From the NCBI RefSeq assembly GCF_004341395.1, contig NZ_SLXT01000005.1:1-64000 (forward strand): a DNA stretch of 64,000 bases, in the 5' to 3' direction. Positions 1 to 64,000 of this stretch are shown in pieces (the stretch's first letter is position 1; every line of letters begins with the position of its first letter). A program made the translations under genes and the position numbers. Below the pieces are notes generated by a model. The model was not told the DNA's origin. It ran no database searches and saw nothing but the letters and a program-made list of their open reading frames with translations. This stretch comes from Heliophilum fasciatum (lineage in GTDB: Bacteria > Bacillota > Desulfitobacteriia > Heliobacteriales > Heliobacteriaceae).

Positions 1-47
1 TCATGATTATAAAAGCTACCTTGGGGGTCATCAGCATATCGAAACAT
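1..47 (-). CDS. Transposase, N-terminal fragment (runs off the window)
   Basis: The start codon is the complement of 45-47, with a GAGG ribosome site about eight bases upstream. The visible residues are MFRYADDPQGSFYNH. This resembles the beginning of Firmicutes IS5/IS1182-type transposases, many of which open with an MFR-x-x-DPQ-x-SFY-like pattern. Nothing of the catalytic DDE core is inside the window, so neither activity nor intactness can be judged. The direction is opposite to the pilus genes. Confidence 0.5.
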   Translation of the reverse strand, partial: MFRYADDPQGSFYNH

Positions 48-190
48 GGAGAAAACCTCGCTTTCGAATCGATCGTTTCTTCATTTGATTCGACATGCGA
101 AGTCAAAATACCTTTAAATGGTGCAAAATACCATCGAATAATGCGTTTTTTGAATCGCCCCTTGGGATGCGGGGGTTTTTAGACAGACTC
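1..190 (-). mobile_element. One end of an insertion sequence (IS5/IS1182-like), cut by the window edge
   Basis: Read on the minus strand, this begins with GAGTCTGTCTAAAAACCCCC (190 to 171), which resembles the terminal repeat of IS1182/IS5-type elements. A non-coding leader of about 120 bases follows, then the start of a transposase at 47. The plus-strand reading frame of the neighbouring pilus gene becomes meaningful only after about base 190, which marks the junction. The far end and the target duplication lie outside the window, so the family assignment is inferred from the short terminus and 15 residues of protein. Confidence 0.55.
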
Positions 191-524
191 TAATAAGTCT
201 CTAACGCTATCTTCCGGTACAATTGTTTTTACTGACACAATTAACATGGCGAGTGCAAACTCTTTAGTTCTTCAATTGCCACCTGGTGAAGGGGTGACAA
301 TTGGTAACAGCGATTATGGAAGAGTCTACTTTAAAAATGTCTATATTAATGATGTTTACAATGAGAGTATTTCACATAAAGTTTTTTACTTCAAATCTGG
401 TGCACAAATCCCGTCAGGAACATCTTATTTGCGAGAGATATCTACGATAAATCCAAGTCATAATCCTAAAGATGTTGCTGCACCTTCAATAGAATTGCTT
501 GCGACGCAGGTAACTTGGAAGTAG
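191..524 (+). pseudogene. 3' remnant of a minor pilin or pilus-associated gene truncated by the IS
   Basis: The frame is open from 183, right at the IS junction, to the TAG at 522-524. An ATG at 246 exists, but the protein-like sequence (SLTLSSGTIVFTDTI) continues upstream of it, so this is the tail of a longer gene, not a complete 92-residue protein. The remaining sequence is beta-rich, with no prepilin leader and no membrane helix. It lies 17 bases ahead of a PilV-like gene and a PilW-like gene, so a minor pilin such as PilX is the best guess from context. No family is recognised from the residues themselves. Confidence 0.55.
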
Positions 525-541
525 GCTGGAGGTGATGATTG

Positions 542-1900
542 ATGCAACAACTACGTTCGAACCAATCATCAGGTTTTATATTGGCTGAAATCTTGGTCAC
601 ACTATCAATCTTAGCTATCGTTAGTATTGCGCTCTTTGAGATAATGGCCTTAAGCCATCGAGCAATTCAGACAGCTGCGAACGGAAACCAAACACTTTTT
701 TATAAAATTAATGAAATGGATGATCAAATCCTTAGGGCCAAAGGAAGCACTTCTACTGGACCTAGTAAAAGATTTTTTAATTTGGGCTGGGAGCCAAATA
801 AACAAGTCGTTATCTATGGTACTGGCCTTGAAAAGTACGCCACAGAATCAGGCGATGGCGATGACTCGCTAAATAAACTTAAGGCCTATGTCCCATCAGC
901 CTTTGCCAATCCATGGGCAGTATTCGCAGGTGTTAACAATGGAAATGGTGTAATTGGCTTATATTATAAACCGAATATTGATCCGGACAGCAGCGATTGG
1001 ACAATATTTGACTTACCGGAGTTGTATGATTTTACCCCTGCTAACCTTATTTGGTGTGGTTCTTCAACTAATCAGATGTGGGTTATGGTAGGAAAAGGTG
1101 CTGATGGTAACGGCAAAATTTATACTTCAACGAACTTGCGTAGATGGAATAAGATTGAGGATGATCTCAATAAAAATAAATTTAAACCACTTAATGCAAT
1201 AACTTGGGGAGGAAATGGGACCAATCGTAAGTTTATTGCTGTAGGAAAGAATGCGGTATATAAATCTGCTGATGGGAACAAGTGGGAAAACATTACTCCT
1301 GATTCTGCACTTAATTATACTGATGTTGCTTGGGGGGGACTTTCCGATTCAATTTATGAGGGTTTTGTGGTTACTGCTAGTTTTTATAATACATCTACCA
1401 CAAATCTATATCGATTGACTGAGAAAACAAATGAATGGATTCCAATCACCTATTGGAGTTCTACAGGAACAATTAAACAACCATTTGATTTAGTAGGTGT
1501 TAGTCGAGGTAAAGATCGTTTTGTTGTAGCCGGTAATGTTACATCATCATCCCCTAAAATTATAAATATTGTTGATAATGACACGAAAATGCCAAAATTC
1601 GATAATCCATCAGGTACTCAACCATTAACGGATGTGGCATGGATAGGCGATCGTTTTTTTCTTACTAGAACAAAAGGACAATTTGCGACTTATAAACCTG
1701 ATGACAGTACTGTATGGGAAACAAGTGTCTTAGGCAGTACAGCGGGTACTATTAATACTGCGTTATTAGTTGGTAACCGTGTAGTTATAGCCAATTCAAA
1801 TGGGTTTATTTACTTTTCCGACGAAAATTCACCTACAAGCTTTTCCGACGACGGAAGAGATGTTTCGCCTGTTATTTGGAAGTCAATAGCTAAATCATAA
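542..1900 (+). CDS. Minor pilin with a predicted beta-propeller head
   Basis: This 452-residue protein begins with a class III prepilin signal: a short basic leader, the cleavage site G/FILAE with the conserved glutamate at +5, and a hydrophobic helix to about residue 35. Unlike usual minor pilins (150-200 residues), it continues with about 370 residues of repeated blocks of the type VGKGADGNGKIYTSTNLRRW, VGKNAVYKSADGNKW and VAWGG, typical of BNR/sialidase-like or photosystem-II-assembly-factor-like propellers. I infer a filament-tip protein whose head could bind a ligand or surface. The ATG at 542 is preferred over TTG at 539 because GGAGGTGAT at 528-536 is better spaced. Base composition is clearly AT-rich compared with the rest of the window. 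Confidence 0.7.
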   Translation: MQQLRSNQSSGFILAEILVTLSILAIVSIALFEIMALSHRAIQTAANGNQTLFYKINEMDDQILRAKGSTSTGPSKRFFNLGWEPNKQVVIYGTGLEKYATESGDGDDSLNKLKAYVPSAFANPWAVFAGVNNGNGVIGLYYKPNIDPDSSDWTIFDLPELYDFTPANLIWCGSSTNQMWVMVGKGADGNGKIYTSTNLRRWNKIEDDLNKNKFKPLNAITWGGNGTNRKFIAVGKNAVYKSADGNKWENITPDSALNYTDVAWGGLSDSIYEGFVVTASFYNTSTTNLYRLTEKTNEWIPITYWSSTGTIKQPFDLVGVSRGKDRFVVAGNVTSSSPKIINIVDNDTKMPKFDNPSGTQPLTDVAWIGDRFFLTRTKGQFATYKPDDSTVWETSVLGSTAGTINTALLVGNRVVIANSNGFIYFSDENSPTSFSDDGRDVSPVIWKSIAKS

Positions 1901-1933
1901 AGAAGAAAGATGGGTGATAGGATGCTATGGTGA

Positions 1934-2566
1934 ATGAAATTGAAAAATAAACATAATCAGGGATTTGCGTTGGCTGAATTACTTGTTGCTACGATGATTC
2001 TAGGATTTACTGTTGCTATAGGATATTCTCTTATAGATTATAGTTTCAATAGCTATAACTTTGGGTATGCACAGACAAACGCACAACAAGATGCTCGTTT
2101 TGCTATGGAACGAATAATACAAGAAGTGAGAAAAGCTAAAACAATAAAAATAGTTACTGAAATGAGTGAAATCGACAAATATCACCACATAAAAGTTGAT
2201 AAGGATACGAATCCTAATGAGCCGAAGTTACAGATATATAAACCAAATATACCTGAACCAGAGGAACTACCATTAGGTAAAGGAATACCTACCAATAGTA
2301 ACAAGGAAGCATTGCCGATTATCTCCTTTTGTAGATATAGTAAAAAAAATGATAAATCAACTCTTGGAATTAGGATTTATGTATATAGCCAAGCGCTTTC
2401 AAGAGATCCTGATCCTGATCCTGAGCCTGATCCGTACGGTGACGATGATTTGGACCCAGGGGTAGGAAACTATTATCGAGTACAAACTGCTATACTTTTA
2501 AATAATACAACATTACCAACAGGCCTAGGATCTGGGCCTGGCCATATAATCCAGTACACAAAATAA
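1934..2566 (+). CDS. Minor pilin, PilW-like
   Basis: This is a 210-residue protein with a prepilin leader ending in QG/FALAELL, a glutamate at +5 and a hydrophobic N-terminal helix. The segment after the helix (QDARFAMERIIQEVRKA) is the pattern seen in PilW/GspJ-type minor pilins. Near residues 155-170 there is an acidic-proline run of D-P repeats encoded by six-base repeats at about 2406-2435. It follows the beta-propeller pilin and precedes pilM after 43 bases, so it probably belongs to the same transcription unit. The gene is AT-rich like its upstream neighbour. The role in filament initiation or tip assembly is taken from the family. Confidence 0.65.
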   Translation: MKLKNKHNQGFALAELLVATMILGFTVAIGYSLIDYSFNSYNFGYAQTNAQQDARFAMERIIQEVRKAKTIKIVTEMSEIDKYHHIKVDKDTNPNEPKLQIYKPNIPEPEELPLGKGIPTNSNKEALPIISFCRYSKKNDKSTLGIRIYVYSQALSRDPDPDPEPDPYGDDDLDPGVGNYYRVQTAILLNNTTLPTGLGSGPGHIIQYTK

Positions 2567-2609
2567 GAGATTCATCAGTATTCTAGGTAACGATTGGGGG
2601 AGTGGACAT

Positions 2610-3638
2610 TTGCTGAGCTTTTTTAAGCCATCCAGTGCAGTCGGTCTGGAATTTGATACCGGGTGTATTCGCGTTGTGGAATTAAAAGGCACCCGTAAAA
2701 ATCCGGTTTTAGTTGCGGCAGGTCTGGTTCCCATTCCGGATACGGCTGTTGTGGAGGGCATCGTTCAAGAAACTGGCGTAGTTGCGACTGCCCTCAAGCA
2801 ACTTTGGGCAAAGGTCGGTATTCGTAACAAAGAAGTGATTCTCGGTATCTTTAATAAAGGCGTATTTTTGCGGCCTGTCAACTTGCCTAAGGTTCCTGTA
2901 GCCAAGATCCCTCAATTGCTCCGCTACCAGTCAGAAGAGTATTTCCCTATTCCTTTTGCTGAACTGGTCATGGATTTTGCCGTCATCGGTGAAGCTGAAA
3001 AAGCCGAAGGCAATGCCCTTGACTTACTTCTTGTTGCTTCACGACTGGAAAACCAGCGTTCTTGTTACAGTGCCTTAGCTAACGCAGAGATTGTCCCTAA
3101 GGTTGTCGAAGCTTCGCCAATTGCCTTGCTTCACGCTACCGGTGAAGAAGAAAAAAAGGGTGTATCCGTTTATATTGATATTGCCAACGGACAAACAGCA
3201 TTGATGATCACAATCGAGGGTATACCACGCTATTTACGTCAAATCCCTCTTGGTGTCCAACAGATGATCAAAATGATGGATTCAATATGCTTGGACGAAG
3301 TAGCTTCCACTGCAGAAATCGAAGTCGTCCAGTCTAATGAATCATCAACCGTATCGCTTTGGGCACAAGAATTAAGTGATCAATTGCGGGCAACAATTCA
3401 ATTTTTTCTTTCTAAAAATAATCTTTCAGAAATTAATCGCATTATCTTGAGTGGACGAGGTGCGAAAATACCGGAAGTGGCAGAAGAAGTTGGCCAAGCG
3501 ATGGCTGTTCCCGTTACTTCAGCACGACCGCTTTCCCAAATTCCATTGCCTCATACAGTACCTGGATTCGACTTGGTTCGCGAGGCTCCGGAGTTTGCGG
3601 TTTGCCTGGGATTAGCTTTGCGAGGATTGGAGGATTGA
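2610..3638 (+). CDS. pilM: Type IV pilus assembly protein PilM (first copy)
   Basis: PilM is an actin-fold (ASKHA ATPase-like) cytoplasmic protein that binds the N-terminus of PilN and links the motor ATPase platform to the alignment complex. The protein has 342 residues, usual for the family. It opens with AVGLEFDTGCIRVVELK, matching the first phosphate-loop region of the fold, and a later glycine-rich loop reads IILSGRGAKIP. The start is TTG at 2610 behind GGGGGAG at 2596-2602. It heads a tightly packed pilM-N-O-P-Q-like operon. A second PilM lies at 19956-21044. Confidence 0.85.
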   Translation: MLSFFKPSSAVGLEFDTGCIRVVELKGTRKNPVLVAAGLVPIPDTAVVEGIVQETGVVATALKQLWAKVGIRNKEVILGIFNKGVFLRPVNLPKVPVAKIPQLLRYQSEEYFPIPFAELVMDFAVIGEAEKAEGNALDLLLVASRLENQRSCYSALANAEIVPKVVEASPIALLHATGEEEKKGVSVYIDIANGQTALMITIEGIPRYLRQIPLGVQQMIKMMDSICLDEVASTAEIEVVQSNESSTVSLWAQELSDQLRATIQFFLSKNNLSEINRIILSGRGAKIPEVAEEVGQAMAVPVTSARPLSQIPLPHTVPGFDLVREAPEFAVCLGLALRGLED

Positions 3639-3642
3639 TTCT

Positions 3643-4311
3643 GTGAGTGTTCGTTTTAATTTGCTCCCACCGGAGTTGCGATCACGGGAAGAGCAAAAAC
3701 GTACCCAACTTATCGTAAAAACAACGGCAGTAATCGCAGTATCCATCTTCCTCGCTATATTTGCTGTTCTAGCTGTATTCACCTGGATGACTGAGACCAA
3801 TACGGCAGATCTGCGAGCCAAACGAACTGCTTTAGAAGCGGAACTTTTGGAGTATGCTCCTTACGTTCGGATGATGGATCGCATCTATCAAGCCGATGCA
3901 TTGTTGAACAAAGCGGCTGGCAACCAGCCAAATTGGGCACAAACGTTACATGATATGAATATCCATTTACCTTCCGGTGTGTGGCTTAATGACTTATCAG
4001 CAACGTACGGTGGTTCTGCACAAAAGCAAAATCAACCTGCTGCTGAAACGAAAGCGCCTGCTTCACCACCCAGTGCATCTGTGCTTGGTGAAATAACGAT
4101 GCGGGGACAGGCATACAGTGCCGTGGACTTGGCCGAATGGCTGAAAGGATCCGAACAAGTATCGTCGCTTTCCAATGCGCGCTTCCAATCAACATCGGCA
4201 CAAAATGTCAATGGGCAACCGGTCTATCAGTTTGAGATCAAAGCGGACATAGTCAAATCCCCCAAATCAGCACCCCTAACTGAGAAAGGGGGCAAAGCAG
4301 ATGAAGGATAA
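3643..4311 (+). CDS. pilN: Type IV pilus inner-membrane protein PilN (first copy)
   Basis: PilN is a bitopic membrane protein of the alignment subcomplex, and its cytoplasmic tail docks into PilM. The signature RFNLLPPELR is at residues 3-13, followed by a basic stretch, one membrane helix at about 25-50 and an extracytoplasmic coiled-coil/ferredoxin-fold region. The length of 222 residues is normal, with a proline/alanine linker near 130-150 (QPAAETKAPASPPSAS). It begins with GTG four bases after pilM and overlaps pilO by 11 bases, a sign of translational coupling. Confidence 0.8.
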   Translation: MSVRFNLLPPELRSREEQKRTQLIVKTTAVIAVSIFLAIFAVLAVFTWMTETNTADLRAKRTALEAELLEYAPYVRMMDRIYQADALLNKAAGNQPNWAQTLHDMNIHLPSGVWLNDLSATYGGSAQKQNQPAAETKAPASPPSASVLGEITMRGQAYSAVDLAEWLKGSEQVSSLSNARFQSTSAQNVNGQPVYQFEIKADIVKSPKSAPLTEKGGKADEG

Positions 4312-4828
4312 AAAAGGGATAGAACTAGATACCAAACAAACGGTTATCGCAATCATAGCTTTATTTTTATTTGTTGGGTTAATTTATTATCAATACACAG
4401 CACTGGCCGAAGCAAAAGCAGAAGAAAGTAAAGAACAAAAAATGTACACGCAGGTGCAAAGTCAAGTTCGGGAATACATACAACAAAAAGAATTATTCGA
4501 AAGTAATCAACAAAAGGCTGCTCTTTATGATCAACTGATGCCGAAGCAAGCCGATGAACCGCAGTTGCTGACAGTCATTCAGCATCAAGTTACAATCAGC
4601 GGTATGGAGCTAACAAGAATCAATTTTGCTCCGCGTATCAATCAGGACGGATATACAGAAATGCCCTTTACTTTATCAATAAAGGGAAGCTACAATAATC
4701 TCATCGAACTCACCGACCAGTTAAGGCAGAGTAAACGCGCATTACGAATTGATTCAATCAATGTAAATCAAGAAGGACAAAGCGACATTCGAGCGGAAAT
4801 CAAAGCGAGTGCATTTTATGCACAATAG
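4301..4828 (+). CDS. pilO: Type IV pilus inner-membrane protein PilO (first copy)
   Basis: This 175-residue protein has a short basic N-terminus, one membrane helix at about 12-30 (VIAIIALFLFVGLIYYQY), a charged coiled coil, then a ferredoxin-like domain containing the LLTVIQHQVTISGMELTRINF stretch typical of PilO/GspM-type proteins. PilO dimerises with PilN to form the alignment complex above PilM. The gene overlaps the end of pilN and is followed 25 bases later by the PilP-like gene. Assignment rests on position, topology and the conserved segment. Sequence conservation in this family is low. Confidence 0.75.
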   Translation: MKDKKGIELDTKQTVIAIIALFLFVGLIYYQYTALAEAKAEESKEQKMYTQVQSQVREYIQQKELFESNQQKAALYDQLMPKQADEPQLLTVIQHQVTISGMELTRINFAPRINQDGYTEMPFTLSIKGSYNNLIELTDQLRQSKRALRIDSINVNQEGQSDIRAEIKASAFYAQ

Positions 4829-4853
4829 GATAAGTCGGTAAGAGAAAGGGACG

Positions 4854-5495
4854 GTGCAGTTCGTGGCAGGAGAAAAAGAAAAATCGCTTAATGAACAGTT
4901 TTCCGCACTCATGGATAGATTAAATACCGATAAAGAGTTGCAGAAAAAAGTATTCATCGGCGGTGGTTTGCTCCTGGTAGTAATACTGGCAGCGGTACTG
5001 CTGGTCAATAAGCCATGGGCAGCGGCACCGGAAGAAGCGGTGCCCGTAGATAAACAAGCGGCCCGAAGTTTAACGTATTTACCGGAAACGCAACGCAGCG
5101 TTGATGATACAAGCTTGCTGCGGGATCCCTTTAGTGGGGCCATCACGCTCAAAGGAATCATCAAGGGTGGCGATGGTAACGATGTGGCGATCATAGAAAA
5201 CGGTAAAACTTCCTATGTCGCTGCACTGGGAGCACAAGTCGGTAACGGTTGGTCCGTTGCGGAAATTACCGCTAATTCTGTGACCTTAGCATCTGATTCA
5301 CAAAAAATTAAGTTAGAATTAAATGGTCGCAACAAAAGCGAAAAAATAACCAATTCAGTCGATAAGAAAAATGATACAAAGGCTGCCGCAGGACAGGCGA
5401 CAGCACCTGAGAAAGCGACGATAGAAACGGCGAAGGATGCTGCTGCGAAGGACACTTCGGTGAAGAGCACTTCTGCCAGCGGAGGGAATCAATGA
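4854..5495 (+). CDS. PilP-like pilus assembly protein
   Basis: This 213-residue protein has a cytoplasmic N-terminus, a membrane helix at about 35-55 and an extracytoplasmic part with the PilP-type motif SLLRDPFSGAITLKGI, followed by a small beta domain (VAIIENGKTSYVAALGAQVGNGWSVAEI). The tail is low-complexity, rich in lysine, alanine and threonine. In Gram-negative pili PilP is a lipoprotein that connects PilN/O to the PilQ secretin. Here no lipobox is seen and the N-terminus is an uncleaved membrane anchor. The GTG at 4854 behind AGAAAGGGA is used; GTG at 4863 is possible. The stop overlaps the next start (ATGA). Confidence 0.65.
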   Translation: MQFVAGEKEKSLNEQFSALMDRLNTDKELQKKVFIGGGLLLVVILAAVLLVNKPWAAAPEEAVPVDKQAARSLTYLPETQRSVDDTSLLRDPFSGAITLKGIIKGGDGNDVAIIENGKTSYVAALGAQVGNGWSVAEITANSVTLASDSQKIKLELNGRNKSEKITNSVDKKNDTKAAAGQATAPEKATIETAKDAAAKDTSVKSTSASGGNQ

Positions 5496-6763
5496 TGGTC
5501 GTCAAAAATGACAACGTCAAAAAACAACATTCCGCTGCGCGCTTGCCGACTTGGGCAGTTACTGCATTGTGCGTTGGTGTATGCGCAACCGCGCTGACCT
5601 TAACACCATTACCGCAGGCAAGTGCTTATTCCGGTACGGAGATACTGACAGCAAGTGAAACCGATTCATTGAGCAGCGGATCTAAGATTTCGATGGACGT
5701 GCGCAATGTGGATATGCGCGACGTGCTTTCAGCATTGGCTTTAAAGATGGGTGTCAATATCATTTTAGTTGATACGGAAGCGGTAGAAATAACGTTTCAA
5801 ACTAAAAATGTAACACCACGACAAGCTCTGGAATTGTTGATCCAAACCCACGGTTACGCTTATATTGAACAAGGTGGTGTGATCGTCGTTGGTGAGTCGG
5901 GCACTCTCAACGATAATTTCTTTAATCAAATGATCGTAACTCGCTTTGATACAGTCAACGTGAAAGCCAAAAAAGCAATGGACTTAATCAATGCGCTTGG
6001 CATTCCGCTAAAAGCAGTATCCTTAGACTCCAATGAATACGTGTTCTGGGCACAAGGTACTGTACAGTCAATGCAAAAAGTACAGGAAGTGATTTATTCG
6101 ATTGATCGACCCGAGAATGCGGAAACACCTACCATGGATATTACGCTTGAATACAGGACGATCAATACACAACAAATTCCTCCTGATCGGGCAGTTAAAT
6201 TGTTAGATGACATCGGCATTAAATTTAAGCATTACGTAAAACTACAAGATCGCGTACTTGTTTTCGACAAAGACTGGTTTAGTAAGTGGGATCAGATTGA
6301 TGTCTTACTGGCGCAACTTGATAATCAGGGCTCAAAAGATCAGACCAGCTTTAACTATCAATTAAAAAATATCGTAGCAAAAGACGCTAAATCTCGATTA
6401 GCTGAATTTAATTTGGGTGCAGATGTAAAAGCAATATCGTATAATAATGATAGATTTGCCAAAGACATCATGATCATTTGCCCGACATATATGGAGAATC
6501 AAGTTCGCAGCGCCTTGGCCAGCTTGGATTTATCAATTTCCAAGACCCGTGTGCCTGTGGCCACATCACCTTCGTTTACAGGTCTTAATACACAAAGAAC
6601 GTTGCTTAGCGAACTTTCTGGCGTAGCGCTAAGTAGCTTTAATATCTCAGGGGACATTGGAACCACTGACCAAGCTAGTGGCGGCACTCCGAAATATGTT
6701 CTTTGGGTAGAGGAAACACCGGACAAGATCCAAATGATCAAAGATCTGGCCGATGAAATGTAA
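5492..6763 (+). CDS. PilQ-like secretin N-domain protein without the barrel
   Basis: This 423-residue protein has a signal peptide ending near QASA (about residue 45). A secretin N0/STN domain follows (ISMDVRNVDMRDVLSALALKMG, about 65-130), with the PilQ/GspD-like hallmark of a short beta-alpha unit. Two or more N1-like repeats come next (VNVKAKKAMDLINALGIPLKAV, and YQLKNIVAKDAKSRLAEF). PilQ and GspD proteins are usually 550-750 residues and end with a conserved multimerising barrel. Nothing like that barrel is present, and the protein ends at a normal stop after a further alpha-beta segment. I infer a periplasm-like or wall-zone collar for a pilus in a cell without an outer membrane. It is the last gene of the pilM operon. 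Confidence 0.65.
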   Translation: MMVVKNDNVKKQHSAARLPTWAVTALCVGVCATALTLTPLPQASAYSGTEILTASETDSLSSGSKISMDVRNVDMRDVLSALALKMGVNIILVDTEAVEITFQTKNVTPRQALELLIQTHGYAYIEQGGVIVVGESGTLNDNFFNQMIVTRFDTVNVKAKKAMDLINALGIPLKAVSLDSNEYVFWAQGTVQSMQKVQEVIYSIDRPENAETPTMDITLEYRTINTQQIPPDRAVKLLDDIGIKFKHYVKLQDRVLVFDKDWFSKWDQIDVLLAQLDNQGSKDQTSFNYQLKNIVAKDAKSRLAEFNLGADVKAISYNNDRFAKDIMIICPTYMENQVRSALASLDLSISKTRVPVATSPSFTGLNTQRTLLSELSGVALSSFNISGDIGTTDQASGGTPKYVLWVEETPDKIQMIKDLADEM

Positions 6764-6796
6764 TTATTTTCTCGTACCCTGGTTTCCCCGCAGGAA

Positions 6797-6863
6797 CCCC
6801 AAGACAGGAAAGCAGATATCATTCGAGAATATTTGTTAGATATCTGCTATTGTAATCTTGGGT
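6797..6863 (+). other. Nested stem-loop upstream of the first small pilin gene
   Basis: A perfect 10-base inverted repeat, AGCAGATATC (6811-6820) and GATATCTGCT (6839-6848), is enclosed by a second pairing, CCCAAGA (6798-6804) with TCTTGGG (6856-6862). No T-run follows, so it is not an obvious terminator. It lies between the PilQ-like stop and the pilin ribosome site. It could be an RNA processing or stability element, or a 5' leader. It matches no riboswitch class that I recognise. Confidence 0.45.
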
Positions 6864-6956
6864 ATCAAAGGATGATGGAACTCATAATATAAATATAGGT
6901 TAATGGGTTCTATTAAACTACAAAAGCCCATATTATGCTTAAAGGAGGTGAAATCT

Positions 6957-7322
6957 TTGCGTAAAGCGCTTAAGCGTATCAAAAAAAATATAAAAGGCTT
7001 TACCCTTGTGGAATTGATGGTTGTTGTACTTATCATCGGGATTTTGATTGCGATTGCCATTCCGATGTACACAAAAGCACAAGAGTCGGCCATGGATAAA
7101 ACAACCCGTGCTAACGCCCGCATGATTCATGGAGCCGTATCGCAATGGCAAGCTCAAGAAAACAGGACAGACTTCCCCAATGAAACCCAATTGAAAAACT
7201 TCTTCCAGAGCGGTGGTTGGCCAAAAGGACCGAATAACATTGAGTACAACTATGCTAACGGTGTAGTTACGATCACTAACGTTCCCTATAATGGCTTTAA
7301 CGGTAACAACACAAATCTTTAG
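6957..7322 (+). CDS. Small type IV pilin (first of a twin pair)
   Basis: This 121-residue prepilin has a basic leader, the cleavage site KG/FTLVELMVVV, a glutamate at +5 and a long hydrophobic helix. It ends in a short, cysteine-free head rich in asparagine, glycine and tryptophan. The start is TTG at 6957, nine bases past the start of AAAGGAGGTG; an upstream ATG at 6903 has no comparable ribosome site. The mature part differs from the pilin at 7674-8039 by only about four residues. The abundant-pilin role is inferred from the strong ribosome site, small size and own terminator. Confidence 0.85.
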   Translation: MRKALKRIKKNIKGFTLVELMVVVLIIGILIAIAIPMYTKAQESAMDKTTRANARMIHGAVSQWQAQENRTDFPNETQLKNFFQSGGWPKGPNNIEYNYANGVVTITNVPYNGFNGNNTNL

Positions 7323-7370
7323 TTTTTAGGGTAATGAATGTATGCCAGGGTACAGCATACAAATACATAG

Positions 7371-7401
7371 TCCTGCAGACCTGGTCTGCGGGATGTTTTT
7401 T
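7371..7401 (+). terminator. Rho-independent terminator of the first small pilin
   Basis: The hairpin CCTGCAGAC/GTCTGCGGG with a three-base loop is followed by GATGTTTTTT. The preceding 45 bases (from TTTTTAGGGTAATGAATG) recur after the second pilin, so the duplication included the 3' untranslated region. Confidence 0.8.
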
Positions 7402-7673
7402 AAAAATAAAAAATATGTAGAAATATCAATTCAGTATTGAACAAGTGCTAAAGATGCCCTAGATTTATTACGATAAATACCCATAGAGGAAATTATTCAT
7501 TGGCAAGTTTGTACTTCTGGCGCATAAGCCCCAGGAGACGGAAAACGGATGTGTAGTAGGGAACTCTCATGGAAGATTTAGAACCTACATCTTGGGTGTT
7601 ACATGAAGAATGCATAAAATAGAAAAAGAGTTACGCAAGAAATAGGTCTGATATTCAGAAGGAGGAAAAATTA
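7402..7673 (+). other. Intergenic leader before the second small pilin
   Basis: These 272 bases contain no convincing gene. The last 15 bases hold the pilin ribosome site (GGAGGAAAAATTA). Possible pairings include CTTCTGG with CCAGGAG near 7513-7536, and GATG-TAG with CTACATC near 7548-7594, suggesting a structured 5' leader. No clear sigma-A promoter and no known riboswitch consensus could be matched by eye. The region is not similar to the sequence upstream of the first pilin. Confidence 0.35.
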
Positions 7674-8039
7674 GTGTTAGCAACATTCCGCCGTCTCAAG
7701 AAGAAAAAACAAGGCTTCACTCTCGTAGAACTGATGGTTGTCGTATTGATTATTGGAATCCTGATAGCTATTGCCATTCCGATGTATACAAAAGCACAGG
7801 AGTCAGCCATGGATAAAACAACACGTTCCAATGCCCGCATGATTCACGGAGCCGTATCGCAATGGCAAGCTCAAGAAAACAGGACAGACTTCCCCAACGA
7901 AACCCAATTGAAAAACTACTTCCAGAGCGGCGGTTGGCCAAAAGGACCGAATAACATTGAGTACAACTACGCTAACGGTGTAGTTAAGATCAGTAATGTT
8001 CCTTACAATGGCTTCAACGGTAACAACACAAATCTTTAG
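7674..8039 (+). CDS. Small type IV pilin (second of a twin pair)
   Basis: This 121-residue prepilin starts with GTG at 7674 behind GGAGGAAAAATTA. The leader (MLATFRRLKKKKQG) differs from that of the first copy, but from FTLVELMVVV onward the proteins are almost identical, with changes such as Ala to Ser after TTR, Phe to Tyr in KNYFQ and Thr to Lys near the end. The second half and the 3' region are nearly identical in DNA too. This suggests recent duplication or gene conversion. It has its own terminators and may allow separate expression of almost the same pilin. Confidence 0.85.
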   Translation: MLATFRRLKKKKQGFTLVELMVVVLIIGILIAIAIPMYTKAQESAMDKTTRSNARMIHGAVSQWQAQENRTDFPNETQLKNYFQSGGWPKGPNNIEYNYANGVVKISNVPYNGFNGNNTNL

Positions 8040-8087
8040 TTTTTAGGGTAATGAATGTATGCCAGGGTACAGTAATTAATTTGCCAT

Positions 8088-8118
8088 CCTGCAGACCGTG
8101 TCTGCAGGTTATTTTTTT
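8088..8118 (+). terminator. Rho-independent terminator of the second small pilin
   Basis: The perfect hairpin CCTGCAGAC (8088-8096) and GTCTGCAGG (8100-8108) is followed by TTATTTTTTT. It is the counterpart of the terminator after the first pilin. Confidence 0.85.
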
Positions 8119-8135
8119 AGTGCGATCTCCAGGTC

Positions 8136-8164
8136 ACGGGTCACAACAGTGACCGTTTTTTTTT
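8136..8164 (+). terminator. Second tandem terminator before cwlJ
   Basis: GGTCAC (8139-8144) pairs with GTGACC (8149-8154) around the loop AACA, followed by a run of nine T after a G. It insulates the sporulation pair from pilin transcription. Confidence 0.7.
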
Positions 8165-8210
8165 GCCCGCATATACTGCCCATGCAAGCGAGCAGAAAAG
8201 AGGTGAGCCT

Positions 8211-8633
8211 GTGGCGGTAATCAAAGCGACAAAATCAGACGTTGATTTACTGGCACGATTGATACGGGCTGAAGCCGAGGGCGAAGGCGATTTAGGTATG
8301 TTGATGGTCGGCAATGTCGGAGTCAATCGTATCTTAGGCAATTGTCTGGATTTTAAAAATATCCGCACGATGCAGCAAATGGTCTTCCAATCTCCCGGAG
8401 GTTACGAAGCCGTCGAAAAACCCTATTTTTATCAGCGTGCGCGCAATAAAGAAAAAAGATTGGCCCAACGGGTGATCAACGGCGAAAAAGTCCACCCGGC
8501 GCGCAATGCCTTATGGTTCTTCCGACCGGCAGGCAATTGCCCAGGGCGATGGTACAACCAGCAAGGTTCCGGACGGTTTAAGGCCCATTGTTTTTATCAA
8601 CCTTCAACTAGTGATTGCCCGCGGGTATATTAA
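8211..8633 (+). CDS. cwlJ: Cell wall hydrolase CwlJ/SleB family (cortex-lytic enzyme)
   Basis: CwlJ-type hydrolases degrade spore cortex peptidoglycan during germination. The 140-residue protein matches the Hydrolase_2 (SleB-type) domain: LLARLIRAEAEGEGDLGMLMVGNVGVNRI near the start (with the catalytic glutamate in RAEAEGE), the QMVFQSPGGYEAV stretch, and ALWFFRPAG near the end. There is no signal peptide, as in CwlJ and unlike SleB. The start is GTG at 8211 behind AGAGGTGA; longer frames starting at 8163 lie in the terminator T-run. It sits directly before gerQ, the partner needed for CwlJ localisation in Bacillus, which supports CwlJ over SleB. Confidence 0.85.
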   Translation: MAVIKATKSDVDLLARLIRAEAEGEGDLGMLMVGNVGVNRILGNCLDFKNIRTMQQMVFQSPGGYEAVEKPYFYQRARNKEKRLAQRVINGEKVHPARNALWFFRPAGNCPGRWYNQQGSGRFKAHCFYQPSTSDCPRVY

Positions 8634-8721
8634 CGCTGCCTGTAACTCTAAGGTTGCCCGTAGCCGTGAAGAAATCTGACGGTTGAATGGCTCCGTCAAG
8701 ACGAGAAAGCCGAGGTGCTGA

Positions 8722-9831
8722 TTGTTGTTTGACCTGTACGCTGATGATTACAACCGGTTCAGCGGAGAATTCGCTGACAGGACAGAAAGAATACTGCGAG
8801 AAGTGAAACCGACGATACCGCCGGTGGCCGCGCAACCACCATTAACACCGTTACAACCGGTAGCCCCCCTGCCGGATCTACCTTCAAATTGGGGTAATCC
8901 ACCCATGTCCCAAGAGCCCGGATGGATGCCACCGGATGAGCGAGCTCCGGAAGCAATGCCGCCAGTAATGCCGCCAGCAATGCCACCAGCAATGCCGCCA
9001 ATCGAGAAGCCGCCAGTGCCGCCGATGAGAACCAAACCCGAAGTAACTGAACCGAAAGTACCGGAACCCGAAGCAAAGGAACCGGAAGTACCGGAATTAG
9101 GAGGGACGCCACCGATGAAAAAAGAACCTGTATCGCTTCCGTCCATGCCCTGCGAACCGGGATATACCATGCCGCCCCTGTATCCGATGCCAGGTATGAT
9201 GCCGGAGGAAACCGAGCCCATGCCAGGATGGATGCCAGGAAGAACACCGGCATGTACACCGGAACCGATGCCGGGCTACATGCCGGGTTACATGCCAGGC
9301 TGCATGCCAGGAACCATGCCGGGATGGATGCCGGGGGTACATCCGGGATGGATGCCAGGGGCGATGCCGGGTGTCATGCCGGGAACGATGCCGGGTGTCA
9401 TGCCGGGAACGATGCCGGGTGTCATGCCGGGAACGATGCCGGGTGTCATGCCGGGAACCATGCCGGGTACAGCGCCGCAAACGATGCCCGAACAACTTGT
9501 GCCGATGCTGCCCCCCAGCGGTGGATTGATTCCCCGTACAGGAACCGAAGCACCGGGTATGCTGCCGGTCGAACAATCGTATATCGAAAATATCTTACGC
9601 CTTAACAAAGGTAAACTGGGCACCTTCTACATGACCTATGAAGAAAACACCCAGTGGAATGCCAAAGTATTTAAGGGAATCATTGAGGCCGCCGGCCGTG
9701 ATCACGTGATTATCAGTTGCCCGAAAACGGGAAAACGCTACTTACTCCTCATGGTTAATCTGGATTATGTAACGTTTGATGAAGAAATTGCTTATAATTA
9801 TCCCATTGCGCAGTTGTCAATTCGTCCGTAA
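8722..9831 (+). CDS. gerQ: Spore coat protein GerQ with a long Met-Pro-Gly repeat region
   Basis: GerQ is a coat protein that anchors CwlJ and is cross-linked by transglutaminase in Bacillus. The C-terminal part (about residues 290-369) carries the GerQ core: [40 protein letters not shown] and [19 protein letters not shown]. Ahead of it are about 270 residues dominated by proline, methionine and glycine, including strings of MPG units (residues about 150-255). Bacillus GerQ is about 180 residues, so this version is roughly twice as long. The start is TTG at 8722 (or TTG at 8725) after CGAGGTG. It follows cwlJ by 88 bases. Confidence 0.85.
9364..9459 (+). repeat. 24-base tandem repeat inside gerQ (four copies)
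   Basis: Four copies of a 24-base unit start at 9364, 9388, 9412 and 9436, each encoding MPGVMPGT. They differ at no more than one or two bases. The flanking MPG-coding triplets are less regular, so this block looks recently expanded. Confidence 0.9.
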
Positions 9832-9847
9832 AAAGTGTAATCATGGT

Positions 9848-9884
9848 AAAAGCCGTCAACGCTGATTGCGATGACGGCTTTTGT
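9848..9884 (+). terminator. Terminator after gerQ
   Basis: AAAAGCCGTCA (9848-9858) pairs with TGACGGCTTTT (9872-9882), an 11-base perfect stem ending in T residues. Confidence 0.8.
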
Positions 9885-9984
9885 CTTAAACAAATTCATA
9901 TCTGTAAAAAAGGAAAATTTACAGGAAGAGAAGAAACTAATGTAGGTACTCGATCGTAACCATTAGACTTATGGGGGAGGCATC

Positions 9985-11706
9985 ATGGCGAAAGCAGAAC
10001 GCAAAATGCTTGGGGATCTGTTAGTCGAATATCGAATTATCACCCGTGAGCAATTGCAGGAAGCGTTAACAATTCAGAAGAAAACTGGGGAGCGTCTTGG
10101 TAAAGTTCTTACGAAGTCCAAAATTGTTTCCCAACAACAAATTAATGAGATCTTAGAGTTTCAACTGGGCATTCCGCAAGTGTCCTTGTTGAAATTTTCC
10201 ACCGATCCGGAAGTTATCCGCTTAATACCGGAATCCATTTGCCGGCAACATAAATGTTTGGCATTGAAACGTAACGAAAAGCGGCTTACCGTCGCCATGG
10301 CCGATCCCTTGAATGTCATCGCCATGGATGATGTTAAGATGGCTACGAAACTGGATGTCGATCCGGTTATCGCCACGGAAGAAGATATTGAATCGATTCT
10401 CAATCAAGTCTATGGCATGGGGGCATCGCGGGGCGCAGCCGTACGCGTCTTGGAAGCGGCGGCCGGTGGATCGAATGACATGCCTGGCAGTATGAGCGAA
10501 CTGGACATGCTCGATCTCGATCGGATGGATGCAGGTGCCGATGCCCCGGTCGTACGGGTGGTCAATATGATCCTCCAGCAAGCCGTGCAGGATCGGGCGA
10601 GCGACATTCACATTGAAATCAATGAGCAAAATATTAAAGTGCGCTATCGTGTCGACGGCATGCTTCGGGAGATGATGACGATCGCCAAGCATGCCCATGC
10701 TTCGTTAATGTCACGAATCAAACTTTTGGCCGAGATGGATATTGCTGAAAAGCGCGTGCCCCAAGACGGCCGGATTCAGATCAAACTGGACAAAAAACCG
10801 ATTGATCTCCGGGTGTCGACGCTGCCAACGATCTTTGGCGAAAAATGCGTCATCCGTCTCTTGGACAAAGCCAACATGTTCTACAAGTTGGAGGACCTGC
10901 ACTTTCGCGAAGATCCATTAAAGATGTATCGTAAGCTCATTCGCAATGCCTTTGGGATCGTGCTGGTCACCGGGCCCACCGGTTCCGGGAAAACCACCAC
11001 ACTGTATGCGACGATTGCCGATATTAACAGTTCCGAAAAAAACATCGTGACTATTGAAGATCCGGTGGAGTATGTGTTGCCGGGGATCAATCAAGTGCAA
11101 GTCAACGTCAAGGCCGGCGTCACCTTTGCCAGTGGGCTGCGTTCGATTCTTCGGCAGGATCCCGATGTGATCTTAGTTGGTGAGATTCGTGATGGCGATA
11201 CGGCCGATATTGCCGTTCGGGCAGCCACCACGGGCCACCTGGTCTTTTCCACGCTGCATACCAATGACGCTGCCGGGGCCATTGCCCGGCTCATCGATAT
11301 GGGAGTGGAACCGTTTTTGGTGGGTTCCTCCCTGACTGGTGTCCTGGCCCAGCGGTTGGTACGCAAGATTTGTCCCCATTGTAAAGAATCCTATGAGCCG
11401 GAACCGGGATCGGCAGAACGGCTATTTCTCAGCCTTGATCGGGAAGCATCGGCGGTGCTGCATCGAGGAAAAGGCTGTTTTGCTTGCAATTATACCGGTT
11501 ATAAAGGGCGCTTGCCGATTCAAGAGGTCATGCCGGTTACGTCCCACGTGCGCGAGCAGATTTTAGCAAAAGCCGCGACCGATACGGTGCGCAGTGCGGC
11601 GATACGCAACGGCATGTATACCATGCGTGATGACGGTATCGAGAAAGTCATGCAGGGATTGACGACGGTCCAAGAAATCATGCGCGTAGCCTATACGACA
11701 GAATAA
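9985..11706 (+). CDS. pilB: Type IV pilus extension ATPase PilB
   Basis: PilB is the hexameric cytoplasmic ATPase that powers pilus extension. The 573-residue protein has an N-terminal MshEN-type region with two copies of the RLGxxL-type motif (LGDLLVEYRIITREQLQEAL and RLGKVLTKSKIVSQQQINEI), a fold known to bind cyclic di-GMP or ATP in relatives. The ATPase core shows Walker A GPTGSGKTTT (about 329), Asp box ITIEDPVEY, Walker B VILVGEIRD (about 392) and the His box TLHTNDA. A four-cysteine zinc site follows (CPHC at about 462 and CFAC at about 498). It opens the second pilus locus, 34 bases ahead of pilT. Confidence 0.93.
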   Translation: MAKAERKMLGDLLVEYRIITREQLQEALTIQKKTGERLGKVLTKSKIVSQQQINEILEFQLGIPQVSLLKFSTDPEVIRLIPESICRQHKCLALKRNEKRLTVAMADPLNVIAMDDVKMATKLDVDPVIATEEDIESILNQVYGMGASRGAAVRVLEAAAGGSNDMPGSMSELDMLDLDRMDAGADAPVVRVVNMILQQAVQDRASDIHIEINEQNIKVRYRVDGMLREMMTIAKHAHASLMSRIKLLAEMDIAEKRVPQDGRIQIKLDKKPIDLRVSTLPTIFGEKCVIRLLDKANMFYKLEDLHFREDPLKMYRKLIRNAFGIVLVTGPTGSGKTTTLYATIADINSSEKNIVTIEDPVEYVLPGINQVQVNVKAGVTFASGLRSILRQDPDVILVGEIRDGDTADIAVRAATTGHLVFSTLHTNDAAGAIARLIDMGVEPFLVGSSLTGVLAQRLVRKICPHCKESYEPEPGSAERLFLSLDREASAVLHRGKGCFACNYTGYKGRLPIQEVMPVTSHVREQILAKAATDTVRSAAIRNGMYTMRDDGIEKVMQGLTTVQEIMRVAYTTE

Positions 11707-11739
11707 TGAAAGATCGAAGATAGAAGATGGGAGCTAATC

Positions 11740-12843
11740 ATGGATATTGATTCGATACTCACCTTTGCGGTGAAGCAAAAAGTCTCAGACGTTCATATTA
11801 CCGTAGGATTGCCACCGGTATTTCGCATGCATGGTGAAATGGTGCCGGCCACGGAGCCGCCATTAGCAGAGCAGACCATTGGTGCAGCGTGGGCGCAAGT
11901 GCTAACCCCGGATGACACAGCGCGCATCATGGGCCAATTGCTGAATGACAAGCAACGGGCCACCTTTGAACGAGCCGGTGATCTTGATTTTGCTTATGCC
12001 ATTCCTGCCATCGGCCGCTTCCGTGTCAACTGCTATCGTCAACGCGGTTCAGTCGGTATGGTCATTCGTGTGATTCCTTTTTATGTGCCTACTTTTGAAG
12101 AACTGAATCTTCCGCCGATACTGGCTACCTTTGCCCGGCGAACGAGCGGCTTAGTACTGGTCACGGGTCCGACCGGAAGCGGCAAGTCGACGACCCTGAC
12201 GGCCATGATCGATCTCATCAATAAGGAACGGGCGGCCCATATCATCACTTTGGAAGATCCCATTGAGTTTTTGCATCCCCATATCAAAAGTGTGGTCAAC
12301 CAGCGTGAAGTGGGGCTCGATACCGAATCGTTTGCCAAAGCATTGCGGGCGGCGATGCGGCAAGATCCCGATGTATTGCTGGTCGGTGAGATGCGTGACT
12401 TAGAAACGATTAGTACCGCCATTACAGCGGCGGAAACGGGCCATTTGGTCTTTGCAACACTGCATACCAATGATGCGGTCCAAACCATTGATCGGGTGAT
12501 CGATGTCTTTCCGCCAAGTCAACAAGCGCAAATTCGCGTGCAGTTGGCAGCAGTACTACAGGCCGTTGTGTCGCAACAACTGATTCCGCGGATGGACGGG
12601 CGCGGGCGGGTGGTAGCCCAAGAGATCTTAGTCGTCACCCATGCAGTGCGCAACCAGATCCGTGAAGGTAAGTCCCATCAGATCGTATCGACGCTGCAAA
12701 CGGGCAGTAAAATGGGCATGCAAACGATGGATATGGCCCTGCGTGCGTTGATCGCTAAACGAATGGTGACAGCGCAAGAAGCCATGAAGCGTTCCGCCGA
12801 TCCGGAAGCCTTCCAACGGTATATCATGCACGATTTTATGTAG
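11740..12843 (+). CDS. pilT: Twitching motility/retraction ATPase PilT
   Basis: PilT is the hexameric ATPase that depolymerises the pilus and drives retraction. The 367-residue length is typical. Features are the N-terminal PAS-like start (VKQKVSDVHITVGLPPVFRM), Walker A GPTGSGKSTT (about 142), Asp box LEDPIEFLH, Walker B VLLVGEMRD (about 214) and the HTNDAVQTIDRVIDVFP segment. The AIRNLIRE-like motif near the C-terminus appears as AVRNQIREGK. There is no zinc tetracysteine, which separates it from PilB. It lies between pilB and pilC, the usual order. Confidence 0.93.
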   Translation: MDIDSILTFAVKQKVSDVHITVGLPPVFRMHGEMVPATEPPLAEQTIGAAWAQVLTPDDTARIMGQLLNDKQRATFERAGDLDFAYAIPAIGRFRVNCYRQRGSVGMVIRVIPFYVPTFEELNLPPILATFARRTSGLVLVTGPTGSGKSTTLTAMIDLINKERAAHIITLEDPIEFLHPHIKSVVNQREVGLDTESFAKALRAAMRQDPDVLLVGEMRDLETISTAITAAETGHLVFATLHTNDAVQTIDRVIDVFPPSQQAQIRVQLAAVLQAVVSQQLIPRMDGRGRVVAQEILVVTHAVRNQIREGKSHQIVSTLQTGSKMGMQTMDMALRALIAKRMVTAQEAMKRSADPEAFQRYIMHDFM

Positions 12844-13078
12844 CCTTTTGTAAGCATTCTGTAAGCAACGAATGCTATACTGAAAATGACATTGGATAGG
12901 ATATTTCACCGAATCCACACAGGAACGTGTACAAAAAAAGTAGTTATATGGCAAAGTGAATGCAGGAAAACAATGATTTTTAACGAATTAAGGGCATATC
13001 TGTTGCAAGTAATCGATATAATTTGCGTTACCACTACTAACTGGCAAAGATGCCAAGGGCGCATCGGAGTGATATAGC
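12844..13078 (+). promoter_or_regulatory. pilT-pilC intergenic region with a candidate extended -10 promoter
   Basis: This 235-base gap in an otherwise packed operon contains no convincing gene; a 63-codon frame at 12886-13077 lacks a ribosome site and protein-like composition. An extended -10 sequence, TGCTATACT, is at 12873-12881, with only weak -35 candidates upstream. It could give pilC and the pilin a separate promoter. Confidence 0.35.
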
Positions 13079-14314
13079 ATGCCTACGTTCCGATACAAGG
13101 TGCGCGAGCAATCAGGTGCGGCCCGTGAGGGGACCATGGAAGGCGAAGCCGCACAGGCGGTAGCGCTGCGATTGCGAGAAAATGGCCTTTTTGTAATTAC
13201 TGTTGAAGCTATCAAAGAACAAAGCAAAGCCGGTAACTCTCTTTCCTTAGACGCCCTTTTTCAGCGCAAAATGAAAGCCGCCGAGTTGGTGTTGTTTTGC
13301 CGGCAGTTTGCCACGCTGCTCAATGCTGGTGTACCGCTTTATAATGCGCTGGTCATCTTACAGGAACAGGGGCGTAATGAGGCCTTTCGCCAGGCGATGA
13401 ACAGTGTTATTGATGATGTGCGTAAAGGAAATACCTTTTCCGCATCGGTTAGCAAGCATACGAAGGTTTTTCCCGATATCTTTGTCAGCATGGTGGAAGC
13501 GGGAGAACTGGGCGGGATTCTCGATGAGATCATGCTTCGTTTAGCAACGCACTTCGAAAAAGAAAATGATCTGCAAAGCAAAGCCAAATCAGCGATCATC
13601 TATCCGGTGATCATCTCGATTGTGGCCGTGGGTGTTGTAGCGTTTTTGATTGGCTATGTGATTCCTACGTTCTCGGAAGTGCTTACCGATATGGATGTGC
13701 AATTGCCGCTGATTACCCGGATTGTCTTGGCGATTGCTTATGCAGTACAAGACTACTGGTATCTTGGTTTTGTGGCAGTTTTGGTTGCCGCCCTAACGTA
13801 CCAGCAGGCGATGAAACAAGCATCGATGCGCTATTTGCGCGATCTATACATCCTCAAGATTCCTTTTTTCGGTGAATTGCTGTTGAAAGTTGCCGTGGCG
13901 CGCTTTACCCGTACCTTAGGTACGCTGCTCAAAAGCGGTGTGCCGTTGATGCAGTCCTTAGAAGTGGTCAAGAAAACCGTCGGTAACTTGGTGGTCAGCG
14001 AGGGGATTGGCAATGCGCAGGAAAGCATTACCCGCGGTATGGGCATCTATGAACCGCTGAATACCAATCCTGTGTTTCCTCGGATGGTCGTGCAAATGGT
14101 CGGTGTCGGCGAAGAAACCGGTATGCTGGATCAAATGCTGGAGAAAATCGCCGACTACTACGATACCGAAGTCGGGACCATCGTCGGGCGCATGTCATCG
14201 GTGATCGAGCCGATCTTGATGGTGATCATGGGTATTATCGTTGGCGTTATCGTGATTGCCATGTTTCTCCCGATGTTTGAGATGATCGGTCCCAGCGGAC
14301 CGGCTGCTCAATAA
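13079..14314 (+). CDS. pilC: Type IV pilus platform protein PilC
   Basis: PilC is the polytopic inner-membrane platform that sits on the PilB or PilT hexamer. The 411-residue protein starts with PTFRYKVREQSGAAREGTMEG, the family's cytoplasmic N-terminus. It contains two T2SSF domains (FCRQFATLLNAGVPLYNAL at about 80 and FTRTLGTLLKSGVPLMQSLE at about 278, each followed by MVEAGELGG or MVGVGEETG) and three membrane segments, the last at about 380-400. The PilC of the third locus (39845-41146) is a clear paralogue. Confidence 0.92.
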   Translation: MPTFRYKVREQSGAAREGTMEGEAAQAVALRLRENGLFVITVEAIKEQSKAGNSLSLDALFQRKMKAAELVLFCRQFATLLNAGVPLYNALVILQEQGRNEAFRQAMNSVIDDVRKGNTFSASVSKHTKVFPDIFVSMVEAGELGGILDEIMLRLATHFEKENDLQSKAKSAIIYPVIISIVAVGVVAFLIGYVIPTFSEVLTDMDVQLPLITRIVLAIAYAVQDYWYLGFVAVLVAALTYQQAMKQASMRYLRDLYILKIPFFGELLLKVAVARFTRTLGTLLKSGVPLMQSLEVVKKTVGNLVVSEGIGNAQESITRGMGIYEPLNTNPVFPRMVVQMVGVGEETGMLDQMLEKIADYYDTEVGTIVGRMSSVIEPILMVIMGIIVGVIVIAMFLPMFEMIGPSGPAAQ

Positions 14315-14338
14315 AAAATTTTCAAGGAGGAGAAAGAA

Positions 14339-14884
14339 ATGAGGGGACTATTTGAACGGTACAAAAAGTCGCAAAAAGGGTTTACCTTGGTGGAACTGAT
14401 GATCGTCATCGCGATTATCGGTATCCTGGCGGCGGTTCTCATTCCACGGATGGGCTTTATGAAGGACACAGCGAAAGACTCAGGGGTTGCCTCGAATGCT
14501 CGCACAGTAGAGGCCGCAGTCAACAGTTTGTTGCCAAACTATGATACCGATGACGCCGATGGCAATGGGCCAACTGCTTTCCAAGCTGCATTAGTAGCAA
14601 AATTAAACGGTAATCTGTCAAACCCGTACAGTAAATCAAGAGTTGCGGAAGACATAGCTCTCCAGACTGAAATTGCAGCAACTGCTCCGGCCGTTGCAGT
14701 ATTAAAAGCTGCTACGCTTACTACTGCTGAAACTGCTATGACTGACCCGGCATCTGCAAGAGCAGGAGCCATCATTGTGGATATCTATTCGTCAAGTGGT
14801 AAATTAACGGTTGATTTGAACGCTTATGATGGTGCAGGCAAGTTGATAACAGATCCCAACATAGTAAAGAAAGACATTCAATAG
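14339..14884 (+). CDS. pilA: Type IV major pilin of the second locus
   Basis: This 181-residue prepilin has the leader MRGLFERYKKSQKG, cleavage before FTLVELMIVIAIIGILAAVLIP, a glutamate at +5 and the proline typical of pilin helices. The head is alanine/threonine-rich without cysteines. A very strong ribosome site (AAGGAGGAGAAAGAA) and its own downstream terminator suggest high expression, which is why I call it the major pilin of this locus. It directly follows pilC and differs from the twin small pilins of the first locus in head sequence and length. Confidence 0.85.
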   Translation: MRGLFERYKKSQKGFTLVELMIVIAIIGILAAVLIPRMGFMKDTAKDSGVASNARTVEAAVNSLLPNYDTDDADGNGPTAFQAALVAKLNGNLSNPYSKSRVAEDIALQTEIAATAPAVAVLKAATLTTAETAMTDPASARAGAIIVDIYSSSGKLTVDLNAYDGAGKLITDPNIVKKDIQ

Positions 14885-14917
14885 AATTTACGGCATGTAT
14901 AGGTAGCTTTCTAAGGA

Positions 14918-14956
14918 AAAAGGGGCGGATGCCGCCGAAAGGCGACCGCCCCTTTT
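14918..14956 (+). terminator. Terminator after the major pilin gene
   Basis: AAAAGGGGCGG (14918-14928) pairs with CCGCCCCTTTT (14946-14956), with a small inner GCC/GGC hairpin. Partial read-through would let downstream minor pilins be made at a lower level. Confidence 0.85.
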
Positions 14957-15002
14957 CTAATCTGAATGGCTTTATTTTTGAGATAAGGAAGATGAACAAG
15001 CG

Positions 15003-15518
15003 ATGGTGAAACGGAGTTCAGCTGGCTTTACGATGGTGGAACTGATGATCACGATCGCCATTTTATTTATTGGTATCTTGCCGGTTTTTTCACTGTACAG
15101 TGAAGTCGGCAAACTGAGTCGAGTAGAAAAGCAAAAAGCTGTCGCCGTGCAACTGGCGACAGAGCGACTGGAAAAAGTTAAGAAGATCATGATCGATGAA
15201 AAGGTGTTATTCACCGATAGTCAAAAATGGTATCATCTGCTTTACCAAACGATGCCCGATGAAACGGTGATAACGTCATGGGAAGAGTTCCTAATAGGTA
15301 ACTTTAATGAAACGAAAACGGATGCAAGCGCTGGTAATTATCTGGTTGAACTAAACATCAGTAACATCGAAACAGATCCAGATTCACAACATGAAAATAT
15401 CGTTGCATCTGAATGGGTTTATTTAAATCAGCTAAATAAACTGACCGTGACCGTGCGTTGGCCGGCAGCGACGAAGGAACATGCCGTAGAGTTAGCCACT
15501 TATGTAACACCGCGATGA
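15003..15518 (+). CDS. Minor pilin, PilV/GspI-like
   Basis: This 171-residue protein has the prepilin motif AG/FTMVELMITIAILFIGILP, a glutamate at +5, and the QLATERLEKVK segment that in PilV/GspI-type proteins follows the helix. The end (VTVRWPAATKEHAVELATYVTPR) matches the usual closing beta strand with the W-x-x-x-x-x motif. It lies with PilW-like and PilX-like genes, a set that primes filament assembly and forms the tip. The ATG at 15003 follows AAGGAAG by about ten bases. Confidence 0.75.
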   Translation: MVKRSSAGFTMVELMITIAILFIGILPVFSLYSEVGKLSRVEKQKAVAVQLATERLEKVKKIMIDEKVLFTDSQKWYHLLYQTMPDETVITSWEEFLIGNFNETKTDASAGNYLVELNISNIETDPDSQHENIVASEWVYLNQLNKLTVTVRWPAATKEHAVELATYVTPR

Positions 15519-15562
15519 TTGAAGACGAAAAATAGAGCAGTACGATCGTGTGGTGATGGAAG

Positions 15563-16486
15563 TTGGATAGGAAAAAACAGCAACGGGGTTTTACCCTTAT
15601 CGAACTGATGATGACCATAGGGATTCTCAGTATATTGTTGACAGCCGTCTTTTCGATATTGCGTTTGAATACAGAGATTTTTTATCGTGAAGAGCGCGGT
15701 GCATCGGTACGCCTCGAAGATCGCCGAATCATTCGGCAGCTGATCGATGATATCCAACAGGCTTTTCATGTAAACATTCAGGTTAAATCCGATGAGACTA
15801 CGATGGAGTTAACCAGAGGATATCAAAGTGGTTCTCCTCAAAATCAAACGTACAAATTGAAAAAAAACGCAGGCAGTACTGCCTATACGTTGTCAGTTAA
15901 GGATGGAACTGCTCAAGAAATAACGTACACATCCATACGTATTTATCCGTTGGCTCCAGGAGTTGATTTCTTTTCTTATGATGGTAAGAATGTCGGCATC
16001 AATATGTTGTATGCTGATACCCATAGCGCTAGTTCTGAGGAAGCACAGACGATTACCATGCAAACCAAAGTGACGCCTCGTTTGGACCGGGGAAATCTAC
16101 AAAACTTAAAGTTCTGGCTGAGTACAACCGGTGAACCGGGTAGTTGGGTAGAGAACACTGATTTATTCCATTTAGCGGGGATTACGAACTATACCTACCG
16201 CGATAATGATGACAGCCCCGGAACCTATAAAGGTGGCTATATGAAGGTAGAAGCAACACCGATGGACTCACGAGATGTAGTAAAAGTAGAAATCAAAAGT
16301 GATGATGGTTTAGCGTTGCTACCGGCGACCTCGAGCGGATCCGGGGTATGGACATGCAATTTGTCGAGCACTAAAGTAGAAAATCAAATTGTGATTACCG
16401 TGGAAGGTTCCGAAACGAATCCGAAAGATCCGGCAGCACCTTTTCGCTATCTCAAGGAATATGAGTTGTGGATCTATACGCAATAA
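15563..16486 (+). CDS. Minor pilin, PilW/GspJ-like
   Basis: This 307-residue protein has the prepilin leader MDRKKQQRG, cleavage before FTLIELMMTIGIL and a glutamate at +5. The post-helix region reads RLEDRRIIRQLIDDIQQAF, the pattern of PilW/GspJ proteins. It is longer than usual for the family (about 200-250 residues). The additional C-terminal segment ends in a small beta-rich part (WICNL-like strands, ITVEGSETNPKDPAAPFRY). The start is TTG at 15563. The next gene starts 13 bases after this stop. Confidence 0.75.
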   Translation: MDRKKQQRGFTLIELMMTIGILSILLTAVFSILRLNTEIFYREERGASVRLEDRRIIRQLIDDIQQAFHVNIQVKSDETTMELTRGYQSGSPQNQTYKLKKNAGSTAYTLSVKDGTAQEITYTSIRIYPLAPGVDFFSYDGKNVGINMLYADTHSASSEEAQTITMQTKVTPRLDRGNLQNLKFWLSTTGEPGSWVENTDLFHLAGITNYTYRDNDDSPGTYKGGYMKVEATPMDSRDVVKVEIKSDDGLALLPATSSGSGVWTCNLSSTKVENQIVITVEGSETNPKDPAAPFRYLKEYELWIYTQ

Positions 16487-16499
16487 GGGGGAGGTTCGA

Positions 16500-17339
16500 T
16501 TGAGCCAGCGATTGAGCCCGCCTGTGATCAGGCAAGTGATGCGCAAGGCTTGGCGTTCCGAGCGCGGAGCATTGCCGTTAGCCATGATCGTGCTGACGAT
16601 CATCGTAACAATGTCAGCGGCGATTGCACGCTATGTGTTCTTTGAAAGTGGATCCGATGGATCCCGGAAGCACTTGGAGAATATCCAACTTCGTTATGCT
16701 GCTGGATCCGGTGCGGAACATTATATTTATTTTATTCGCAAGCAATTAAATGCCAAATTAAAGCATCTTAGGCTCGCAACGGAGCAAACGGGGGATGTAG
16801 TACGCTGGCGAGTCGATGATGAGGTAGACTATCTTAAGGACAATAACCCGGATCTGGGAAAAGCGCAGACGATCGACAACCTTTGCTACTTGACGGAATC
16901 GGAATTAAGCGAAGCGTCCTGGAAATCAACAGAATTAGCGCGAGCGATCACGATGGGCAATCGCTCATTCGGTTACCGCTTACTGACTCAAGCAGAAGCA
17001 GGTGGCAAAAATCCCGTGGTACAAAGTAATTCCGGAGGTCAAGAAAACGCAGGGAATGAGGAAGGGGATATTCGAAGCGGTGGTACCATCCAAACCATCC
17101 AAGGACCGTCCATTGTCTTAGCGCCGACGCCGAATGTGCGCGATTCTTTTCAAGTGCGCTTTCAGATTGTGCCGACCCTTAATGGAACAACGCCGGCTCA
17201 GCAACCGATCAAAGTGGCGGCAGGGTTTTCGGTCATGGCGGTTCAGGAAGGAATTCCTTATACAGTAATTAAAAATGTGCCACCTGCATCGGTGCAGGAA
17301 TTTCAAATCCGCAAGTTGAATCTTCAATTGGTGCAATAG
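16500..17339 (+). CDS. Minor pilin, PilX/GspK-like
   Basis: This 279-residue protein has the N-terminus RSERGALPLAMIVLTIIVTMSAAIARYVFFE, which looks like a prepilin helix but has leucine/alanine instead of glutamate at position +5. This is the known character of GspK/PilX-type tip subunits. The region after the helix (LRYAAGSGAEHYIYFIRKQL) also matches the AEAGxxxA-type pattern of PilX. The start is TTG at 16500 behind GGGGGAGG (16488-16495); the in-frame ATG at 16461 overlaps the previous gene. With the PilV- and PilW-like genes it completes a tip complex set. Confidence 0.7.
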   Translation: MSQRLSPPVIRQVMRKAWRSERGALPLAMIVLTIIVTMSAAIARYVFFESGSDGSRKHLENIQLRYAAGSGAEHYIYFIRKQLNAKLKHLRLATEQTGDVVRWRVDDEVDYLKDNNPDLGKAQTIDNLCYLTESELSEASWKSTELARAITMGNRSFGYRLLTQAEAGGKNPVVQSNSGGQENAGNEEGDIRSGGTIQTIQGPSIVLAPTPNVRDSFQVRFQIVPTLNGTTPAQQPIKVAAGFSVMAVQEGIPYTVIKNVPPASVQEFQIRKLNLQLVQ

Positions 17340-17364
17340 ACTTGGGGGAGTTGAATATTTCAGC

Positions 17365-18159
17365 ATGGAGTTTGTGGCCGATTATGGGTTGCCGTTTATT
17401 CTTTTTATGTTTGGGTTGGCGATCGGCTCATTTTTAAATGTGGTGATCTATCGTTTACCACGGGAAGAGTCGCTGGTTGTGCCTGGCAGCCATTGTCCGT
17501 CTTGTAATGCGTCTTTGCGTTGGTATGAGCTTTTTCCGGTGGTAAGCTATCTCTGGCAACGAGGACGGTGCCGCCATTGTTCGGCGCCCATCGCTTGGCG
17601 CTATCCGGCAGTGGAACTGGTCGTGGGCCTATCGTTTGCCGGTTTGCTGTTGGCCTTGGGGACCTGGGATTGGCGCTGGCTGGTGTTGGCAGTGCTGGTG
17701 ACGATCTTGGTGGCGATCACCGGTATCGATATGGATCATCTGATTATTCCTAATCGCTTGCTGCTCTTGGCACTGCCCTTTTGTTTATCGGGGCCTTGGT
17801 TCTGGGCATGGCCATCGTTACCGGCGGCACCGGAATTCTGGTCAGCTGCTTTGGGCGGTGTGACGGGGGCCGGTTTGCTCGGTGGGGTCTTTGTTGCCAG
17901 CCGCGGTGGTATGGGCCTCGGTGACGTGAAATTTATGGCTGTATTTGGTTTGTTTTTGTCGCCGCTCTGGACCGTATGGTCCCTGACGATCGGCAGTTTA
18001 TTCGGATCGTTATGGGGGCTGGTTGGTATGGTGGGCGGCCGTTATGGCCGGAAGTCGGAGATCCCCTTTGGGCCTTTTTTGGCGTTGGGCTGGATCGTCG
18101 TGGTTTTATTGCGACTTTTTGGTTTTTCACCGGATGTGGTGTCCTTGTTGATTCGTTAG
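17365..18159 (+). CDS. pilD: Prepilin peptidase PilD/GspO
   Basis: This aspartyl membrane protease cleaves prepilin leaders and N-methylates the new N-terminus. The 264-residue polytopic protein has the N-terminal methylase-type domain with two CxxC pairs (CPSC about 44, CRHC about 69) and the FLNVVIYRLPRE motif. The catalytic aspartates are in GIDMDHLIIP (about 121) and GLGDVKFM (about 186). It is the only prepilin peptidase in the window, so it probably serves all three pilin loci. It starts at ATG 17365 after the minor pilins. Confidence 0.93.
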   Translation: MEFVADYGLPFILFMFGLAIGSFLNVVIYRLPREESLVVPGSHCPSCNASLRWYELFPVVSYLWQRGRCRHCSAPIAWRYPAVELVVGLSFAGLLLALGTWDWRWLVLAVLVTILVAITGIDMDHLIIPNRLLLLALPFCLSGPWFWAWPSLPAAPEFWSAALGGVTGAGLLGGVFVASRGGMGLGDVKFMAVFGLFLSPLWTVWSLTIGSLFGSLWGLVGMVGGRYGRKSEIPFGPFLALGWIVVVLLRLFGFSPDVVSLLIR

Positions 18160-18198
18160 CAAAAAAAGACTTCCTGACGAGAAGGAGTGGTCAGCGCG

Positions 18199-18816
18199 GT
18201 GGAGTCGATCAATTTACTGCCTGTAGAACTGCAGCCTCAAAAAGCCGATCGGCGTACCTTACTGATGCGCTGGGCCTCTGTCGGGATATTGCTGTTGTTG
18301 GGAATCGCCTATGTGATTTTTGTGGTGCAGCTTTTCTGGTGGCAGTGGGAAGTACAGCAGATGGAAGCAGAGATGGATACACTTCGACCGCAAGTGGAAC
18401 AAGTGGAACTGCTGGAGCGGCAGATTGCGGTTGATCAAAACAAAACAACTACGTTAGAGCAATTGCATCAAACGCGCTTATCCTGGGCCGAAGTTTTTCG
18501 TGAAATTAAGAATAGTACGCCCGACGGCGTCTGGCTGATGACGGTGGCCGTCAATCCCGAAACAACCAAGAATGTTGTCGAAATCGAAGGACAAACGACG
18601 ATTTTTGAACAGGTCGGTGTACTAGCGCTGCGGCTCAAGGAACTACCTTATTTTACCGATACTGTAATTGTGGAAGCGAAAGATCAGGTCGTGAATGGGC
18701 AAGTGGTCACACGCTTTTTGATTCGTTGCTCCGTGAAGCCCGATCCGGAAGTACTGATGGATAGCAAGGGCCAAGAGAAAAAATTGTCCGGTGCGAATGG
18801 GGAAGGAGCGCAATGA
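18199..18816 (+). CDS. pilN: PilN-like protein (second copy)
   Basis: This 205-residue protein has the PilN signature ESINLLPVELQPQKADRR at the N-terminus, a membrane helix at about 25-50 (ILLLLGIAYVIFVVQLFWW), then a coiled coil and a ferredoxin-like domain (WAEVFREIKNSTPDGVWLMTV). GTG at 18199 is preferred because the ribosome site GAAGGAG ends at 18186, right against the alternative GTG at 18187. The stop overlaps the next start (ATGA). It is clearly a paralogue of 3643-4311, so the cell carries two alignment complexes. Confidence 0.75.
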   Translation: MESINLLPVELQPQKADRRTLLMRWASVGILLLLGIAYVIFVVQLFWWQWEVQQMEAEMDTLRPQVEQVELLERQIAVDQNKTTTLEQLHQTRLSWAEVFREIKNSTPDGVWLMTVAVNPETTKNVVEIEGQTTIFEQVGVLALRLKELPYFTDTVIVEAKDQVVNGQVVTRFLIRCSVKPDPEVLMDSKGQEKKLSGANGEGAQ

Positions 18817-19937
18817 TGAGCGGTTGGCAAAAGATGAAACTACCCATTGCGTTGCCGGAAGATTCGCCCCTTAGGCAGTTTTGGCAGCAACGAACGCCGC
18901 GGGAACGCGTATTGATGACGGTCTTTGGTATGGTGGTCTCGCTGACGGGACTTTATACCTTGTTGATATCGGATCAGTTTGACCAGTATCAATTGCTTCG
19001 GGAGCAATTACCAACAACACGCTTGCAGTTGGAAGATGCCCGGGCCAAGGTCAAGCGATTACCGGAATTGCAAGTGAAGCAGAACGCACTGGCTGAGCGG
19101 ATGAGCAATGCCATGCTGCTCTACCCGAAGAATTTGCATTCCGGTACGCTCGCGTTGATGGTGGGGGAAGCCGCCCGGGCCGCACAGGTACAAGTTAAGT
19201 ATTTCTACCCGCAGCCGACGGTGGAACGTCCAGGCAAGGGGGCGGAAAAAATCGTTACGGAAGTACCGGTCGACTTGCTGGTGGAAGGGACCTATGAGCA
19301 GTTGTCTGATTTTTGGGTACGCTTGGAAAACTTGCAGGGCAATGTGGTCATCCGTGGCTTTGCTGCTTCCTGGGAGACCAACCGCGTCAACCGACCGGCG
19401 CAAGCAACGGAGAAACAAGCGGCCAAAACGGAAAGCAATGGTAGCGGATTCATCTTGGGGTTACTGGATCGTTTGATCAGTGCTTCGGGCATCGGGGGCG
19501 GGAAGGGAACTGGCGGTGCTACCGGTACCGCTTCCCAAGGCGGGCAATCAACGTCCGGAACAGCAACGCGGATACCTCGCGCGGCTTATCAGCCGAATGT
19601 CAAAGGGCCAACACCGACGTTAAATGTGGTGTATAAGCTTTCCTTTGTGGAAGTGGACGGAGGCAAAGCGCCGGACCAAGTTGACCTGGACAAGTATGCT
19701 CGTGGGCGCAATGATCCTTTTGAACCACAAACCTGGGATGAGGCCAATCCGTGGTTACTACCGGAAGGCTTTGTGCTACCGGAGGAGAACAAGGTACCGG
19801 TAGCGGATGGGGCCAAGCCATCAGTAGCTGGGCAGCCGGGTGGGCCGGGATGGCCATTGTCGGATTCAGTGACGGGGAACTTTCCGGGATGGCCTTCGTT
19901 GACACCAAACACAGCGCAGAATCCGGCGGGGAACTAG
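18813..19937 (+). CDS. pilO: PilO-like protein with an extended, PilP-like tail
   Basis: The first 190 residues fit PilO: a cytoplasmic start, one membrane helix at about 34-53 (MTVFGMVVSLTGLYTLLI), a coiled coil, and the LALMVGEAARAAQVQVKYF ferredoxin-like domain. After a glycine/serine/threonine-rich linker (about 215-265) the chain continues to 374 residues. It contains YARGRNDPFEPQTWDE, reminiscent of the RDPF motif of PilP proteins, and a proline-glycine-rich end. PilO proteins are normally about 200 residues. A PilO-PilP-like fusion is therefore possible, which would explain why no separate PilP is seen here. Confidence 0.65.
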   Translation: MMSGWQKMKLPIALPEDSPLRQFWQQRTPRERVLMTVFGMVVSLTGLYTLLISDQFDQYQLLREQLPTTRLQLEDARAKVKRLPELQVKQNALAERMSNAMLLYPKNLHSGTLALMVGEAARAAQVQVKYFYPQPTVERPGKGAEKIVTEVPVDLLVEGTYEQLSDFWVRLENLQGNVVIRGFAASWETNRVNRPAQATEKQAAKTESNGSGFILGLLDRLISASGIGGGKGTGGATGTASQGGQSTSGTATRIPRAAYQPNVKGPTPTLNVVYKLSFVEVDGGKAPDQVDLDKYARGRNDPFEPQTWDEANPWLLPEGFVLPEENKVPVADGAKPSVAGQPGGPGWPLSDSVTGNFPGWPSLTPNTAQNPAGN

Positions 19938-19955
19938 GCTGGCGGAGGTGACGAT

Positions 19956-21044
19956 ATGTTTCGTAAGCAGCGGTTGCTGCTGGGGGTTGAATATGGCGAG
20001 ACGGCAGTGCGCATGGTGCTCACGGAGTGGCAAAAAGATCAATTTCAATTGATCGGGGTAGCGATGGCGCCGCTGCCCATGGGGGATGTGGAACATACCC
20101 CGGATGAAGAGCGCAAACAGGAAATTAACAAAGCACTCAATGCTTGTTTGCAGCAATTAGGAATCAAAGGCGGCAAGGTCAATTTTTCCTTTGCACCGAA
20201 GAATCTGATCACACGGGTAGTGCGCCTTCCGGAAATGCCTAAGGAAGAGATGCGGGCCGCGCTGCGCTGGGAGTTAGAAAAATACATACCGGATTCCGTA
20301 GAGCATTATGTGTATGATTTTACGCAGCATGGCCGTGAAGACCTGGAAGAAGGGCCGATGGTTCGATTGCTGCTGGTGGCGGTGCCGCAGGAGGAGGTCA
20401 AGGGCTTTCTTCCCGGATTAAAAAAAGCCGGACTGCAGGCGGTGTCTGTGGAAACGGCGTCCTATGCATTGGCACGTTTGGTGTTGTCGAAGGGGGATAA
20501 AGCACGACCTGGTACGCTGTTGGAACTGGGTGAGTCGCGATCGATGCTGACGGTTGTCCGTGATCATGCGGTGCAATTTATTCGTAGTATCCCCATAGGT
20601 ACTTTGCAGTTGGAAGAAAGCTTGGCGGAGATCTCGGGGATGGCGCGGGAACAGGTGCGAGAGCGAATTCGTAGCGGCGCTTTGTTTACCCATCTGGACT
20701 TGTCGCTGGCTGATGAAGTGGCAATGGAAGATTCACTGGATGCGGCGCTGCAAGCTAAAGCGGTGCGTGCCTTTTTGACGGAATTGGTCAGTGAGGTCCA
20801 GCGTTCAATTGACTATTTTCGTTTGCAAGTGCGGGAGCAATTGGATTTACAGTTGACCGTGGCTGGAGAGCTGGCCAATCATCCCAAGCTGGCGCCGTGG
20901 ATGGCGGCGAATCTGGATGTGGCCGTTGCACCGATTGATCTGGGCGGTTTGCTAGGGGAGCGGAGTACGGCAAAATGCCATGGTGAACTGCGACCGGAGA
21001 TGGCGGTGGCCGTAGGCTTGGCCACGCGTAAGGGTCTGTTGTGA
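19956..21044 (+). CDS. pilM: PilM-like protein (second copy)
   Basis: This 362-residue protein has the actin-like ATPase fold of PilM/GspL cytoplasmic domains. The N-terminus LLLGVEYGETAVRMVLTEW corresponds to the first phosphate loop. RLPEMPKEEMRAALRWELEKYIP is a PilM hallmark, and the region LLELGESRSMLTVV matches the second phosphate-loop strand. Unusually, it follows pilN and pilO in this locus rather than preceding them. The start is ATG at 19956 behind GGAGGTGACG. Confidence 0.8.
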   Translation: MFRKQRLLLGVEYGETAVRMVLTEWQKDQFQLIGVAMAPLPMGDVEHTPDEERKQEINKALNACLQQLGIKGGKVNFSFAPKNLITRVVRLPEMPKEEMRAALRWELEKYIPDSVEHYVYDFTQHGREDLEEGPMVRLLLVAVPQEEVKGFLPGLKKAGLQAVSVETASYALARLVLSKGDKARPGTLLELGESRSMLTVVRDHAVQFIRSIPIGTLQLEESLAEISGMAREQVRERIRSGALFTHLDLSLADEVAMEDSLDAALQAKAVRAFLTELVSEVQRSIDYFRLQVREQLDLQLTVAGELANHPKLAPWMAANLDVAVAPIDLGGLLGERSTAKCHGELRPEMAVAVGLATRKGLL

Positions 21045-21069
21045 AGTAGGAAGTTAAGGAGTCGAAAAG

Positions 21070-22662
21070 ATGACCGAAGGGAACTTGTTGGGTGAGTCAA
21101 GGATGACGGAGAAGGGTACGGAGATGACTCCGCAGCAGGGAGAGGGATTAACGAATTCGGTAGTTTCGGAGGTAGATGCAGAAGTCAAGCGACCACTTCC
21201 GGAGAAAGAATCTGTACTTGGATCAGCGGTGGCAGCGATGGTAAGTGAGGATGGGCCATCATCACGAATGTTTTTTTGGTTGCTGCCTTTTTTTGTTGTG
21301 GCCAGTGCGATATTGGTTAAGATGTATACCAACTTCTACGGAGACAGCGACCAGTTCTGGTCGTATGCGATTGGTCGTTGGATTGTGGAAAATGGGACGT
21401 GGCCGACGGTGGATCCCTTCTCATGGACGGTAGAAGGGAAGCCTTGGATTACGCATGAGTGGCTGTTTTGTTGGGTTTTATATCATCTTGTCGAATCGAT
21501 CGGCTATATAGGTACGGCGTTATTTATCGCCAGTGCGTATCTGATCACAGCGTATGTGTTGCTGGCCATATGTATCAAACAAAATTCATCGGGAATCGTG
21601 TACTGGATTTATGCAATAGGTACTTGGTTGCTGGTGTATATGACAGCCATGCCGCGTGCTTTTGTTTTTACTTTTAGCTTTATAGCCGTGATGATGTACT
21701 TGCTTCGCTTCCACCGTTCCACAAAGTGGATTTATTTGATCCCCCTCGTATTTGTGGCCTGGGGAAATATGCATACTACGGTGGTTCATGGTTTTTTAAT
21801 CTTATGTATGGAAACCTTAGTGGCGACGATTCTTTTCCGGGATCGGTCGCTGTGGAAGGTTGCTTTGTTGTGTCTGGTGGCCACGCTGATGAATCCCTAT
21901 GGCATAGGGGTATGGGAATATGCCATTACTCATACGACGAGCGATTTTGCCAATTATATCAATGAATTTCAAGCGCCTGATTTTAAGAATAAATTCTTTT
22001 ATGCCCTTTATTTGATCATTGGATTTACTGGCACGATGGCAACGCTGGAGGCATACAAGCGCTATCGCCAGGGTATGTTAGAGCGTCACTATGACTATCT
22101 GATGTTGTTTTTTTGGTATTGGGTATCCTTTATTTACGCATTTATGACGGTTCGTGTGATTCAATATGCAATTATTTTTTGGATTATTTGCTTCGCGACC
22201 TTTGTGCCTACTTGGGTTGCGCGCCAATTCCGTCTTAAGTCGGCTGTGATTACGGTGATTTTGGGTGTCTTTATGCTGGCGATGGCGGCTCGTTTTCCCT
22301 TTATTCCCACCTTTGTCGTCAATCCGGTCATCGTGCCAGAGGAGCCGGTAGCGTATCTGCAGGAGCACCCGGAGATTAACGAACGTATTTTTAATAATTA
22401 TGCCTTTGGCGGCTATCTCTTGCTTATGAAGGAAAAAGTGTTTATTGATGCGCGAGCTGATGTGTTTGCGGAACATGGTGTTTTTCAGGATTATATAGCG
22501 GCGGTACGCCTACAGACTTCGCCGGAGAGTATCATGGATAAGTATGGAGTCAAGACGCTACTTCTCTTGCGCAGTGATGCCGTGTCTTTTTACTTTGATG
22601 GTCGTCCCGGTTGGAAAAAAGTATACGAAGACGATGTATCGGTGATTTTCACAAGAAGTTAA
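21070..22662 (+). CDS. Polytopic membrane protein, GT-C-like glycosyltransferase candidate
   Basis: This 530-residue protein has a hydrophilic start of about 70 residues, then about ten membrane segments. An early external loop reads WPTVDPFSWTVEGKPWITHEW, with acidic and aromatic residues as seen in GT-C enzymes that use lipid-linked sugars. A C-terminal soluble part (YAFGGYLLLMKEKVFIDARADVF) follows. The general plan matches large membrane glycosyltransferases, but no exact family is recognised. It starts 25 bases after pilM and is followed by gtrA and, in reverse, a GtrB-like GT2 gene. This gives the classical trio for adding a single sugar outside the membrane. Confidence 0.5.
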   Translation: MTEGNLLGESRMTEKGTEMTPQQGEGLTNSVVSEVDAEVKRPLPEKESVLGSAVAAMVSEDGPSSRMFFWLLPFFVVASAILVKMYTNFYGDSDQFWSYAIGRWIVENGTWPTVDPFSWTVEGKPWITHEWLFCWVLYHLVESIGYIGTALFIASAYLITAYVLLAICIKQNSSGIVYWIYAIGTWLLVYMTAMPRAFVFTFSFIAVMMYLLRFHRSTKWIYLIPLVFVAWGNMHTTVVHGFLILCMETLVATILFRDRSLWKVALLCLVATLMNPYGIGVWEYAITHTTSDFANYINEFQAPDFKNKFFYALYLIIGFTGTMATLEAYKRYRQGMLERHYDYLMLFFWYWVSFIYAFMTVRVIQYAIIFWIICFATFVPTWVARQFRLKSAVITVILGVFMLAMAARFPFIPTFVVNPVIVPEEPVAYLQEHPEINERIFNNYAFGGYLLLMKEKVFIDARADVFAEHGVFQDYIAAVRLQTSPESIMDKYGVKTLLLLRSDAVSFYFDGRPGWKKVYEDDVSVIFTRS

Positions 22663-22728
22663 AGCAAAATTAAGCGACAGGCGTTAACCGCAGGGGAAGG
22701 GTTCTTTATAACGCTCAGAAGGCAGGCC

Positions 22729-23244
22729 TTGGTTGGCGACAACCGTACGATGGGTCTTCTATCACAGATGAAGGACGGTGGGGTGTTGACAGAGTGGGGA
22801 GTTAGACAGGAAAGGGGACACGAACAAGGGGCCCTAGCGAAACGGCATAAGCTACGGATAATTGGCTGGTGGCAGAAGCTGATCGCTTACCAAGCGGTAC
22901 GGTTTTTGCTGGTAGGGGCCTTGAACACGCTCGTAGGCTATTCGTTCTTTGCGTTTTTTTTGTTTATCGGGTTGCACTATGCCTTGGCTTCTTTCTTGGC
23001 GCAGGCTTTGGGTGTGGTGTTTAATTTTTTTTCTACCGGTAACTTGGTCTTTCGTAACCACGATGTAGCGGCAGCTTGGAAGTTTGCTTTGGTCTACAGC
23101 GTGACGTATTTACTTAACGTGATGGGTCTGAACGCATTGGTGTCTTTGTCAGTAGATATGTATCTGGCCGGGGCGTTACTGACTTTGCCAATGGCAGCCA
23201 TCGCCTACTTGTTAAATAAGAATTTTGTTTTTGGCCGGTGTTAA
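22729..23244 (+). CDS. gtrA: GtrA family membrane protein (putative lipid-linked sugar flippase)
   Basis: This 171-residue protein has four membrane helices and the GtrA pattern: RFLLVGALNTLVGYSFFAFF in the first helix, the FFSTGNLVFRN loop, and the ending AIAYLLNKNFVF. GtrA proteins are thought to flip undecaprenyl-phosphate-linked sugars. About 55 hydrophilic residues precede the domain, so a shorter start is possible; TTG at 22729 has AGAAGGCAGG just upstream. Context links it to the GT-C-like protein upstream and the GT2 gene downstream. Confidence 0.8.
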   Translation: MVGDNRTMGLLSQMKDGGVLTEWGVRQERGHEQGALAKRHKLRIIGWWQKLIAYQAVRFLLVGALNTLVGYSFFAFFLFIGLHYALASFLAQALGVVFNFFSTGNLVFRNHDVAAAWKFALVYSVTYLLNVMGLNALVSLSVDMYLAGALLTLPMAAIAYLLNKNFVFGRC

Positions 23245-23279
23245 GATGTTGTTTCTTAAGAGGCCTTTTGGAGGTAGAT

Positions 23280-23626
23280 ATGGGCAGGGTGCTCTCATGG
23301 AATAGCTTTCCTTGTATGGAACATTGAAAAGTCTTTTCTTATCTGTTCGGTTTGGTGATCTGCCAAAACAGTAGGGTTTTGCCTGCCTTATAGCAATCCG
23401 TAGTTATGGTGATGTTTGCCTAAATGAAGGCGGTGCGTTGTTACACACTCGCAAAATGGACCGTTTTGTCACTTTTGATCAGGCAACTGGTCGGCTCTGT
23501 TGTGAGGCGGGCATGTTATTAAAAGAAATCTTTGACAAGGTGTTGCCCCAGAACTGGTTTTTACCTGTTACGACGCCGGGTACGCAGTATGTTACGGTTG
23601 GCGGTGCAAAATGGAATGCTTAAAAA
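23280..23626 (+). pseudogene. Degraded FAD-binding oxidoreductase gene (DprE1-like)
   Basis: The decayed frame starts with ATG at 23280 behind GGAGGT. It reads MGRVLSWNSFPCMEH, then has a stop, then, across frame changes, AIRSYGDVCLNEGGALLHTRKM, RFVTFDQATGRLCCEAG, and NWFLPVTTPGTQYVTVGGA. These are the FAD-binding segments of the oxidase found beside gtrA in many genomes (the DprE1-type sugar-lipid oxidase family). The gene stops just past the flavin-attachment region, about one quarter of the family's length, and abuts the convergent GT2 gene. It is certainly not functional. Confidence 0.75.
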
Positions 23627-24583
23627 TTAAACGGCTTTACGTATCGATTCACTGGGCTTACTGAATGATTCGGTATGATATACAGGGCGGTTTTTGACTT
23701 CGATAAAGATTCGGGCAATATATTCGCCGATCACACCAAGACAAATCAATTGGATACCACCCATGAAGAGAATGATGGATACTGTTGAGGCCCAGCCGGT
23801 TACGGTTTTGTTGGTAAACAAAGCTTCATAAACGATCAACAAGATGCTGGAAAGGCCGATAAAAGCAACGATAAGTCCGATGTTGGTCGCCAGTTTTAAG
23901 GGGATGGTTGTAGCAGAGGTAATACCGTCAATGGCCAAACGGATCATACTTGGCCAATTGTAATGGGTTTGTCCGGCGGCGCGCTTGGGGCGAACAAATT
24001 CAATCTCCGTCGTGCGATAGCCTAGCGAAGGAACTAAAATGCGAAAAACCCTGTTTTTCTCAGGAAGCGCATTGAGTTCATCCAAGATCCGCCGAGAAAT
24101 CAGTCGATAATTACCAACATTTTGGGGGATATAAACTTTTCCGCTTAAGTGATTGATTAGTTGATAAAATTTCATGGCTGTCCAACGTTTGAGCAAGGAA
24201 TCCTCATCGCGGGAGGAACGTTTGGCATTAACCACATCATATCCTTGCTCCCATTTTTCGACCATTTGAAGGATAATTTCCGGAGGGTCTTGTAAATCGG
24301 CATCCATGACAATGATGGCATCGCCCGTTGCGTAATGAAGGCCAGCTGACACGGCCGCTTCGTGGCCAAAGTTTCTGGATAAATTAACCACACCGATATT
24401 GCTGTACTTAAGTTTCATGGAAAGCAATAATTCATAGGTGGTGTCATGAGAACCATCGTTTACAGCAATGATTTCTGTTTCATAATTTTTCAATTGGTTA
24501 AGTATGTGGTTGATTTGTTCAAAAAAAATACTCACCATTTGAGATTCATTGTACATAGGTACAATAATGCTAATTTTTTTCAT
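23627..24583 (-). CDS. GT2 family glycosyltransferase, GtrB/DPM1-like
   Basis: This 318-residue protein has a GT-A domain: KISIIVPMYNES at the start, NDGSHDTT, the metal-binding DADLQDPPE (about residues 94-102), and two C-terminal membrane helices (about 230-250 and 265-290) typical of polyisoprenyl-phosphate glycosyltransferases such as GtrB, ArnC and YfdH. It would transfer a sugar from a nucleotide donor to undecaprenyl phosphate on the cytoplasmic face. The ATG at 24583 follows AGGAG at 24592-24596. It is convergent with gtrA and its decayed neighbour and divergent from the methyltransferase gene. Confidence 0.85.
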   Translation of the reverse strand: MKKISIIVPMYNESQMVSIFFEQINHILNQLKNYETEIIAVNDGSHDTTYELLLSMKLKYSNIGVVNLSRNFGHEAAVSAGLHYATGDAIIVMDADLQDPPEIILQMVEKWEQGYDVVNAKRSSRDEDSLLKRWTAMKFYQLINHLSGKVYIPQNVGNYRLISRRILDELNALPEKNRVFRILVPSLGYRTTEIEFVRPKRAAGQTHYNWPSMIRLAIDGITSATTIPLKLATNIGLIVAFIGLSSILLIVYEALFTNKTVTGWASTVSIILFMGGIQLICLGVIGEYIARIFIEVKNRPVYHTESFSKPSESIRKAV

Positions 24584-24852
24584 GGATACTACTCCTGTTT
24601 GGTTGAATTGAAGGGTATTGAATTCGTAGAGGGAACTCTGTGGGTTTTAATGGAAAAAGAGTCGACTAGGGATTTTTTTCTTGAACATACTATAGAATCA
24701 GTATTCATTTCAAGCAATAGTAGTACGAAATATTTAATATCGAGTTTGACAAGAGGGCTTAATATGGAACCAATGATATCAAGATAATAAGAGGACACAA
24801 GTGACCGTGGAGTTCAATGGATTCAACGCTGATCAAAAAGGGGTGAAATATA
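24584..24852. other. Divergent intergenic region between GT2 and methyltransferase genes
   Basis: These 269 AT-rich bases contain the ribosome sites of both flanking genes (AGGAG on the minus strand, GGGGTGA on the plus strand). A TTGACA at about 24747 could be a -35 element, but no convincing -10 is at the right distance. Short open frames on both strands overlap flanking genes and do not look like proteins. Confidence 0.4.
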
Positions 24853-25590
24853 ATGGATGTCAAAATGTATAATCAATTTAATGATATAGAAGAACAACAC
24901 TGGTGGTTTGTGGCTCGCCGACTGATTGTAGAAAAGATCACGTCTCGGTATATTTCTGCTTCAAGGGTTGTTGATGTGTTGGATGCTGGATGTGGAACTG
25001 GCGGAAATTTAGAAATGATTAAAGAATTTGGTGCTCATATCTATGCTATGGAAAAGGAAGCATGGGCAGCGGAAATGGCCACGAAGAAAAGTGGGATTGC
25101 TGTTTCTAAGGGATCTTTGCCTCATGAGGTGCCTTTTTCGCCATTGTCTTTTGATTTAATTTTTCTTCTTGATGTGCTGGAACATGTAGAGAATGATCAG
25201 GACGCTTTAAAAGTCTTATATTCATTGTTGCGACCCGGGGGACACCTTGTTATAACGGTGCCTGCTTTTTCTTTTTTATGGAGTTACCATGATGAGTATA
25301 ATCATCATCACCGGCGTTATCGGTTGCCTGATCTCATGCATAAGGTTAACGCCGCTGGTTTCAGTGTTCGGTATAGGAGTTACTTTAATTTTTTTCTATT
25401 TCCCTTAATTATGTTACTGCGGTATTGGAATGAGATAACGGGAATGAGGGAAAATGATTTAAAACTCCCTGCGCCAATATGGAATCGTTTGTTAACCTCA
25501 TTGATGACCAAGGAAGCGGATTTAATGCAACGTTATTCATTGCCATTTGGTGTTTCAGCACTATTCGTTGCTCAGAAGGATAGTGAATAA
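24853..25590 (+). CDS. Class I SAM-dependent methyltransferase
   Basis: This 245-residue protein has the Rossmann methyltransferase motifs: VLDAGCGTGGNLEMI (motif I, about 40-55), the acidic end of strand two at YAMEKE, FDLIFLLDVLEHVENDQDAL (motif IV), and LLRPGGHLVITVPAFSFLW (motif V and after). It is closest in style to UbiG/methyltransferase-11 enzymes that often sit in glycan and lipid clusters. The YNHHHRRY segment is common in that group. The substrate is unknown; the neighbours suggest a sugar, a glycolipid or a polyprenyl intermediate. Confidence 0.8.
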   Translation: MDVKMYNQFNDIEEQHWWFVARRLIVEKITSRYISASRVVDVLDAGCGTGGNLEMIKEFGAHIYAMEKEAWAAEMATKKSGIAVSKGSLPHEVPFSPLSFDLIFLLDVLEHVENDQDALKVLYSLLRPGGHLVITVPAFSFLWSYHDEYNHHHRRYRLPDLMHKVNAAGFSVRYRSYFNFFLFPLIMLLRYWNEITGMRENDLKLPAPIWNRLLTSLMTKEADLMQRYSLPFGVSALFVAQKDSE

Positions 25591-25623
25591 GATTTGCATA
25601 TGGGCTTGAAAGTGTTTGGAGTG

Positions 25624-25668
25624 CAACAAACCCCGGGACGTCTTTTTTTGGTGTCCGGGGTTTGTTAT
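25624..25668 (+). terminator. Terminator between the methyltransferase and cobT genes (convergent)
   Basis: AACAAACCCCGGGAC (25625-25639) pairs with GTCCGGGGTTTGTT (25653-25666) with one bulged G. It lies between convergent genes and has A and T tracts on both sides, so it may work in both directions. Confidence 0.75.
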
Positions 25669-25729
25669 ATGAACAGTATAATAATCGGATACACTATTCA
25701 CTTCGCTGAATAGGAGTAAAGGTATAATC

Positions 25730-26833
25730 TTAAAGGTGCCCCCACGGAATGTCTTTTGCCTTTTGCGTCTCCGAGGGCCGAGAAATCGATATGGCCACGC
25801 CGGCGCTTTCAAAGGTAGCCATTTCATGAAGCATCTTCAGCGCAGCGTCGGCCATGATCATGGCCAAGCAAGCACCGGTGCCTTCGCCGAGGCGAAAGCG
25901 CATGTGTAGCATGGCTTCCAGGCCGAGGTAGCTGAGCATGTGTTGGTGGCCTGGCTCTATTGAAAGATGAGAACCGATCATATAGGCTTTACAATCAGGG
26001 CTGAGGGACGCAGCGATGACGGCAGCCGCAGTGGAGATAAAGCCGTCCACCACAACGGGGACTCTTTCGGCGGCTGCGCCGAGAATGACACCGACAAGAC
26101 CGGCGATCTCCAGTCCGCCCACTTTGGCCAAGATATCGATCGGGTCTTGGGGGTTGGGTTTATTAACGGTAAGCGCTTGGTTGACGATGGTGATCTTGCG
26201 CTGGAGGCGGCTGTCGTCAATGCCGCTGCCACGTCCGACAACGCGTTCTGCCGATTCGCCTTTGATGGCGGCGATGATGGCGGCGGCGGCGGTGGTGTTG
26301 GCGATGCCCATTTCACCGGTGGCCACCATCCCGACGCCGCAGCGAACGAGCTCTGCGACAATGTCGGCGCCGGTCAAAATAGCTTTTTCCGCTTGCTCAC
26401 GGGTCATGGCCGGACCTTGGGTCATATTTTGGGTGCCATAGGCAATTTTCCGTTTGATCAAGCGGGGCATGTCCGGCAAGTCGACGGCCACACCGATGTC
26501 CACACAGACAACTTCAGCGCCGGCGTGACGGGCCATGACGTTGGCGCCGGCGCCTCCGCTGCTGTAGTTCATGGTCATTTGGGTGGTAACTTCCGGTGGA
26601 AAGGCGCTGATTCCTTCGGCGGCGACACCATGATCGCCGATCATGATGATTAAAGCTTTGGCGGGGATCGGCGGGCGAGGATCCTGATAAATGGCCGTAA
26701 GTTGGCAGGCCATGTCTTCGAGAACACCGAGGCTGCCGATTGGCTTGGTCAACGTATCGAGATAGGCCTGTGTTTCAGCCATTTGTTCTTGATCGAGGGG
26801 CTTGATCCGGTTGAGGAGTTGCGTAATGGTCAT
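25730..26833 (-). CDS. cobT: Nicotinate-nucleotide-dimethylbenzimidazole phosphoribosyltransferase CobT
   Basis: CobT makes alpha-ribazole phosphate, the lower ligand precursor of cobalamin, from nicotinate mononucleotide and a benzimidazole. The 367-residue protein shows family motifs: LTKPIGSLGVLEDMA near residue 30, MIGDHGVAAEGISAFP, the glycine-rich SSGGAGANVMARHAGAE, GEMGIANTTAAAAI, and GEGTGACLAM near the end with the expected catalytic glutamate. The start ATG at 26833 has AAAGGATCT upstream. It stands alone in the minus orientation; no other cobalamin gene is in the window. Confidence 0.92.
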   Translation of the reverse strand: MTITQLLNRIKPLDQEQMAETQAYLDTLTKPIGSLGVLEDMACQLTAIYQDPRPPIPAKALIIMIGDHGVAAEGISAFPPEVTTQMTMNYSSGGAGANVMARHAGAEVVCVDIGVAVDLPDMPRLIKRKIAYGTQNMTQGPAMTREQAEKAILTGADIVAELVRCGVGMVATGEMGIANTTAAAAIIAAIKGESAERVVGRGSGIDDSRLQRKITIVNQALTVNKPNPQDPIDILAKVGGLEIAGLVGVILGAAAERVPVVVDGFISTAAAVIAASLSPDCKAYMIGSHLSIEPGHQHMLSYLGLEAMLHMRFRLGEGTGACLAMIMADAALKMLHEMATFESAGVAISISRPSETQKAKDIPWGHL

Positions 26834-26967
26834 GGTGCCTGAGATCCTTTCTGTGCGGAAATGGGGCGATGCTTGCGGGTATTACGTTTAAGCTTATCAT
26901 GGTGGGCAGTGGGAATCAAATGTTGATGGAATTATTTCGCATTGTTCCGCTCAACGATGAGTCAAGC

Positions 26968-26995
26968 ACGCTGGCCCTACGGGCGCCATAGACTG
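26968..26995 (+). promoter_or_regulatory. Candidate sigma-K-type promoter of sigK
   Basis: AC at 26968-26969 is followed 17 bases later by CATAGACTG (26987-26995), fitting the loose AC-N17-CATAnnnTA pattern of sigma-K promoters and suggesting autoregulation. The pattern is short and could arise by chance. Confidence 0.25.
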
Positions 26996-27027
26996 TAAGA
27001 CAGCATGGTGAGCGGGAGGTGCCCTGG

Positions 27028-27741
27028 ATGATACCAACGATCGTGGCGGCATTGATTTTCCCCTTTATCAAAGGGATCACGGCGCTCTTGAGTTTCATCT
27101 CGAACAATGCCTTTCCTCAACCCTTATCGGAGAAGGACGAGGCTGACTGCTTGTGTAGGCTACGGGAGGGTGATGAAGCAGCACGACAAAAGTTAATCGA
27201 ACATAACTTGCGCTTAGTCGCTCACTTGGTCAAGAAGTTTGACGGCACCGGCGAGAACAATGATGACCTCATATCCATCGGCACCATCGGCCTGATCAAA
27301 GCGATCAATACCTTTGATGCCGGCAAAGGAACAAAACTGGCCACTTATGCAGCACGCTGTATTGAAAATGAGATCTTAATGCACCTGCGGGCGATGAAGA
27401 AGTGTCGTGGTGAAGTGTCGCTTTATGATCCGATCGGTGTTGATAAGGAAGGCAATGAAATTACGCTGATTGATATTTTGGGAACGGAGCCAGACTCCGT
27501 GGCCGATGTGGTGGAAAATGCTTTGGAGCAGGCCCGGGTATTGGAGCGGTTAAAAAAGTTGAGCAAACGGGAGCGCTATGTCGTGGAACTGCGCTTTGGG
27601 TTATTGAGCGGTTGCCGGCAAACGCAGCGGGAAATCGCGCGCAATCTGGGGATCTCCCGGTCCTATGTCAGCCGGATCGAAAAGCGGGCAGTCGGCAAGC
27701 TCATGAAGGAAATGTGCGTGAATGAGAGCAAAGAGAACTGA
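27028..27741 (+). CDS. sigK: Sporulation sigma factor SigK (uninterrupted)
   Basis: SigK directs late mother-cell transcription. This 237-residue form starts with a hydrophobic pro-sequence (MIPTIVAALIFPFIKGITALLSF) like that removed by SpoIVFB in Bacillus. Region 2 follows (EGDEAARQKLIEHNLRLVAHLVKKF, DDLISIGTIGLIKAINTFD, TYAARCIENEILMHLR) and then region 4 with the helix-turn-helix (QREIARNLGISRSYVSRIEKR). ATG 27028 is chosen because GGGAGGT at 27013-27019 overlaps the alternative GTG at 27019. No recombinase-bearing skin element splits the gene. Confidence 0.93.
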   Translation: MIPTIVAALIFPFIKGITALLSFISNNAFPQPLSEKDEADCLCRLREGDEAARQKLIEHNLRLVAHLVKKFDGTGENNDDLISIGTIGLIKAINTFDAGKGTKLATYAARCIENEILMHLRAMKKCRGEVSLYDPIGVDKEGNEITLIDILGTEPDSVADVVENALEQARVLERLKKLSKRERYVVELRFGLLSGCRQTQREIARNLGISRSYVSRIEKRAVGKLMKEMCVNESKEN

Positions 27742-27746
27742 ATGAG

Positions 27747-27786
27747 AACCTCGACTTACCAGTGGTGAGCCGGGGTTATTTTTTTC
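27747..27786 (+). terminator. Terminator after sigK
   Basis: AACCTCG-A-CTTACCA (27747-27761) pairs with TGGTGAG-C-CGGGGTT (27763-27777), with two wobble pairs, followed by ATTTTTTTT. Confidence 0.8.
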
Positions 27787-27833
27787 TAACGCTGCCAGAC
27801 GGTGAATACGGCGAGCCAGGTCCTTTGAAAGGA

Positions 27834-27862
27834 TTGTTTTTCGAGCACACGTTGACTATAAT
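27834..27862 (+). promoter_or_regulatory. Sigma-A promoter of the marR efflux operon
   Basis: TTGTTT (27834-27839), a 17-base spacer and TATAAT (27857-27862) form a good vegetative promoter about 95 bases upstream of the marR start. Confidence 0.65.
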
Positions 27863-27904
27863 GAACTGGTGACCGTGACGCTGGTTCGTTATGGTCTGTT
27901 TTTT

Positions 27905-27937
27905 GACGAGATATTTTCTGTCGAAATATTTCGTGTC
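27905..27937 (+). promoter_or_regulatory. Candidate MarR operator (inverted repeat)
   Basis: GACGAGATATTTT (27905-27917) and AAATATTTCGTGTC (27924-27937) form an imperfect inverted repeat between the promoter and the marR start, containing the palindrome GAAATATTTC. Its position fits autorepression by the MarR protein encoded 22 bases further on. Confidence 0.5.
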
Positions 27938-27958
27938 CTAAATAAAAGGAGGTTGGCC

Positions 27959-28399
27959 ATGGCGATTTCAGAGATCGCTCTTAGCAACCAGATACGCAAG
28001 TTGAGCAAGATCTTGAATAACTTGGCGTCGCGACAAGCGGCAAAGTTAGGATTGACGGTGCCGCAGGGAATGGTGATTCGTGAGATCTATGAGGAGCCCA
28101 AGACGATGAGCCAGATCAGTCAAGCCATTGGTTTGTCCTGTTCCACGACAACGGGGATCGTCGATCGGCTGGAGCGTGAAGGCTATGTCAAACGTATTCG
28201 TGATGATAGTGATCGACGGGTCGTCTGGCTGCATCGCGAAGAAAAGTTGGATGGACTGATCCGGCAGGTACGGATGATGCAGGACCAATTTTATGTGCAG
28301 ATTTTTGCTGATTTGAGTGCTGATGAAAGAGCCCAAGTAGCGAAAACAATGACCATGTTAATTGACAAGCTGGAGAAAAAGGACGGAGAAGGGGTATGA
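27959..28399 (+). CDS. MarR family transcriptional regulator
   Basis: This 146-residue winged-helix regulator has the recognition region MSQISQAIGLSCSTTTGIVDRLEREGYVKRIRDDSDRRVVWL, which includes the DxRxxR wing motif of MarR proteins. The start ATG at 27959 sits behind AAAAGGAGG; an upstream in-frame start at 27869 would put the operator inside the coding region. The stop overlaps the next gene by four bases. In similar operons, ligand binding releases the repressor and induces drug efflux. Confidence 0.9.
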   Translation: MAISEIALSNQIRKLSKILNNLASRQAAKLGLTVPQGMVIREIYEEPKTMSQISQAIGLSCSTTTGIVDRLEREGYVKRIRDDSDRRVVWLHREEKLDGLIRQVRMMQDQFYVQIFADLSADERAQVAKTMTMLIDKLEKKDGEGV

Positions 28400-29202
28400 C
28401 ACAAAAACCGATGAGTGGTCAGGAGTCGGCAGCGGGACAAAACCCAATTGCGGGACAAAAGCCAACAGCGGAACATAAGCCGGCAAGCGAATCGAACCCG
28501 GCAACGGTAAAAACACCGACAACAGGTAGCAAATCGCCCTTGAGTCGGAAGCAGACGCTGTACGGGATTATCACGATGATGGTGCTTGGTGCAGTTGCGC
28601 TGGGCAGTTGGTTTTGGTATCAAGGTGCTTATTATGTGAAAACCGAAGATGCGCGCCTGGCCGGTGATGTGTATCGCGCCATGCCCCGAGTGACCGGTAA
28701 GATTTTATCGTTGCCTGTAGATGAGGGTGAACGGGTGGTGGCCGATCAGGTGCTGGGTCAGCAGGATACGACCAATCTATCGACGGGAACGCTCGATCAC
28801 GCATTGTTGCGTGCGCCGGTGGCAGGTGTGGTCATCAAGAAGCTGGCACGGGAAGGGGAAGTTGTATCTACGGGCCAACCGGTAGCGATGATCGTCGATG
28901 ATCAAAAGCTGTATGTGTCGGCGAACATTGAAGAAACGGAAATCAGCCGGCTGCAGATCGGACAATGGGCGGAATTTACGATCGATTCTTTTCCCGGTGT
29001 TCATTTTTCCGGCCGGATCAAGGAGATCGGCAAAGCGACTAATTCCACCTTTGTGTTGTTGCCTCCGGTGAATACAAGCGGTAACTTTACCAAGGTGACG
29101 CAGCGGCTCCCGATCAAGTTATCTATCGATGATCATCAGGGGCTGCCGTTGGCGCCGGGAATGAACGTGGTATTGAAGATTCATGTGAAAGGTAGTCGGT
29201 AA
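28396..29202 (+). CDS. Membrane fusion protein, EmrA/HlyD-like short form
   Basis: This 268-residue protein has a 55-residue N-terminal tail of imperfect six-residue repeats (AGQNPI, AGQKPT), one membrane helix at about 57-75, a biotinyl-lipoyl-like domain (GKILSLPVDEGERVVADQVLG and VAGVVIKKLAREGEVVSTGQPVAMI) and a beta-barrel domain (LYVSANIEETEISRLQIGQ). EmrA proteins normally carry a long helical hairpin between the two lipoyl halves; here only about 20 residues remain. It would be an adaptor for the EmrB-like transporter two genes downstream. Confidence 0.8.
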   Translation: MTQKPMSGQESAAGQNPIAGQKPTAEHKPASESNPATVKTPTTGSKSPLSRKQTLYGIITMMVLGAVALGSWFWYQGAYYVKTEDARLAGDVYRAMPRVTGKILSLPVDEGERVVADQVLGQQDTTNLSTGTLDHALLRAPVAGVVIKKLAREGEVVSTGQPVAMIVDDQKLYVSANIEETEISRLQIGQWAEFTIDSFPGVHFSGRIKEIGKATNSTFVLLPPVNTSGNFTKVTQRLPIKLSIDDHQGLPLAPGMNVVLKIHVKGSR

Positions 29203-30512
29203 TGATGGCAGGGAATGATCAATTTCTCGGTAGACATCTTGGTAACCATCGCGGTAACCATCTTGGACGGACAGTGCTCGCCGGAATCGACAAAAAGCCT
29301 GCCCATCCCATCGGTCGCTCGGTCATAGCGTCGCTGGCGATGCTTTTATTGTTGACAGCCGGCTGCACCGGGCCCAGTGATCTTGGGGCGAATAGTCCCA
29401 TAACGGTAAAAGTGTTGCGGGTCGGTGACAGTGCCGGCAATGGGCTGCAACTGACGGGGCGCGTGATGCCCTGGCAAGAGATCAAGGTTGTTGCCAAGAC
29501 GACCGGCCGTGTCGCCGAGGTGACGGTGGAAGAAGGCGCGATGGTACATAGAGGCGATCCGCTGGTGCGCTTGGAGTCGTCCGAAGCCCAGGCCGGGTTG
29601 CATCAAGCGCAGGCATCGTTGCAGGCGGCCCAGGCCAAACTGGCGGATGCCCAAGCTGGTACGCGTGAAGAGGAACTTCGCCGCTTGGAAAGTGTCGTAG
29701 CTAAGTCGCGGGCGGCTTGGGATGTGGCGTCACGCAATTATGATCGCAAAAAAGGGCTTTTTGATGGCGGTGCTCTCCCCCAAGCCGATCTGGACAATGC
29801 GGCGTTGGAGCGGGACAGTGCCAAAGCTGCTCTTGACCAAGCTGTCGCCCAACTGGATATGGCCCGGGCGGGAGCGACGGTGCACACGGTGGCTGCGTTG
29901 CAGGCGGAAGTGCTCAAACAGCAGGCAGCCATTGAGCAAGCCCAAGCGCAGTTGGATAACAGTGTCATCGTTGCCCCGGTCGATGGCATGGTGGCGGCCC
30001 GCTCCATTCATCCCGGTGAAATGGCCACGTCAGGTGCCACCTTGCTGAGCGTCGTGGCGATGCAAGATGTCAAGATCGAGTGTAGTGTTCCGCAAGAACG
30101 GATCGGCGAGATCATTCTCGGTGCACCGGTAGTTGTGCACGTTGCCAATGGGCAACGGACAGGAACGGTCGAGTTTGTTTCCCCCATGGCATCGGCCAAC
30201 TCGATGGAATTCCCGGTGAAGATCAAAGTGGACAATCGCGATGGCGCTTGGCGGGCCGGCATGCAAGCCAAGGTGCAGGTAGCTGCGGGTAGCGGAGATA
30301 AACCGGTTGTGCCCAAGGCGGCCGTGCTGACCGGTGAAAGCGGTGCGACTGTATTTATGGTCGACGGCGATCGAGTGCATCAGCGAGCCGTGCAAGTGAC
30401 CGAGCGGGATGGAGAATTTGTCACCGTCACGGAAGGTTTGCGTTTTGGTGACGTGATTGTGGCGAAGCCCACTCCGTTGCTGACGGAGAATGCGCTCGTA
30501 CGGGCAGAATAG
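29202..30512 (+). CDS. RND-type membrane fusion lipoprotein (AcrA/MdtA-like)
   Basis: This 436-residue protein has a 35-residue hydrophilic start containing four-residue GNH-type repeats, then a lipoprotein signal with lipobox LLTAGC (cysteine at about 52). The mature part has lipoyl halves (VTVEEGAMVHRGDPLVRLE, APVDGMVAARSIHPGEMATSG) separated by a long alanine/glutamine-rich helical hairpin, then the beta-barrel and membrane-proximal domains. It starts with TAATG overlap. Two different fusion proteins beside one MFS transporter is uncommon. A later start could remove the odd N-terminal tail. Confidence 0.8.
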   Translation: MMAGNDQFLGRHLGNHRGNHLGRTVLAGIDKKPAHPIGRSVIASLAMLLLLTAGCTGPSDLGANSPITVKVLRVGDSAGNGLQLTGRVMPWQEIKVVAKTTGRVAEVTVEEGAMVHRGDPLVRLESSEAQAGLHQAQASLQAAQAKLADAQAGTREEELRRLESVVAKSRAAWDVASRNYDRKKGLFDGGALPQADLDNAALERDSAKAALDQAVAQLDMARAGATVHTVAALQAEVLKQQAAIEQAQAQLDNSVIVAPVDGMVAARSIHPGEMATSGATLLSVVAMQDVKIECSVPQERIGEIILGAPVVVHVANGQRTGTVEFVSPMASANSMEFPVKIKVDNRDGAWRAGMQAKVQVAAGSGDKPVVPKAAVLTGESGATVFMVDGDRVHQRAVQVTERDGEFVTVTEGLRFGDVIVAKPTPLLTENALVRAE

Positions 30513-30518
30513 GGGGAA

Positions 30519-32042
30519 ATGATGACTGACGGGTCTACGGAAGCAACATCGAAGTGGCTGGTGTTAGCCGTCATCGTGATGGGCACCTTTGTAACGGTCT
30601 TGAACAACAGCTTGATCAATGTGGCCCTGCCGAAGTTGACTGCTGTGTTCGGGTCAACGACGGAGAAAATCCAATGGGTCTTAACGGGATACATGCTGGC
30701 TTCAGCGCTGGTGGTACCGCCCAGTGCGTTTCTCGGCGATCGCTACGGCTATAAAAAGGTCTTTGTCGGGGCGCTTACGTTGTTTACACTCGGTTCCTTC
30801 CTCTGCGGAGTTGCTTGGAACGATACGAGTTTGATTGTCTTTCGCGTGCTGCAAGGGATCGGTGGCGGAATCGTGATGCCCGTATCGATGGTGATCATCT
30901 ATCGGGTGATTCCCCGTGCGGAGGTGGGCACGGCCGTCGGGCTCTGGGGGGTCGCTTCGATGGCGGCGCCGGCCATTGGCCCGACGTTGGGCGGATACCT
31001 GGTGGAAATCGATTGGCGGCTGCTGTTTTTTATCGGTGTACCGATCGGCTTGGGGGCTATCTTTTTTTCCTGGATCTTGATTCAGGAGACACCGTCCAAT
31101 CGGGAATTGCGCTGGGATCTGGGGGGATTGGTGCTTTCAGTCACCTTCTTTGGCAGTTTGCTTTGGGCACTGAGTCGAGGGCAGGCCGAGGGATGGACGT
31201 CTTTTTTCATCGTATCTTTGTTGTTTGTGGCCTTTTGCAGTTTGCTGTTACTGATTTGGGTGGAAACGGGGACGGAGCGGCCCTTGTTAGAGCTTACGCT
31301 GTTTACCAATCCGGTGTTTTTATTAAGCACCCTGTCGTCAAGCTTTGTTATGGTCGGTTTGTACGGCGGGATGTTTTTATTGCCCCTTTACTTACAAAAT
31401 GTACAGGGCTTGACGCCGCTCGCTGCCGGAAACTTGCTGATGCCGCAATCGATCGCCATGGCGCTGGCCATGCCGATCAGCGGGAAGCTTTTTGACAAAA
31501 TCGGTGTGGTGCCACTGGGGTTGGTGGGATTAGGTTTGGTCGGCATCACGACTTATGAACTGCATCTGTTGACTACGGATACGCCTTTTTCTTGGCTCGA
31601 TGAAGTGTTGATTCTCCGGGGCCTGGGACTGGGACTTTGTTTGATGCCGCTGACGACGGCCGGGATGAATGCAGTGGCGCCGGCGATGACGGGGCGCGCT
31701 TCGGCCCTAGGGAACGTGACGCGGAACGTCTTTGGAACGATGGGCATTGCTTTGTTTACGACGATGCTGACGGACCGGCAAGCGTTTCACAATGTGCGGA
31801 TTGCTGAAAGTCTTACCGTAGGCAGCGACGTGGCGCAGCAAGCGCTGAATATGTTATCGGGTGGCTTGGTGATGCTGGGCGGCGACGGTTTTAACTCGTC
31901 CGGTGGAGCCGGCTATGTTCTGTCGATGATGATGGCCAAGGAAGCCCTATCACGGGCCGTAGCCGATACGTTTTTTGCGTCGGCCTTGCCGATGTTTTTG
32001 GCGTTGCTGGTGGTACCGCTGTTACGAAAAGGCAAGGTGTAA
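30519..32042 (+). CDS. MFS drug:proton antiporter, DHA2 (EmrB/QacA) family
   Basis: This 507-residue protein has 14 predicted membrane segments. DHA2 motifs are visible: NNSLINVALPKL in helix 1, LGDRYGYKKVFVGAL (loop 2-3 motif A), RVLQGIGGGIVMPVSM and WGVASMAAPAIGPTLGGYL (motif C). It is the last gene of the marR operon and would export hydrophobic toxic compounds using proton motive force, with the fusion proteins as partners. The substrate is not predictable. Confidence 0.88.
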   Translation: MMTDGSTEATSKWLVLAVIVMGTFVTVLNNSLINVALPKLTAVFGSTTEKIQWVLTGYMLASALVVPPSAFLGDRYGYKKVFVGALTLFTLGSFLCGVAWNDTSLIVFRVLQGIGGGIVMPVSMVIIYRVIPRAEVGTAVGLWGVASMAAPAIGPTLGGYLVEIDWRLLFFIGVPIGLGAIFFSWILIQETPSNRELRWDLGGLVLSVTFFGSLLWALSRGQAEGWTSFFIVSLLFVAFCSLLLLIWVETGTERPLLELTLFTNPVFLLSTLSSSFVMVGLYGGMFLLPLYLQNVQGLTPLAAGNLLMPQSIAMALAMPISGKLFDKIGVVPLGLVGLGLVGITTYELHLLTTDTPFSWLDEVLILRGLGLGLCLMPLTTAGMNAVAPAMTGRASALGNVTRNVFGTMGIALFTTMLTDRQAFHNVRIAESLTVGSDVAQQALNMLSGGLVMLGGDGFNSSGGAGYVLSMMMAKEALSRAVADTFFASALPMFLALLVVPLLRKGKV

Positions 32043-32044
32043 CG

Positions 32045-32084
32045 AAGACTGTCTCTGCTCAAAAGGCAGAGGCGGTCTTTTTTT
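32045..32084 (+). terminator. Terminator of the efflux operon
   Basis: AAGACTGTCTCTGC (32045-32058) pairs with GCAGAGGCGGTCTT (32066-32079) with two wobble pairs, followed by TTTTT. Confidence 0.85.
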
Positions 32085-32228
32085 GGGTTTTTGATGCTTG
32101 ATAACGGGAATTCACGGGAAGGTATGGGGGAAAAAAAGGAGATTTCCTGGTCCAAGGCGAAGAAAACGGGGAAGAATATGCTGGTGACGACCGTTGCGGT
32201 GAGCGTCGTGAAGCAAGGGAGGCAGTTT

Positions 32229-33008
32229 GTGTTGAAAGCGAAAGATCGGTTAATTGTGGCGCTCGATGTGGATTCGTCGGAAGAGGCGCTCCAGATCGTA
32301 CGCGAGGTCGGTGACTGGTGTGGTTTGTTCAAGGTAGGGATGCAGTTACATAATCGCGTAGGTTTCGCGATTACGGAACAGATCCAGGCGTTGGGCTACC
32401 CGGTTTTTTTAGATCTGAAATTTCATGATATCCCCAATACGGTGGGCAAAGCGGCGACGGTGGTGGCGCAAAAGGGTGTGGCCATGTTTACGATTCATGC
32501 CAGTGGTGGACAGGCCATGATGCGTAAAGCTGTGTCCGGTGCCCGCGACGGGGTATGGGGTGTGCCGGATCCGCAAGCGAGGCCTTGGGCGGAACCGATA
32601 AGAGGGAACCGCGAAATGCCGGTGATCTTGGCGGTGACGGTGCTCACCTCGATCTCGGGTGCGGTCTTGCAAGATGAAGTGGGTATGGATGGCACGGTGC
32701 AGGAGAATGTGGTGCGTTTGGCCAAGTTGGCTAAGCAAGCCGGCGTTACGGGGGTTGTTGCTTCGCCGATGGAAATTGCACCGATTCGTTCGGCCTGTGG
32801 TCGTGGTTTGGCCATTGTGACGCCGGGGGTGCGGCCGACCTGGGCATCCGGTGATGATCAGGCGCGGGTCATGACGCCGCGGGAAGCGATGCGTATCGGC
32901 GCCGATTATCTGGTCGTCGGCCGGCCGATCACGGCGGCGGCGAACCGGGCGGAGGCGGCGCAGCGCATTGTGGAAGAAATGGAAGCGGGCTTGGCGGAAC
33001 GCGAATAA
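32229..33008 (+). CDS. pyrF: Orotidine 5'-phosphate decarboxylase PyrF
   Basis: PyrF converts OMP to UMP, the last step of pyrimidine synthesis. The 259-residue protein shows DRLIVALDVDSSEEAL, FKVGMQL, and the catalytic FLDLKFHDIPNTV, then TPGVRP and GADYLVVGRPI at the phosphate-binding end. Its length is slightly above the group 1 family norm owing to an insert near residues 105-125 (around WGVPDPQARPWAEPIRGN). GTG at 32229 behind AAGGGAGG is chosen; the frame is open to 32091 but that part is lysine-rich and not conserved. It precedes pyrE, away from any other pyr gene. Confidence 0.92.
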   Translation: MLKAKDRLIVALDVDSSEEALQIVREVGDWCGLFKVGMQLHNRVGFAITEQIQALGYPVFLDLKFHDIPNTVGKAATVVAQKGVAMFTIHASGGQAMMRKAVSGARDGVWGVPDPQARPWAEPIRGNREMPVILAVTVLTSISGAVLQDEVGMDGTVQENVVRLAKLAKQAGVTGVVASPMEIAPIRSACGRGLAIVTPGVRPTWASGDDQARVMTPREAMRIGADYLVVGRPITAAANRAEAAQRIVEEMEAGLAERE

Positions 33009-33048
33009 AGTAATAACATGATAAGAATCGTAGAAAGAGGGAGCCACG

Positions 33049-33624
33049 ATGGAACAGTCACAAATCTTGGAGATTTTTCGCAAAAGCAATGCTTTGCTGG
33101 AGGGGCATTTTCGCTTGACTTCCGGGCGGCACAGCAACCGCTATGTGCAGTGTGCGCAAGTGCTGCAGTATCCGCAGTATACGGAAGTGCTGGCTGCGCA
33201 CTTGGCGGAAAAAGTGCGTAGCGCTGTTGGGGTGCCTGATGTGGTCATCGGTCCGGCCATGGGCGGGATCTTGGTGGCTTTTGAAGTGGGCCGCGCATTA
33301 GGGGTGCGCTCTTTGTTTGCGGAACGGGAAAACGGTGCGATGACGCTGCGTCGCAGTTTTGCGATTCAGCCCGGTGAAAAGGTGCTGGTTTGCGAGGATG
33401 TGGTCACCACGGGCGGTTCGGTCCGGGAAGTGATCGAAGTGGTCAAGCAAGCCGGCGGGGTGCTGCAAGGGGTTGTATCTCTGGTCGACCGCTCGAATGG
33501 AACGGTGGATTTTGGAGTGCCTTTTTGGGCGGCCATGACGATGGAAGTGGTTTCGTGGGAACCGGAAGTTTGTCCGCTTTGTGCGGAAGGAACGCCGGCA
33601 ATCAAGCCGGGCAGCCGTACGTAA
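33049..33624 (+). CDS. pyrE: Orotate phosphoribosyltransferase PyrE
   Basis: PyrE joins orotate to PRPP to give OMP, the substrate of the neighbouring PyrF. The 191-residue protein has GHFRLTSGRHSNRYVQC (substrate region), DVVIGPAMGGILVAFEVGRAL, the flexible-loop RRSF region and the PRPP-binding signature VLVCEDVVTTGGSVREV. A cysteine-containing end (CPLCAEGTPAIKPGSRT) is typical of Firmicutes and actinobacterial PyrE proteins. The ATG at 33049 lies 40 bases past pyrF. Confidence 0.93.
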   Translation: MEQSQILEIFRKSNALLEGHFRLTSGRHSNRYVQCAQVLQYPQYTEVLAAHLAEKVRSAVGVPDVVIGPAMGGILVAFEVGRALGVRSLFAERENGAMTLRRSFAIQPGEKVLVCEDVVTTGGSVREVIEVVKQAGGVLQGVVSLVDRSNGTVDFGVPFWAAMTMEVVSWEPEVCPLCAEGTPAIKPGSRT

Positions 33625-33639
33625 GGTGGCGATGAGTGC

Positions 33640-34197
33640 ATGAAGTTGTCCCTGAGAATGTTGAGACCGGCGCAGCGCGTTGATGCGGTGCCGCAAGTGG
33701 ATGTGGAGGCCTTGTTGGCCCACGGTGTCAACGGTGTGATTCTGGATCTGGATAATACGCTGACCGAGTGGAATCAGCACGCCTTGTGTCCGAAGATTGC
33801 GTCGTGGCTGGCGGTCTTGCAGTCGCGGGGGATCAAGGTCTGTATTGTCTCGAACAATAAGGAAAAGCGGGTCAAGCCTTTTGCCGTAGGCTGTCAAGTG
33901 CCCTATATTTCCGGAGCGCGCAAACCGCGGCGCAAAGGTTTTTTGCGGGCTATGCATCTGATGGGGACGACGCCGGAGACGACGGCCGTCATCGGCGATC
34001 AAGTCTTTACTGATGTGCTTGGTGGCAATCGTCTGCGGATGCATACGATTTTGGTCAATCCGATCAGCCGCAAAGAGTTTCTCGGTACGCGGCTGGTCCG
34101 GCGGCTGGAAGGTTGGGTGCTTCGTGAGCGCCGTCCGCTACGCTTGCGTAAGCGGTTGTTTCGCCGTAATCAAGAGGGAGGATCGGCATCGCGCTGA
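33640..34197 (+). CDS. yqeG: YqeG family HAD-IIIA phosphatase
   Basis: This 185-residue protein has HAD motif I in GVILDLDNTLTEWN (about 35-48), motif II in VCIVSNN, and motif IV in AVIGDQVFTDVLGGNR. This matches the YqeG/phosphatidylglycerophosphatase-like family of Firmicutes. Relatives dephosphorylate phosphatidylglycerophosphate in plants and yeast (GEP4), but the bacterial substrate is not settled. It lies between pyrE and aroE and the C-terminus is arginine-rich. Confidence 0.85.
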   Translation: MKLSLRMLRPAQRVDAVPQVDVEALLAHGVNGVILDLDNTLTEWNQHALCPKIASWLAVLQSRGIKVCIVSNNKEKRVKPFAVGCQVPYISGARKPRRKGFLRAMHLMGTTPETTAVIGDQVFTDVLGGNRLRMHTILVNPISRKEFLGTRLVRRLEGWVLRERRPLRLRKRLFRRNQEGGSASR

Positions 34198-34250
34198 TCC
34201 TCTTTTCTTGATCTGTAAAGTAGGATGGAAGAAAGGTAGGAGCGCAAAGG

Positions 34251-35129
34251 ATGATCAAATCAGGTTCGGCCATTGACGGCCATACGGCGTGGGTAGCATT
34301 GCTCGGGAACCCGGTAGGCCATTCCTTTTCGCCGGCTATGCATAATGCGGCCTTTCAAGCGGCAGGGCTGAATTGGGCTTACGGTGCATACCGGGTGGAA
34401 GCGGATCGGCTTGGTGAGGCGGTACGGGGATTGGCAGCGCTGGGATTCCGGGGAGCCAATGTGACGGTGCCGCACAAGCGGGCGGTGCTGGATGTTCTCG
34501 ATCAAATTGATGAGCGGGCTGCCCGGATTGGGGCGGTCAATACGATCGTCTTTGATGAGGCAGGACGGGCAACCGGTTATAACACGGACAGTGATGGTTT
34601 TATTCGTGGATTGCAGGCGGACGGGATTGATGTGGCCGGCCGTTCCATCCTTTTGCTTGGTGCCGGTGGTGGGGCGCGGGCGGTAGCCTTCGCCCTGATC
34701 GACGAGGGTGTGCGGCAATTGACGATCGTCAATCGCTCCCGGGAAGCGGCTGAAGGGTTGATGGCCGAACTGCAGGCAGCTTGCACAGACAAGCTCGATA
34801 TGCAAGTGATCAATTGGGACCCGGCAGCCTTGCGAGCGGCTGCGGCTGAAGCGGCCATCGTGATCAACGCTACATCGTTAGGGATGAGTACGCAGGGCCT
34901 CCAAACACCCTATCCGATCGATCCGGCGTTATGGCTTTGTCCGGGCTTGTTTGTGGCTGATCTGGTTTACCAACCGCGGGAGACGGTGTTGCTGGCAGCC
35001 GGTCGAGCAATGGGTTGTCGGGGGCAAAACGGACTGGCTATGCTGTTGTATCAGGGGGTAGCCGCTTGGGAGCGATGGACCGGCTGTCCGGCACCGGTCG
35101 ATGTGATGCAGCGGGCGTTGCCGTTTTGA
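34251..35129 (+). CDS. aroE: Shikimate dehydrogenase AroE
   Basis: AroE reduces 3-dehydroshikimate to shikimate with NADPH. The 292-residue protein has the substrate-binding GNPVGHSFSPAMHNAAF, the catalytic NVTVPHK, NTDSDG, the nucleotide-binding GAGGGARAVAFAL with NRSRE after it, and the closing region LVYQPRET. The ATG at 34251 follows AGGTAGGAG. It begins the aro run aroE-aroC-aroK-aroB. Confidence 0.93.
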   Translation: MIKSGSAIDGHTAWVALLGNPVGHSFSPAMHNAAFQAAGLNWAYGAYRVEADRLGEAVRGLAALGFRGANVTVPHKRAVLDVLDQIDERAARIGAVNTIVFDEAGRATGYNTDSDGFIRGLQADGIDVAGRSILLLGAGGGARAVAFALIDEGVRQLTIVNRSREAAEGLMAELQAACTDKLDMQVINWDPAALRAAAAEAAIVINATSLGMSTQGLQTPYPIDPALWLCPGLFVADLVYQPRETVLLAAGRAMGCRGQNGLAMLLYQGVAAWERWTGCPAPVDVMQRALPF

Positions 35130-35177
35130 CGGTAGGCAGTCGAAAGTTGATGCGTATAGAAGAGAGAGGCGAGCAGG

Positions 35178-36368
35178 ATGGCAGGATTACGAATGCTAAC
35201 AGCTGGAGAGTCCCATGGACCGGCCCTGACAGCGATTGTCGATGGGATGCCGGCGGGAGTACCGCTGGAAGTGGAGCAAATTGATGCGCAACTGGCGCGG
35301 CGACAAAAGGGTCATGGGCGGGGCGGTCGCATGGCGATTGAGCAGGACCAGGCGGTGATCCAGTCCGGTGTGCGCGGCGGTTTGACGCTGGGCAGTCCGA
35401 TTACGCTGCAAGTGTATAATCGCGATTGGGCCAACTGGTCCACCGTGATGGCCGCCGGTACGGAAGCGGCCCTTGATGAGCGCCGCGTGGAACGGCCCCG
35501 TCCCGGTCATGCTGATTTGCCGGGAGCCGTGAAATATGGTCACCGGGACATGCGCAACATTCTGGAGCGTTCCAGTGCCCGGGAAACGGCAGTGCGTGTG
35601 GCCGCCGGCACGGTGGGACGGGCGCTGCTTCAGGCTTTGGGTATAGATGTAGTTTCCCATGTGCTGGCCATCGGTGATGTGGGCGATGTTGATCGTGACC
35701 AGGCGGCAGCGCTGCGTTCGCCGGCGGCCTGGCAAGCGTTGGCGGCGCAGGCGGAACATTCACCGGTACGCTGTGCTGATCCGGCGCTGGGTGCAGCGAT
35801 GGTGGCCCGTATTGATCAAGCCAAAGCTGCCGGTGACAGTCTCGGCGGCGTGATCGAACTGGCCGTTACCGGTGTGCCGATGGGTCTAGGCAGTCATGTG
35901 CAAGCCGATCGCCGCTTAGACAGCCGAATCGCCGGCGCGATGATGTCGATCCAAGCGATCAAGGGTGTGGAAGTCGGCTTGGGCTTTTCAGCAGCGGTGC
36001 GGCCCGGTTCGCTGGTTCATGATGAGATTATCTATGATCCGGTTTATGGCTACGGACACTGCACGAATCGGGCGGGCGGCATGGAAGGCGGGATCAGCAA
36101 CGGCGAAACGCTGGTGGTGCGGATTGCCATGAAGCCGATTCCGACGCTTTATACTCCTTTAAAGACGGTCCATATTGGCTCCCGGGAAGTGCAGTCGGCT
36201 TCGGTGGAACGGTCCGATGTTTGTGCTGTGCCGGCGGCGGCTGTTGTCGCGGAAGCGGTGCTGGCCTGGACGGTGGCCCAGGTATTGCTGGAAACTACCG
36301 GCGGTGACCAGATGGCGCAAGTACAAGCACGTGTTGCCGCGCTGCGACAAGCTTCGGTGGATTTTTAG
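35178..36368 (+). CDS. aroC: Chorismate synthase AroC
   Basis: AroC converts EPSP to chorismate with reduced FMN. The 396-residue protein contains the family signatures GESHGPALTAIVDGMPAG near the start, RRQKGHGRGGRM, HADLPGAVKYGHRDMRNILERSSARETA, and NRAGGMEGGISNGE near the end. It lies between aroE and aroK. The stop is 16 bases before the aroK start. Confidence 0.95.
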   Translation: MAGLRMLTAGESHGPALTAIVDGMPAGVPLEVEQIDAQLARRQKGHGRGGRMAIEQDQAVIQSGVRGGLTLGSPITLQVYNRDWANWSTVMAAGTEAALDERRVERPRPGHADLPGAVKYGHRDMRNILERSSARETAVRVAAGTVGRALLQALGIDVVSHVLAIGDVGDVDRDQAAALRSPAAWQALAAQAEHSPVRCADPALGAAMVARIDQAKAAGDSLGGVIELAVTGVPMGLGSHVQADRRLDSRIAGAMMSIQAIKGVEVGLGFSAAVRPGSLVHDEIIYDPVYGYGHCTNRAGGMEGGISNGETLVVRIAMKPIPTLYTPLKTVHIGSREVQSASVERSDVCAVPAAAVVAEAVLAWTVAQVLLETTGGDQMAQVQARVAALRQASVDF

Positions 36369-36384
36369 GAAAGAAGGTTCCGCC

Positions 36385-37101
36385 ATGCAAGAGCGGCTGA
36401 ACATACAAGAGCGACCGGATATACAAGAGCGGCTGGACATACAAGAGCAACCGGGCGTACAAGAGCAACTGGACACACAAGAGCGACCGGATATGCAAGA
36501 GCAGCCGGAACTTCAAAAACAGCAGGAATGTTCGTCGGGCAATGTGGTTTTGATCGGCTTTATGGGAACCGGCAAGTCCTCCGTAGGGCGACGCTTGGCG
36601 GCACGTCTTGGTTTTCGCTATCTTGATACGGATCAGGAGATTGAACGGGTTACGGGCATGTCGATTGTTGAGATTTTTACGCATCATGGTGAAGCGCGGT
36701 TCCGAGCCGAAGAGCATGAAATGGCCAAGACGCTTGGTGCGTTGCGCGGTCAGGTGGTCGCCACCGGTGGCGGAATCGTCCTCAATCCCGATAATTTGAC
36801 GGTCCTTCGTGAGCAGGGTTTGATCATTGCGTTGACGGCTCGTCCGGACGTGGTCTGGCAGCGTGTCGCCCACCGGACCCATCGCCCGCTGATCAATCAG
36901 TCAATCACTGTCGAGGAGATTGCGGCCATGATGGAACGCCGGATGCCCTATTATCAGTCGGCCGATGTGACCATCGACACATCGGACAAGACAGTACGGG
37001 AAATTGTCGATCAATTAGTCGACTATCTGCGCCGGCGCGAAGCCGAACGGGGCGAACGATGGCTGATCTGCCAAACACTGGCGGTAGAAAAGGGAGGCTG
37101 A
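36385..37101 (+). CDS. aroK: Shikimate kinase AroK with a repetitive N-terminal tail
   Basis: AroK phosphorylates shikimate. The 238-residue protein begins with about 45 residues of six-residue repeats rich in glutamine, glutamate and arginine (such as PDIQER and LDIQEQ). The kinase follows: Walker A GFMGTGKSSVGRRLA (about 56), DTDQEIERVTG, the RFRAEEHE helix, GGGIVLNPDN, and RTHRPL. Shikimate kinases are normally about 165-175 residues, so the tail is additional. The ATG at 36385 is preceded by AAGAAGG; the open frame extends upstream only as a shadow of aroC. Confidence 0.92.
   Translation: MQERLNIQERPDIQERLDIQEQPGVQEQLDTQERPDMQEQPELQKQQECSSGNVVLIGFMGTGKSSVGRRLAARLGFRYLDTDQEIERVTGMSIVEIFTHHGEARFRAEEHEMAKTLGALRGQVVATGGGIVLNPDNLTVLREQGLIIALTARPDVVWQRVAHRTHRPLINQSITVEEIAAMMERRMPYYQSADVTIDTSDKTVREIVDQLVDYLRRREAERGERWLICQTLAVEKGG
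36388..36513 (+). repeat. 18-base imperfect tandem repeat at the start of aroK
   Basis: Seven imperfect 18-base units (first CAAGAGCGGCTGAACATA) encode six-residue units of the form QER-[LP]-[ND]-I. They differ mostly at one to four bases, indicating slippage followed by drift. Confidence 0.85.
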
Positions 37102-37106
37102 AGTAG

Positions 37107-38210
37107 TTGGGGTCTGTTCATGAGGTCATCGTCGACTTGGGCGAACGCTCCTATCCGATTCGTATCGGCTCCGGTGTGCTGGCCGAGGTGGGGACTTGGT
37201 TAGCCCGGCAACCAGGGGCGCCGCAGGTCCTGATCGTCACGAACGAAGCTGTCAACAGCCGCTGGGGTGAGGCGCTGCGCTCCTCCATCAAGGCCGCTGG
37301 GTTGGCTGTGGAAACGGTAGCGATCGCCGATGGGGAAGAACATAAAAACTTAGCTACGTTGTCGATGCTCTATGACCGGGCCATCGCCATGCGCCTGGAG
37401 CGGTCGGCAACAGTGTTGGCTTTGGGCGGTGGAATCGTCGGTGATGTGGCCGGTTTTTTTGCGGCTACCTATATGCGCGGCACGGGGTTTGTGCAAGTGC
37501 CGACCACGTTGCTGGCCCAAGTCGATTCCAGTGTAGGCGGCAAGACGGCCGTTAACCATCAGGCCGGCAAGAATTTGATCGGTGCTTTTTATCAACCGCA
37601 GGCTGTGTTTATTGATACCGATACCTTGTCCACGTTGCCGAAGCGTGAAGTAGCGGCAGGGTATGCCGAGGTCGTCAAAACGGCGATGCTTGGTGATGCG
37701 GAGTTGTTTCAGCTGTTGGAGAGGGATCAGGAAAAGCTGTTGGCCCTTGATCCGGCGGTAGTGGCTACGGTGGTGGCACGGTGCTGCGCCGTCAAGGCTC
37801 GTGTGGTCGGTGCTGATGAGCGGGAACGAGGTTTGCGGGCGTTACTGAACTTGGGCCATACCTTTGGCCATGCGGTGGAGGCCTTAACGGAGTACCGGCG
37901 GTACAAGCACGGTGAAGCGGTGGCGATCGGGTTGGTGGCGGCCTGTCGCTTGGCGGAGACAGTGCTGGGCCTAAACCGGGCGGTGACGGAGCGGGTGACC
38001 TTGTTATTGACGGCGGCCGGCCTGCCTGTTAGTTTTCCATGTTTTGCACGGTCAGCGTGGTCAGGGGCGCTGCAACTCGATAAGAAAGTGGCCCACGGTA
38101 ACGTGCTTTTTGTCTTGGTGCGGGCCATCGGTGATTGTGTGCTTTCCCGTCAGATTCCGCTGGAAAATGCCATCGATGTGATCATGGAGTTGCAGGAAAA
38201 GTCCTCTTAA
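37107..38210 (+). CDS. aroB: 3-dehydroquinate synthase AroB
   Basis: AroB cyclises DAHP to 3-dehydroquinate using NAD and a divalent metal. The 367-residue protein has DGEEHKN (NAD region), GGGIVGDVAGFFAATYMRG, PTTLLAQVDSSVGGKTAVNH, GKNLIGAFYQP, the metal ligands in EVVKTAML and LGHTFGHAVE, and HGEAVAIG. The start is TTG at 37107, nine bases after GGGAGG. It ends the aro run and is followed by two terminators. Confidence 0.94.
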   Translation: MGSVHEVIVDLGERSYPIRIGSGVLAEVGTWLARQPGAPQVLIVTNEAVNSRWGEALRSSIKAAGLAVETVAIADGEEHKNLATLSMLYDRAIAMRLERSATVLALGGGIVGDVAGFFAATYMRGTGFVQVPTTLLAQVDSSVGGKTAVNHQAGKNLIGAFYQPQAVFIDTDTLSTLPKREVAAGYAEVVKTAMLGDAELFQLLERDQEKLLALDPAVVATVVARCCAVKARVVGADERERGLRALLNLGHTFGHAVEALTEYRRYKHGEAVAIGLVAACRLAETVLGLNRAVTERVTLLLTAAGLPVSFPCFARSAWSGALQLDKKVAHGNVLFVLVRAIGDCVLSRQIPLENAIDVIMELQEKSS

Positions 38211-38248
38211 GGTTAATCAAAGGGTTTTTTCAAATTTTTTACTAAACG

Positions 38249-38311
38249 AAAGAGGAAAAGCCTCTTCTTTGTCGAAAAGCTTTCTCATCAAAATGGATGG
38301 GAAAGCTTTTT
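38249..38311 (+). terminator. Two tandem terminators after aroB
   Basis: First hairpin: AAGAGG/CCTCTT (38250-38266) followed by CTTTG. Second and stronger: AAAAGCTTTCTCATC (38275-38289) with GATGGGAAAGCTTTTT (38296-38311). They separate the aro run from the third filament locus. Confidence 0.75.
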
Positions 38312-38343
38312 GTGTTATTTTTTAGGGGAAAGGCGGCGTTGCG

Positions 38344-39804
38344 ATGTTCATTTCTCAGCAAGACCAAGATGCTCATGTGCGGGAAGCGCAGTTGATGTAC
38401 GGATCGCCTCAGCGTAGCAAGGCGGGGCAGATGATGACGGTGCTGGAACTGGATCGCCCGAGCGGAGCGCAGGATGCACCGGTATCGCGGATGATGGTAG
38501 CGATTTTTCTGCAAGCGCTGCAGGAGCGGGCCAGTGATGTTCATATCGAAGCACTGGAAAAAAGTGTGCGGGTGCGTTTGCGCATTGACGGGTTGATGCA
38601 TGAAGTGGCGACGCTGCCTTTGGAATCCCATGGTCCTTTGATGTCACGGTTGAAAGTGCTGGGGAAAATGGACATTGCCGAAAAACGGTTACCTCAGGAC
38701 GGGCGATTTTTTCTCAAACGGGGGAATTGCACGATGGATGTGCGGGTCGCCACCATGCCGGCGTTGTTCGGAGAGAAAGCGGTTTGCCGCATCTTGGATA
38801 AGGATTGTGCCCGCTTTTCTCTGGACGGCTTGGGTTTTACGGAGCGTTCGCTCGAGGTGTATTCGTCGATGATCCGGCAGCCTCATGGCTTGGTGTTGAT
38901 TACGGGGCCGACGGGATCGGGCAAATCGACAACGCTCTATGCCACGATGCAGGCAGTGCAGGGACCGGAGAAAAATGTCGTCACGATTGAAGATCCCATT
39001 GAGTATGTGTTGGAAGGCATCACGCAAATGCAGATCAATCCTAAGGCGGGGCTGACTTTTGCCAATGGGCTGCGCTCGCTGGTGCGGCAAGATCCGGATA
39101 TCATCATGGTCGGTGAGATCCGTGATGCGGAGACGGCTGAGATTGCCGTGCGGGCAGCGACGACGGGGCATTTGGTTTTTTCTACGTTGCATACGAATGA
39201 TGCGCTGGGTGCGATTGGGCGCTTGGGTGATATGGGCATTCCGCTGTACTTGCTGGCTTCGGCGCTGGTTGGTGTGGTGAGTCAGCGTTTGGTGCGCCAG
39301 ATTTGTCCGCATTGCAAAATGGCTTATTGTCCGGCGCCTTTGGAAGTGGATCGCTTGCTATTGGGTGTCTCGCCGGAAGAAGAAATCCGCCTTTATCGTG
39401 GTGCGGGCTGTGCGCTGTGCCGTGAACGGGGCTATCTAGGACGGGTCGCGGTGACGGAGGTCGTGGCGATCAATGGCAAAATGCGGCGGATGATCGCCGA
39501 GCATGCCGATATGTATCAGCTTTTTCAACAAGCCCGTAGGGATGGTATGGTGACGCTTTATGAAGACGGCCTGCGAAAAGTGCGGGAAGGCTGGACGACG
39601 CTTCAGGAGATCATGCGGGTCGTTTTCTGTGAGGAGACGGAGTGGCAGATCAAAGATGGGGAAACAAAGCTGATGGGCCATGAGCGGTTCGCCGGTGGTG
39701 AGGCGGCCGGACAAAACCAGTTCGCCGGCGGTGAGGTGGCCGGGCAAAACCGGTTCGTCGGCAGTGAGGTGGCCGGGCAAAACCGGTTTGCGGCGGGGAG
39801 TTAG
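38344..39804 (+). CDS. GspE/ComGA-like assembly ATPase (short form)
   Basis: This 486-residue ATPase lacks the MshEN N-terminal region of PilB and resembles ComGA and minimal GspE proteins. Motifs are RASDVHIEALEKSVRVRLRIDG, Walker A GPTGSGKSTT (about 188), Asp box TIEDPIEYV, Walker B IIMVGEIRDAET (about 257), TLHTNDALGA, and zinc cysteines CPHC and CALC. The last 40 residues are an 11-residue repeat (RFVGSEVAGQN type). It leads the third filament locus and is followed 40 bases later by the platform gene. Confidence 0.88.
   Translation: MFISQQDQDAHVREAQLMYGSPQRSKAGQMMTVLELDRPSGAQDAPVSRMMVAIFLQALQERASDVHIEALEKSVRVRLRIDGLMHEVATLPLESHGPLMSRLKVLGKMDIAEKRLPQDGRFFLKRGNCTMDVRVATMPALFGEKAVCRILDKDCARFSLDGLGFTERSLEVYSSMIRQPHGLVLITGPTGSGKSTTLYATMQAVQGPEKNVVTIEDPIEYVLEGITQMQINPKAGLTFANGLRSLVRQDPDIIMVGEIRDAETAEIAVRAATTGHLVFSTLHTNDALGAIGRLGDMGIPLYLLASALVGVVSQRLVRQICPHCKMAYCPAPLEVDRLLLGVSPEEEIRLYRGAGCALCRERGYLGRVAVTEVVAINGKMRRMIAEHADMYQLFQQARRDGMVTLYEDGLRKVREGWTTLQEIMRVVFCEETEWQIKDGETKLMGHERFAGGEAAGQNQFAGGEVAGQNRFVGSEVAGQNRFAAGS
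39685..39795 (+). repeat. 33-base tandem repeat at the end of the GspE-like gene
   Basis: Three units of 33 bases (starting 39685, 39718, 39751) plus a partial fourth encode RFAGGEAAGQN-type segments. Units two and three are nearly identical. Confidence 0.9.
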
Positions 39805-39844
39805 GGGGCTAAGGGTAGCAGCATGATTGATGGAGGGAGTGTGG

Positions 39845-41146
39845 GTGCGTTTTCGTTATCGCGGTCGTAACCGGGCCGGTGCACTGCAAGTGGGGTCGAT
39901 TGATGAAGAATCAACGCGCGCGGCCGTCCTAGCGCTAGCAGAACAGCAGATCTGGGTGATTGCGCTGGAAGAAGAGCGCGAAGAGGGCTGTGAAGAGGGC
40001 TGTGAAGAGGGGCACGAAGGGGACCGCGAAGAGGGGCGTGAAAAAGGGCGCAACGAAGGGAAGAAGCTTTCACCGGGAACGGTGCTGCGTCGCTTGCGGC
40101 GAAGGCAAAGGGTTACGTCTGTGGAACTGGCGCATTTTTGTGAGCAGTTAGCAACGTTGTTGGCAGCGGGCGTAGCGCTTTTTCAGGCTTTGCGGATCAT
40201 CAGTGAGCAAGTCAACGGATCGGTCTTACGTGAGGTGCTGGCTCAGGTAGCCCATCGCTTGGAAGGAGGTGTAAGCCTGCGTGATGCGTTGGCTGAATAT
40301 CCGCGGATTTTCCCGGCGTTGATGATTCACATGGTGGAAGCCGGTGAATTGGGCGGTGTCTTGGATCAGGTGCTGGCCCGTCTGGCCGAACATCTGCAAA
40401 AAGAAGAGGAAATCATCAAAAAGTTTACCACTGCTCTGATCTATCCCGGTCTTGTGTTGGCGGCTTCTGCGGTTGTTTTTGTTTTTACGTTGGTTGTTGT
40501 CTTGCCGTCTTTTGCCGGAATTCTTAAGGGATTGGGTGTGGAATTGCCGGCAGTGACGCGCGGCGCCATGGCGCTGGCGGAAGGGGTGGAAGCTTACGGT
40601 GTACCAGTGCTTTTGTTTGGTCTTGTTTTGGCCGGCGTTGGTTACCGGTATGTAGGGCCGGCAAGAATCGGGCGATTTTGGGATCAATTGCTGCTGCAGT
40701 TGCCGGTGGCCGGTGTGATCCTGCGTAAACTGACGGCGGCGCAGTTTTGCCGGACTATGGGGCTTTTGCTGCGCTGCGGGGTACCGCTTCTGCCATCGCT
40801 GGAACTAAGTACGCGCGGTGTGAGCAATGAGGTTATACGAACAGGCTTGGTGGAAGTGGGGCAAGATGTGCAGCGCGGCTGGGGGATGGCGGCACCGCTT
40901 CGCAATTCAGGGCTTTTTCCATCGATGGTCGTGGAGATGATCAGCATTGGCGAGGAATCGGGGGCACTGGATACGATGTTGATGCGTGTCGGTGATTACT
41001 ATGACAAGGAGGTGGGGGCGACGGCACAGCGCATCGGGGCGATGGCGGAACCGCTGTTATTGATGGTGATCAGCATGGTCGTGCTTTTTTTGGTGTTCTC
41101 GGTGTTGCTGCCCATATTCGAACTGATGGGGACGATGGCGGAGTGA
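39845..41146 (+). CDS. GspF/PilC/ComGB-like platform protein with an internal acidic repeat
   Basis: This 433-residue protein carries two T2SSF domains (FCEQLATLLAAGVALFQALRII at about 97, and FCRTMGLLLRCGVPLLPSLEL at about 300), each followed by the MVEAGELGG or MISIGEESG segment, and three membrane helices, the last at about 405-425. Between the N-terminal part and the first domain there is an insert of four-residue units (EEGC, EEGH, EEGR). GTG at 39845 follows GGAGGGAG; TTG 39827 lies ahead of that site. Confidence 0.86.
   Translation: MRFRYRGRNRAGALQVGSIDEESTRAAVLALAEQQIWVIALEEEREEGCEEGCEEGHEGDREEGREKGRNEGKKLSPGTVLRRLRRRQRVTSVELAHFCEQLATLLAAGVALFQALRIISEQVNGSVLREVLAQVAHRLEGGVSLRDALAEYPRIFPALMIHMVEAGELGGVLDQVLARLAEHLQKEEEIIKKFTTALIYPGLVLAASAVVFVFTLVVVLPSFAGILKGLGVELPAVTRGAMALAEGVEAYGVPVLLFGLVLAGVGYRYVGPARIGRFWDQLLLQLPVAGVILRKLTAAQFCRTMGLLLRCGVPLLPSLELSTRGVSNEVIRTGLVEVGQDVQRGWGMAAPLRNSGLFPSMVVEMISIGEESGALDTMLMRVGDYYDKEVGATAQRIGAMAEPLLLMVISMVVLFLVFSVLLPIFELMGTMAE
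39971..40065 (+). repeat. 12-base imperfect repeat inside the GspF-like gene
   Basis: About seven units of GAAGAGGGCTGT type encode EEG-[CHR] segments in a linker between domains. Unit spacing is a strict multiple of three, so the frame is kept. Confidence 0.8.
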
Positions 41147-41335
41147 TGGCGGGGGGGATGAGAAGGGTATGCTTTGGCCGAATGGACGGTGAGAGCATGG
41201 GAACAACAATGGGGAGTAGAATGGGGAGGTGGAATGAGGAGCGAAATGGGGTAGAGCTAAGTGGGGAGGCAGAATGGGGTACAGCAGAATGAGGTGACAG
41301 AAAGCAAAAACAAAAATGAAGAAGGGATGAGTGCT
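41147..41335 (+). repeat. Intergenic purine-rich imperfect repeats before the GspG-like gene
   Basis: This 189-base gap consists mainly of irregular copies of AATGGGGAGG and GAATGAGG-like units (for example at 41210-41236 and 41250-41295). No gene is supported, although the frame of the downstream gene stays open up to 41261. Confidence 0.55.
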
Positions 41336-41839
41336 TTGCGTAAAAAGTCAAAAAAGGGTCAAGAAGGGTTTTCGCTGATTGAAATTTTAATTGTCGTGGC
41401 TGTCATCGGTGTTTTGGCCGCCATGATCGTGCCCAGTGCCTTCAGTGCTGTGGACAAGGGGAAGGTGGCGACGCTGCTGTCTGATTACCGTGCTGTGAAA
41501 AGTGCGGTGCTTAACTACTACACTGATGTTGGTTCTTGGCCGGCTGAGTCGGCAGACGGAACCGGTTTGGTTGGAAAGCCCGCAACTTCTCCGGCCACTT
41601 GGAGCGGCCCCTATTTGGAGCGCTGGCCTACCAGTCCTTGGGAGAACGTGAGTTTTGAAATCAAAAAAATCACCACAGGGACGGCACCCAATACGGAAAC
41701 CAAATACATATTGGAAATCGATAAGGTACCTGCAGAGGTGGTCAATAAGATCTACGACGAGTTAGGCAGTGCTACCGTCACGAAGTCGGTCAGCGACGAA
41801 GTTGGCATGCAGTTGTTGTTGGCCAAAGTCAACGTATGA
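41336..41839 (+). CDS. Major pseudopilin, GspG/ComGC-like
   Basis: This 167-residue prepilin has a basic leader, QEG/FSLIEILIVVAVIGVLAAMIVP with a glutamate at +5, then LLSDYRAVKSAVLNYYTDVGSWPAE and the GPYLERWPTSPW region characteristic of GspG pseudopilins. The start is set at TTG 41336 because GAAGAAGGG directly abuts the ATG at 41327 but is nine bases from the TTG. ATG 41327 would add three residues. Confidence 0.82.
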   Translation: MRKKSKKGQEGFSLIEILIVVAVIGVLAAMIVPSAFSAVDKGKVATLLSDYRAVKSAVLNYYTDVGSWPAESADGTGLVGKPATSPATWSGPYLERWPTSPWENVSFEIKKITTGTAPNTETKYILEIDKVPAEVVNKIYDELGSATVTKSVSDEVGMQLLLAKVNV

Positions 41840-41938
41840 CCAAGCGGTTGGCCGTTGAAAGTTGGCCGATGAAAAGCGGGGCATAAGCGGATCATTTATG
41901 GAAGATGAAAAGGATCATAAAAAGGGAGCGGATACAGA

Positions 41939-42367
41939 GTGGACAAGGAGGTCAATCAGGCTGGGCCTGGATTGCAACATAAGGACGGAAAAGCAATTCA
42001 TTCACGAGGGATGACGTTGCTGGAAGTCATGGCGGCCCTGCTGATGTTATTGATCATCGCAGGGCCTTTTTTTTCGGCACTGTTAAATAGTGAGCAGATG
42101 ACCCGAAAGACGGGGAAAGAAGCGAAAGCGCTGTTCGTGGCAGCGGCGCTTTTGGAATCTAAGGTAGCTGAAATCCATCGTGATGAGCGCCATGCTGTGC
42201 CGGGATTGCCGCTGGGAATGACGATACCGGAAGGATTCAACGGTGAGGTCCAGGTGGAAGCGCTGTTCGGCGGTACGATGGGGCGGCTTTGGGCGGTGAC
42301 AGCCGTGGTAGCAAGCCCCGGCGGACGACCTTGTCGGTTGACGACATGGGTTACACCACGAGGGTAA
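41939..42367 (+). CDS. Pseudopilin, GspI/PilV-like
   Basis: This 142-residue protein has the unusually long, polar leader MDKEVNQAGPGLQHKDGKAIHSRG before MTLLEVMAALLMLLIIAGPF, with glutamate at +5 relative to the cleavage site. The helix is followed by ALFVAAALLESKVAEI, the GspI/PilV pattern. The C-terminus closes with LTTWVTPRG, similar to VTVRW-ATYVTPR in the PilV-like protein at 15003-15518. A repeat tract lies directly after the stop. Confidence 0.72.
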   Translation: MDKEVNQAGPGLQHKDGKAIHSRGMTLLEVMAALLMLLIIAGPFFSALLNSEQMTRKTGKEAKALFVAAALLESKVAEIHRDERHAVPGLPLGMTIPEGFNGEVQVEALFGGTMGRLWAVTAVVASPGGRPCRLTTWVTPRG

Positions 42368-42371
42368 GATG

Positions 42372-42466
42372 AGGGAGAGAGGGAGAGAGGGAGAGTGAGA
42401 GAGTGAGAGAGTGAGAGAGTGAGAGAGTGAGAGAGTGAGAGAGTGAGAGAGAGTGTGAGTGGGGGG
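42372..42466 (+). repeat. GTGAGAGA microsatellite between pseudopilin genes
   Basis: Seven perfect GTGAGAGA units follow several GGGAGAGA units, between the GspI-like stop (42367) and the GspK-like start (42484). The tract lies outside any plausible gene on the plus strand and ends next to the ribosome site of the next gene. Confidence 0.92.
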
Positions 42467-42483
42467 AGGGAGAACTGGTTAGG

Positions 42484-43056
42484 ATGAAAGACAAAAGGCA
42501 GACGGGTATGGTGCTGCTTCATCTGATGGTGTTAATTGCAGTCATGATGGTGGCCATGGCCGGTGTGGTGTTGATGAGTTCGGCCATGCGGATGGGCCTG
42601 CGTGACGACGAAAAAACCAAGCAAATGCAGTATGCTGCAGAAGCGGGATTGGAGGCGGCGCTGGCGATTTTGAATCGCGAAGCGGCGGCAGGACAAGATC
42701 TGACCGATTGGAATAAGACAGCGCTTCAGGCGCTTTTGAATACGCTGCAAGCACAAGCCCTGCCGATCGAAGGAATCTCCCTTACATGGACGGTAACATC
42801 GAGCTTATTGCAGCCGGGGTGGGTCATCATCGTGGAGGCTCGCAAAGATCAAGCGTGGTTGGCCGTCGCCCGCGATATGGTAGTCCATACGACAACGGAG
42901 GGGAGCAAAGTACGGTTGATCAACCAGCGTGAGCCGATGAATCCAGGAGGTGCATGGCTTGGGGCGATGGGAGCGGGGTTTTTCCCTGCCGGAAGTGATG
43001 GTCGTGGTCTCAATTATCGGGTTACTGGCGGGGACGGTTTTTCCTACGTACTATGA
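42484..43056 (+). CDS. Pseudopilin, GspK/PilX-like
   Basis: This 190-residue protein has the N-terminus KDKRQTGMVLLHLMVLIAVMMVAMAGVVLMSSA, a prepilin-like helix with no glutamate at +5, followed by MQYAAEAGLEAALAILNRE, the AEAGLE signature of GspK/PilX. The last 33 residues are encoded within the next gene in another frame and look unrelated to the family. The true C-terminus may thus result from an extended overlap or an old frameshift. The ribosome site is probably GGAGGGAG at about 42465-42472. Confidence 0.68.
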   Translation: MKDKRQTGMVLLHLMVLIAVMMVAMAGVVLMSSAMRMGLRDDEKTKQMQYAAEAGLEAALAILNREAAAGQDLTDWNKTALQALLNTLQAQALPIEGISLTWTVTSSLLQPGWVIIVEARKDQAWLAVARDMVVHTTTEGSKVRLINQREPMNPGGAWLGAMGAGFFPAGSDGRGLNYRVTGGDGFSYVL

Positions 43057-43444
43057 ATGGTTCCGGGAGCAACGATTGATGCTGGCAGCGCGGCAGGTGC
43101 AAGCTGATTTTTTATGGGCTCGTGATCAGGCGGTGGCCCAACGTGCTTCCTATACGCTGATTTTTCGGCGTAATACGGCCAACTATTCCGTGCTGCGAGT
43201 CAATCAGACGTTACGCCAGACGGTATTAGAAAATGGCATTAAAATTGCCCAGACGACCTTTAATGCCGGGACGCTCTGGCAGGATCGTTTTATCTTTACC
43301 GAAGACGGTCGGGCTCGCCTGCCCGGTATGGGCGGAACGGTGACGCTGACGGACGGTCGTGGGCGCTCACGGTATGTGGTGATTTCGCGAAGCGGTCGTG
43401 TGCGAATCGACCGGCAAGCGCCGCGCAGTGATCAGGAGCTATAA
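42959..43444 (+). CDS. Pseudopilin, GspH/FimT-like
   Basis: This 161-residue protein has WERG/FSLPEVMVVVSIIGLLAGTVFP, a glutamate at +5, and then the FimT/GspH pattern: LMLAARQVQADFLWARDQAVAQRASYTLIF and a C-terminal IFTEDGRARLPGMGG...LTDGRGRSRYVVISRSGRVRI beta region. TTG at 42959 is chosen because AGGAGG (42945-42950) overlaps the alternative GTG at 42950. The gene begins inside the preceding one (98-base overlap). Confidence 0.75.
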   Translation: MGRWERGFSLPEVMVVVSIIGLLAGTVFPTYYEWFREQRLMLAARQVQADFLWARDQAVAQRASYTLIFRRNTANYSVLRVNQTLRQTVLENGIKIAQTTFNAGTLWQDRFIFTEDGRARLPGMGGTVTLTDGRGRSRYVVISRSGRVRIDRQAPRSDQEL

Positions 43445-43495
43445 AGAGGAGCTATAAAGAGTGGCTGTACAGGTAGTAGGCAGGATGGGATACAT

Positions 43496-44032
43496 ATGGT
43501 CAGATACACGGGGAAAAGTGCAGACGGACGTAACGGCTTTACGCTCATTGAAGTGGTGTTGGTGGTGCTGTTAGTGAGTACGGTGCTGGCATTGGCCTGG
43601 CCCTTGGTGACCAACAGTCAGGTAGCGTGGCGGGGGCAAACGCATCAATATGAAGTGGTCTACGGCGCCCGTTGGGTATTGCATTGGCTGGCGGCGGATC
43701 TGCGCGGGGCCAAGCAAGTCGATCTCACTGTACCGGGACAGTTATCGTGCCTGTCTTTGGTGACCTATCCCCTGGATGCTAACGGTAAACCGGTGGCGCC
43801 GGCCTGGGTCTCCGTCGCCTATCGTCTGGGCACCGACGGGGTGGTGCGGCGCAGGGTGGGAGCGGACGAAAAACCGTTGGCCTCTGGCATCGATAAGTTG
43901 GCTTTTCGCACAGTGGGCCAAGGAGACGGGGGCGAACTGCTGGTAGAGATCGCTGTAAAAGGCAATGAAGCTGGCAGGAAGCGCTATCCATCTGTCGAAT
44001 TGATCACACGGGTAATGACGCGTGGTATCTAG
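43496..44032 (+). CDS. Pseudopilin, GspJ/PilW-like
   Basis: This 178-residue protein has RNG/FTLIEVVLVVLLVSTVLALAWP, a glutamate at +5, and the GspJ-like post-helix segment (WVLHWLAADLRGAKQV). Later strands such as LSLVTYPLD and IDKLAFRTV fit the family. Together with the GspG-, I-, K- and H-like genes it gives a full pseudopilin set for the ATPase and platform at the start of this locus. The start is ATG at 43496. Confidence 0.72.
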   Translation: MVRYTGKSADGRNGFTLIEVVLVVLLVSTVLALAWPLVTNSQVAWRGQTHQYEVVYGARWVLHWLAADLRGAKQVDLTVPGQLSCLSLVTYPLDANGKPVAPAWVSVAYRLGTDGVVRRRVGADEKPLASGIDKLAFRTVGQGDGGELLVEIAVKGNEAGRKRYPSVELITRVMTRGI

Positions 44033-44146
44033 CGTCGTTCTGACTTGATTCCTGAAGAGCGGGAATTCTATGCGAGTCAGGCTAATCATTTTTCGCTGAT
44101 GGGACCGCTTGGGCGGGAGATTGGTAAAAGGGATGGTGGACCAGAG

Positions 44147-45637
44147 ATGGAGTGGTTGGATCGGCCCGGTAAAGAAGCATTGCAGAACGTATTGCAAGTG
44201 GCTATGCAGCATGGCGGCGATTTTGCCGATATTTTTGTTGAGAAAAAGGTATCGCAAGGGATTGGCTGTGAAGATGATAAGATCGAACGGCTTAGTTCCG
44301 GTGTCGATGTAGGCGCAGGTATTCGCGTTATCGCCGGTGAAGCGACGGCCTATGCTTACACGAATGACTTGACGGTAGAAGGACTGACCCAGGCAGCGCA
44401 GGTGGCCAGCCATGCGGCGCAAGGCGGAGCGCAGGGGCAAGTGGTTGATCTGCGGCCGGCTCTTTCGCCGGTGGACTTAACGGTGGAATTGCCGCCGGAT
44501 CAAGTGACGGTCGATGATAAGGTGGCCCATGTACTGCGGGCAAACCAGCAGGCGCGGTCGATGGATGAACGGATCAAACAAGTGTCGGTGATGTATGCCG
44601 ATGTGGTGCAAGCGGTGACCGTGGCCAACTCCGAAGGTGTGTATATGGAAGATGAGCGGGTCCGTTCCCGCTTTGTTGTTCATGCGGTGGCCGCCGGTGA
44701 CAGCGGGATTCAAACGGGCTACGAGTCGCTCGGTGGGACCGTCGGCTTCGAACTGTTTCGTGAAAAAGAGCCGGAAGCGGTGGCGCAGGCGGCGGTGAAC
44801 CGGGCGCTGTTGCTTTTATCAGCCCAACCGGCGCCGACGGGCAAGATGCCGGTGGTCATGGCTGGTTCTGCCGGCGGGACGATGGTTCATGAAGCGTGCG
44901 GTCATGGGCTGGAAGCCGATCTGGTGCAAAAAGGTTTGTCGGTCTACGGCGGCAAGCTGGGGCAATCGGTCGCTTCGCCATTAGTGACGGTGATCGATGA
45001 CGGTACGCTGGCCGGCAAATACGGGGCGCTGCGTTTTGATGATGAAGGTACGCCGGGGCAGCGAACGGTGTTGATCGAAGAAGGCGAACTCAAAGGCTAT
45101 ATGTATGATCGCTTTACCGCAGCCAAAGAAAAACGGGCATCCACAGGCAATGGTCGGCGTGAGTCGTACCAGCACAAGCCGATTCCCCGGATGACCAATA
45201 CGATCATTGCACCCGGCAAGGAAGACCCGACGGCGATCATCAAAGATACGCCACGGGGCTTACTGGTCACGCGGATGGGCGGAGGTCAAGTCAACACGAC
45301 GACCGGTGATTTTGTCTTTGATGTGGCCGAAGGGTACCTGATCGAAAAGGGCGAAGTGACCCATGCCGTGCGCGGTGCTACCTTGACGGGTAACGGACCG
45401 GAAGCGTTAAAAGTGGTGGATCGGGTCGGCTCTGATCTGGGCTTTGCCATCGGCACTTGCGGCAAAGATGGGCAAGGGGTGCCCGTTGCCGATGCGCAGC
45501 CGACGATGCGGATGAAGTCGCTCATCGTCGGTGGAACCGGTGCTGCTGAACCGAGTGGTCCGCAGATTCGGCGGATTGAGGCAATGCCCTGGAACGAAGA
45601 TGTTGATGGTGGTTACGGACGGATTCGCCGCCGCTAG
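44147..45637 (+). CDS. tldD: Metalloprotease TldD
   Basis: TldD pairs with TldE to form a zinc protease that degrades unfolded peptides; relatives mature microcin B17 and other peptides. The 496-residue protein has the TldD signature DFADIFVEKKVSQGIGCED, and the zinc motif HEACGH with the following GLEAD (about residue 248), plus NGRRESY and the NTTTGDFVFDVAEGYLIEKGE segment. ATG 44147 gives a length near the family norm (about 460-480); the longer frame from 44045 has no ribosome site. It precedes tldE by 28 bases. Confidence 0.88.
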   Translation: MEWLDRPGKEALQNVLQVAMQHGGDFADIFVEKKVSQGIGCEDDKIERLSSGVDVGAGIRVIAGEATAYAYTNDLTVEGLTQAAQVASHAAQGGAQGQVVDLRPALSPVDLTVELPPDQVTVDDKVAHVLRANQQARSMDERIKQVSVMYADVVQAVTVANSEGVYMEDERVRSRFVVHAVAAGDSGIQTGYESLGGTVGFELFREKEPEAVAQAAVNRALLLLSAQPAPTGKMPVVMAGSAGGTMVHEACGHGLEADLVQKGLSVYGGKLGQSVASPLVTVIDDGTLAGKYGALRFDDEGTPGQRTVLIEEGELKGYMYDRFTAAKEKRASTGNGRRESYQHKPIPRMTNTIIAPGKEDPTAIIKDTPRGLLVTRMGGGQVNTTTGDFVFDVAEGYLIEKGEVTHAVRGATLTGNGPEALKVVDRVGSDLGFAIGTCGKDGQGVPVADAQPTMRMKSLIVGGTGAAEPSGPQIRRIEAMPWNEDVDGGYGRIRRR

Positions 45638-45665
45638 ACGGCCGGGATATGAGGGAGGTTGATCG

Positions 45666-47012
45666 TTGTTGAGCGGAACGGTGATGAGTGACCTGGCGCG
45701 CCGGATGGTGGCGCAGGCTACACAAAAAGGTGCAGCCATGGCCGAGGCCTATGGGCTGCACAGCAAGGAGTTATCGATTGAAGTCGCGCAGGGCGCTGTG
45801 GAGACGATGAAACAAGCGGAGGATCGCGGCTTGGGGCTGCGGGTTTTTGCTAACGGCCGCATGGGCTATGCCTTTACATCGGATCTGACGGAAGGGGCGC
45901 TGGCTTTGACGGTGGAGCAGGCACTGGCCAACGCCACCTATACGGCGGCCGATCCCTATCATGCGTTGCCGGTACCGGTGGAGAAGTATCCCGATGTGGT
46001 GACGTTTGACGGTTCCCTTGATGCTACGGCGGTGGAAGCGAAAATCGCCCTGGCCAAGGAGATGGAGGCCATTGCCAAGGCGACCGATAAGCGGATCAAG
46101 ATTACGGAGCGTTCCGCTTATCAAGATGCCCAATATCATGTGTCGATCGTCAATTCCCGCGGTATCGATGTCGCTTATCGCGGCTCTTATTGTGGGGCTT
46201 ACTTGTTCTTGGTGGCTGAGGAAAACGGCGAAAGTCAAACGGGCTTTTCTTTTTCCTACGGCCGCGGATTTGGTGACTTGCAACCGCAAAAAGTGGGCCG
46301 GGAAGCGGCGGAACATGCGGTGCGCATGTTGGGTGCGAAACCGCTGGCGGCCAAGCGGGCGCCAGTTGTGTTTGACCCGCGGGTGATGACGCAATTTCTC
46401 GGTGTGCTGGCGCCGACGTTGACGGCGGAAGCGGTGCAAAAAGGCAAGTCGATGTTTGCTGGGCAGTTAACTAAGACGGTGGCTTCGCCGCTGGTGACGC
46501 TGATCGATGACGGCCGTTTGCCGGAAGGGATCGCTTCGGCACCTTTTGACGGCGAAGGGGTGCCTACATCGCGCACGGTGCTGATGGATCAGGGCGTCTT
46601 GCAGACCTATCTTTATAACTCCTATACGGCGGCCAAGGATCGCACCGCGTCCACGGGCAATGGGGTGCGGGGATCGTTTAAAGGCACGCCGGAAGTGGGC
46701 ACGACGAACTTTTTCCTCGATGCGGGGACGCTGACGCCGGAAGCGTTGATTGGTGACGTGGAGGATGGCATTTATGTGACCGAAGTGATGGGGATGCATA
46801 CGGCCAATCCGATCTCCGGTGATTTTTCGGTAGGCGCTGCCGGATTGTGCATTGAAAAGGGCGTTTTGGCGCGGCCTTTTCGCGGGGCGGCCATTGCTGG
46901 GAATTTGCATGAGTTGCTGATGGCCATTGACGGTGTTGGGGCCGATTTGACCTTTTTCGGCGGTAAGGGTGCGCCGACGGTGCGGATCCGGGAGATGGCG
47001 ATCAGCGGGTAG
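45666..47012 (+). CDS. tldE: TldE/PmbA, partner of TldD
   Basis: This 448-residue protein is homologous to TldD but lacks the HExxxH zinc motif, as expected for TldE/PmbA. Features are MAEAYGLHSKELSIEVAQGAVE near the start, GLGLRVFANGRMGYAFTSDL, NGVRGSFKGTPEVGTTNFFLD, and the closing region MHTANPISGDFSVGAAGLCIEKG. The start is TTG at 45666 behind GGGAGG, or ATG at 45684. Which peptide the pair processes here is unknown; no bacteriocin precursor is adjacent. Confidence 0.88.
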   Translation: MLSGTVMSDLARRMVAQATQKGAAMAEAYGLHSKELSIEVAQGAVETMKQAEDRGLGLRVFANGRMGYAFTSDLTEGALALTVEQALANATYTAADPYHALPVPVEKYPDVVTFDGSLDATAVEAKIALAKEMEAIAKATDKRIKITERSAYQDAQYHVSIVNSRGIDVAYRGSYCGAYLFLVAEENGESQTGFSFSYGRGFGDLQPQKVGREAAEHAVRMLGAKPLAAKRAPVVFDPRVMTQFLGVLAPTLTAEAVQKGKSMFAGQLTKTVASPLVTLIDDGRLPEGIASAPFDGEGVPTSRTVLMDQGVLQTYLYNSYTAAKDRTASTGNGVRGSFKGTPEVGTTNFFLDAGTLTPEALIGDVEDGIYVTEVMGMHTANPISGDFSVGAAGLCIEKGVLARPFRGAAIAGNLHELLMAIDGVGADLTFFGGKGAPTVRIREMAISG

Positions 47013-47141
47013 GTCTAGTCGGTGGGTAAGCTGCAACAGTAGTTAAAGGTCAAGGTAAAGAAGGAAGATAAAAAAGATAAAATATTGAATTAAATCGCCT
47101 TGTTGTATTTTGAAAGAAGCGATCGGAACGGGGTACGAGTA

Positions 47142-47588
47142 ATGGCAAAACGGGTACTGTTGATCAATGGGCCAAATCTCAATCTTCTGGGGCGGCGTGA
47201 ACCGGCGGTTTACGGGGCGACAACGCTGGCTGAGATTGAAGCGGCCGTTGTGGCCCAAGGCAAAACGTGGGGCTGGCAGGTGGACTGTTTTCAGTCCAAT
47301 CATGAGGGGGCGCTGATCGACAGGATTCATGCTGCCATGGGTGAGGTTGATTTCTTGATCATCAATCCCGGCGGCTATACCCATACATCGGTGGCGCTGC
47401 GCGATGCTGTGGCCGGGACGGCGATTCCGACAATCGAAGTGCATATGTCGAACATTCACGCCCGGGAAGCCTTTCGCCATGTATCGATGGTGGCACCGGT
47501 GGCCATCGGCCAGATCTGTGGCTTTGGGGCAGACGGGTATCGCTTGGCCATGGAAGCGGCGCGGGGCTGGTTAAAGGAGACGAGTTGA
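47142..47588 (+). CDS. aroQ: Type II 3-dehydroquinate dehydratase AroQ
   Basis: AroQ dehydrates 3-dehydroquinate to 3-dehydroshikimate, linking AroB and AroE. The 148-residue length is typical. Motifs are [20 protein letters not shown] with the catalytic tyrosine, [33 protein letters not shown], and [20 protein letters not shown] 47142 is chosen; an upstream TTG frame has no conserved sequence. It overlaps the next start by four bases. It sits 9 kb from the other aro genes. Confidence 0.94.
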
Positions 47589-48661
47589 TGATGCGATCGC
47601 GATTGGAGCGGTTGCGGGCGGCGTGGGATGAGGGCGTTGATGCTTATCTGATTACGCAGCCGCAGAACCGCCGCTATTTGTCGGGCTTTACCGGATCGGA
47701 CGGAGCACTGCTGGTGACGCGCGATCAAGCGCTGGTGGTGACCGATTTTCGTTACTGGGATCAAGTGCGCGCCGAATGTGCCGGTTGGCAGTTGGTGGAG
47801 CAGCGCGGTGCGTGGAAGGAATGCCTGGCCGATCTGATCAGCGAGCAGGGCTGGTCCCGTGTGGCGCTGGAAGCCGATGTGGTGACGCTACGGCAAAAGC
47901 AGTTGTGGCAGCAAGCGGTTGATCCGGCGGTGCAGTGGGTGGAAAAGGTGGGTACCGTGGAAGCGCTACGGGCGATTAAAGATGAAGCGGAGCAAGCGGC
48001 CATTGCCCGGGCGGTTGAACTGGCGGATCGCGGCTTTGATTATCTGCTGGGCTTTTTGCGTCCCGGGGTGACGGAACGGGAAGTGGCGATAGAGCTAGAG
48101 TTTTTCTTGCGCCGGCAGGGGGCGCAGGGGATTTCTTTTGACTTCATTGTCGCTTCCGGCGCGCGCGGTGCTTTGCCGCACGGTGTGGCTTCTAATAAAG
48201 TGCTAGCGGAAGGCGACATGGTCACCTTCGATTACGGCTGTGTTCTCGACGGTTACTGCTCCGATACGACGCGGACCGTCGTCTTGGGGTCGGCGTCGCC
48301 GGAGCAGCGCAGGGTCTATAGCACGGTCTTGGAAGCGCAGTTGGCGGCGCTGGCTGGGATTCGAGCGGGGGTCACGGGGCAGGCGGTTGATCGCCTGGCG
48401 CGGGATGTGATTGAACGGGCCGGTTATGGGGAGCGCTTTGGTCACGGTACCGGTCATGGCGTCGGACTGGTCGTTCATGAAGCGCCGCGCTTGTCGCCGT
48501 TATCGTCGGATACGCTGGAATCGGGGCAAGTCGTCACTGTCGAGCCGGGGATTTATCTGCCAGGCTGGGGTGGTGTGCGCATCGAAGATATGGTGATCGT
48601 GCGCGATGGCGGATGTATGATCCTGACGCAAGCTCCCAAAGAATTGATGGAAATTCGCTGA
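47585..48661 (+). CDS. Xaa-Pro aminopeptidase-like M24B metallopeptidase
   Basis: This 358-residue protein has an N-terminal creatinase-like domain ([22 protein letters not shown]) and a pita-bread M24 domain with metal ligands visible in [19 protein letters not shown] (two aspartates), [16 protein letters not shown] (histidine) and [20 protein letters not shown] (two glutamates). It is the peptidase usually found between aroQ and efp in Clostridia and Bacilli (YqhT type). It starts with ATGATG overlapping the aroQ stop. Confidence 0.9.
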
Positions 48662-48708
48662 TCCTCTATGATTTTTGCGGTTAGGGACTATCGTTTCGCG
48701 GTGACTAT

Positions 48709-48717
48709 TGATATACT
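48709..48717 (+). promoter_or_regulatory. Extended -10 promoter for efp
   Basis: TGATATACT at 48709-48717 is an extended -10 element (TGn plus TATACT) about 50 bases upstream of the efp start. No good -35 is present, which is common for extended -10 promoters. Confidence 0.5.
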
Positions 48718-48767
48718 ATTTCCATTGTGGACAATTCTTTGTGATAGCGAAGGGAGATTTTCGGGGC

Positions 48768-49328
48768 ATGATTTCATCGAATGATTTTCGTCCGGGAACG
48801 ACGATTGAGTTGGACGGCGATGCTTTCCAAGTCATCGAGTTTCAACATGTAAAGCCTGGCAAAGGTGCGGCCTTTGTGCGTACCAAGTTAAGAAATATCA
48901 AGTCCGGTTCGGTGGTGGAGCGGACTTTCCGTGCCGCTGAAAAAGTTCCCAAAGCGCGGATGGAGCGCCGGCAGATGCAGTATCTCTACAATGACGGTGA
49001 TTCCGAGTACACGTTCATGGATGTCGAGACTTTTGATCAAACGACGCTGCAAAAGTCGCAGATCGAAGAACAACTCAAGTTCTTGAAAGAGAACATGAAT
49101 GTTTCGATTTTGACCTGGAACGGCAATTTGATGGGCGTGGAACTGCCGAACACGGTGGAACTGCTTGTGGCTGAAACGGAACCAGGTGTGCGTGGCGATA
49201 CGGCCACCGGCGGCAGCAAGCCGGCTAAGTTGGAGACGGGCGCGATTGTGCAAGTGCCTTTCTTCATTAATGAAGGTGAAATGTTGATCATCGATACGCG
49301 GACGGGGAACTACGTTTCGCGGGCGTAA
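48768..49328 (+). CDS. efp: Translation elongation factor P
   Basis: EF-P relieves ribosome stalling at consecutive prolines. The 186-residue protein has the three-beta-barrel layout: [38 protein letters not shown] with the modified-loop lysine (PGKGA), domain [16 protein letters not shown], and domain [31 protein letters not shown] 48768 has AGGGAG about 11 bases upstream. It would help make the proline-rich GerQ and linker-rich proteins in this window. Confidence 0.95.
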
Positions 49329-49351
49329 TGCGGGTGTAATAGCGATAATGT

Positions 49352-49406
49352 AAAAAATCCTCTCTGGAGGCGGGCTGTAAGGCCGGCGTACCGGAGAGGA
49401 TTTTTT
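49352..49406 (+). terminator. Terminator after efp (convergent with the Rpn gene)
   Basis: AAAAAATCCTCTC (49352-49364) pairs with GAGAGGATTTTTT (49394-49406) around a GC-rich inner stem. A-rich and T-rich flanks would allow action in both directions. Confidence 0.8.
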
Positions 49407-49456
49407 GTCATAGGAAGTACCGTATTTGTGGTCCCTGCAAGCAGACTGGGGAAGCG

Positions 49457-50371
49457 TCAAAGACCAAGCTCTTTTTTAATCTCGAGGACTTTCTCAAGTG
49501 GCAAATGACTAAGTTTTGCAACGGTTTCTACATCAAACTTATTATTCAAGGCGGTGATGGCAATTTCTTTGCGTACTTCTTCGCGGCCTTTTTCACGGCC
49601 CTCTTCGATGCCTTCTTTTCTACCTTTTTCAATGCCTTTTTCAATGCCTTTTTTGAAACCTTTTTCGATGCCTTTTTCCTCAAATTCTCGATAAAGTTCT
49701 TGAAAAGCGTTGGCCATTTGTAGCACCTCCATGATCTTTTCTTTTTCCGGACTCAATAGATTGCTGAAATTGGCGGCTGCCATGGTGCCGATTAGGTAGG
49801 CACTGTTATCTGAATGCTCCTGTTGTAAGGCTTCGGTGATTTTCCAGGCTGCTTGCGAGCGTTCTTGCGGTTTTTCAAACATCATCGGCAGAAGCATGAT
49901 GCGGAGCTTGTCTTGCGCATCCAATGGTTCGTGACGTTGGATTTTGATCAGCGCTCGCTCCAACTCATCAGCACCGTCAAAGTGACGGCTCAGGTGAATC
50001 ACATTCTGATGCGTAGTTAAGCTTCCAATGTTCAACGGTTCCGGAGTTTTTTGAATGCCGGCAGCGAAAATAACGATACGCCGGATGATCTTCTGCTGCT
50101 GCGCAAAGAGTTCCAAATCGTAGTGACCATAGCGAATTTGATCTGCAATGGTAGGTTCGCTCGACTCAAACTCCAAGTGTAGCAAACTGTCGTCTTCCAA
50201 GGCGAAGACAACATCCATGGTCTGATCCTTTACGTCAATGAGTGGTACATGCACTGGCAAGGCATCCACCACTTTCGGTAGTGCCAGATTGAAAAATTGC
50301 AACATTTCGCCGCGGAAGGTTACGGCCATCGATCGTAGCGTTATGTCTTTGTGATTCCTGGGAATACGCAT
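49457..50371 (-). CDS. Rpn family PD-(D/E)XK nuclease-like protein
   Basis: This 304-residue protein fits the Rpn/YhgA-like transposase-associated family (recombination-promoting nuclease). It has a nuclease-like core with DVVFALEDDSLLHLEFES, where the acidic residue and the ExE stretch resemble the PD-(D/E)XK active site, and QIRYGHYDLELF. The C-terminal tail is built of EKGIEKG units (about 215-265), a common ending in this family. The start is set at ATG 50371; the frame is open to 50398, but GGGAGGG at 50390-50397 is inside that stretch. It is reversed between efp and spoIIIAA, so it is probably an insertion. Confidence 0.72.
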   Translation of the reverse strand: MRIPRNHKDITLRSMAVTFRGEMLQFFNLALPKVVDALPVHVPLIDVKDQTMDVVFALEDDSLLHLEFESSEPTIADQIRYGHYDLELFAQQQKIIRRIVIFAAGIQKTPEPLNIGSLTTHQNVIHLSRHFDGADELERALIKIQRHEPLDAQDKLRIMLLPMMFEKPQERSQAAWKITEALQQEHSDNSAYLIGTMAAANFSNLLSPEKEKIMEVLQMANAFQELYREFEEKGIEKGFKKGIEKGIEKGRKEGIEEGREKGREEVRKEIAITALNNKFDVETVAKLSHLPLEKVLEIKKELGL

Positions 50372-50474
50372 ATCCTTATCGATATTTATCCCTCCCAAAA
50401 CGTATTTCTATTCCCTATTCTAGCATAGAAGATGTTTAATTTCCATAACCTGTTATTCTTTTAAAGGGCATATA

Positions 50475-50502
50475 GGACAGGGCGATACAATTCGCCCTGT
50501 CC
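50475..50502. other. Perfect 11-base stem-loop upstream of spoIIIAA
   Basis: GGACAGGGCGA (50475-50485) pairs with TCGCCCTGTCC (50492-50502) around TACAAT. Only a short T-run follows (ATTTTTGC). It lies between the divergent Rpn and spoIIIAA starts and may be a weak terminator or an upstream barrier. Confidence 0.5.
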
Positions 50503-50510
50503 ATTTTTGC

Positions 50511-50536
50511 ATAAAGTTGGAAACCGAGCATACCTT
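50511..50536 (+). promoter_or_regulatory. Candidate sigma-E promoter of the spoIIIA operon
   Basis: A -35-like ATAAAG at 50511 and CATACCTT at 50529-50536 are separated as in sigma-E promoters (ATA-N16-ATAnnnT). The spoIIIA operon is sigma-E controlled in Bacillus. The match to the -10 consensus has one difference. Confidence 0.4.
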
Positions 50537-50560
50537 TTTAGAGAAAGGGAGGGACGAGGT

Positions 50561-51721
50561 ATGCGGTGGATCCGTACGCAAGAAGAAAAATCCGGCAGTG
50601 CCGGCGCAGTCGATGCGGCGCTGGCCGTGGGCCGGGAACGTGACAGTACCTTGCCGGTTGTGGGCAAACGCCCAGGCAGCCAGGCAGGCACCAGCGGCGG
50701 GGCCATGGAGCTAAGCGGGCGTACCGGCCGAACGTTGGAGGTTGTAACCAAGGCGAGCGGCTGGGAATGGCCGCTGGGCTTGTTATCCTTTTTGGCACCT
50801 TCATTGCGGCTGTTGCTGGAGGAGTGGATGGCCGGGACATCGGCTGTTGTCGGCCAAGTGGGACCAGGCTCGCTGGGCATGGTTGAAGAGATCCGGTTGC
50901 GGGCGGAGCGGCCGCTGGGACTGGTCTGCGGAAACCGCGATGTGCTGCTGCGGCCGGTAACGGCCGATGAGTTGCAGCAGACCGTCCATCTGATCAGCGC
51001 TTGTTCCGTCTACGCGTTAGAGGAGGAGTTTCGCCAGGGGTTCATCACGTTGCCGGGAGGCCATCGAGTAGGCTTGGCGGGAAGGGTTGTCTTGACGGAG
51101 GGGCGGGTAAAAACGATTTATCCGGTATCTTCGCTGAATATCCGGATTGCCCGGCAACTGCCCGGTGTGGCCGACGGCTTGATGCCGATCGTCTTGACGG
51201 GAGGCGCGTCCGGGGTGGCTTCTACGTTGATCTTATCGCCGCCGGGCTGCGGTAAGACGACGATGCTTCGTGATCTGGTGCGCCAGATCAGTTCCGGACG
51301 GCCTGAATCGGACTGGCCCGGTTGGAATGTCGGTTTGGTTGATGAACGGTCCGAGGTGGCTGCCTGTTATCGCGGCGTACCGCAACATGATGTAGGAACG
51401 CGGACCGATGTGATGGATGGTTGCCCCAAATCGGAGGGAATGATGCGGCTGCTCCGTTCCTTGAATCCGCGGGTGCTGGTCACTGATGAGATCGGCGTCG
51501 CCGACGATGTACAGGCCATTTTGGAGGCGATCAACGCCGGCGTGGCCGTGATTGCAACGGCCCACGGTGCTTGCCTAAAGGATCTGCGCCAGCGGCCGGC
51601 GCTGCGGGCTTTGATGGAGCAGGAAGTGTTTCAGCGCTATGTGCTCTTGAGCCGCCGCCGGGGGCCGGGAACAGTGGAAGCGGTCTTTGATGTGGATGGG
51701 CGTCCGTGGACGGACAGTTAA
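50561..51721 (+). CDS. spoIIIAA: Stage III sporulation protein AA (ATPase)
   Basis: SpoIIIAA is the mother-cell ATPase of the channel that joins mother cell and forespore (SpoIIIA-SpoIIQ). The 386-residue protein has Walker A SPPGCGKTTMLRDL (about 226), LVDERSEVAACYRGVPQHDVGTRTDVMDGCPKSEGM, Walker B RVLVTDEIG, and IATAHG. It resembles secretion ATPases of the type II/IV class. An N-terminal extension of about 65 residues with low-complexity gly/ala/arg stretches precedes the conserved part (typical length about 310-330). The ATG at 50561 follows GGGAGGGACGAGGT. Confidence 0.93.
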   Translation: MRWIRTQEEKSGSAGAVDAALAVGRERDSTLPVVGKRPGSQAGTSGGAMELSGRTGRTLEVVTKASGWEWPLGLLSFLAPSLRLLLEEWMAGTSAVVGQVGPGSLGMVEEIRLRAERPLGLVCGNRDVLLRPVTADELQQTVHLISACSVYALEEEFRQGFITLPGGHRVGLAGRVVLTEGRVKTIYPVSSLNIRIARQLPGVADGLMPIVLTGGASGVASTLILSPPGCGKTTMLRDLVRQISSGRPESDWPGWNVGLVDERSEVAACYRGVPQHDVGTRTDVMDGCPKSEGMMRLLRSLNPRVLVTDEIGVADDVQAILEAINAGVAVIATAHGACLKDLRQRPALRALMEQEVFQRYVLLSRRRGPGTVEAVFDVDGRPWTDS

Positions 51722-51733
51722 GGGGCGAAGGCG

Positions 51734-52255
51734 ATGCTGAAGTTGGTAGGGGCGCTTTTGATCCTGGGAACCTGCGCAGGCGTTGGGGGATGGCAAGCTT
51801 GGCGGTTACGTGCACGACCGCGCTTGTTGGCGGAATTGCAGGCGGCTCTGGCATTGCTGGCAACACAGGTCGGCTACGGAGCGGTGCCGTTGCCGGAAGC
51901 GTTGGAAGCGGTCGGGTCGGGGGTGCCGGCAGGGGCCGCAGGGCGCTTGTTTACCGAGGCCGGTCAACAATTGCGTCAAGCTCAGGGCGAACCGGCGGCT
52001 AAGCTCTGGCGTAGGTCAGTGGAAAAATGGTTGCCGGAGACGGTGCTCCTGCCGGAGGAAGGGGAGGCCTTGATGCGCCTGGCTTTAGGGCTCGGTGAAG
52101 CGCCCCGGGAAGAGCAACTGCGCAGCATTTATGAAGTGCAGCGGCGGCTACAGGCGTTGGAGGTGACGGCCCGCGATGTCAGTGAACGGATGACCAAGGT
52201 CTGGTCCTATGGTGGGGTGCTGACGGGATTGGCCGTGATTGTGACCATATGGTAA
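51734..52255 (+). CDS. spoIIIAB: Stage III sporulation protein AB
   Basis: This 173-residue membrane protein has the SpoIIIAB layout: an N-terminal helix (LKLVGALLILGTCAGVGGWQAW), a helical GspF-like core (ARPRLLAELQAALALLATQVGYGAVPLPEAL), and a C-terminal helix (YGGVLTGLAVIVTIW). Its core is related to the platform domain of GspF/PilC proteins, so it plays the analogous part for SpoIIIAA. It starts 13 bases after spoIIIAA. Confidence 0.88.
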   Translation: MLKLVGALLILGTCAGVGGWQAWRLRARPRLLAELQAALALLATQVGYGAVPLPEALEAVGSGVPAGAAGRLFTEAGQQLRQAQGEPAAKLWRRSVEKWLPETVLLPEEGEALMRLALGLGEAPREEQLRSIYEVQRRLQALEVTARDVSERMTKVWSYGGVLTGLAVIVTIW

Positions 52256-52270
52256 AGGCGGGATGCAGTT

Positions 52271-52468
52271 GTGGATATCACGCAGATCTTTCAAATCGCC
52301 GGTATCGGAATTTTTGTCGCCGTGTTCTATGCCATTCTAAAGGAAGCGAAACGGGAAGAACTGGCGCAATTGTTGGCGATCAGCGGTGTGGCGCTGGTGA
52401 CGCTGATGGTAATTCGCTTGATCAGCGGGCTCTTTAATGAGGTTAGAGCGGTTTTTTTCTTGCAGTAA
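52271..52468 (+). CDS. spoIIIAC: Stage III sporulation protein AC
   Basis: This 65-residue membrane protein has two hydrophobic segments (QIFQIAGIGIFVAVFYAIL and ISGVALVTLMVIRLISGLF), the normal size and topology of SpoIIIAC. It is paralogous to the start of SpoIIIAD. The start is GTG at 52271. Confidence 0.88.
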   Translation: MDITQIFQIAGIGIFVAVFYAILKEAKREELAQLLAISGVALVTLMVIRLISGLFNEVRAVFFLQ

Positions 52469-52501
52469 AAGCCGGACGCTGAACTGGTTGAGGTGACGAT
52501 C

Positions 52502-52903
52502 ATGGAAGTATTGCAGATCGTGGGCTTTGGTTTGATCGCTACGGTATTGCTGGTGATCTTGCGGAAGCAGCGTCCGGAGATGGCCGTGCAGTTGAGTATT
52601 GCTGCCGGGGTGATTTTATTTTTATTTATTCTTACGAAGGTGACGGCAGTTGTGCAGGTGCTCGATGATCTGGCGAACCGCGCGCAGATCAACCGCTATT
52701 ATTTGACGACGTTGCTCAAGATCGTCGGCATCGCTTATGTAGCGGAGTTTGGGGCGCAGATCTGCCGTGATGCCGGGGAAGGAGCGATTGCGTCGAAGGT
52801 GGAGTTAGGTGCCAAGGTCTTGGTCCTGGTGCTGGCCTTGCCGATCGTGCTGGCTTTGATGGAGTCGCTGATCAATCTGCTGCCGGGAGGTGCAAGTCCA
52901 TGA
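52502..52903 (+). CDS. spoIIIAD: Stage III sporulation protein AD
   Basis: This 133-residue polytopic protein has EVLQIVGFGLIATVLLVILR, QLSIAAGVILFLFIL, and later ILKIVGIAYVAEFGAQICRDAGEGAIASKVELGAK, a strongly conserved SpoIIIAD stretch. ATG 52502 is preferred over GTG 52493 because TTGAGGTGA lies immediately upstream of the former. The stop overlaps spoIIIAE by four bases. Confidence 0.9.
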   Translation: MEVLQIVGFGLIATVLLVILRKQRPEMAVQLSIAAGVILFLFILTKVTAVVQVLDDLANRAQINRYYLTTLLKIVGIAYVAEFGAQICRDAGEGAIASKVELGAKVLVLVLALPIVLALMESLINLLPGGASP

Positions 52904-54243
52904 GATGGCGGCGATGGTGTAGGTGGCTGGCCGGGATCGTGGTGGCCGGGTGGTGTGCCTTGATGATGGGCGTAAGTGCAGTGGTCATGGCCGAAGCAGC
53001 CGGTGAAGCGATTACGGTGCCGCCGGTTGTCCTGTCCGGTGAATCGGGGTCAGGGTCGGGGGCAATAGGGGCACCACCCACCAACAGTACGGTGACAACG
53101 GCAGCTGCGAGCGGTGGAATCGGCGGAGCCGGTAGTGTTGGGGCCGTCGGCGGCGGACCGACAGGCGGTCTGCCGACACCGGACGTGGATCTAACGGCGT
53201 TGGAGCAGTTTTTAAGCGAACTGGAAAAGGACAAGAGTCGCTATTTGCCGGGGTGGAATCCTTCGATGATCATCGAAGATCTGCGCCAGGGCAAGATTCC
53301 TTTTACGATCGATGGTTTGTTTCAGGGAGTGATGGGCTATCTTTTTCAAGAGGTTGTGGCGAACACAGCGCTGCTCAGCCAGGTTGTGATCCTGGCCGTC
53401 GTTGTGGCTGTGCTCAGTCATTTGCAGACCGGTTTTGAAGGCGGAACGACGTCAAAGGTAGCTTTTGCGGTGGGCTACATGGCGCTGATCACGATCGCGC
53501 TCCACAGCTTTCAGGTGGCCATTACGACCGGTCAAAATGCCATTGATGAGATGGTTCGCTTTATGCAGGCGATCTTGCCGATTCTGCTGACGCTGTTGAC
53601 GGCCATGGGTGGCTTTATCTCTGGGGCGCTCTTGCATCCGATGATCTTTGGGACGCTGACCTTTATCAGCACGCTGATCCGTGACTGGATTTTTGCGTTG
53701 ATTTTTTTTATCGCTGTGCTGGGGATGCTCGGGCACATCGCGCCGCAGTTCAAGGTGCGCAATCTCTATAACTTGAGCAAGGACGGTTACAAACTGCTTT
53801 TAGGGCTGTTGACGACGCTCTTTTTCGGTGTCATCAGTCTTTATGGCGCTGTCGGTTCGGTGGCCGACGGACTGGCGCTGCGGACGGCCAAGTATGCGAC
53901 CGGTAATTTTGTGCCCGTCGTCGGCAAACTGCTGGCCGATAGTTTTGACTTGATCATCGGATCATCGCTGCTGCTCAAAAACGGCTTGGGTCTGCTCGGT
54001 GTTATGGTGATCATTGTACTTTGTGTGCTACCGGCACTTAAGATTCTGGCCATGGTCCTCGTCTATCGCCTGGCCGGTGCGTTGCTGCAACCGGCAGGGG
54101 ACAGTCCTGTTGTCGACAGTTTAGAGACGATCGGCCAGGGATTGGCGCTGGTCTTTGGGGCTGTAGCCACGGTTGGGTTAATGTTTTTTCTGGCGCTGAC
54201 GGTGGTTGTCGGTGCGGGAAATTTGACGGTAATGTTGCGCTAG
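52900..54243 (+). CDS. spoIIIAE: Stage III sporulation protein AE
   Basis: SpoIIIAE is the large polytopic channel component. The 447-residue protein has an N-terminal signal (WCRWLAGIVVAGWCALMMGVSAVVMA), a gly/ser/thr-rich linker of about 70 residues, a short conserved segment (LEQFLSELEKDKSRYLPGW), then about eight membrane helices with FMQAILPILLTLLTAMGG and NGLGLLGVMVIIVLCVLPALKI. The linker has imprecise GG-x-G patterns. Overlap with spoIIIAD indicates coupled translation. Confidence 0.9.
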   Translation: MRWRRWCRWLAGIVVAGWCALMMGVSAVVMAEAAGEAITVPPVVLSGESGSGSGAIGAPPTNSTVTTAAASGGIGGAGSVGAVGGGPTGGLPTPDVDLTALEQFLSELEKDKSRYLPGWNPSMIIEDLRQGKIPFTIDGLFQGVMGYLFQEVVANTALLSQVVILAVVVAVLSHLQTGFEGGTTSKVAFAVGYMALITIALHSFQVAITTGQNAIDEMVRFMQAILPILLTLLTAMGGFISGALLHPMIFGTLTFISTLIRDWIFALIFFIAVLGMLGHIAPQFKVRNLYNLSKDGYKLLLGLLTTLFFGVISLYGAVGSVADGLALRTAKYATGNFVPVVGKLLADSFDLIIGSSLLLKNGLGLLGVMVIIVLCVLPALKILAMVLVYRLAGALLQPAGDSPVVDSLETIGQGLALVFGAVATVGLMFFLALTVVVGAGNLTVMLR

Positions 54244-54306
54244 CGATGGAGGCAGCACTGGAGGAAGCACTGGGAGATCGGTAGCGATGAAAAAGGGGTG
54301 GTGCCT

Positions 54307-54954
54307 TTGACGGTGCTTCGGGAGATGATCCAGCAGATCATCCTGATCGTACTGGTAGGCACATTGATCGATATGCTCTTGCCCACGGGGCGGTTGCAAC
54401 CGTTGGTGCGTTTGGTAGCCGGTATCTTTATCATGGTTGCTGTGTTGACGCCGATCATGAGTTGGCTGAGCCAGCCCAATTGGGCGGAGACATTAAGCAT
54501 GCGCAGCAATGCCGTAGCGGATGGCGGTTATCAGGCGGTGCGTGAGCAGGGTGAAGCGATGCGGCAAGAGGCCGGTGCACAGGCGGCGGTCGAAGCGCAG
54601 GGGCGACTGGCCCGGCAGATCGAAGCAGTGGCGATGATGAAATCGGGTGTGCAAGAGGCTAGGGCCGATGTGCAGATGGAAACCGAAGGCAACCGATCCG
54701 GTGAAATCCGGGAGATCCGCGTGACGTTACGGCGCGGTGTTGCTGAGGCCGTGGAGCCGGTGATGGTGCCTGATATGGGTGGCGCGTCCGTGGAAACCGG
54801 CGGCGCCGTTGCGACTGCCGGCGGAGCGCCAAGTCCGGCTGGGGGAAGGGCGGATGCAGGAGCGCCGGCCGGTAAAGGCGACGAGGGATTAGTCCGCGCT
54901 TTGTCGGGGCTTTATGGTGTGCCGGCGGAACGGGTGTATGTAGTCTGGGAATGA
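54307..54954 (+). CDS. spoIIIAF: Stage III sporulation protein AF
   Basis: This 215-residue protein has two N-terminal membrane segments (MIQQIILIVLVGTLIDMLLP and RLVAGIFIMVAVLTPIMSWL) and an extracytoplasmic ring-building-motif domain in the second half (VQMETEGNRSGEIREIRVTLRR, and LYGVPAERVYVVWE). A gly/ala-rich insert separates them (about 165-195). TTG 54307 is preferred because GGGG at 54295-54298 is well spaced to it; GTG 54298 overlaps that site. Confidence 0.82.
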   Translation: MTVLREMIQQIILIVLVGTLIDMLLPTGRLQPLVRLVAGIFIMVAVLTPIMSWLSQPNWAETLSMRSNAVADGGYQAVREQGEAMRQEAGAQAAVEAQGRLARQIEAVAMMKSGVQEARADVQMETEGNRSGEIREIRVTLRRGVAEAVEPVMVPDMGGASVETGGAVATAGGAPSPAGGRADAGAPAGKGDEGLVRALSGLYGVPAERVYVVWE

Positions 54955-54973
54955 CGGTGGAGGTGCGTGGCCA

Positions 54974-55603
54974 GTGGAGGCTTGGTTTAAACCGCCGAAG
55001 GATAAGATCATTGGGGTGATTGGTGCGGCCTTTTTTCTTGGCTTAGCGTTGATGTTATGGCAAAGCGGTGAGCGCACAGAGGAAAGCAGTTGGTTTGGCC
55101 GGCAACCGACGCCGACGACAGGGAGCCCGGCTCCAGTTGCGACAACCGCAGCAACCGATGGCGCCAAGATTAATCGCGGATCGGAACTGGCCGGGCAGGA
55201 AAAGCTGGTTGAGGAACGGGTGGCCTCGGCACTGGCGCGGATCGCCGGGGTCGGTCAAGCCGATGTGCGAATCAGTTTGGCCCAGGGGACGGTGTCGGAG
55301 TATGCGATCAACACAAACGGCAATAATCGCAAAGTGGAGGAACGGGACAAGCAAGGTGGAACGCGTGTCACCTCCGATGCAACGGATACGCGCCAAGTGG
55401 TGGTCTTGAAAGAAGGCGGTACGGGGGCACAGGAAAAGCCGGTTGTGGTGCGGGAGATGCGCTATCAAGTGGCCGGTGTTTTGGTCGTTGCTGACGGTGC
55501 CAAAGATCCGGCGATCAAGGAGCAGATTGCCCGGGCTGTTTCGACATTGCTTGATGTGCCGGCGCATAAAGTCAGTATTTTTGCCCGTGAGGTGAGCAAG
55601 TGA
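54974..55603 (+). CDS. spoIIIAG: Stage III sporulation protein AG
   Basis: SpoIIIAG forms a large ring in the intermembrane space. The 209-residue protein has one membrane helix (IGVIGAAFFLGLALMLW, about 12-30), then a ring-building motif typical of secretin/FliF-like rings (LVEERVASALARIAGVGQADVRISLA) and its second half (YQVAGVLVVADGAKDPAIKEQIARAVSTLLDVPAHKVSIF). Its length is close to the Bacillus homologue. The start is GTG at 54974. Confidence 0.9.
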   Translation: MEAWFKPPKDKIIGVIGAAFFLGLALMLWQSGERTEESSWFGRQPTPTTGSPAPVATTAATDGAKINRGSELAGQEKLVEERVASALARIAGVGQADVRISLAQGTVSEYAINTNGNNRKVEERDKQGGTRVTSDATDTRQVVVLKEGGTGAQEKPVVVREMRYQVAGVLVVADGAKDPAIKEQIARAVSTLLDVPAHKVSIFAREVSK

Positions 55604-56313
55604 TGAAGTTTCGCCATATTCCCGATGACGAAGAAGGGTGGTCGTCAACGACGCTGGGCAAAGCGGCCGGTGTGGTACTGGTCGCGCTGTCTGTCGGTAT
55701 TGGGTTATTAGTTACTTATGAAGCTGGGGCTGGGGCGGTGTGCTGGGTCTTGTCGCGGCAACTGCCGGCCGTCAGCGAAAAGCCGGTTGTATCGGTGCCG
55801 CCGGTGGGCGGTGGCGCAAGCGAGGCTACCCCTAAAGGGGCGCTTGTTACCGCTGTGGCGCCAAGTGAGCAAGGCGCAGAAAAGCCTGCTTCGGCAATGC
55901 TGCCGGGAGTGTTGCCGGGCGATTCCGGCAATGGGCAGGCGGGAACGTCCGGTGCCGGCAAAGCCGGCTTTTTTGTGGATTACCGGCTGGCGCGAGAGCG
56001 GACGCGATCGCAGCAGATTGAACTGCTCCGGGAGATGGTCAACAACAAGCAAGCATCGGCAGAAACGCGGGAAGAAGCCGGCCGCAAGCTTCTGGAATTG
56101 ACCAGTCGGATGAACCGGGAGATGGAAGCGGAGAAGCTTTTACTGGCCCAGGGCTATGCTGATGCGATGGTCGTCATGCAGGCGGAAGGTGTTTCGGCAG
56201 TTGTAGCCGGACGGCACGTTGACCGAGAGGAGCAAAAAAAGTTGGCGGAAATGGTGGGCAAGGCCACGGGAATCAAAGCGGAAGCCGTTTCCGTGACCAG
56301 TCATGCCATGTAA
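55603..56313 (+). CDS. spoIIIAH: Stage III sporulation protein AH
   Basis: SpoIIIAH binds SpoIIQ across the intermembrane space to join the two cells. The 236-residue protein has a membrane helix (GVVLVALSVGIGLLVTYEAG), a pro/ala-rich linker, and the conserved domain FFVDYRLARERTRSQQIELLREMVNN, then EAGRKLLELTSRMNREMEAEKLLLAQGYADAMVVM. ATG 55603 is preferred over GTG 55600. It ends the operon. Confidence 0.92.
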   Translation: MKFRHIPDDEEGWSSTTLGKAAGVVLVALSVGIGLLVTYEAGAGAVCWVLSRQLPAVSEKPVVSVPPVGGGASEATPKGALVTAVAPSEQGAEKPASAMLPGVLPGDSGNGQAGTSGAGKAGFFVDYRLARERTRSQQIELLREMVNNKQASAETREEAGRKLLELTSRMNREMEAEKLLLAQGYADAMVVMQAEGVSAVVAGRHVDREEQKKLAEMVGKATGIKAEAVSVTSHAM

Positions 56314-56399
56314 ACCTGGCGTTTTTTTCAGATTTTTTGTATACATTCGCCTTCTGACCTTGCATCAGGGCTTGTATAACCATATAATTTAATTTAGGT

Positions 56400-56475
56400 G
56401 TCTAGCTTTATGCTTGCTAGACAAGAATAAACTCAGGAGTTGTCGGTCCAACAACGGCCTGAGTTGTTTCTATTT
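56400..56475 (+). terminator. Hairpins after spoIIIAH, including a terminator
   Basis: GTCTAGC/GCTAGAC (56400-56422) is followed by AACTCAGG (56430-56437) pairing with CCTGAGTT (56458-56465) around an inner GTTGT/ACAAC pair, then TTTCTATTTT. The second hairpin is the likely spoIIIA terminator. Confidence 0.6.
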
Positions 56476-56506
56476 TGGTCGTCGGTGATGGAGGGGAAGA
56501 CAAAAG

Positions 56507-58492
56507 ATGCAACGCAAGATTCGTGTAACAGACACCACGCTGCGCGACGGTCATCAAAGTTTATGGGCGACGCGGATGCGCCTGGAAGATATGGTGCCAA
56601 TCATTGAAAAGATGGATCAAATAGGCTACCACTCCGTTGAGGTCTGGGGTGGGGCTACATTTGATGTATGTATGCGCTACTTAAATGAAGATCCCTGGGA
56701 ACGCCTGCGTATTTTGCGTAGTCACTTTAAAAAGACCAAACTGCAAATGCTTTTGCGGGGTCAGTCGCTGGTCGGCTATACCCATTATGCTGATGATCTG
56801 GTGGAAGCGTTCGTTCATAAAGCTGTGGAAAACGGGATGGATATCATCCGGATTTTTGACGCTTTAAATGACATTCGCAACATGGAAGCGGCGATGCGTT
56901 ACGCCAAAAAGGCCGGTGCTCATGTGCAGGCAGCGATCGTCTATACGATTAGCCCGGTACACACGATGGAGCATTATGTCGAAACCGCTGTTCGTCTGGC
57001 GGAGATGGGCGCCGACTCCCTGTGCATTAAAGATATGGCCGGACTGCTTTTGCCTTTCAAATCACGGGAACTGGTCACTAAGATCAAAGAAAAAGTCGAT
57101 CTGCCGCTGCAAATGCATACCCACTATATTGGTGGTATGGCTGTAGGGGCACTGCTCAAAGGGATTGAAGCCGGTGTCGATGTTTTTGACGCTGCCGCGT
57201 TGCCTTTGGCTTTCGGGGCTTCGCAACCGCCGATCGAAACGGTTGTCCGGGCGTTGTCAGATACGGAATATGACACGGGCTTGGATATTCATGCGCTCTT
57301 TGAGATCACCCGCTATTTTGAAGATCTGCGCAAGCGCCTGGGTTATTCCCGGGGTGTAACGCGCATTAATGATATGCAGGTGTTTGATCATCAAGTGCCC
57401 GGCGGTATGATCAGCAACTTGGTTTCCCAGTTGGAAGAGCAAAAAGCCGGCCACCGGCTCAATGAAGTGTTGCAAGAGATTCCTTCCGTGCGGTCCGATA
57501 TGGGCTATCCGCCGTTAGTGACACCGACGAGCCAGATCATCGGCACGCAGGCCGTCTTGAATGTGCTCTTAGGTGAACGCTATAAAATTGTACCTGGCGA
57601 AGTCAAAGGGTATGTGAAGGGGCTTTACGGCAAGCCGCCGGCACCGCTCAATCCGGAAGTGGCCCAGCGTATCCTGAAAGGTGATCAACCGATTGAAGGT
57701 CGTCCGGCCGATCAACTGCCGCCGGCGATGGAACGGTTACGCCGTGAACTGGGACCCCTAGCCCATTCGGAAGAAGATGTGATTTCCTACGGCCTATTCC
57801 CCCAAGTGGCCTTGAAGTTCTTTGATTATCGCAAGAATCCTCAAGCGCAACTGGGTTTGCTCAATGATAAATCAAGCAAAGAAGGAACTGGGGTCATACC
57901 GCATCCGGTACAGGAGATCGTTTCAACGGTGACGCAGCCAGCAGGAGCTGCTTCCACCGGAACTGCACGTGCAACGGTTCCCACGAGCCGTGGCCCAGCG
58001 AAGAAGGGAGAATTGCAAGTGAATATTCAAGATGTCAAAGAATTGATTCAGTTGATCAATGGCGCCGATATTACGGAAGTGCAACTCGAAACGGAAGGCG
58101 TAAAGGTAATGATCCGCAAAGGCCAAACGGTAGCAGCAGCCCATGAGGCAGCAGCACCGATCGCAGCAGCGGCACCGGTCGCTCCGGCAGTGGCAGCAGT
58201 TCCCGCAGCGGAACCGGCCAAAGCAGCAGCCGATCTGGCCAATAACCCGAACGTTGTTTCCATTACGGCTCCCATGGTCGGTACCTTCTATTGTGCGCCG
58301 GCACCGGATGCCCGTCCCTATGTGGAAGTAGGCAGCAAAGTGGATATAAGCACGACCGTTTGCATCATCGAAGCGATGAAGCTGATGAATGAGATTGAAG
58401 CTGAAGTAAAAGGCACAATTGTACAAATTCTTGTCGAGAATGGTGCGCCTGTAGAATACGGGCAAACGCTTTTCCTCGTCGAAAAGTCGTAG
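56507..58492 (+). CDS. Carboxyltransferase (PycB/OadA type) fused to a complete AccB-like biotin carrier protein
   Basis: This 661-residue protein begins with the carboxyltransferase TIM barrel of the pyruvate carboxylase/oxaloacetate decarboxylase/transcarboxylase 5S family: [18 protein letters not shown], the [10 protein letters not shown]-like strand [22 protein letters not shown], and MHTHYIGGM with metal ligands. After a conserved PYC_OADA region comes a linker (about 480-503). The final 157 residues look like a full AccB protein: [34 protein letters not shown] at its start and the biotin site EAMKLM near residue 624. With the next gene (biotin carboxylase) it could form a two-subunit pyruvate carboxylase. 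A decarboxylase role is possible but no OadB/OadG is nearby. Confidence 0.85.
58004..58021 (+). promoter_or_regulatory. Internal ribosome site and GTG start for a free AccB-like protein
   Basis: AAGGGAG at 58004-58010 lies eight bases before an in-frame GTG at 58019-58021, inside the carboxyltransferase gene. Translation from here would give a separate 157-residue protein starting [17 protein letters not shown], exactly where free AccB proteins begin. The position and spacing are as good as those of ordinary genes in the window. Confidence 0.55.
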
Positions 58493-58496
58493 GTGA

Positions 58497-59861
58497 ATGA
58501 GCATGAGTCATCCATTATTTAAAAAAATTCTAGTTGCCAACCGGGGCGAAATTGCCGTCCGGATCATTCGCGCTTGCCATGAAATGGGCATCCAAGCCGT
58601 TGCCGTTTATTCCGAAGCCGATCGTGATGCCCTCCATGTCAAATTAGCTGATGAGGCCTATTGTGTAGGTCCTGCACCATCCAATCGCAGTTACTTGAGT
58701 ATTCCGAACATTATCTCGGCCGCCAGCGTGTCCAAAGCCGATGCTATTCATCCCGGGTATGGCTTTTTGGCTGAGAATGCTTATTTCGCTGAAATCTGTG
58801 AAACTTGCGGGATCAAGTTTATCGGGCCAAGCTCACGGGCAATTGAAATGATGGGTGCCAAAGCAGTTGCACGGGAAACGATGATCAAAGCCGGCGTGCA
58901 AGTGGTTCCCGGTTCCGAATCGGTCATCACCAGCGACGAGCAGGCGATTCAGATCGCGGAAGAAATCGGTTATCCGGTCATGGTCAAAGCATCGGCCGGC
59001 GGCGGCGGGCGTGGTATGCGTATCGCTCATATGGAAAAAGATCTGCTGTCGGCGGTACATACGGCGCAAGCCGAAGCCGAAGCCGCCTTTGGCAACAAAG
59101 CTGTATACATTGAGAAGTATGTGGAAGAGCCTCGGCACATTGAGTTCCAGTTGCTTGCTGATCAGCATGGCAACGTGGTCTATCTCGGTGAGCGGGACTG
59201 TTCGGTGCAACGTCGTAACCAAAAGCTGATCGAAGAGTCGCCTTCGGCGGCCTTAACGCCGGAACTGCGCAAGGAGATGGGTGAACAAGCCCTGCTGGCG
59301 GCTAAGGCTGTCGATTACTCCAATGCCGGTACGGTGGAGTTCTTGCTCGATAAGCACAACAATTACTACTTTATCGAGATGAACACGCGCGTTCAGGTTG
59401 AGCATCCGGTGACGGAACTGGTCACAGGGATCGATATCATCAAAGAACAGATTCGCATCGCCGCCGGTGAGCCCCTTGGCTATACGCAAGAGGACATCAA
59501 GATCAACGGTTGGGCCATCGAGTGCCGAATCAACGCCGAAGATCCCGATAAAAACTTTATGCCGAGCCCCGGCCTGATCAAAACCTACCATGCCCCCGGC
59601 GGTTTTGGCGTGCGTGTGGACAGTGCGGCCTTCAGCGGGTATAAAATCCCGCCGAACTATGATTCGATGGTGGGCAAGCTCGTTGTCTGGGGTCGTGATC
59701 GTGAAGAAGCGATCGCCCGGATGCAGCGGGCACTTAGCGAGTTTGTTATTGACGGGATTAAGACTACCATTCCTTTTCAACAAAAAGTCTTGGCCAATGC
59801 CTTTTTCCAACGTGGTGAGGTTTACACCAACTTTATCCAACGCCGTTTGATGCCCGATTGA
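58497..59861 (+). CDS. accC: Biotin carboxylase (AccC/PycA)
   Basis: This ATP-grasp enzyme carboxylates biotin on the carrier protein. The 454-residue protein shows [18 protein letters not shown] at the start, [11 protein letters not shown], the glycine-rich loop [11 protein letters not shown] (about 164), the active-site [14 protein letters not shown] (about 295), and the AGEPL and [13 protein letters not shown] region. It starts at ATG 58497 (or 58503) five bases after the fused carrier gene. It may serve as AccC for fatty acid synthesis, as PycA for oxaloacetate formation, or both. Confidence 0.94.
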
Positions 59862-59889
59862 TCGTTGAGGTCGAAGGAGGTAATTGAAT

Positions 59890-60276
59890 ATGGAACAAGA
59901 GCACGCAAGTTCGGTCGGTCATGTGCGCATTGCTGAAGATGTGGTGGCAACGATTGCCGGTATGGCCGCGTCGGAAGTGCCCGGTGTTTCGTCGATGAGC
60001 GGCGGCATTGGCGGCGGCATTGTCGAGATGATCGGTAAAAAGAACTTGACCAAAGGTGTCAAAGTCGAAGTGGGCGAGAAAGAAGCAGCGATTGATCTGA
60101 ATATCATCGTTGAGTTCGGTTCGCGCATTCCCGATGTGGCTCGGCGGGTGCAAGAGCGGGTCAAAGATGCTGTCGAAGGCATGACCGGCTTATCGATTGT
60201 AGAAGTCAATGTGCATATTCAAGGCGTCAACTTTGCCAACCAAGATGCCAAAGATGAAGAACGGGTTAAAAAGTAG
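59890..60276 (+). CDS. Asp23/Gls24 family envelope stress protein
   Basis: This 128-residue protein has the Asp23 domain: VRIAEDVVATIAGMAASEVPGVSSMSGG, GVKVEVGEKEAAIDLNIIVEFGSRIPDVARRVQERVKDAVEGMTGLSIVEVNVHIQGV. In Staphylococcus, Asp23 is an abundant protein held at the membrane by AmaP. The AmaP-like gene lies just downstream. ATG 59890 follows GGAGGTAATTGA. It has its own terminator. Confidence 0.92.
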   Translation: MEQEHASSVGHVRIAEDVVATIAGMAASEVPGVSSMSGGIGGGIVEMIGKKNLTKGVKVEVGEKEAAIDLNIIVEFGSRIPDVARRVQERVKDAVEGMTGLSIVEVNVHIQGVNFANQDAKDEERVKK

Positions 60277-60287
60277 CTTTTTCAGCA

Positions 60288-60318
60288 GAACCGTCACGAT
60301 CAGGTGACGGTTTTTTTT
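60288..60318 (+). terminator. Terminator after asp23
   Basis: AACCGTCAC (60289-60297) pairs with GTGACGGTT (60304-60312), followed by a run of T. Confidence 0.9.
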
Positions 60319-60402
60319 ATTTGGTGGGAAGAATAGGTTGCACTGGACTGTTTGGTGACCTAGAATGAAGGGATAAACCTAGTCGATGAGGAGGGGAAGG
60401 CT

Positions 60403-60933
60403 ATGGAGCCCAAAAGTAGATTCCTCGGCTTGTTGGTCGCCCTACCGGCGATGCTGGCAGCCGCTTATGTGGCGGCTGTAGCGCTAGGGATAGGACAAGC
60501 TTCTGCGGAAGATCAGGTGATTTTTTCGTTAACAGGAAGCAAAGTACGGGTGACAGCAGCGCTGATCGCGATGCTCTATCTGGTGCTCTGTGGTTATTGG
60601 TTGTTTTTGACGCGTCTACGGTTTCCACGGGATCGTGTGATCCTTTTGGCGTCGCCGGTGGGCAAAACGGTGATCACCCGGGCGGCCCTGGAAGCGCTGG
60701 TACGGGCCTCGATCCAGGGGATCATCGGTGTGCGCAAGCTGCGGGTGACGGTGTTGCAGGAGAAGCTGGGTTGGACGGTGGCGCTGCAGGTGGCGACCGA
60801 CCGAGGTGCGGCAATTCCGGCGATGGGCGAGCGGATGCAGTCGGCCGTGCGTACGGGTTTGGAACAAGCGACCGGTTGGCCTGTCCATGATGTACAAGTG
60901 ACGATTGAACGGATTCAGCCCAACCATTCCTGA
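60403..60933 (+). CDS. amaP: AmaP-like Asp23 membrane anchor
   Basis: This 176-residue protein has two N-terminal membrane segments (LGLLVALPAMLAAAYVAAVA and ALIAMLYLVLCGYWLFLTRL) and a cytoplasmic Asp23-like domain (GVRKLRVTVLQEKLGWTVALQVATDRGAAIPAMGERMQSAVRTGLEQATGWPVHDVQVTIERIQ). This is the architecture of AmaP, which recruits Asp23 to the membrane. The position between asp23 and nusB is conserved in related Clostridia. Confidence 0.85.
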   Translation: MEPKSRFLGLLVALPAMLAAAYVAAVALGIGQASAEDQVIFSLTGSKVRVTAALIAMLYLVLCGYWLFLTRLRFPRDRVILLASPVGKTVITRAALEALVRASIQGIIGVRKLRVTVLQEKLGWTVALQVATDRGAAIPAMGERMQSAVRTGLEQATGWPVHDVQVTIERIQPNHS

Positions 60934-60975
60934 GTCAGGGACGGCGTGCTGGTCGAGGAAAGAAGGAGGATCTTT

Positions 60976-61548
60976 GTGAGTAGACGATTAGGACGGGAAA
61001 CGGCCATGCAAACGCTGTTTCAAGTGGATGTCGGAAAAATTGATGCCGATCATGCCTTGGCTTATGTTTGTCAAGAATTTGCCGTGAATGATGTGGCGGC
61101 AGCGTATGCGCGGGAACTGGTCGATGGTGTGCTGGCGAATCGCGGGCCCATCGATGAGACGATCAGTCGATTGGCCGTGGAATGGAGCATTGAGCGGATG
61201 CCCCATGTGGATCGCAATTTATTGCGCATCGCTGTCCATGAGATGACTGATCGGACCGACATTCCGCCCAATGTGGCTATTAATGAAGCTTTGGAATTGG
61301 CTAAAATCTATGCCGGTGATGAATCGGTACGTTTTATCAACGGGATCTTAGGGCAGCTCGTTAGGGAGCGTCGTTTGGAAGCGGAAGCGCTGGATGACGA
61401 TGAGGCGTCGAATGCGGAAGCGTTGAATAAAGAAACATCGAATGATGAAGCGTTGGCTGAAGAAGAAGCGTCGAATACTGAAGTGTTGGCTCCGGAAGCC
61501 TTAAAAGAGAGCGACAAAGCCGTTGAAGGAGATGTCCCCGATGCCTGA
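60976..61548 (+). CDS. nusB: Transcription antitermination factor NusB with an acidic repetitive tail
   Basis: NusB with NusE (S10) binds boxA in rRNA leaders. The 190-residue protein has RRLGRETAMQTLFQVDVG, the helical core VDRNLLRIAVHEMTDRTDIPPNVAINEALELAKIYAGDESVRFINGILGQL, then a 55-residue tail of EASNAEAL-type repeats. NusB is usually 130-145 residues. GTG at 60976 follows AAGAAGGAGG. The end overlaps the next gene by eight bases. Confidence 0.92.
   Translation: MSRRLGRETAMQTLFQVDVGKIDADHALAYVCQEFAVNDVAAAYARELVDGVLANRGPIDETISRLAVEWSIERMPHVDRNLLRIAVHEMTDRTDIPPNVAINEALELAKIYAGDESVRFINGILGQLVRERRLEAEALDDDEASNAEALNKETSNDEALAEEEASNTEVLAPEALKESDKAVEGDVPDA
61390..61500 (+). repeat. Imperfect 30-33-base repeats at the end of nusB
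   Basis: Three to four units encode EASNAEALNK, ETSNDEALAEE and EASNTEVLAPE. Unit lengths are multiples of three and the last unit ends just before the overlapping start of the next gene. Confidence 0.75.
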
Positions 61549-62572
61549 TCTCTCCGGGAGCATGGGACCGGGACAGGCGGCTGGGGTACTGGGCGTGGAT
61601 ACAAGCTGCTATACAACCTCGCTGGCACTTGTCGATCAAGAGGGAAAATTACGTGCTGAAGCAAGGAAGATCTTGCCGGTCGCACAAGGGGAACGGGGCT
61701 TGCGCCAAGGTGAGGCCCTGTTTTGTCACGTGCAGCAACTGCCAGGGGTGATGGAAGCGCTCTATGCAACGCTTCAAGGCCAGGCTGAAGCGCTGCCGGT
61801 CAAAGCCGTTGCAGTGGCTGTGCGGCCGCGACCGGATGAAGCTTCCTATTTACCGGTGTTCCGGGCCGGCGAATCAATGGCGCGCTGCTTGGCAGCAGTT
61901 TTGCAGGTACCGCTGATCGCCACATCCCATCAAGAGGGGCATTTGATGGCGGGATTGTACTCCGCTTTTGCTGACCATGGGAGAGAGTGGTTAGAACGGC
62001 CCTTTTTAGCGGTTCATCTCTCCGGAGGAACGACGGAATTGCTGCTTGTCCAACCCGGGCAGGACGGGGCGCTGGCCATAGATAAGCTGGGCGGCACCAC
62101 CGACTTGCATGCAGGACAACTGGTGGATCGTATCGGTGTGGCCCTGGGCTTACCGTTCCCGGCAGGACCGGCCTTCGAAGGGTTGGCGGCTACCGTCGAA
62201 GGAACCCAGGAATTGACCTTCACAACGTACGTGCACGGCTATGAGGTCAGTTTTTCCGGTGTAGAAGCCCAGGCGTTGCGCCAGATCGCCCATTGTCCCG
62301 GGCCGTTGGTAGCGCGGGCTGTTGAGGCTGCACTGGCCAAAACGCTGGAAAAATGGTTGCGCCGCGCCATCGAGGAGACGGGACTGCGCCGAGTCTTGAT
62401 CGTTGGCGGTGTAGCTGCGAACGGCTATTTGCGGCAACGGTTACGGCGACGCCTGGAGCACCGCGCTGTGGGTGCCACGTTAGCTTTTGCCACACCGGCC
62501 TTATCCGGTGATAATGCCGTAGGTGTCGCGGTTATGGGGTGGCGTCAGGTCTTTTCCAAGGACAACCGTTGA
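61541..62572 (+). CDS. TsaD-like (Gcp/Kae1 family) protein
   Basis: This 343-residue protein has the ASKHA fold of TsaD, which transfers threonylcarbamoyl to tRNA A37: LGVDTSCYTTSLALVDQEG at the start, the metal-binding TSHQEGHLMAG (HxxxH), HLSGGTTELLLV, DLHAGQLVDRIGVALGLPFPAGPAFE, SFSGVEAQAL, and VGGVAANGYLRQRL. It differs from canonical TsaD in several otherwise invariant positions (for example SHQEGH and the short SGVEAQ region), so it may be the divergent second copy found in Clostridia rather than the main TsaD. The ATG at 61541 follows GAAGGAGATG within nusB. Confidence 0.75.
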   Translation: MPDLSGSMGPGQAAGVLGVDTSCYTTSLALVDQEGKLRAEARKILPVAQGERGLRQGEALFCHVQQLPGVMEALYATLQGQAEALPVKAVAVAVRPRPDEASYLPVFRAGESMARCLAAVLQVPLIATSHQEGHLMAGLYSAFADHGREWLERPFLAVHLSGGTTELLLVQPGQDGALAIDKLGGTTDLHAGQLVDRIGVALGLPFPAGPAFEGLAATVEGTQELTFTTYVHGYEVSFSGVEAQALRQIAHCPGPLVARAVEAALAKTLEKWLRRAIEETGLRRVLIVGGVAANGYLRQRLRRRLEHRAVGATLAFATPALSGDNAVGVAVMGWRQVFSKDNR

Positions 62573-62597
62573 CCGAATTTGGATCAAATGATACACT
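62569..62597 (+). promoter_or_regulatory. Sigma-A promoter upstream of the NfnA-like gene
   Basis: TTGACC (62569-62574), a 17-base spacer and TACACT (62592-62597) form a good vegetative promoter about 120 bases upstream of the next start, overlapping the preceding stop. It leaves a 5' leader of over 100 bases without obvious structure. Confidence 0.6.
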
Positions 62598-62719
62598 GAA
62601 TTACTGTATGATAACAGCATCCTGTGTTTTAAAACAAAAGTGTGCAATATTCCTGTTTGTAATGGATGCAGAGCTGTTGGATAGAGATACCGGTGTTAGG
62701 GGAGTAGAGGAGGCAGGGT

Positions 62720-63568
62720 ATGAACGAGATTTTGAAAAAAGAAAGCTTATCGCCAGCGGTAAAGTTAATGGTGCTCAATTGTCCCTTCATCGCTGAAAAA
62801 GCACAAGCAGGGCAGTTTTTCATCTTGCGGGCGAATGAACTGGCTGAGCGCATTCCGCTGACGATTGCTGATTATGATCGGGAACAAGGTACGATCACCG
62901 CGATTTTTCAGGAAATGGGCGCCAGCACGAAGATCCTGGGCCAAATGGAAGTAGGCGACAGCATCCTCGATGTAGTCGGACCCCTGGGCGTGCCTTCGGA
63001 AATTGAGAAATTCGACGCGCCGGTCATTGTCGTTGGCGGCGGTGTCGGTATTGCGCCGATCTATCCTGTCGCCCGTGCACTCAAGGAAGCCGGCAACGAA
63101 GTGATCGCAGTCATCGGTGCCCGTAACCGTGAGTTGATCTTCTGGGAAGATAAGCTCCGTGCTGTTACGGATGAACTGGTGATCTGCACCGATGATGGCT
63201 CCTACGGGCAAAAAGGCTTTGTGACCAACGCTGTTGTGGACCTGCATACCAAGCACGGTAAAATCGCTTGCTTGTGGGCCATCGGTCCGATGCCCATGAT
63301 GCGGGCCATGACCAATGTCACCCGTCCGCTGGGTATCAAAACGATTGTCAGCATGAACCCCTTGATGATGGACGGTACCGGCATGTGCGGTGCTTGCCGT
63401 GTTCAAGTAGGGAATGAGACCAAGTTTGCTTGTGTAGACGGTCCGGAGTTTGACGGTCATCTTGTTGATTTTGATCTGGCCTTAAAGCGCCTGTCGATCT
63501 ATAAAAACGAAGAAAAACGCGCCATCGCGCATATGGAGCATCAAGGAGGTGGCTGCGGGTGTCACTAA
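62720..63568 (+). CDS. NfnA/SudB-type ferredoxin-NADP reductase subunit
   Basis: This 282-residue protein belongs to the PyrK/SudB/NfnA family: an FAD domain (AGQFFILRANELAERIPLTIADYD), an NAD(P)-binding domain (VIVVGGGVGIAPIYPVARALKEAG), and a [2Fe-2S] cluster region with four cysteines in GTGMCGACRV and FACVDGP, then a final HQGGGCGCH. In NfnAB the pair bifurcates electrons between NADPH, NADH and ferredoxin. In relatives it acts as sulfide dehydrogenase. The stop overlaps the next gene's start by ten bases. Confidence 0.88.
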   Translation: MNEILKKESLSPAVKLMVLNCPFIAEKAQAGQFFILRANELAERIPLTIADYDREQGTITAIFQEMGASTKILGQMEVGDSILDVVGPLGVPSEIEKFDAPVIVVGGGVGIAPIYPVARALKEAGNEVIAVIGARNRELIFWEDKLRAVTDELVICTDDGSYGQKGFVTNAVVDLHTKHGKIACLWAIGPMPMMRAMTNVTRPLGIKTIVSMNPLMMDGTGMCGACRVQVGNETKFACVDGPEFDGHLVDFDLALKRLSIYKNEEKRAIAHMEHQGGGCGCH

Positions 63569-64000
63569 AACAACGAGCCGATCGTCAAGCGATGCCGTGC
63601 CAAGATGCACAAGTACGGCGGCATAATTTTGATGAAGTCGCCCTGGGCTATACAGAAGAACAAGCAGTCACTGAAGCGACCCGTTGCATCCAGTGTAAAA
63701 ATCCGCGCTGTAAAGCCGGTTGCCCTGTGGAAGTGTTGATTCCGGAGTTTATCCAAGCAGTCGCTGAGCGTAACTTTGCCGAAGCGGCGCGCTTATTGAA
63801 AGAGCGGAACGCCTTGCCGGCAATTTGCGGTCGCGTCTGCCCGCAAGAAACGCAATGTGAAGAAAAGTGTATTTTAGGCATCAAAGGTGAGCCGGTAGCG
63901 ATTGGTCGCTTGGAGCGTTTTGTTGCCGATTGGGAAATGGCCCAACCGGAAGTCAAGTCTGAAGCGCCCGCGGCAGCTCCGAAAACAGGCTACAAGATGG
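63559..64000 (+). CDS. NfnB/GltA-type NADPH oxidoreductase subunit (cut by window end)
   Basis: The first 147 residues are visible, starting at GTG 63559 behind AAGGAGGT. They show the N-terminal Fe-S domain of the glutamate synthase small subunit family: RCIQCKNPRCKAGCPVEVLIPEF and LPAICGRVCPQETQCEEKC, with eight cysteines for two [4Fe-4S] clusters. The pairing with the previous gene fits NfnAB or SudAB. The family name gltA is used for the same proteins without a large subunit, so glutamate synthase itself is not implied. The flavin domains lie beyond the window. Confidence 0.88.
   Translation, partial: MSLKQRADRQAMPCQDAQVRRHNFDEVALGYTEEQAVTEATRCIQCKNPRCKAGCPVEVLIPEFIQAVAERNFAEAARLLKERNALPAICGRVCPQETQCEEKCILGIKGEPVAIGRLERFVADWEMAQPEVKSEAPAAAPKTGYKM

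Follow-up and report, generated by a model that had tools for sequence, protein, structure and literature searches.

The window analysed here, a 64,000-nucleotide stretch of the Heliophilum fasciatum genome, begins at base 1 of contig C5 in an assembly of 3.14 Mb and 73 contigs, and opens into a type IV pilus operon (Table 1). Positions 542-1900 on the forward strand form a single unbroken reading frame of 452 amino acids plus a stop codon; the gene is intact and its ribosome-binding site is good. It is preceded by the 3' part of a PilX-like gene and followed by genes for a PilW-like prepilin and for much of the pilus machinery. Another set of minor-pilin genes, undisrupted, lies at 15003-17339.

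Table 1. Features of the pilus operon and of the fusion gene (window positions).
Feature	Position	Strand	Basis
Insertion sequence end, at contig start	1-190		24 genome matches, mostly contig ends; conserved end ...TTTTTAGACAGACTC
3' part of PilX-like gene, very probably cut by the insertion sequence	191-524	+	5' part at start of contig C19
Shine-Dalgarno-like GGAGGTGA at 528-535, 6-base spacer, then ATG 542	528-541	+	Sequence
Predicted class III prepilin leader MQQLRSNQSSG (residues 1-11; next FILAE)	542-574	+	Pfam N_methyl and pilin alignment
Pilin module, residues 12-121: hydrophobic alpha1 and small beta domain, end KAYVPSAF	575-904	+	Alignment with short PilV pilins
Probable blade 1 (strands b-c-d), residues 125-160	914-1021	+	Repeat register by comparison with relatives
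Probable blade 2, holds short Asp-box STNLRRW	1040-1162	+	Repeats and motif
Probable blade 3, holds short Asp-box SADGNKW	1190-1300	+	Blade profile (30.4 bits) and motif
Probable blade 4	1316-1450	+	Self-alignment repeats
Probable blade 5	1484-1609	+	Self-alignment repeats
Probable blade 6	1625-1735	+	Self-alignment repeats, blade profile; model confidence low from here onward
Probable blade 7 (a-b-c and weak d)	1751-1855	+	Self-alignment repeats; low model confidence
C-terminal strand VSPVIWKSIAKS, a proposed strand a for blade 1 that would shut the ring	1862-1897	+	Proposed from alignment
PilW-like prepilin, 210 aa, next gene in operon	1934-2566	+	N_methyl E=5.1e-4; found at this place in each of the other five fusion loci
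PilM, PilN and PilO genes	2610-4828	+	Pfam PilM_2 4e-32, PilN 2e-8, PilO 3e-15
Extension ATPase (MshEN and T2SSE), PilT-like ATPase, platform protein (T2SSF)	9985-14314	+	Pfam
Prepilin peptidase PilD	17365-18159	+	Pfam A24_N_bact 1e-35, Peptidase_A24 1e-11

The window holds two PilM/N/O-type sets (2610-4828 and 18187-21044); by eye, the genes of the latter run N, O, M. Positions 4854-6763 encode one protein resembling PilP/T2SSC and another resembling a secretin, in a genome that is presumably monoderm; monoderms are without PilP and secretin according to a review (PMC6916266). Pfam recognised an STN domain but no secretin barrel in the secretin-like protein, and a relative (L073:2685-4301) has Secretin_N and STN, also without a barrel. 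Tandem near-identical prepilins at 6903-7322 and 7674-8039 likely reflect a recent duplication of a major pilin, and a protein with a long MPGxMPG-type repeat is encoded amid the pilus genes at 8722-9831. The genome also carries a PsaA/PsaB-family reaction-centre gene.

An earlier note on this DNA, made from the sequence alone, had read the 452-residue protein as a class III prepilin signal and helix followed by about 370 residues of repeats. The signal was borne out: G11 at position -1 is followed by F12 and by a glutamate at +5 (E16), G11 and E16 are invariant in alignment with other pilins, and Pfam N_methyl covers residues 7-32 (E=6.6e-4) with a score of 19.6, slightly below the curated cut-off of 21.2. 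Cleavage by PilD is predicted after G11. The repeats also stood, but the boundary has to move, as residues 12-121 match, end to end, whole short PilV-type pilins (116-134 residues) from two same-family genomes, leaving about 330 residues for the propeller described below. These short PilV pilins of relatives end just past a conserved F/Y-x-P (FVPxx) whose proline is invariant (n=9 sequences), and the fusion subunit matches the GspI family TIGR01707 weakly (E=0.0021). By these alignments the N-terminal part is a complete PilV/GspI-type pilin module; because it aligns as a complete pilin from end to end, the head would have been gained by, or lost from, an otherwise full pilin.

The remainder of the protein consists of seven blade-like units spaced about 40-50 residues apart. 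When the head was aligned with itself, the off-diagonal score was 85, compared with 36.7 +/- 5.6 for 60 shuffles, none of which reached 85. A blade profile made from 25 repeats of two free-standing secreted proteins, with the fusion sequence left out, matched the fusion protein at E=9.1e-14 (best of 2000 shuffles, 0.046), a somewhat flattering value since the profile proteins had been picked for matching this head; repeat by repeat, one blade scored about 30 bits and the others weakly. The same profile found propellers among PDB sequences, weakly, and a direct PDB sequence search with the fusion protein found no propeller match. Pfam and NCBIfam scans name no family for the head, and Pfam PSII_BNR does not match the fusion protein, although it does match the relative G166.

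A single-sequence AlphaFold2 run on the full protein gave a pLDDT of 39. The head was modelled separately from 14 head sequences, because an alignment mixing pilin and head fragments was misregistered. This model is all-beta, with a pTM of 0.71 and a mean pLDDT of 63.9. A Foldseek search with it against the PDB returned 277 matches at E<=0.001 (best E 3.7e-6), and the best 50 of these 277 are mainly propellers (Ycf48, WD40 proteins, LGI1 EPTP, AAL lectin; TM 0.38-0.56), with Ycf48 and WD40 proteins prominent. The fold matches and pTM support a propeller fold; the last two blades lie mostly below a pLDDT of 50, so that a closed ring, which the earlier note had proposed to look for, stays a proposal. 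The C-terminal strand resembles strand-a motifs such as YTDVAWGG, and the ends of relatives carry a similar extra strand; read from the alignment, the C-terminal VSPVIWKS would serve as strand a for blade 1. Repeats, homology, profile and model matches together put 'propeller' at high, not full, confidence, and residues from about 122 to 452 very probably form a seven-bladed beta-propeller.

Searching 399 genomes of the phylum with the head alone yielded two secreted proteins, each showing 14 clear repeats of this type, and a head profile placed the propeller family in 32 of the 399, the fusion genome counted. In at least five other genomes (G310, G166, G232, G128 and G420) the propeller is carried on a prepilin; this is a minimum, since loci mostly represent one match per genome. 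Each of these five fusion genes is flanked immediately by a PilX-like gene (375-416 aa) on one side and a PilW-like prepilin gene (178-205 aa) on the other, and most have PilN/O-, ATPase-, platform- or PilT-looking genes nearby, judged mostly from sequence starts. Pfam recognised PilX_N (just below cut-off) and DUF7305 in two PilX-like proteins of fusion loci, and N_methyl and PSII_BNR, both above cut-off, in the G166 fusion. G166 and G232 are near-identical and form one genus with G128, so that the five may represent three independent lineages. The search for this fusion in other pilus loci, which the earlier note had proposed, thus turned up further genomes with a fixed operon place. Repeats, homology and synteny, together with a fold modelled at moderate confidence, support the proposed joining of a prepilin to a propeller.

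The five other fusions have about 100 extra residues between pilin and propeller that are absent in the Heliophilum fusion. Close relatives of the head are few: no fusion was found in the other 82 genomes searched of the same class, and no further one in the order of G128 (four genomes searched); a 60-genome search of relatives gave, among its further matches, the pilin part only. Scanning a genome collection with the fusion protein returned no match, as did a plasmid search, and the same collection scanned with a propeller relative returned one distant protein besides the query itself. By pairwise score the Heliophilum head is closer to two secreted propeller proteins (110-138) than to the fused heads (87-104), and its pilin module is nearest to a same-family short pilin (104, versus 55-79 for the pilins of other fusions). 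These values hint at a separate fusion event in this lineage, as far as pairwise scores go with the pilin-module tree unresolved.

The closest head sequences, in G378 and G355, belong with those of G448 and G141 to free-standing secreted proteins of the same phylum that share the blade motif V-x-W-G...F-V-A-V-G...S-x-D-G-x-x-W. Unlike the fusion, these four proteins have 14 repeats and no prepilin signal, and in some of them a signal peptide is combined with a C-terminal membrane segment. Fourteen repeats in four of four are as expected for two seven-bladed rings.

In two same-family genomes the slot of the fusion gene is occupied by a short headless PilV. In relatives from the same family and class it is the adjoining PilW-like pilin that bears large additional domains, which Pfam identifies as chitobiase-C-like and Ig-like and which by eye resemble Ig-like repeats or a lectin-like end. 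Such a swap of extras between neighbouring pilins is consistent with the modular-pilin idea put forward in PMC8179133. Large pilins beside short PilV-type ones, with chitobiase-C-, Ig- or lectin-like-looking extensions, occur at L022:14431-16245, L022:8319-9722, L023:6008-7918, L024:5156-6511 and L025:4516-6183. At L020:10640-12664 (G034), 3' of a 600-aa PilX-like gene, lies a 675-aa prepilin with an exact Asp-box (SKDGGRTW) near its end. By eye this is a candidate propeller fusion; it gains no support from its repeat score of 37 versus 38.1 +/- 9.9 in shuffles, from the blade profile (E of 3.5) or from the fusion-head profile.

Large heads on minor pilins ('modular pilins') are known and widespread, with more than 1,200 proteins in 264 architectures counted in PMC8179133. 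None of the 15 most frequent architectures quoted in the text of that paper was recognised as a propeller, and literature searches found no paper on a propeller-bearing pilin. The earlier note's view that the combination is not a standard minor pilin type can accordingly be kept for the propeller head as a variant, but not for large-headed minor pilins at large, nor for the fusion as a singular case. The protein has a complete pilin module (residues 1-121) ahead of an extra C-terminal module, this module is unspecific to pilus biology, its repeats being found in secreted proteins too, and the gene lies among type IV pilus genes; on sequence comparison the fusion is a real, recurrent variant of modular pilins. 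With a class III signal, a large C-terminal module grafted onto a small pilin one, and a monoderm-type operon containing PilM/N/O, it recalls Streptococcus sanguinis PilB and PilC, head-bearing minor pilins that act as adhesins (PMC8179133; PMC9934059), whose heads, by contrast, are vWA (PilB) and a concanavalin-A-like lectin (PilC). As in the PilC/PilY1 tip adhesins, a propeller is tied to minor pilins of the type IV pilus tip; PilY1, however, is a separate non-pilin protein bound by minor pilins, and the fusion protein has a prepilin signal and, in the Pfam scan, no IPR008707-type domain. Ycf48/HCF136 (PSII_BNR), seven-bladed propellers with Asp-box-like motifs, are similar in fold, being among the best 50 of the 277 PDB matches, and the relative G166 exceeds the PSII_BNR cut-off, but the head here is more diverged, has no Pfam match and sits on a pilin.

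We favour, at a probability of roughly 0.7, a modular minor pilin in which a PilD-cleaved PilV/GspI-type module forms part of the tip complex and presents a seven-bladed propeller as a binding head. PilD would remove the leader after G11, and residues 12-121 would remain as the pilin module and join the tip complex alongside the PilX-like and PilW-like operon partners. The head, its ring shut by the C-terminal strand, would bind a ligand on a surface, a cell or a macromolecule and, upon pilus retraction, pass on the pulling force. Cleavage, tip location, ring closure and ligand binding are all steps that we infer; display at the tip is the most likely arrangement because a bulky head fits poorly into the filament shaft. 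By likeness to S. sanguinis PilB/PilC a tip-displayed adhesin is plausible, and by analogy a binding head seems the most likely role. Next in likelihood comes a part in assembly such as the PilY1 propeller plays.

In that second role, the propeller of the PilV-type subunit would replace the C-terminal propeller of PilY1, helping minor pilins to prime assembly and resist retraction, and any ligand binding would be secondary. PilC/PilY1 is described as the carrier of a C-terminal propeller that acts with minor pilins (PMC8179133; PMC7541494); monoderms reportedly lack it (PMC9934059). In the fusion, the propeller is borne by the subunit with the weak GspI match, in a place kept between PilX-like and PilW-like genes. 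The lack of a PilY1-type domain in the Pfam scan speaks against such a part, as do the two same-family relatives, in which the pilin manages without a head, and the large domains on neighbouring PilW-like pilins, which have more the look of exchanged effectors than of a constant piece of the assembly apparatus; we consider it unlikely. A further reading, compatible with the favoured one, concerns the present state of the set. The insertion sequence at the start of the contig has a sister copy with a DUF772 transposase domain, and the 5' part of the PilX-like gene lies at positions 1-708 of contig C19 (L096; PilX-like by profile, E=5.7e-12), where it runs off the contig start after a platform-protein gene. 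Each half adjoins an insertion-sequence end and both junctions share TAATA, as expected for a target-site duplication. Very probably the PilX-like partner was interrupted by the insertion sequence, with C5 and C19 left unjoined in the assembly; the tip complex that carries the propeller may then be without function in this strain. The fusion would then be a remnant, a formerly working tip head in an idle set, with the intact second set at 15003-17339 serving the pilus. Yet the fusion gene retains its frame and its ribosome-binding site, the insertion could be recent, and no close relative was found by which to gauge decay; we hold the remnant reading as tentative.

Readings that depart from a propeller binding head altogether fare worse. 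Another repeat fold would suit a head that Pfam and NCBIfam leave unnamed and a model of modest confidence, but it is hard to square with the blade-profile E of 9e-14, the mainly propeller folds among the best 50 of 277 Foldseek matches and the G166 score above the PSII_BNR cut-off, and is very unlikely. The description of the repeats as BNR-like held only in part. The motifs in the head have the short form S/T-x-D/N-x-x-x-W, the short Asp-box being a defined form (PMC2716378), and two strict copies compare with 0.19 expected by shuffling (P=0.017), a marginal enrichment; a looser pattern occurs three times versus 1.27 expected (P=0.13, non-significant). The full Asp-box S-x-D-x-G-x-T-W is absent from the head, which places it outside Asp-box (BNR) propellers in the strict sense, and the short motifs alone are weak evidence for a propeller. 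Sialidases contain Asp-box-like motifs, and relatives show weak NCBIfam matches to a BNR-type glycosylhydrolase, which could point to a sialidase or other glycosidase borne by the pilus. The fusion protein, however, contains no RIP/FRIP motif of the kind found in GH33 sialidases, the closest folds among the best 50 of 277 include Ycf48 and WD40 scaffolds, and Asp-boxes are structural, lying opposite the active site in glycosidases and far from glycan sites (PMC2716378); we regard an enzyme as highly improbable. Because Asp-boxes are structural and distant from glycan sites they give no hint of glycan binding either, and the glycan-binding head that had been suggested is unsupported: BNR-like motifs should not be taken as a sign of it.

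A tip-displayed propeller on a modular minor pilin would add this fold to the repertoire of minor-pilin heads, at a fixed operon place where relatives are headless and carry other domains on the neighbour, and the 'swap the head' view of pilus evolution becomes testable in a concrete gene family. It is a doubtful conjecture that monoderms, which lack PilY1, built a tip propeller into a PilV-type pilin at least twice, once in this heliobacterium-like lineage (no spacer domain, head nearest to secreted propellers) and once in other lineages of the phylum (with an extra domain in between). The fusion may in this sense be a monoderm counterpart of the PilY1 propeller.
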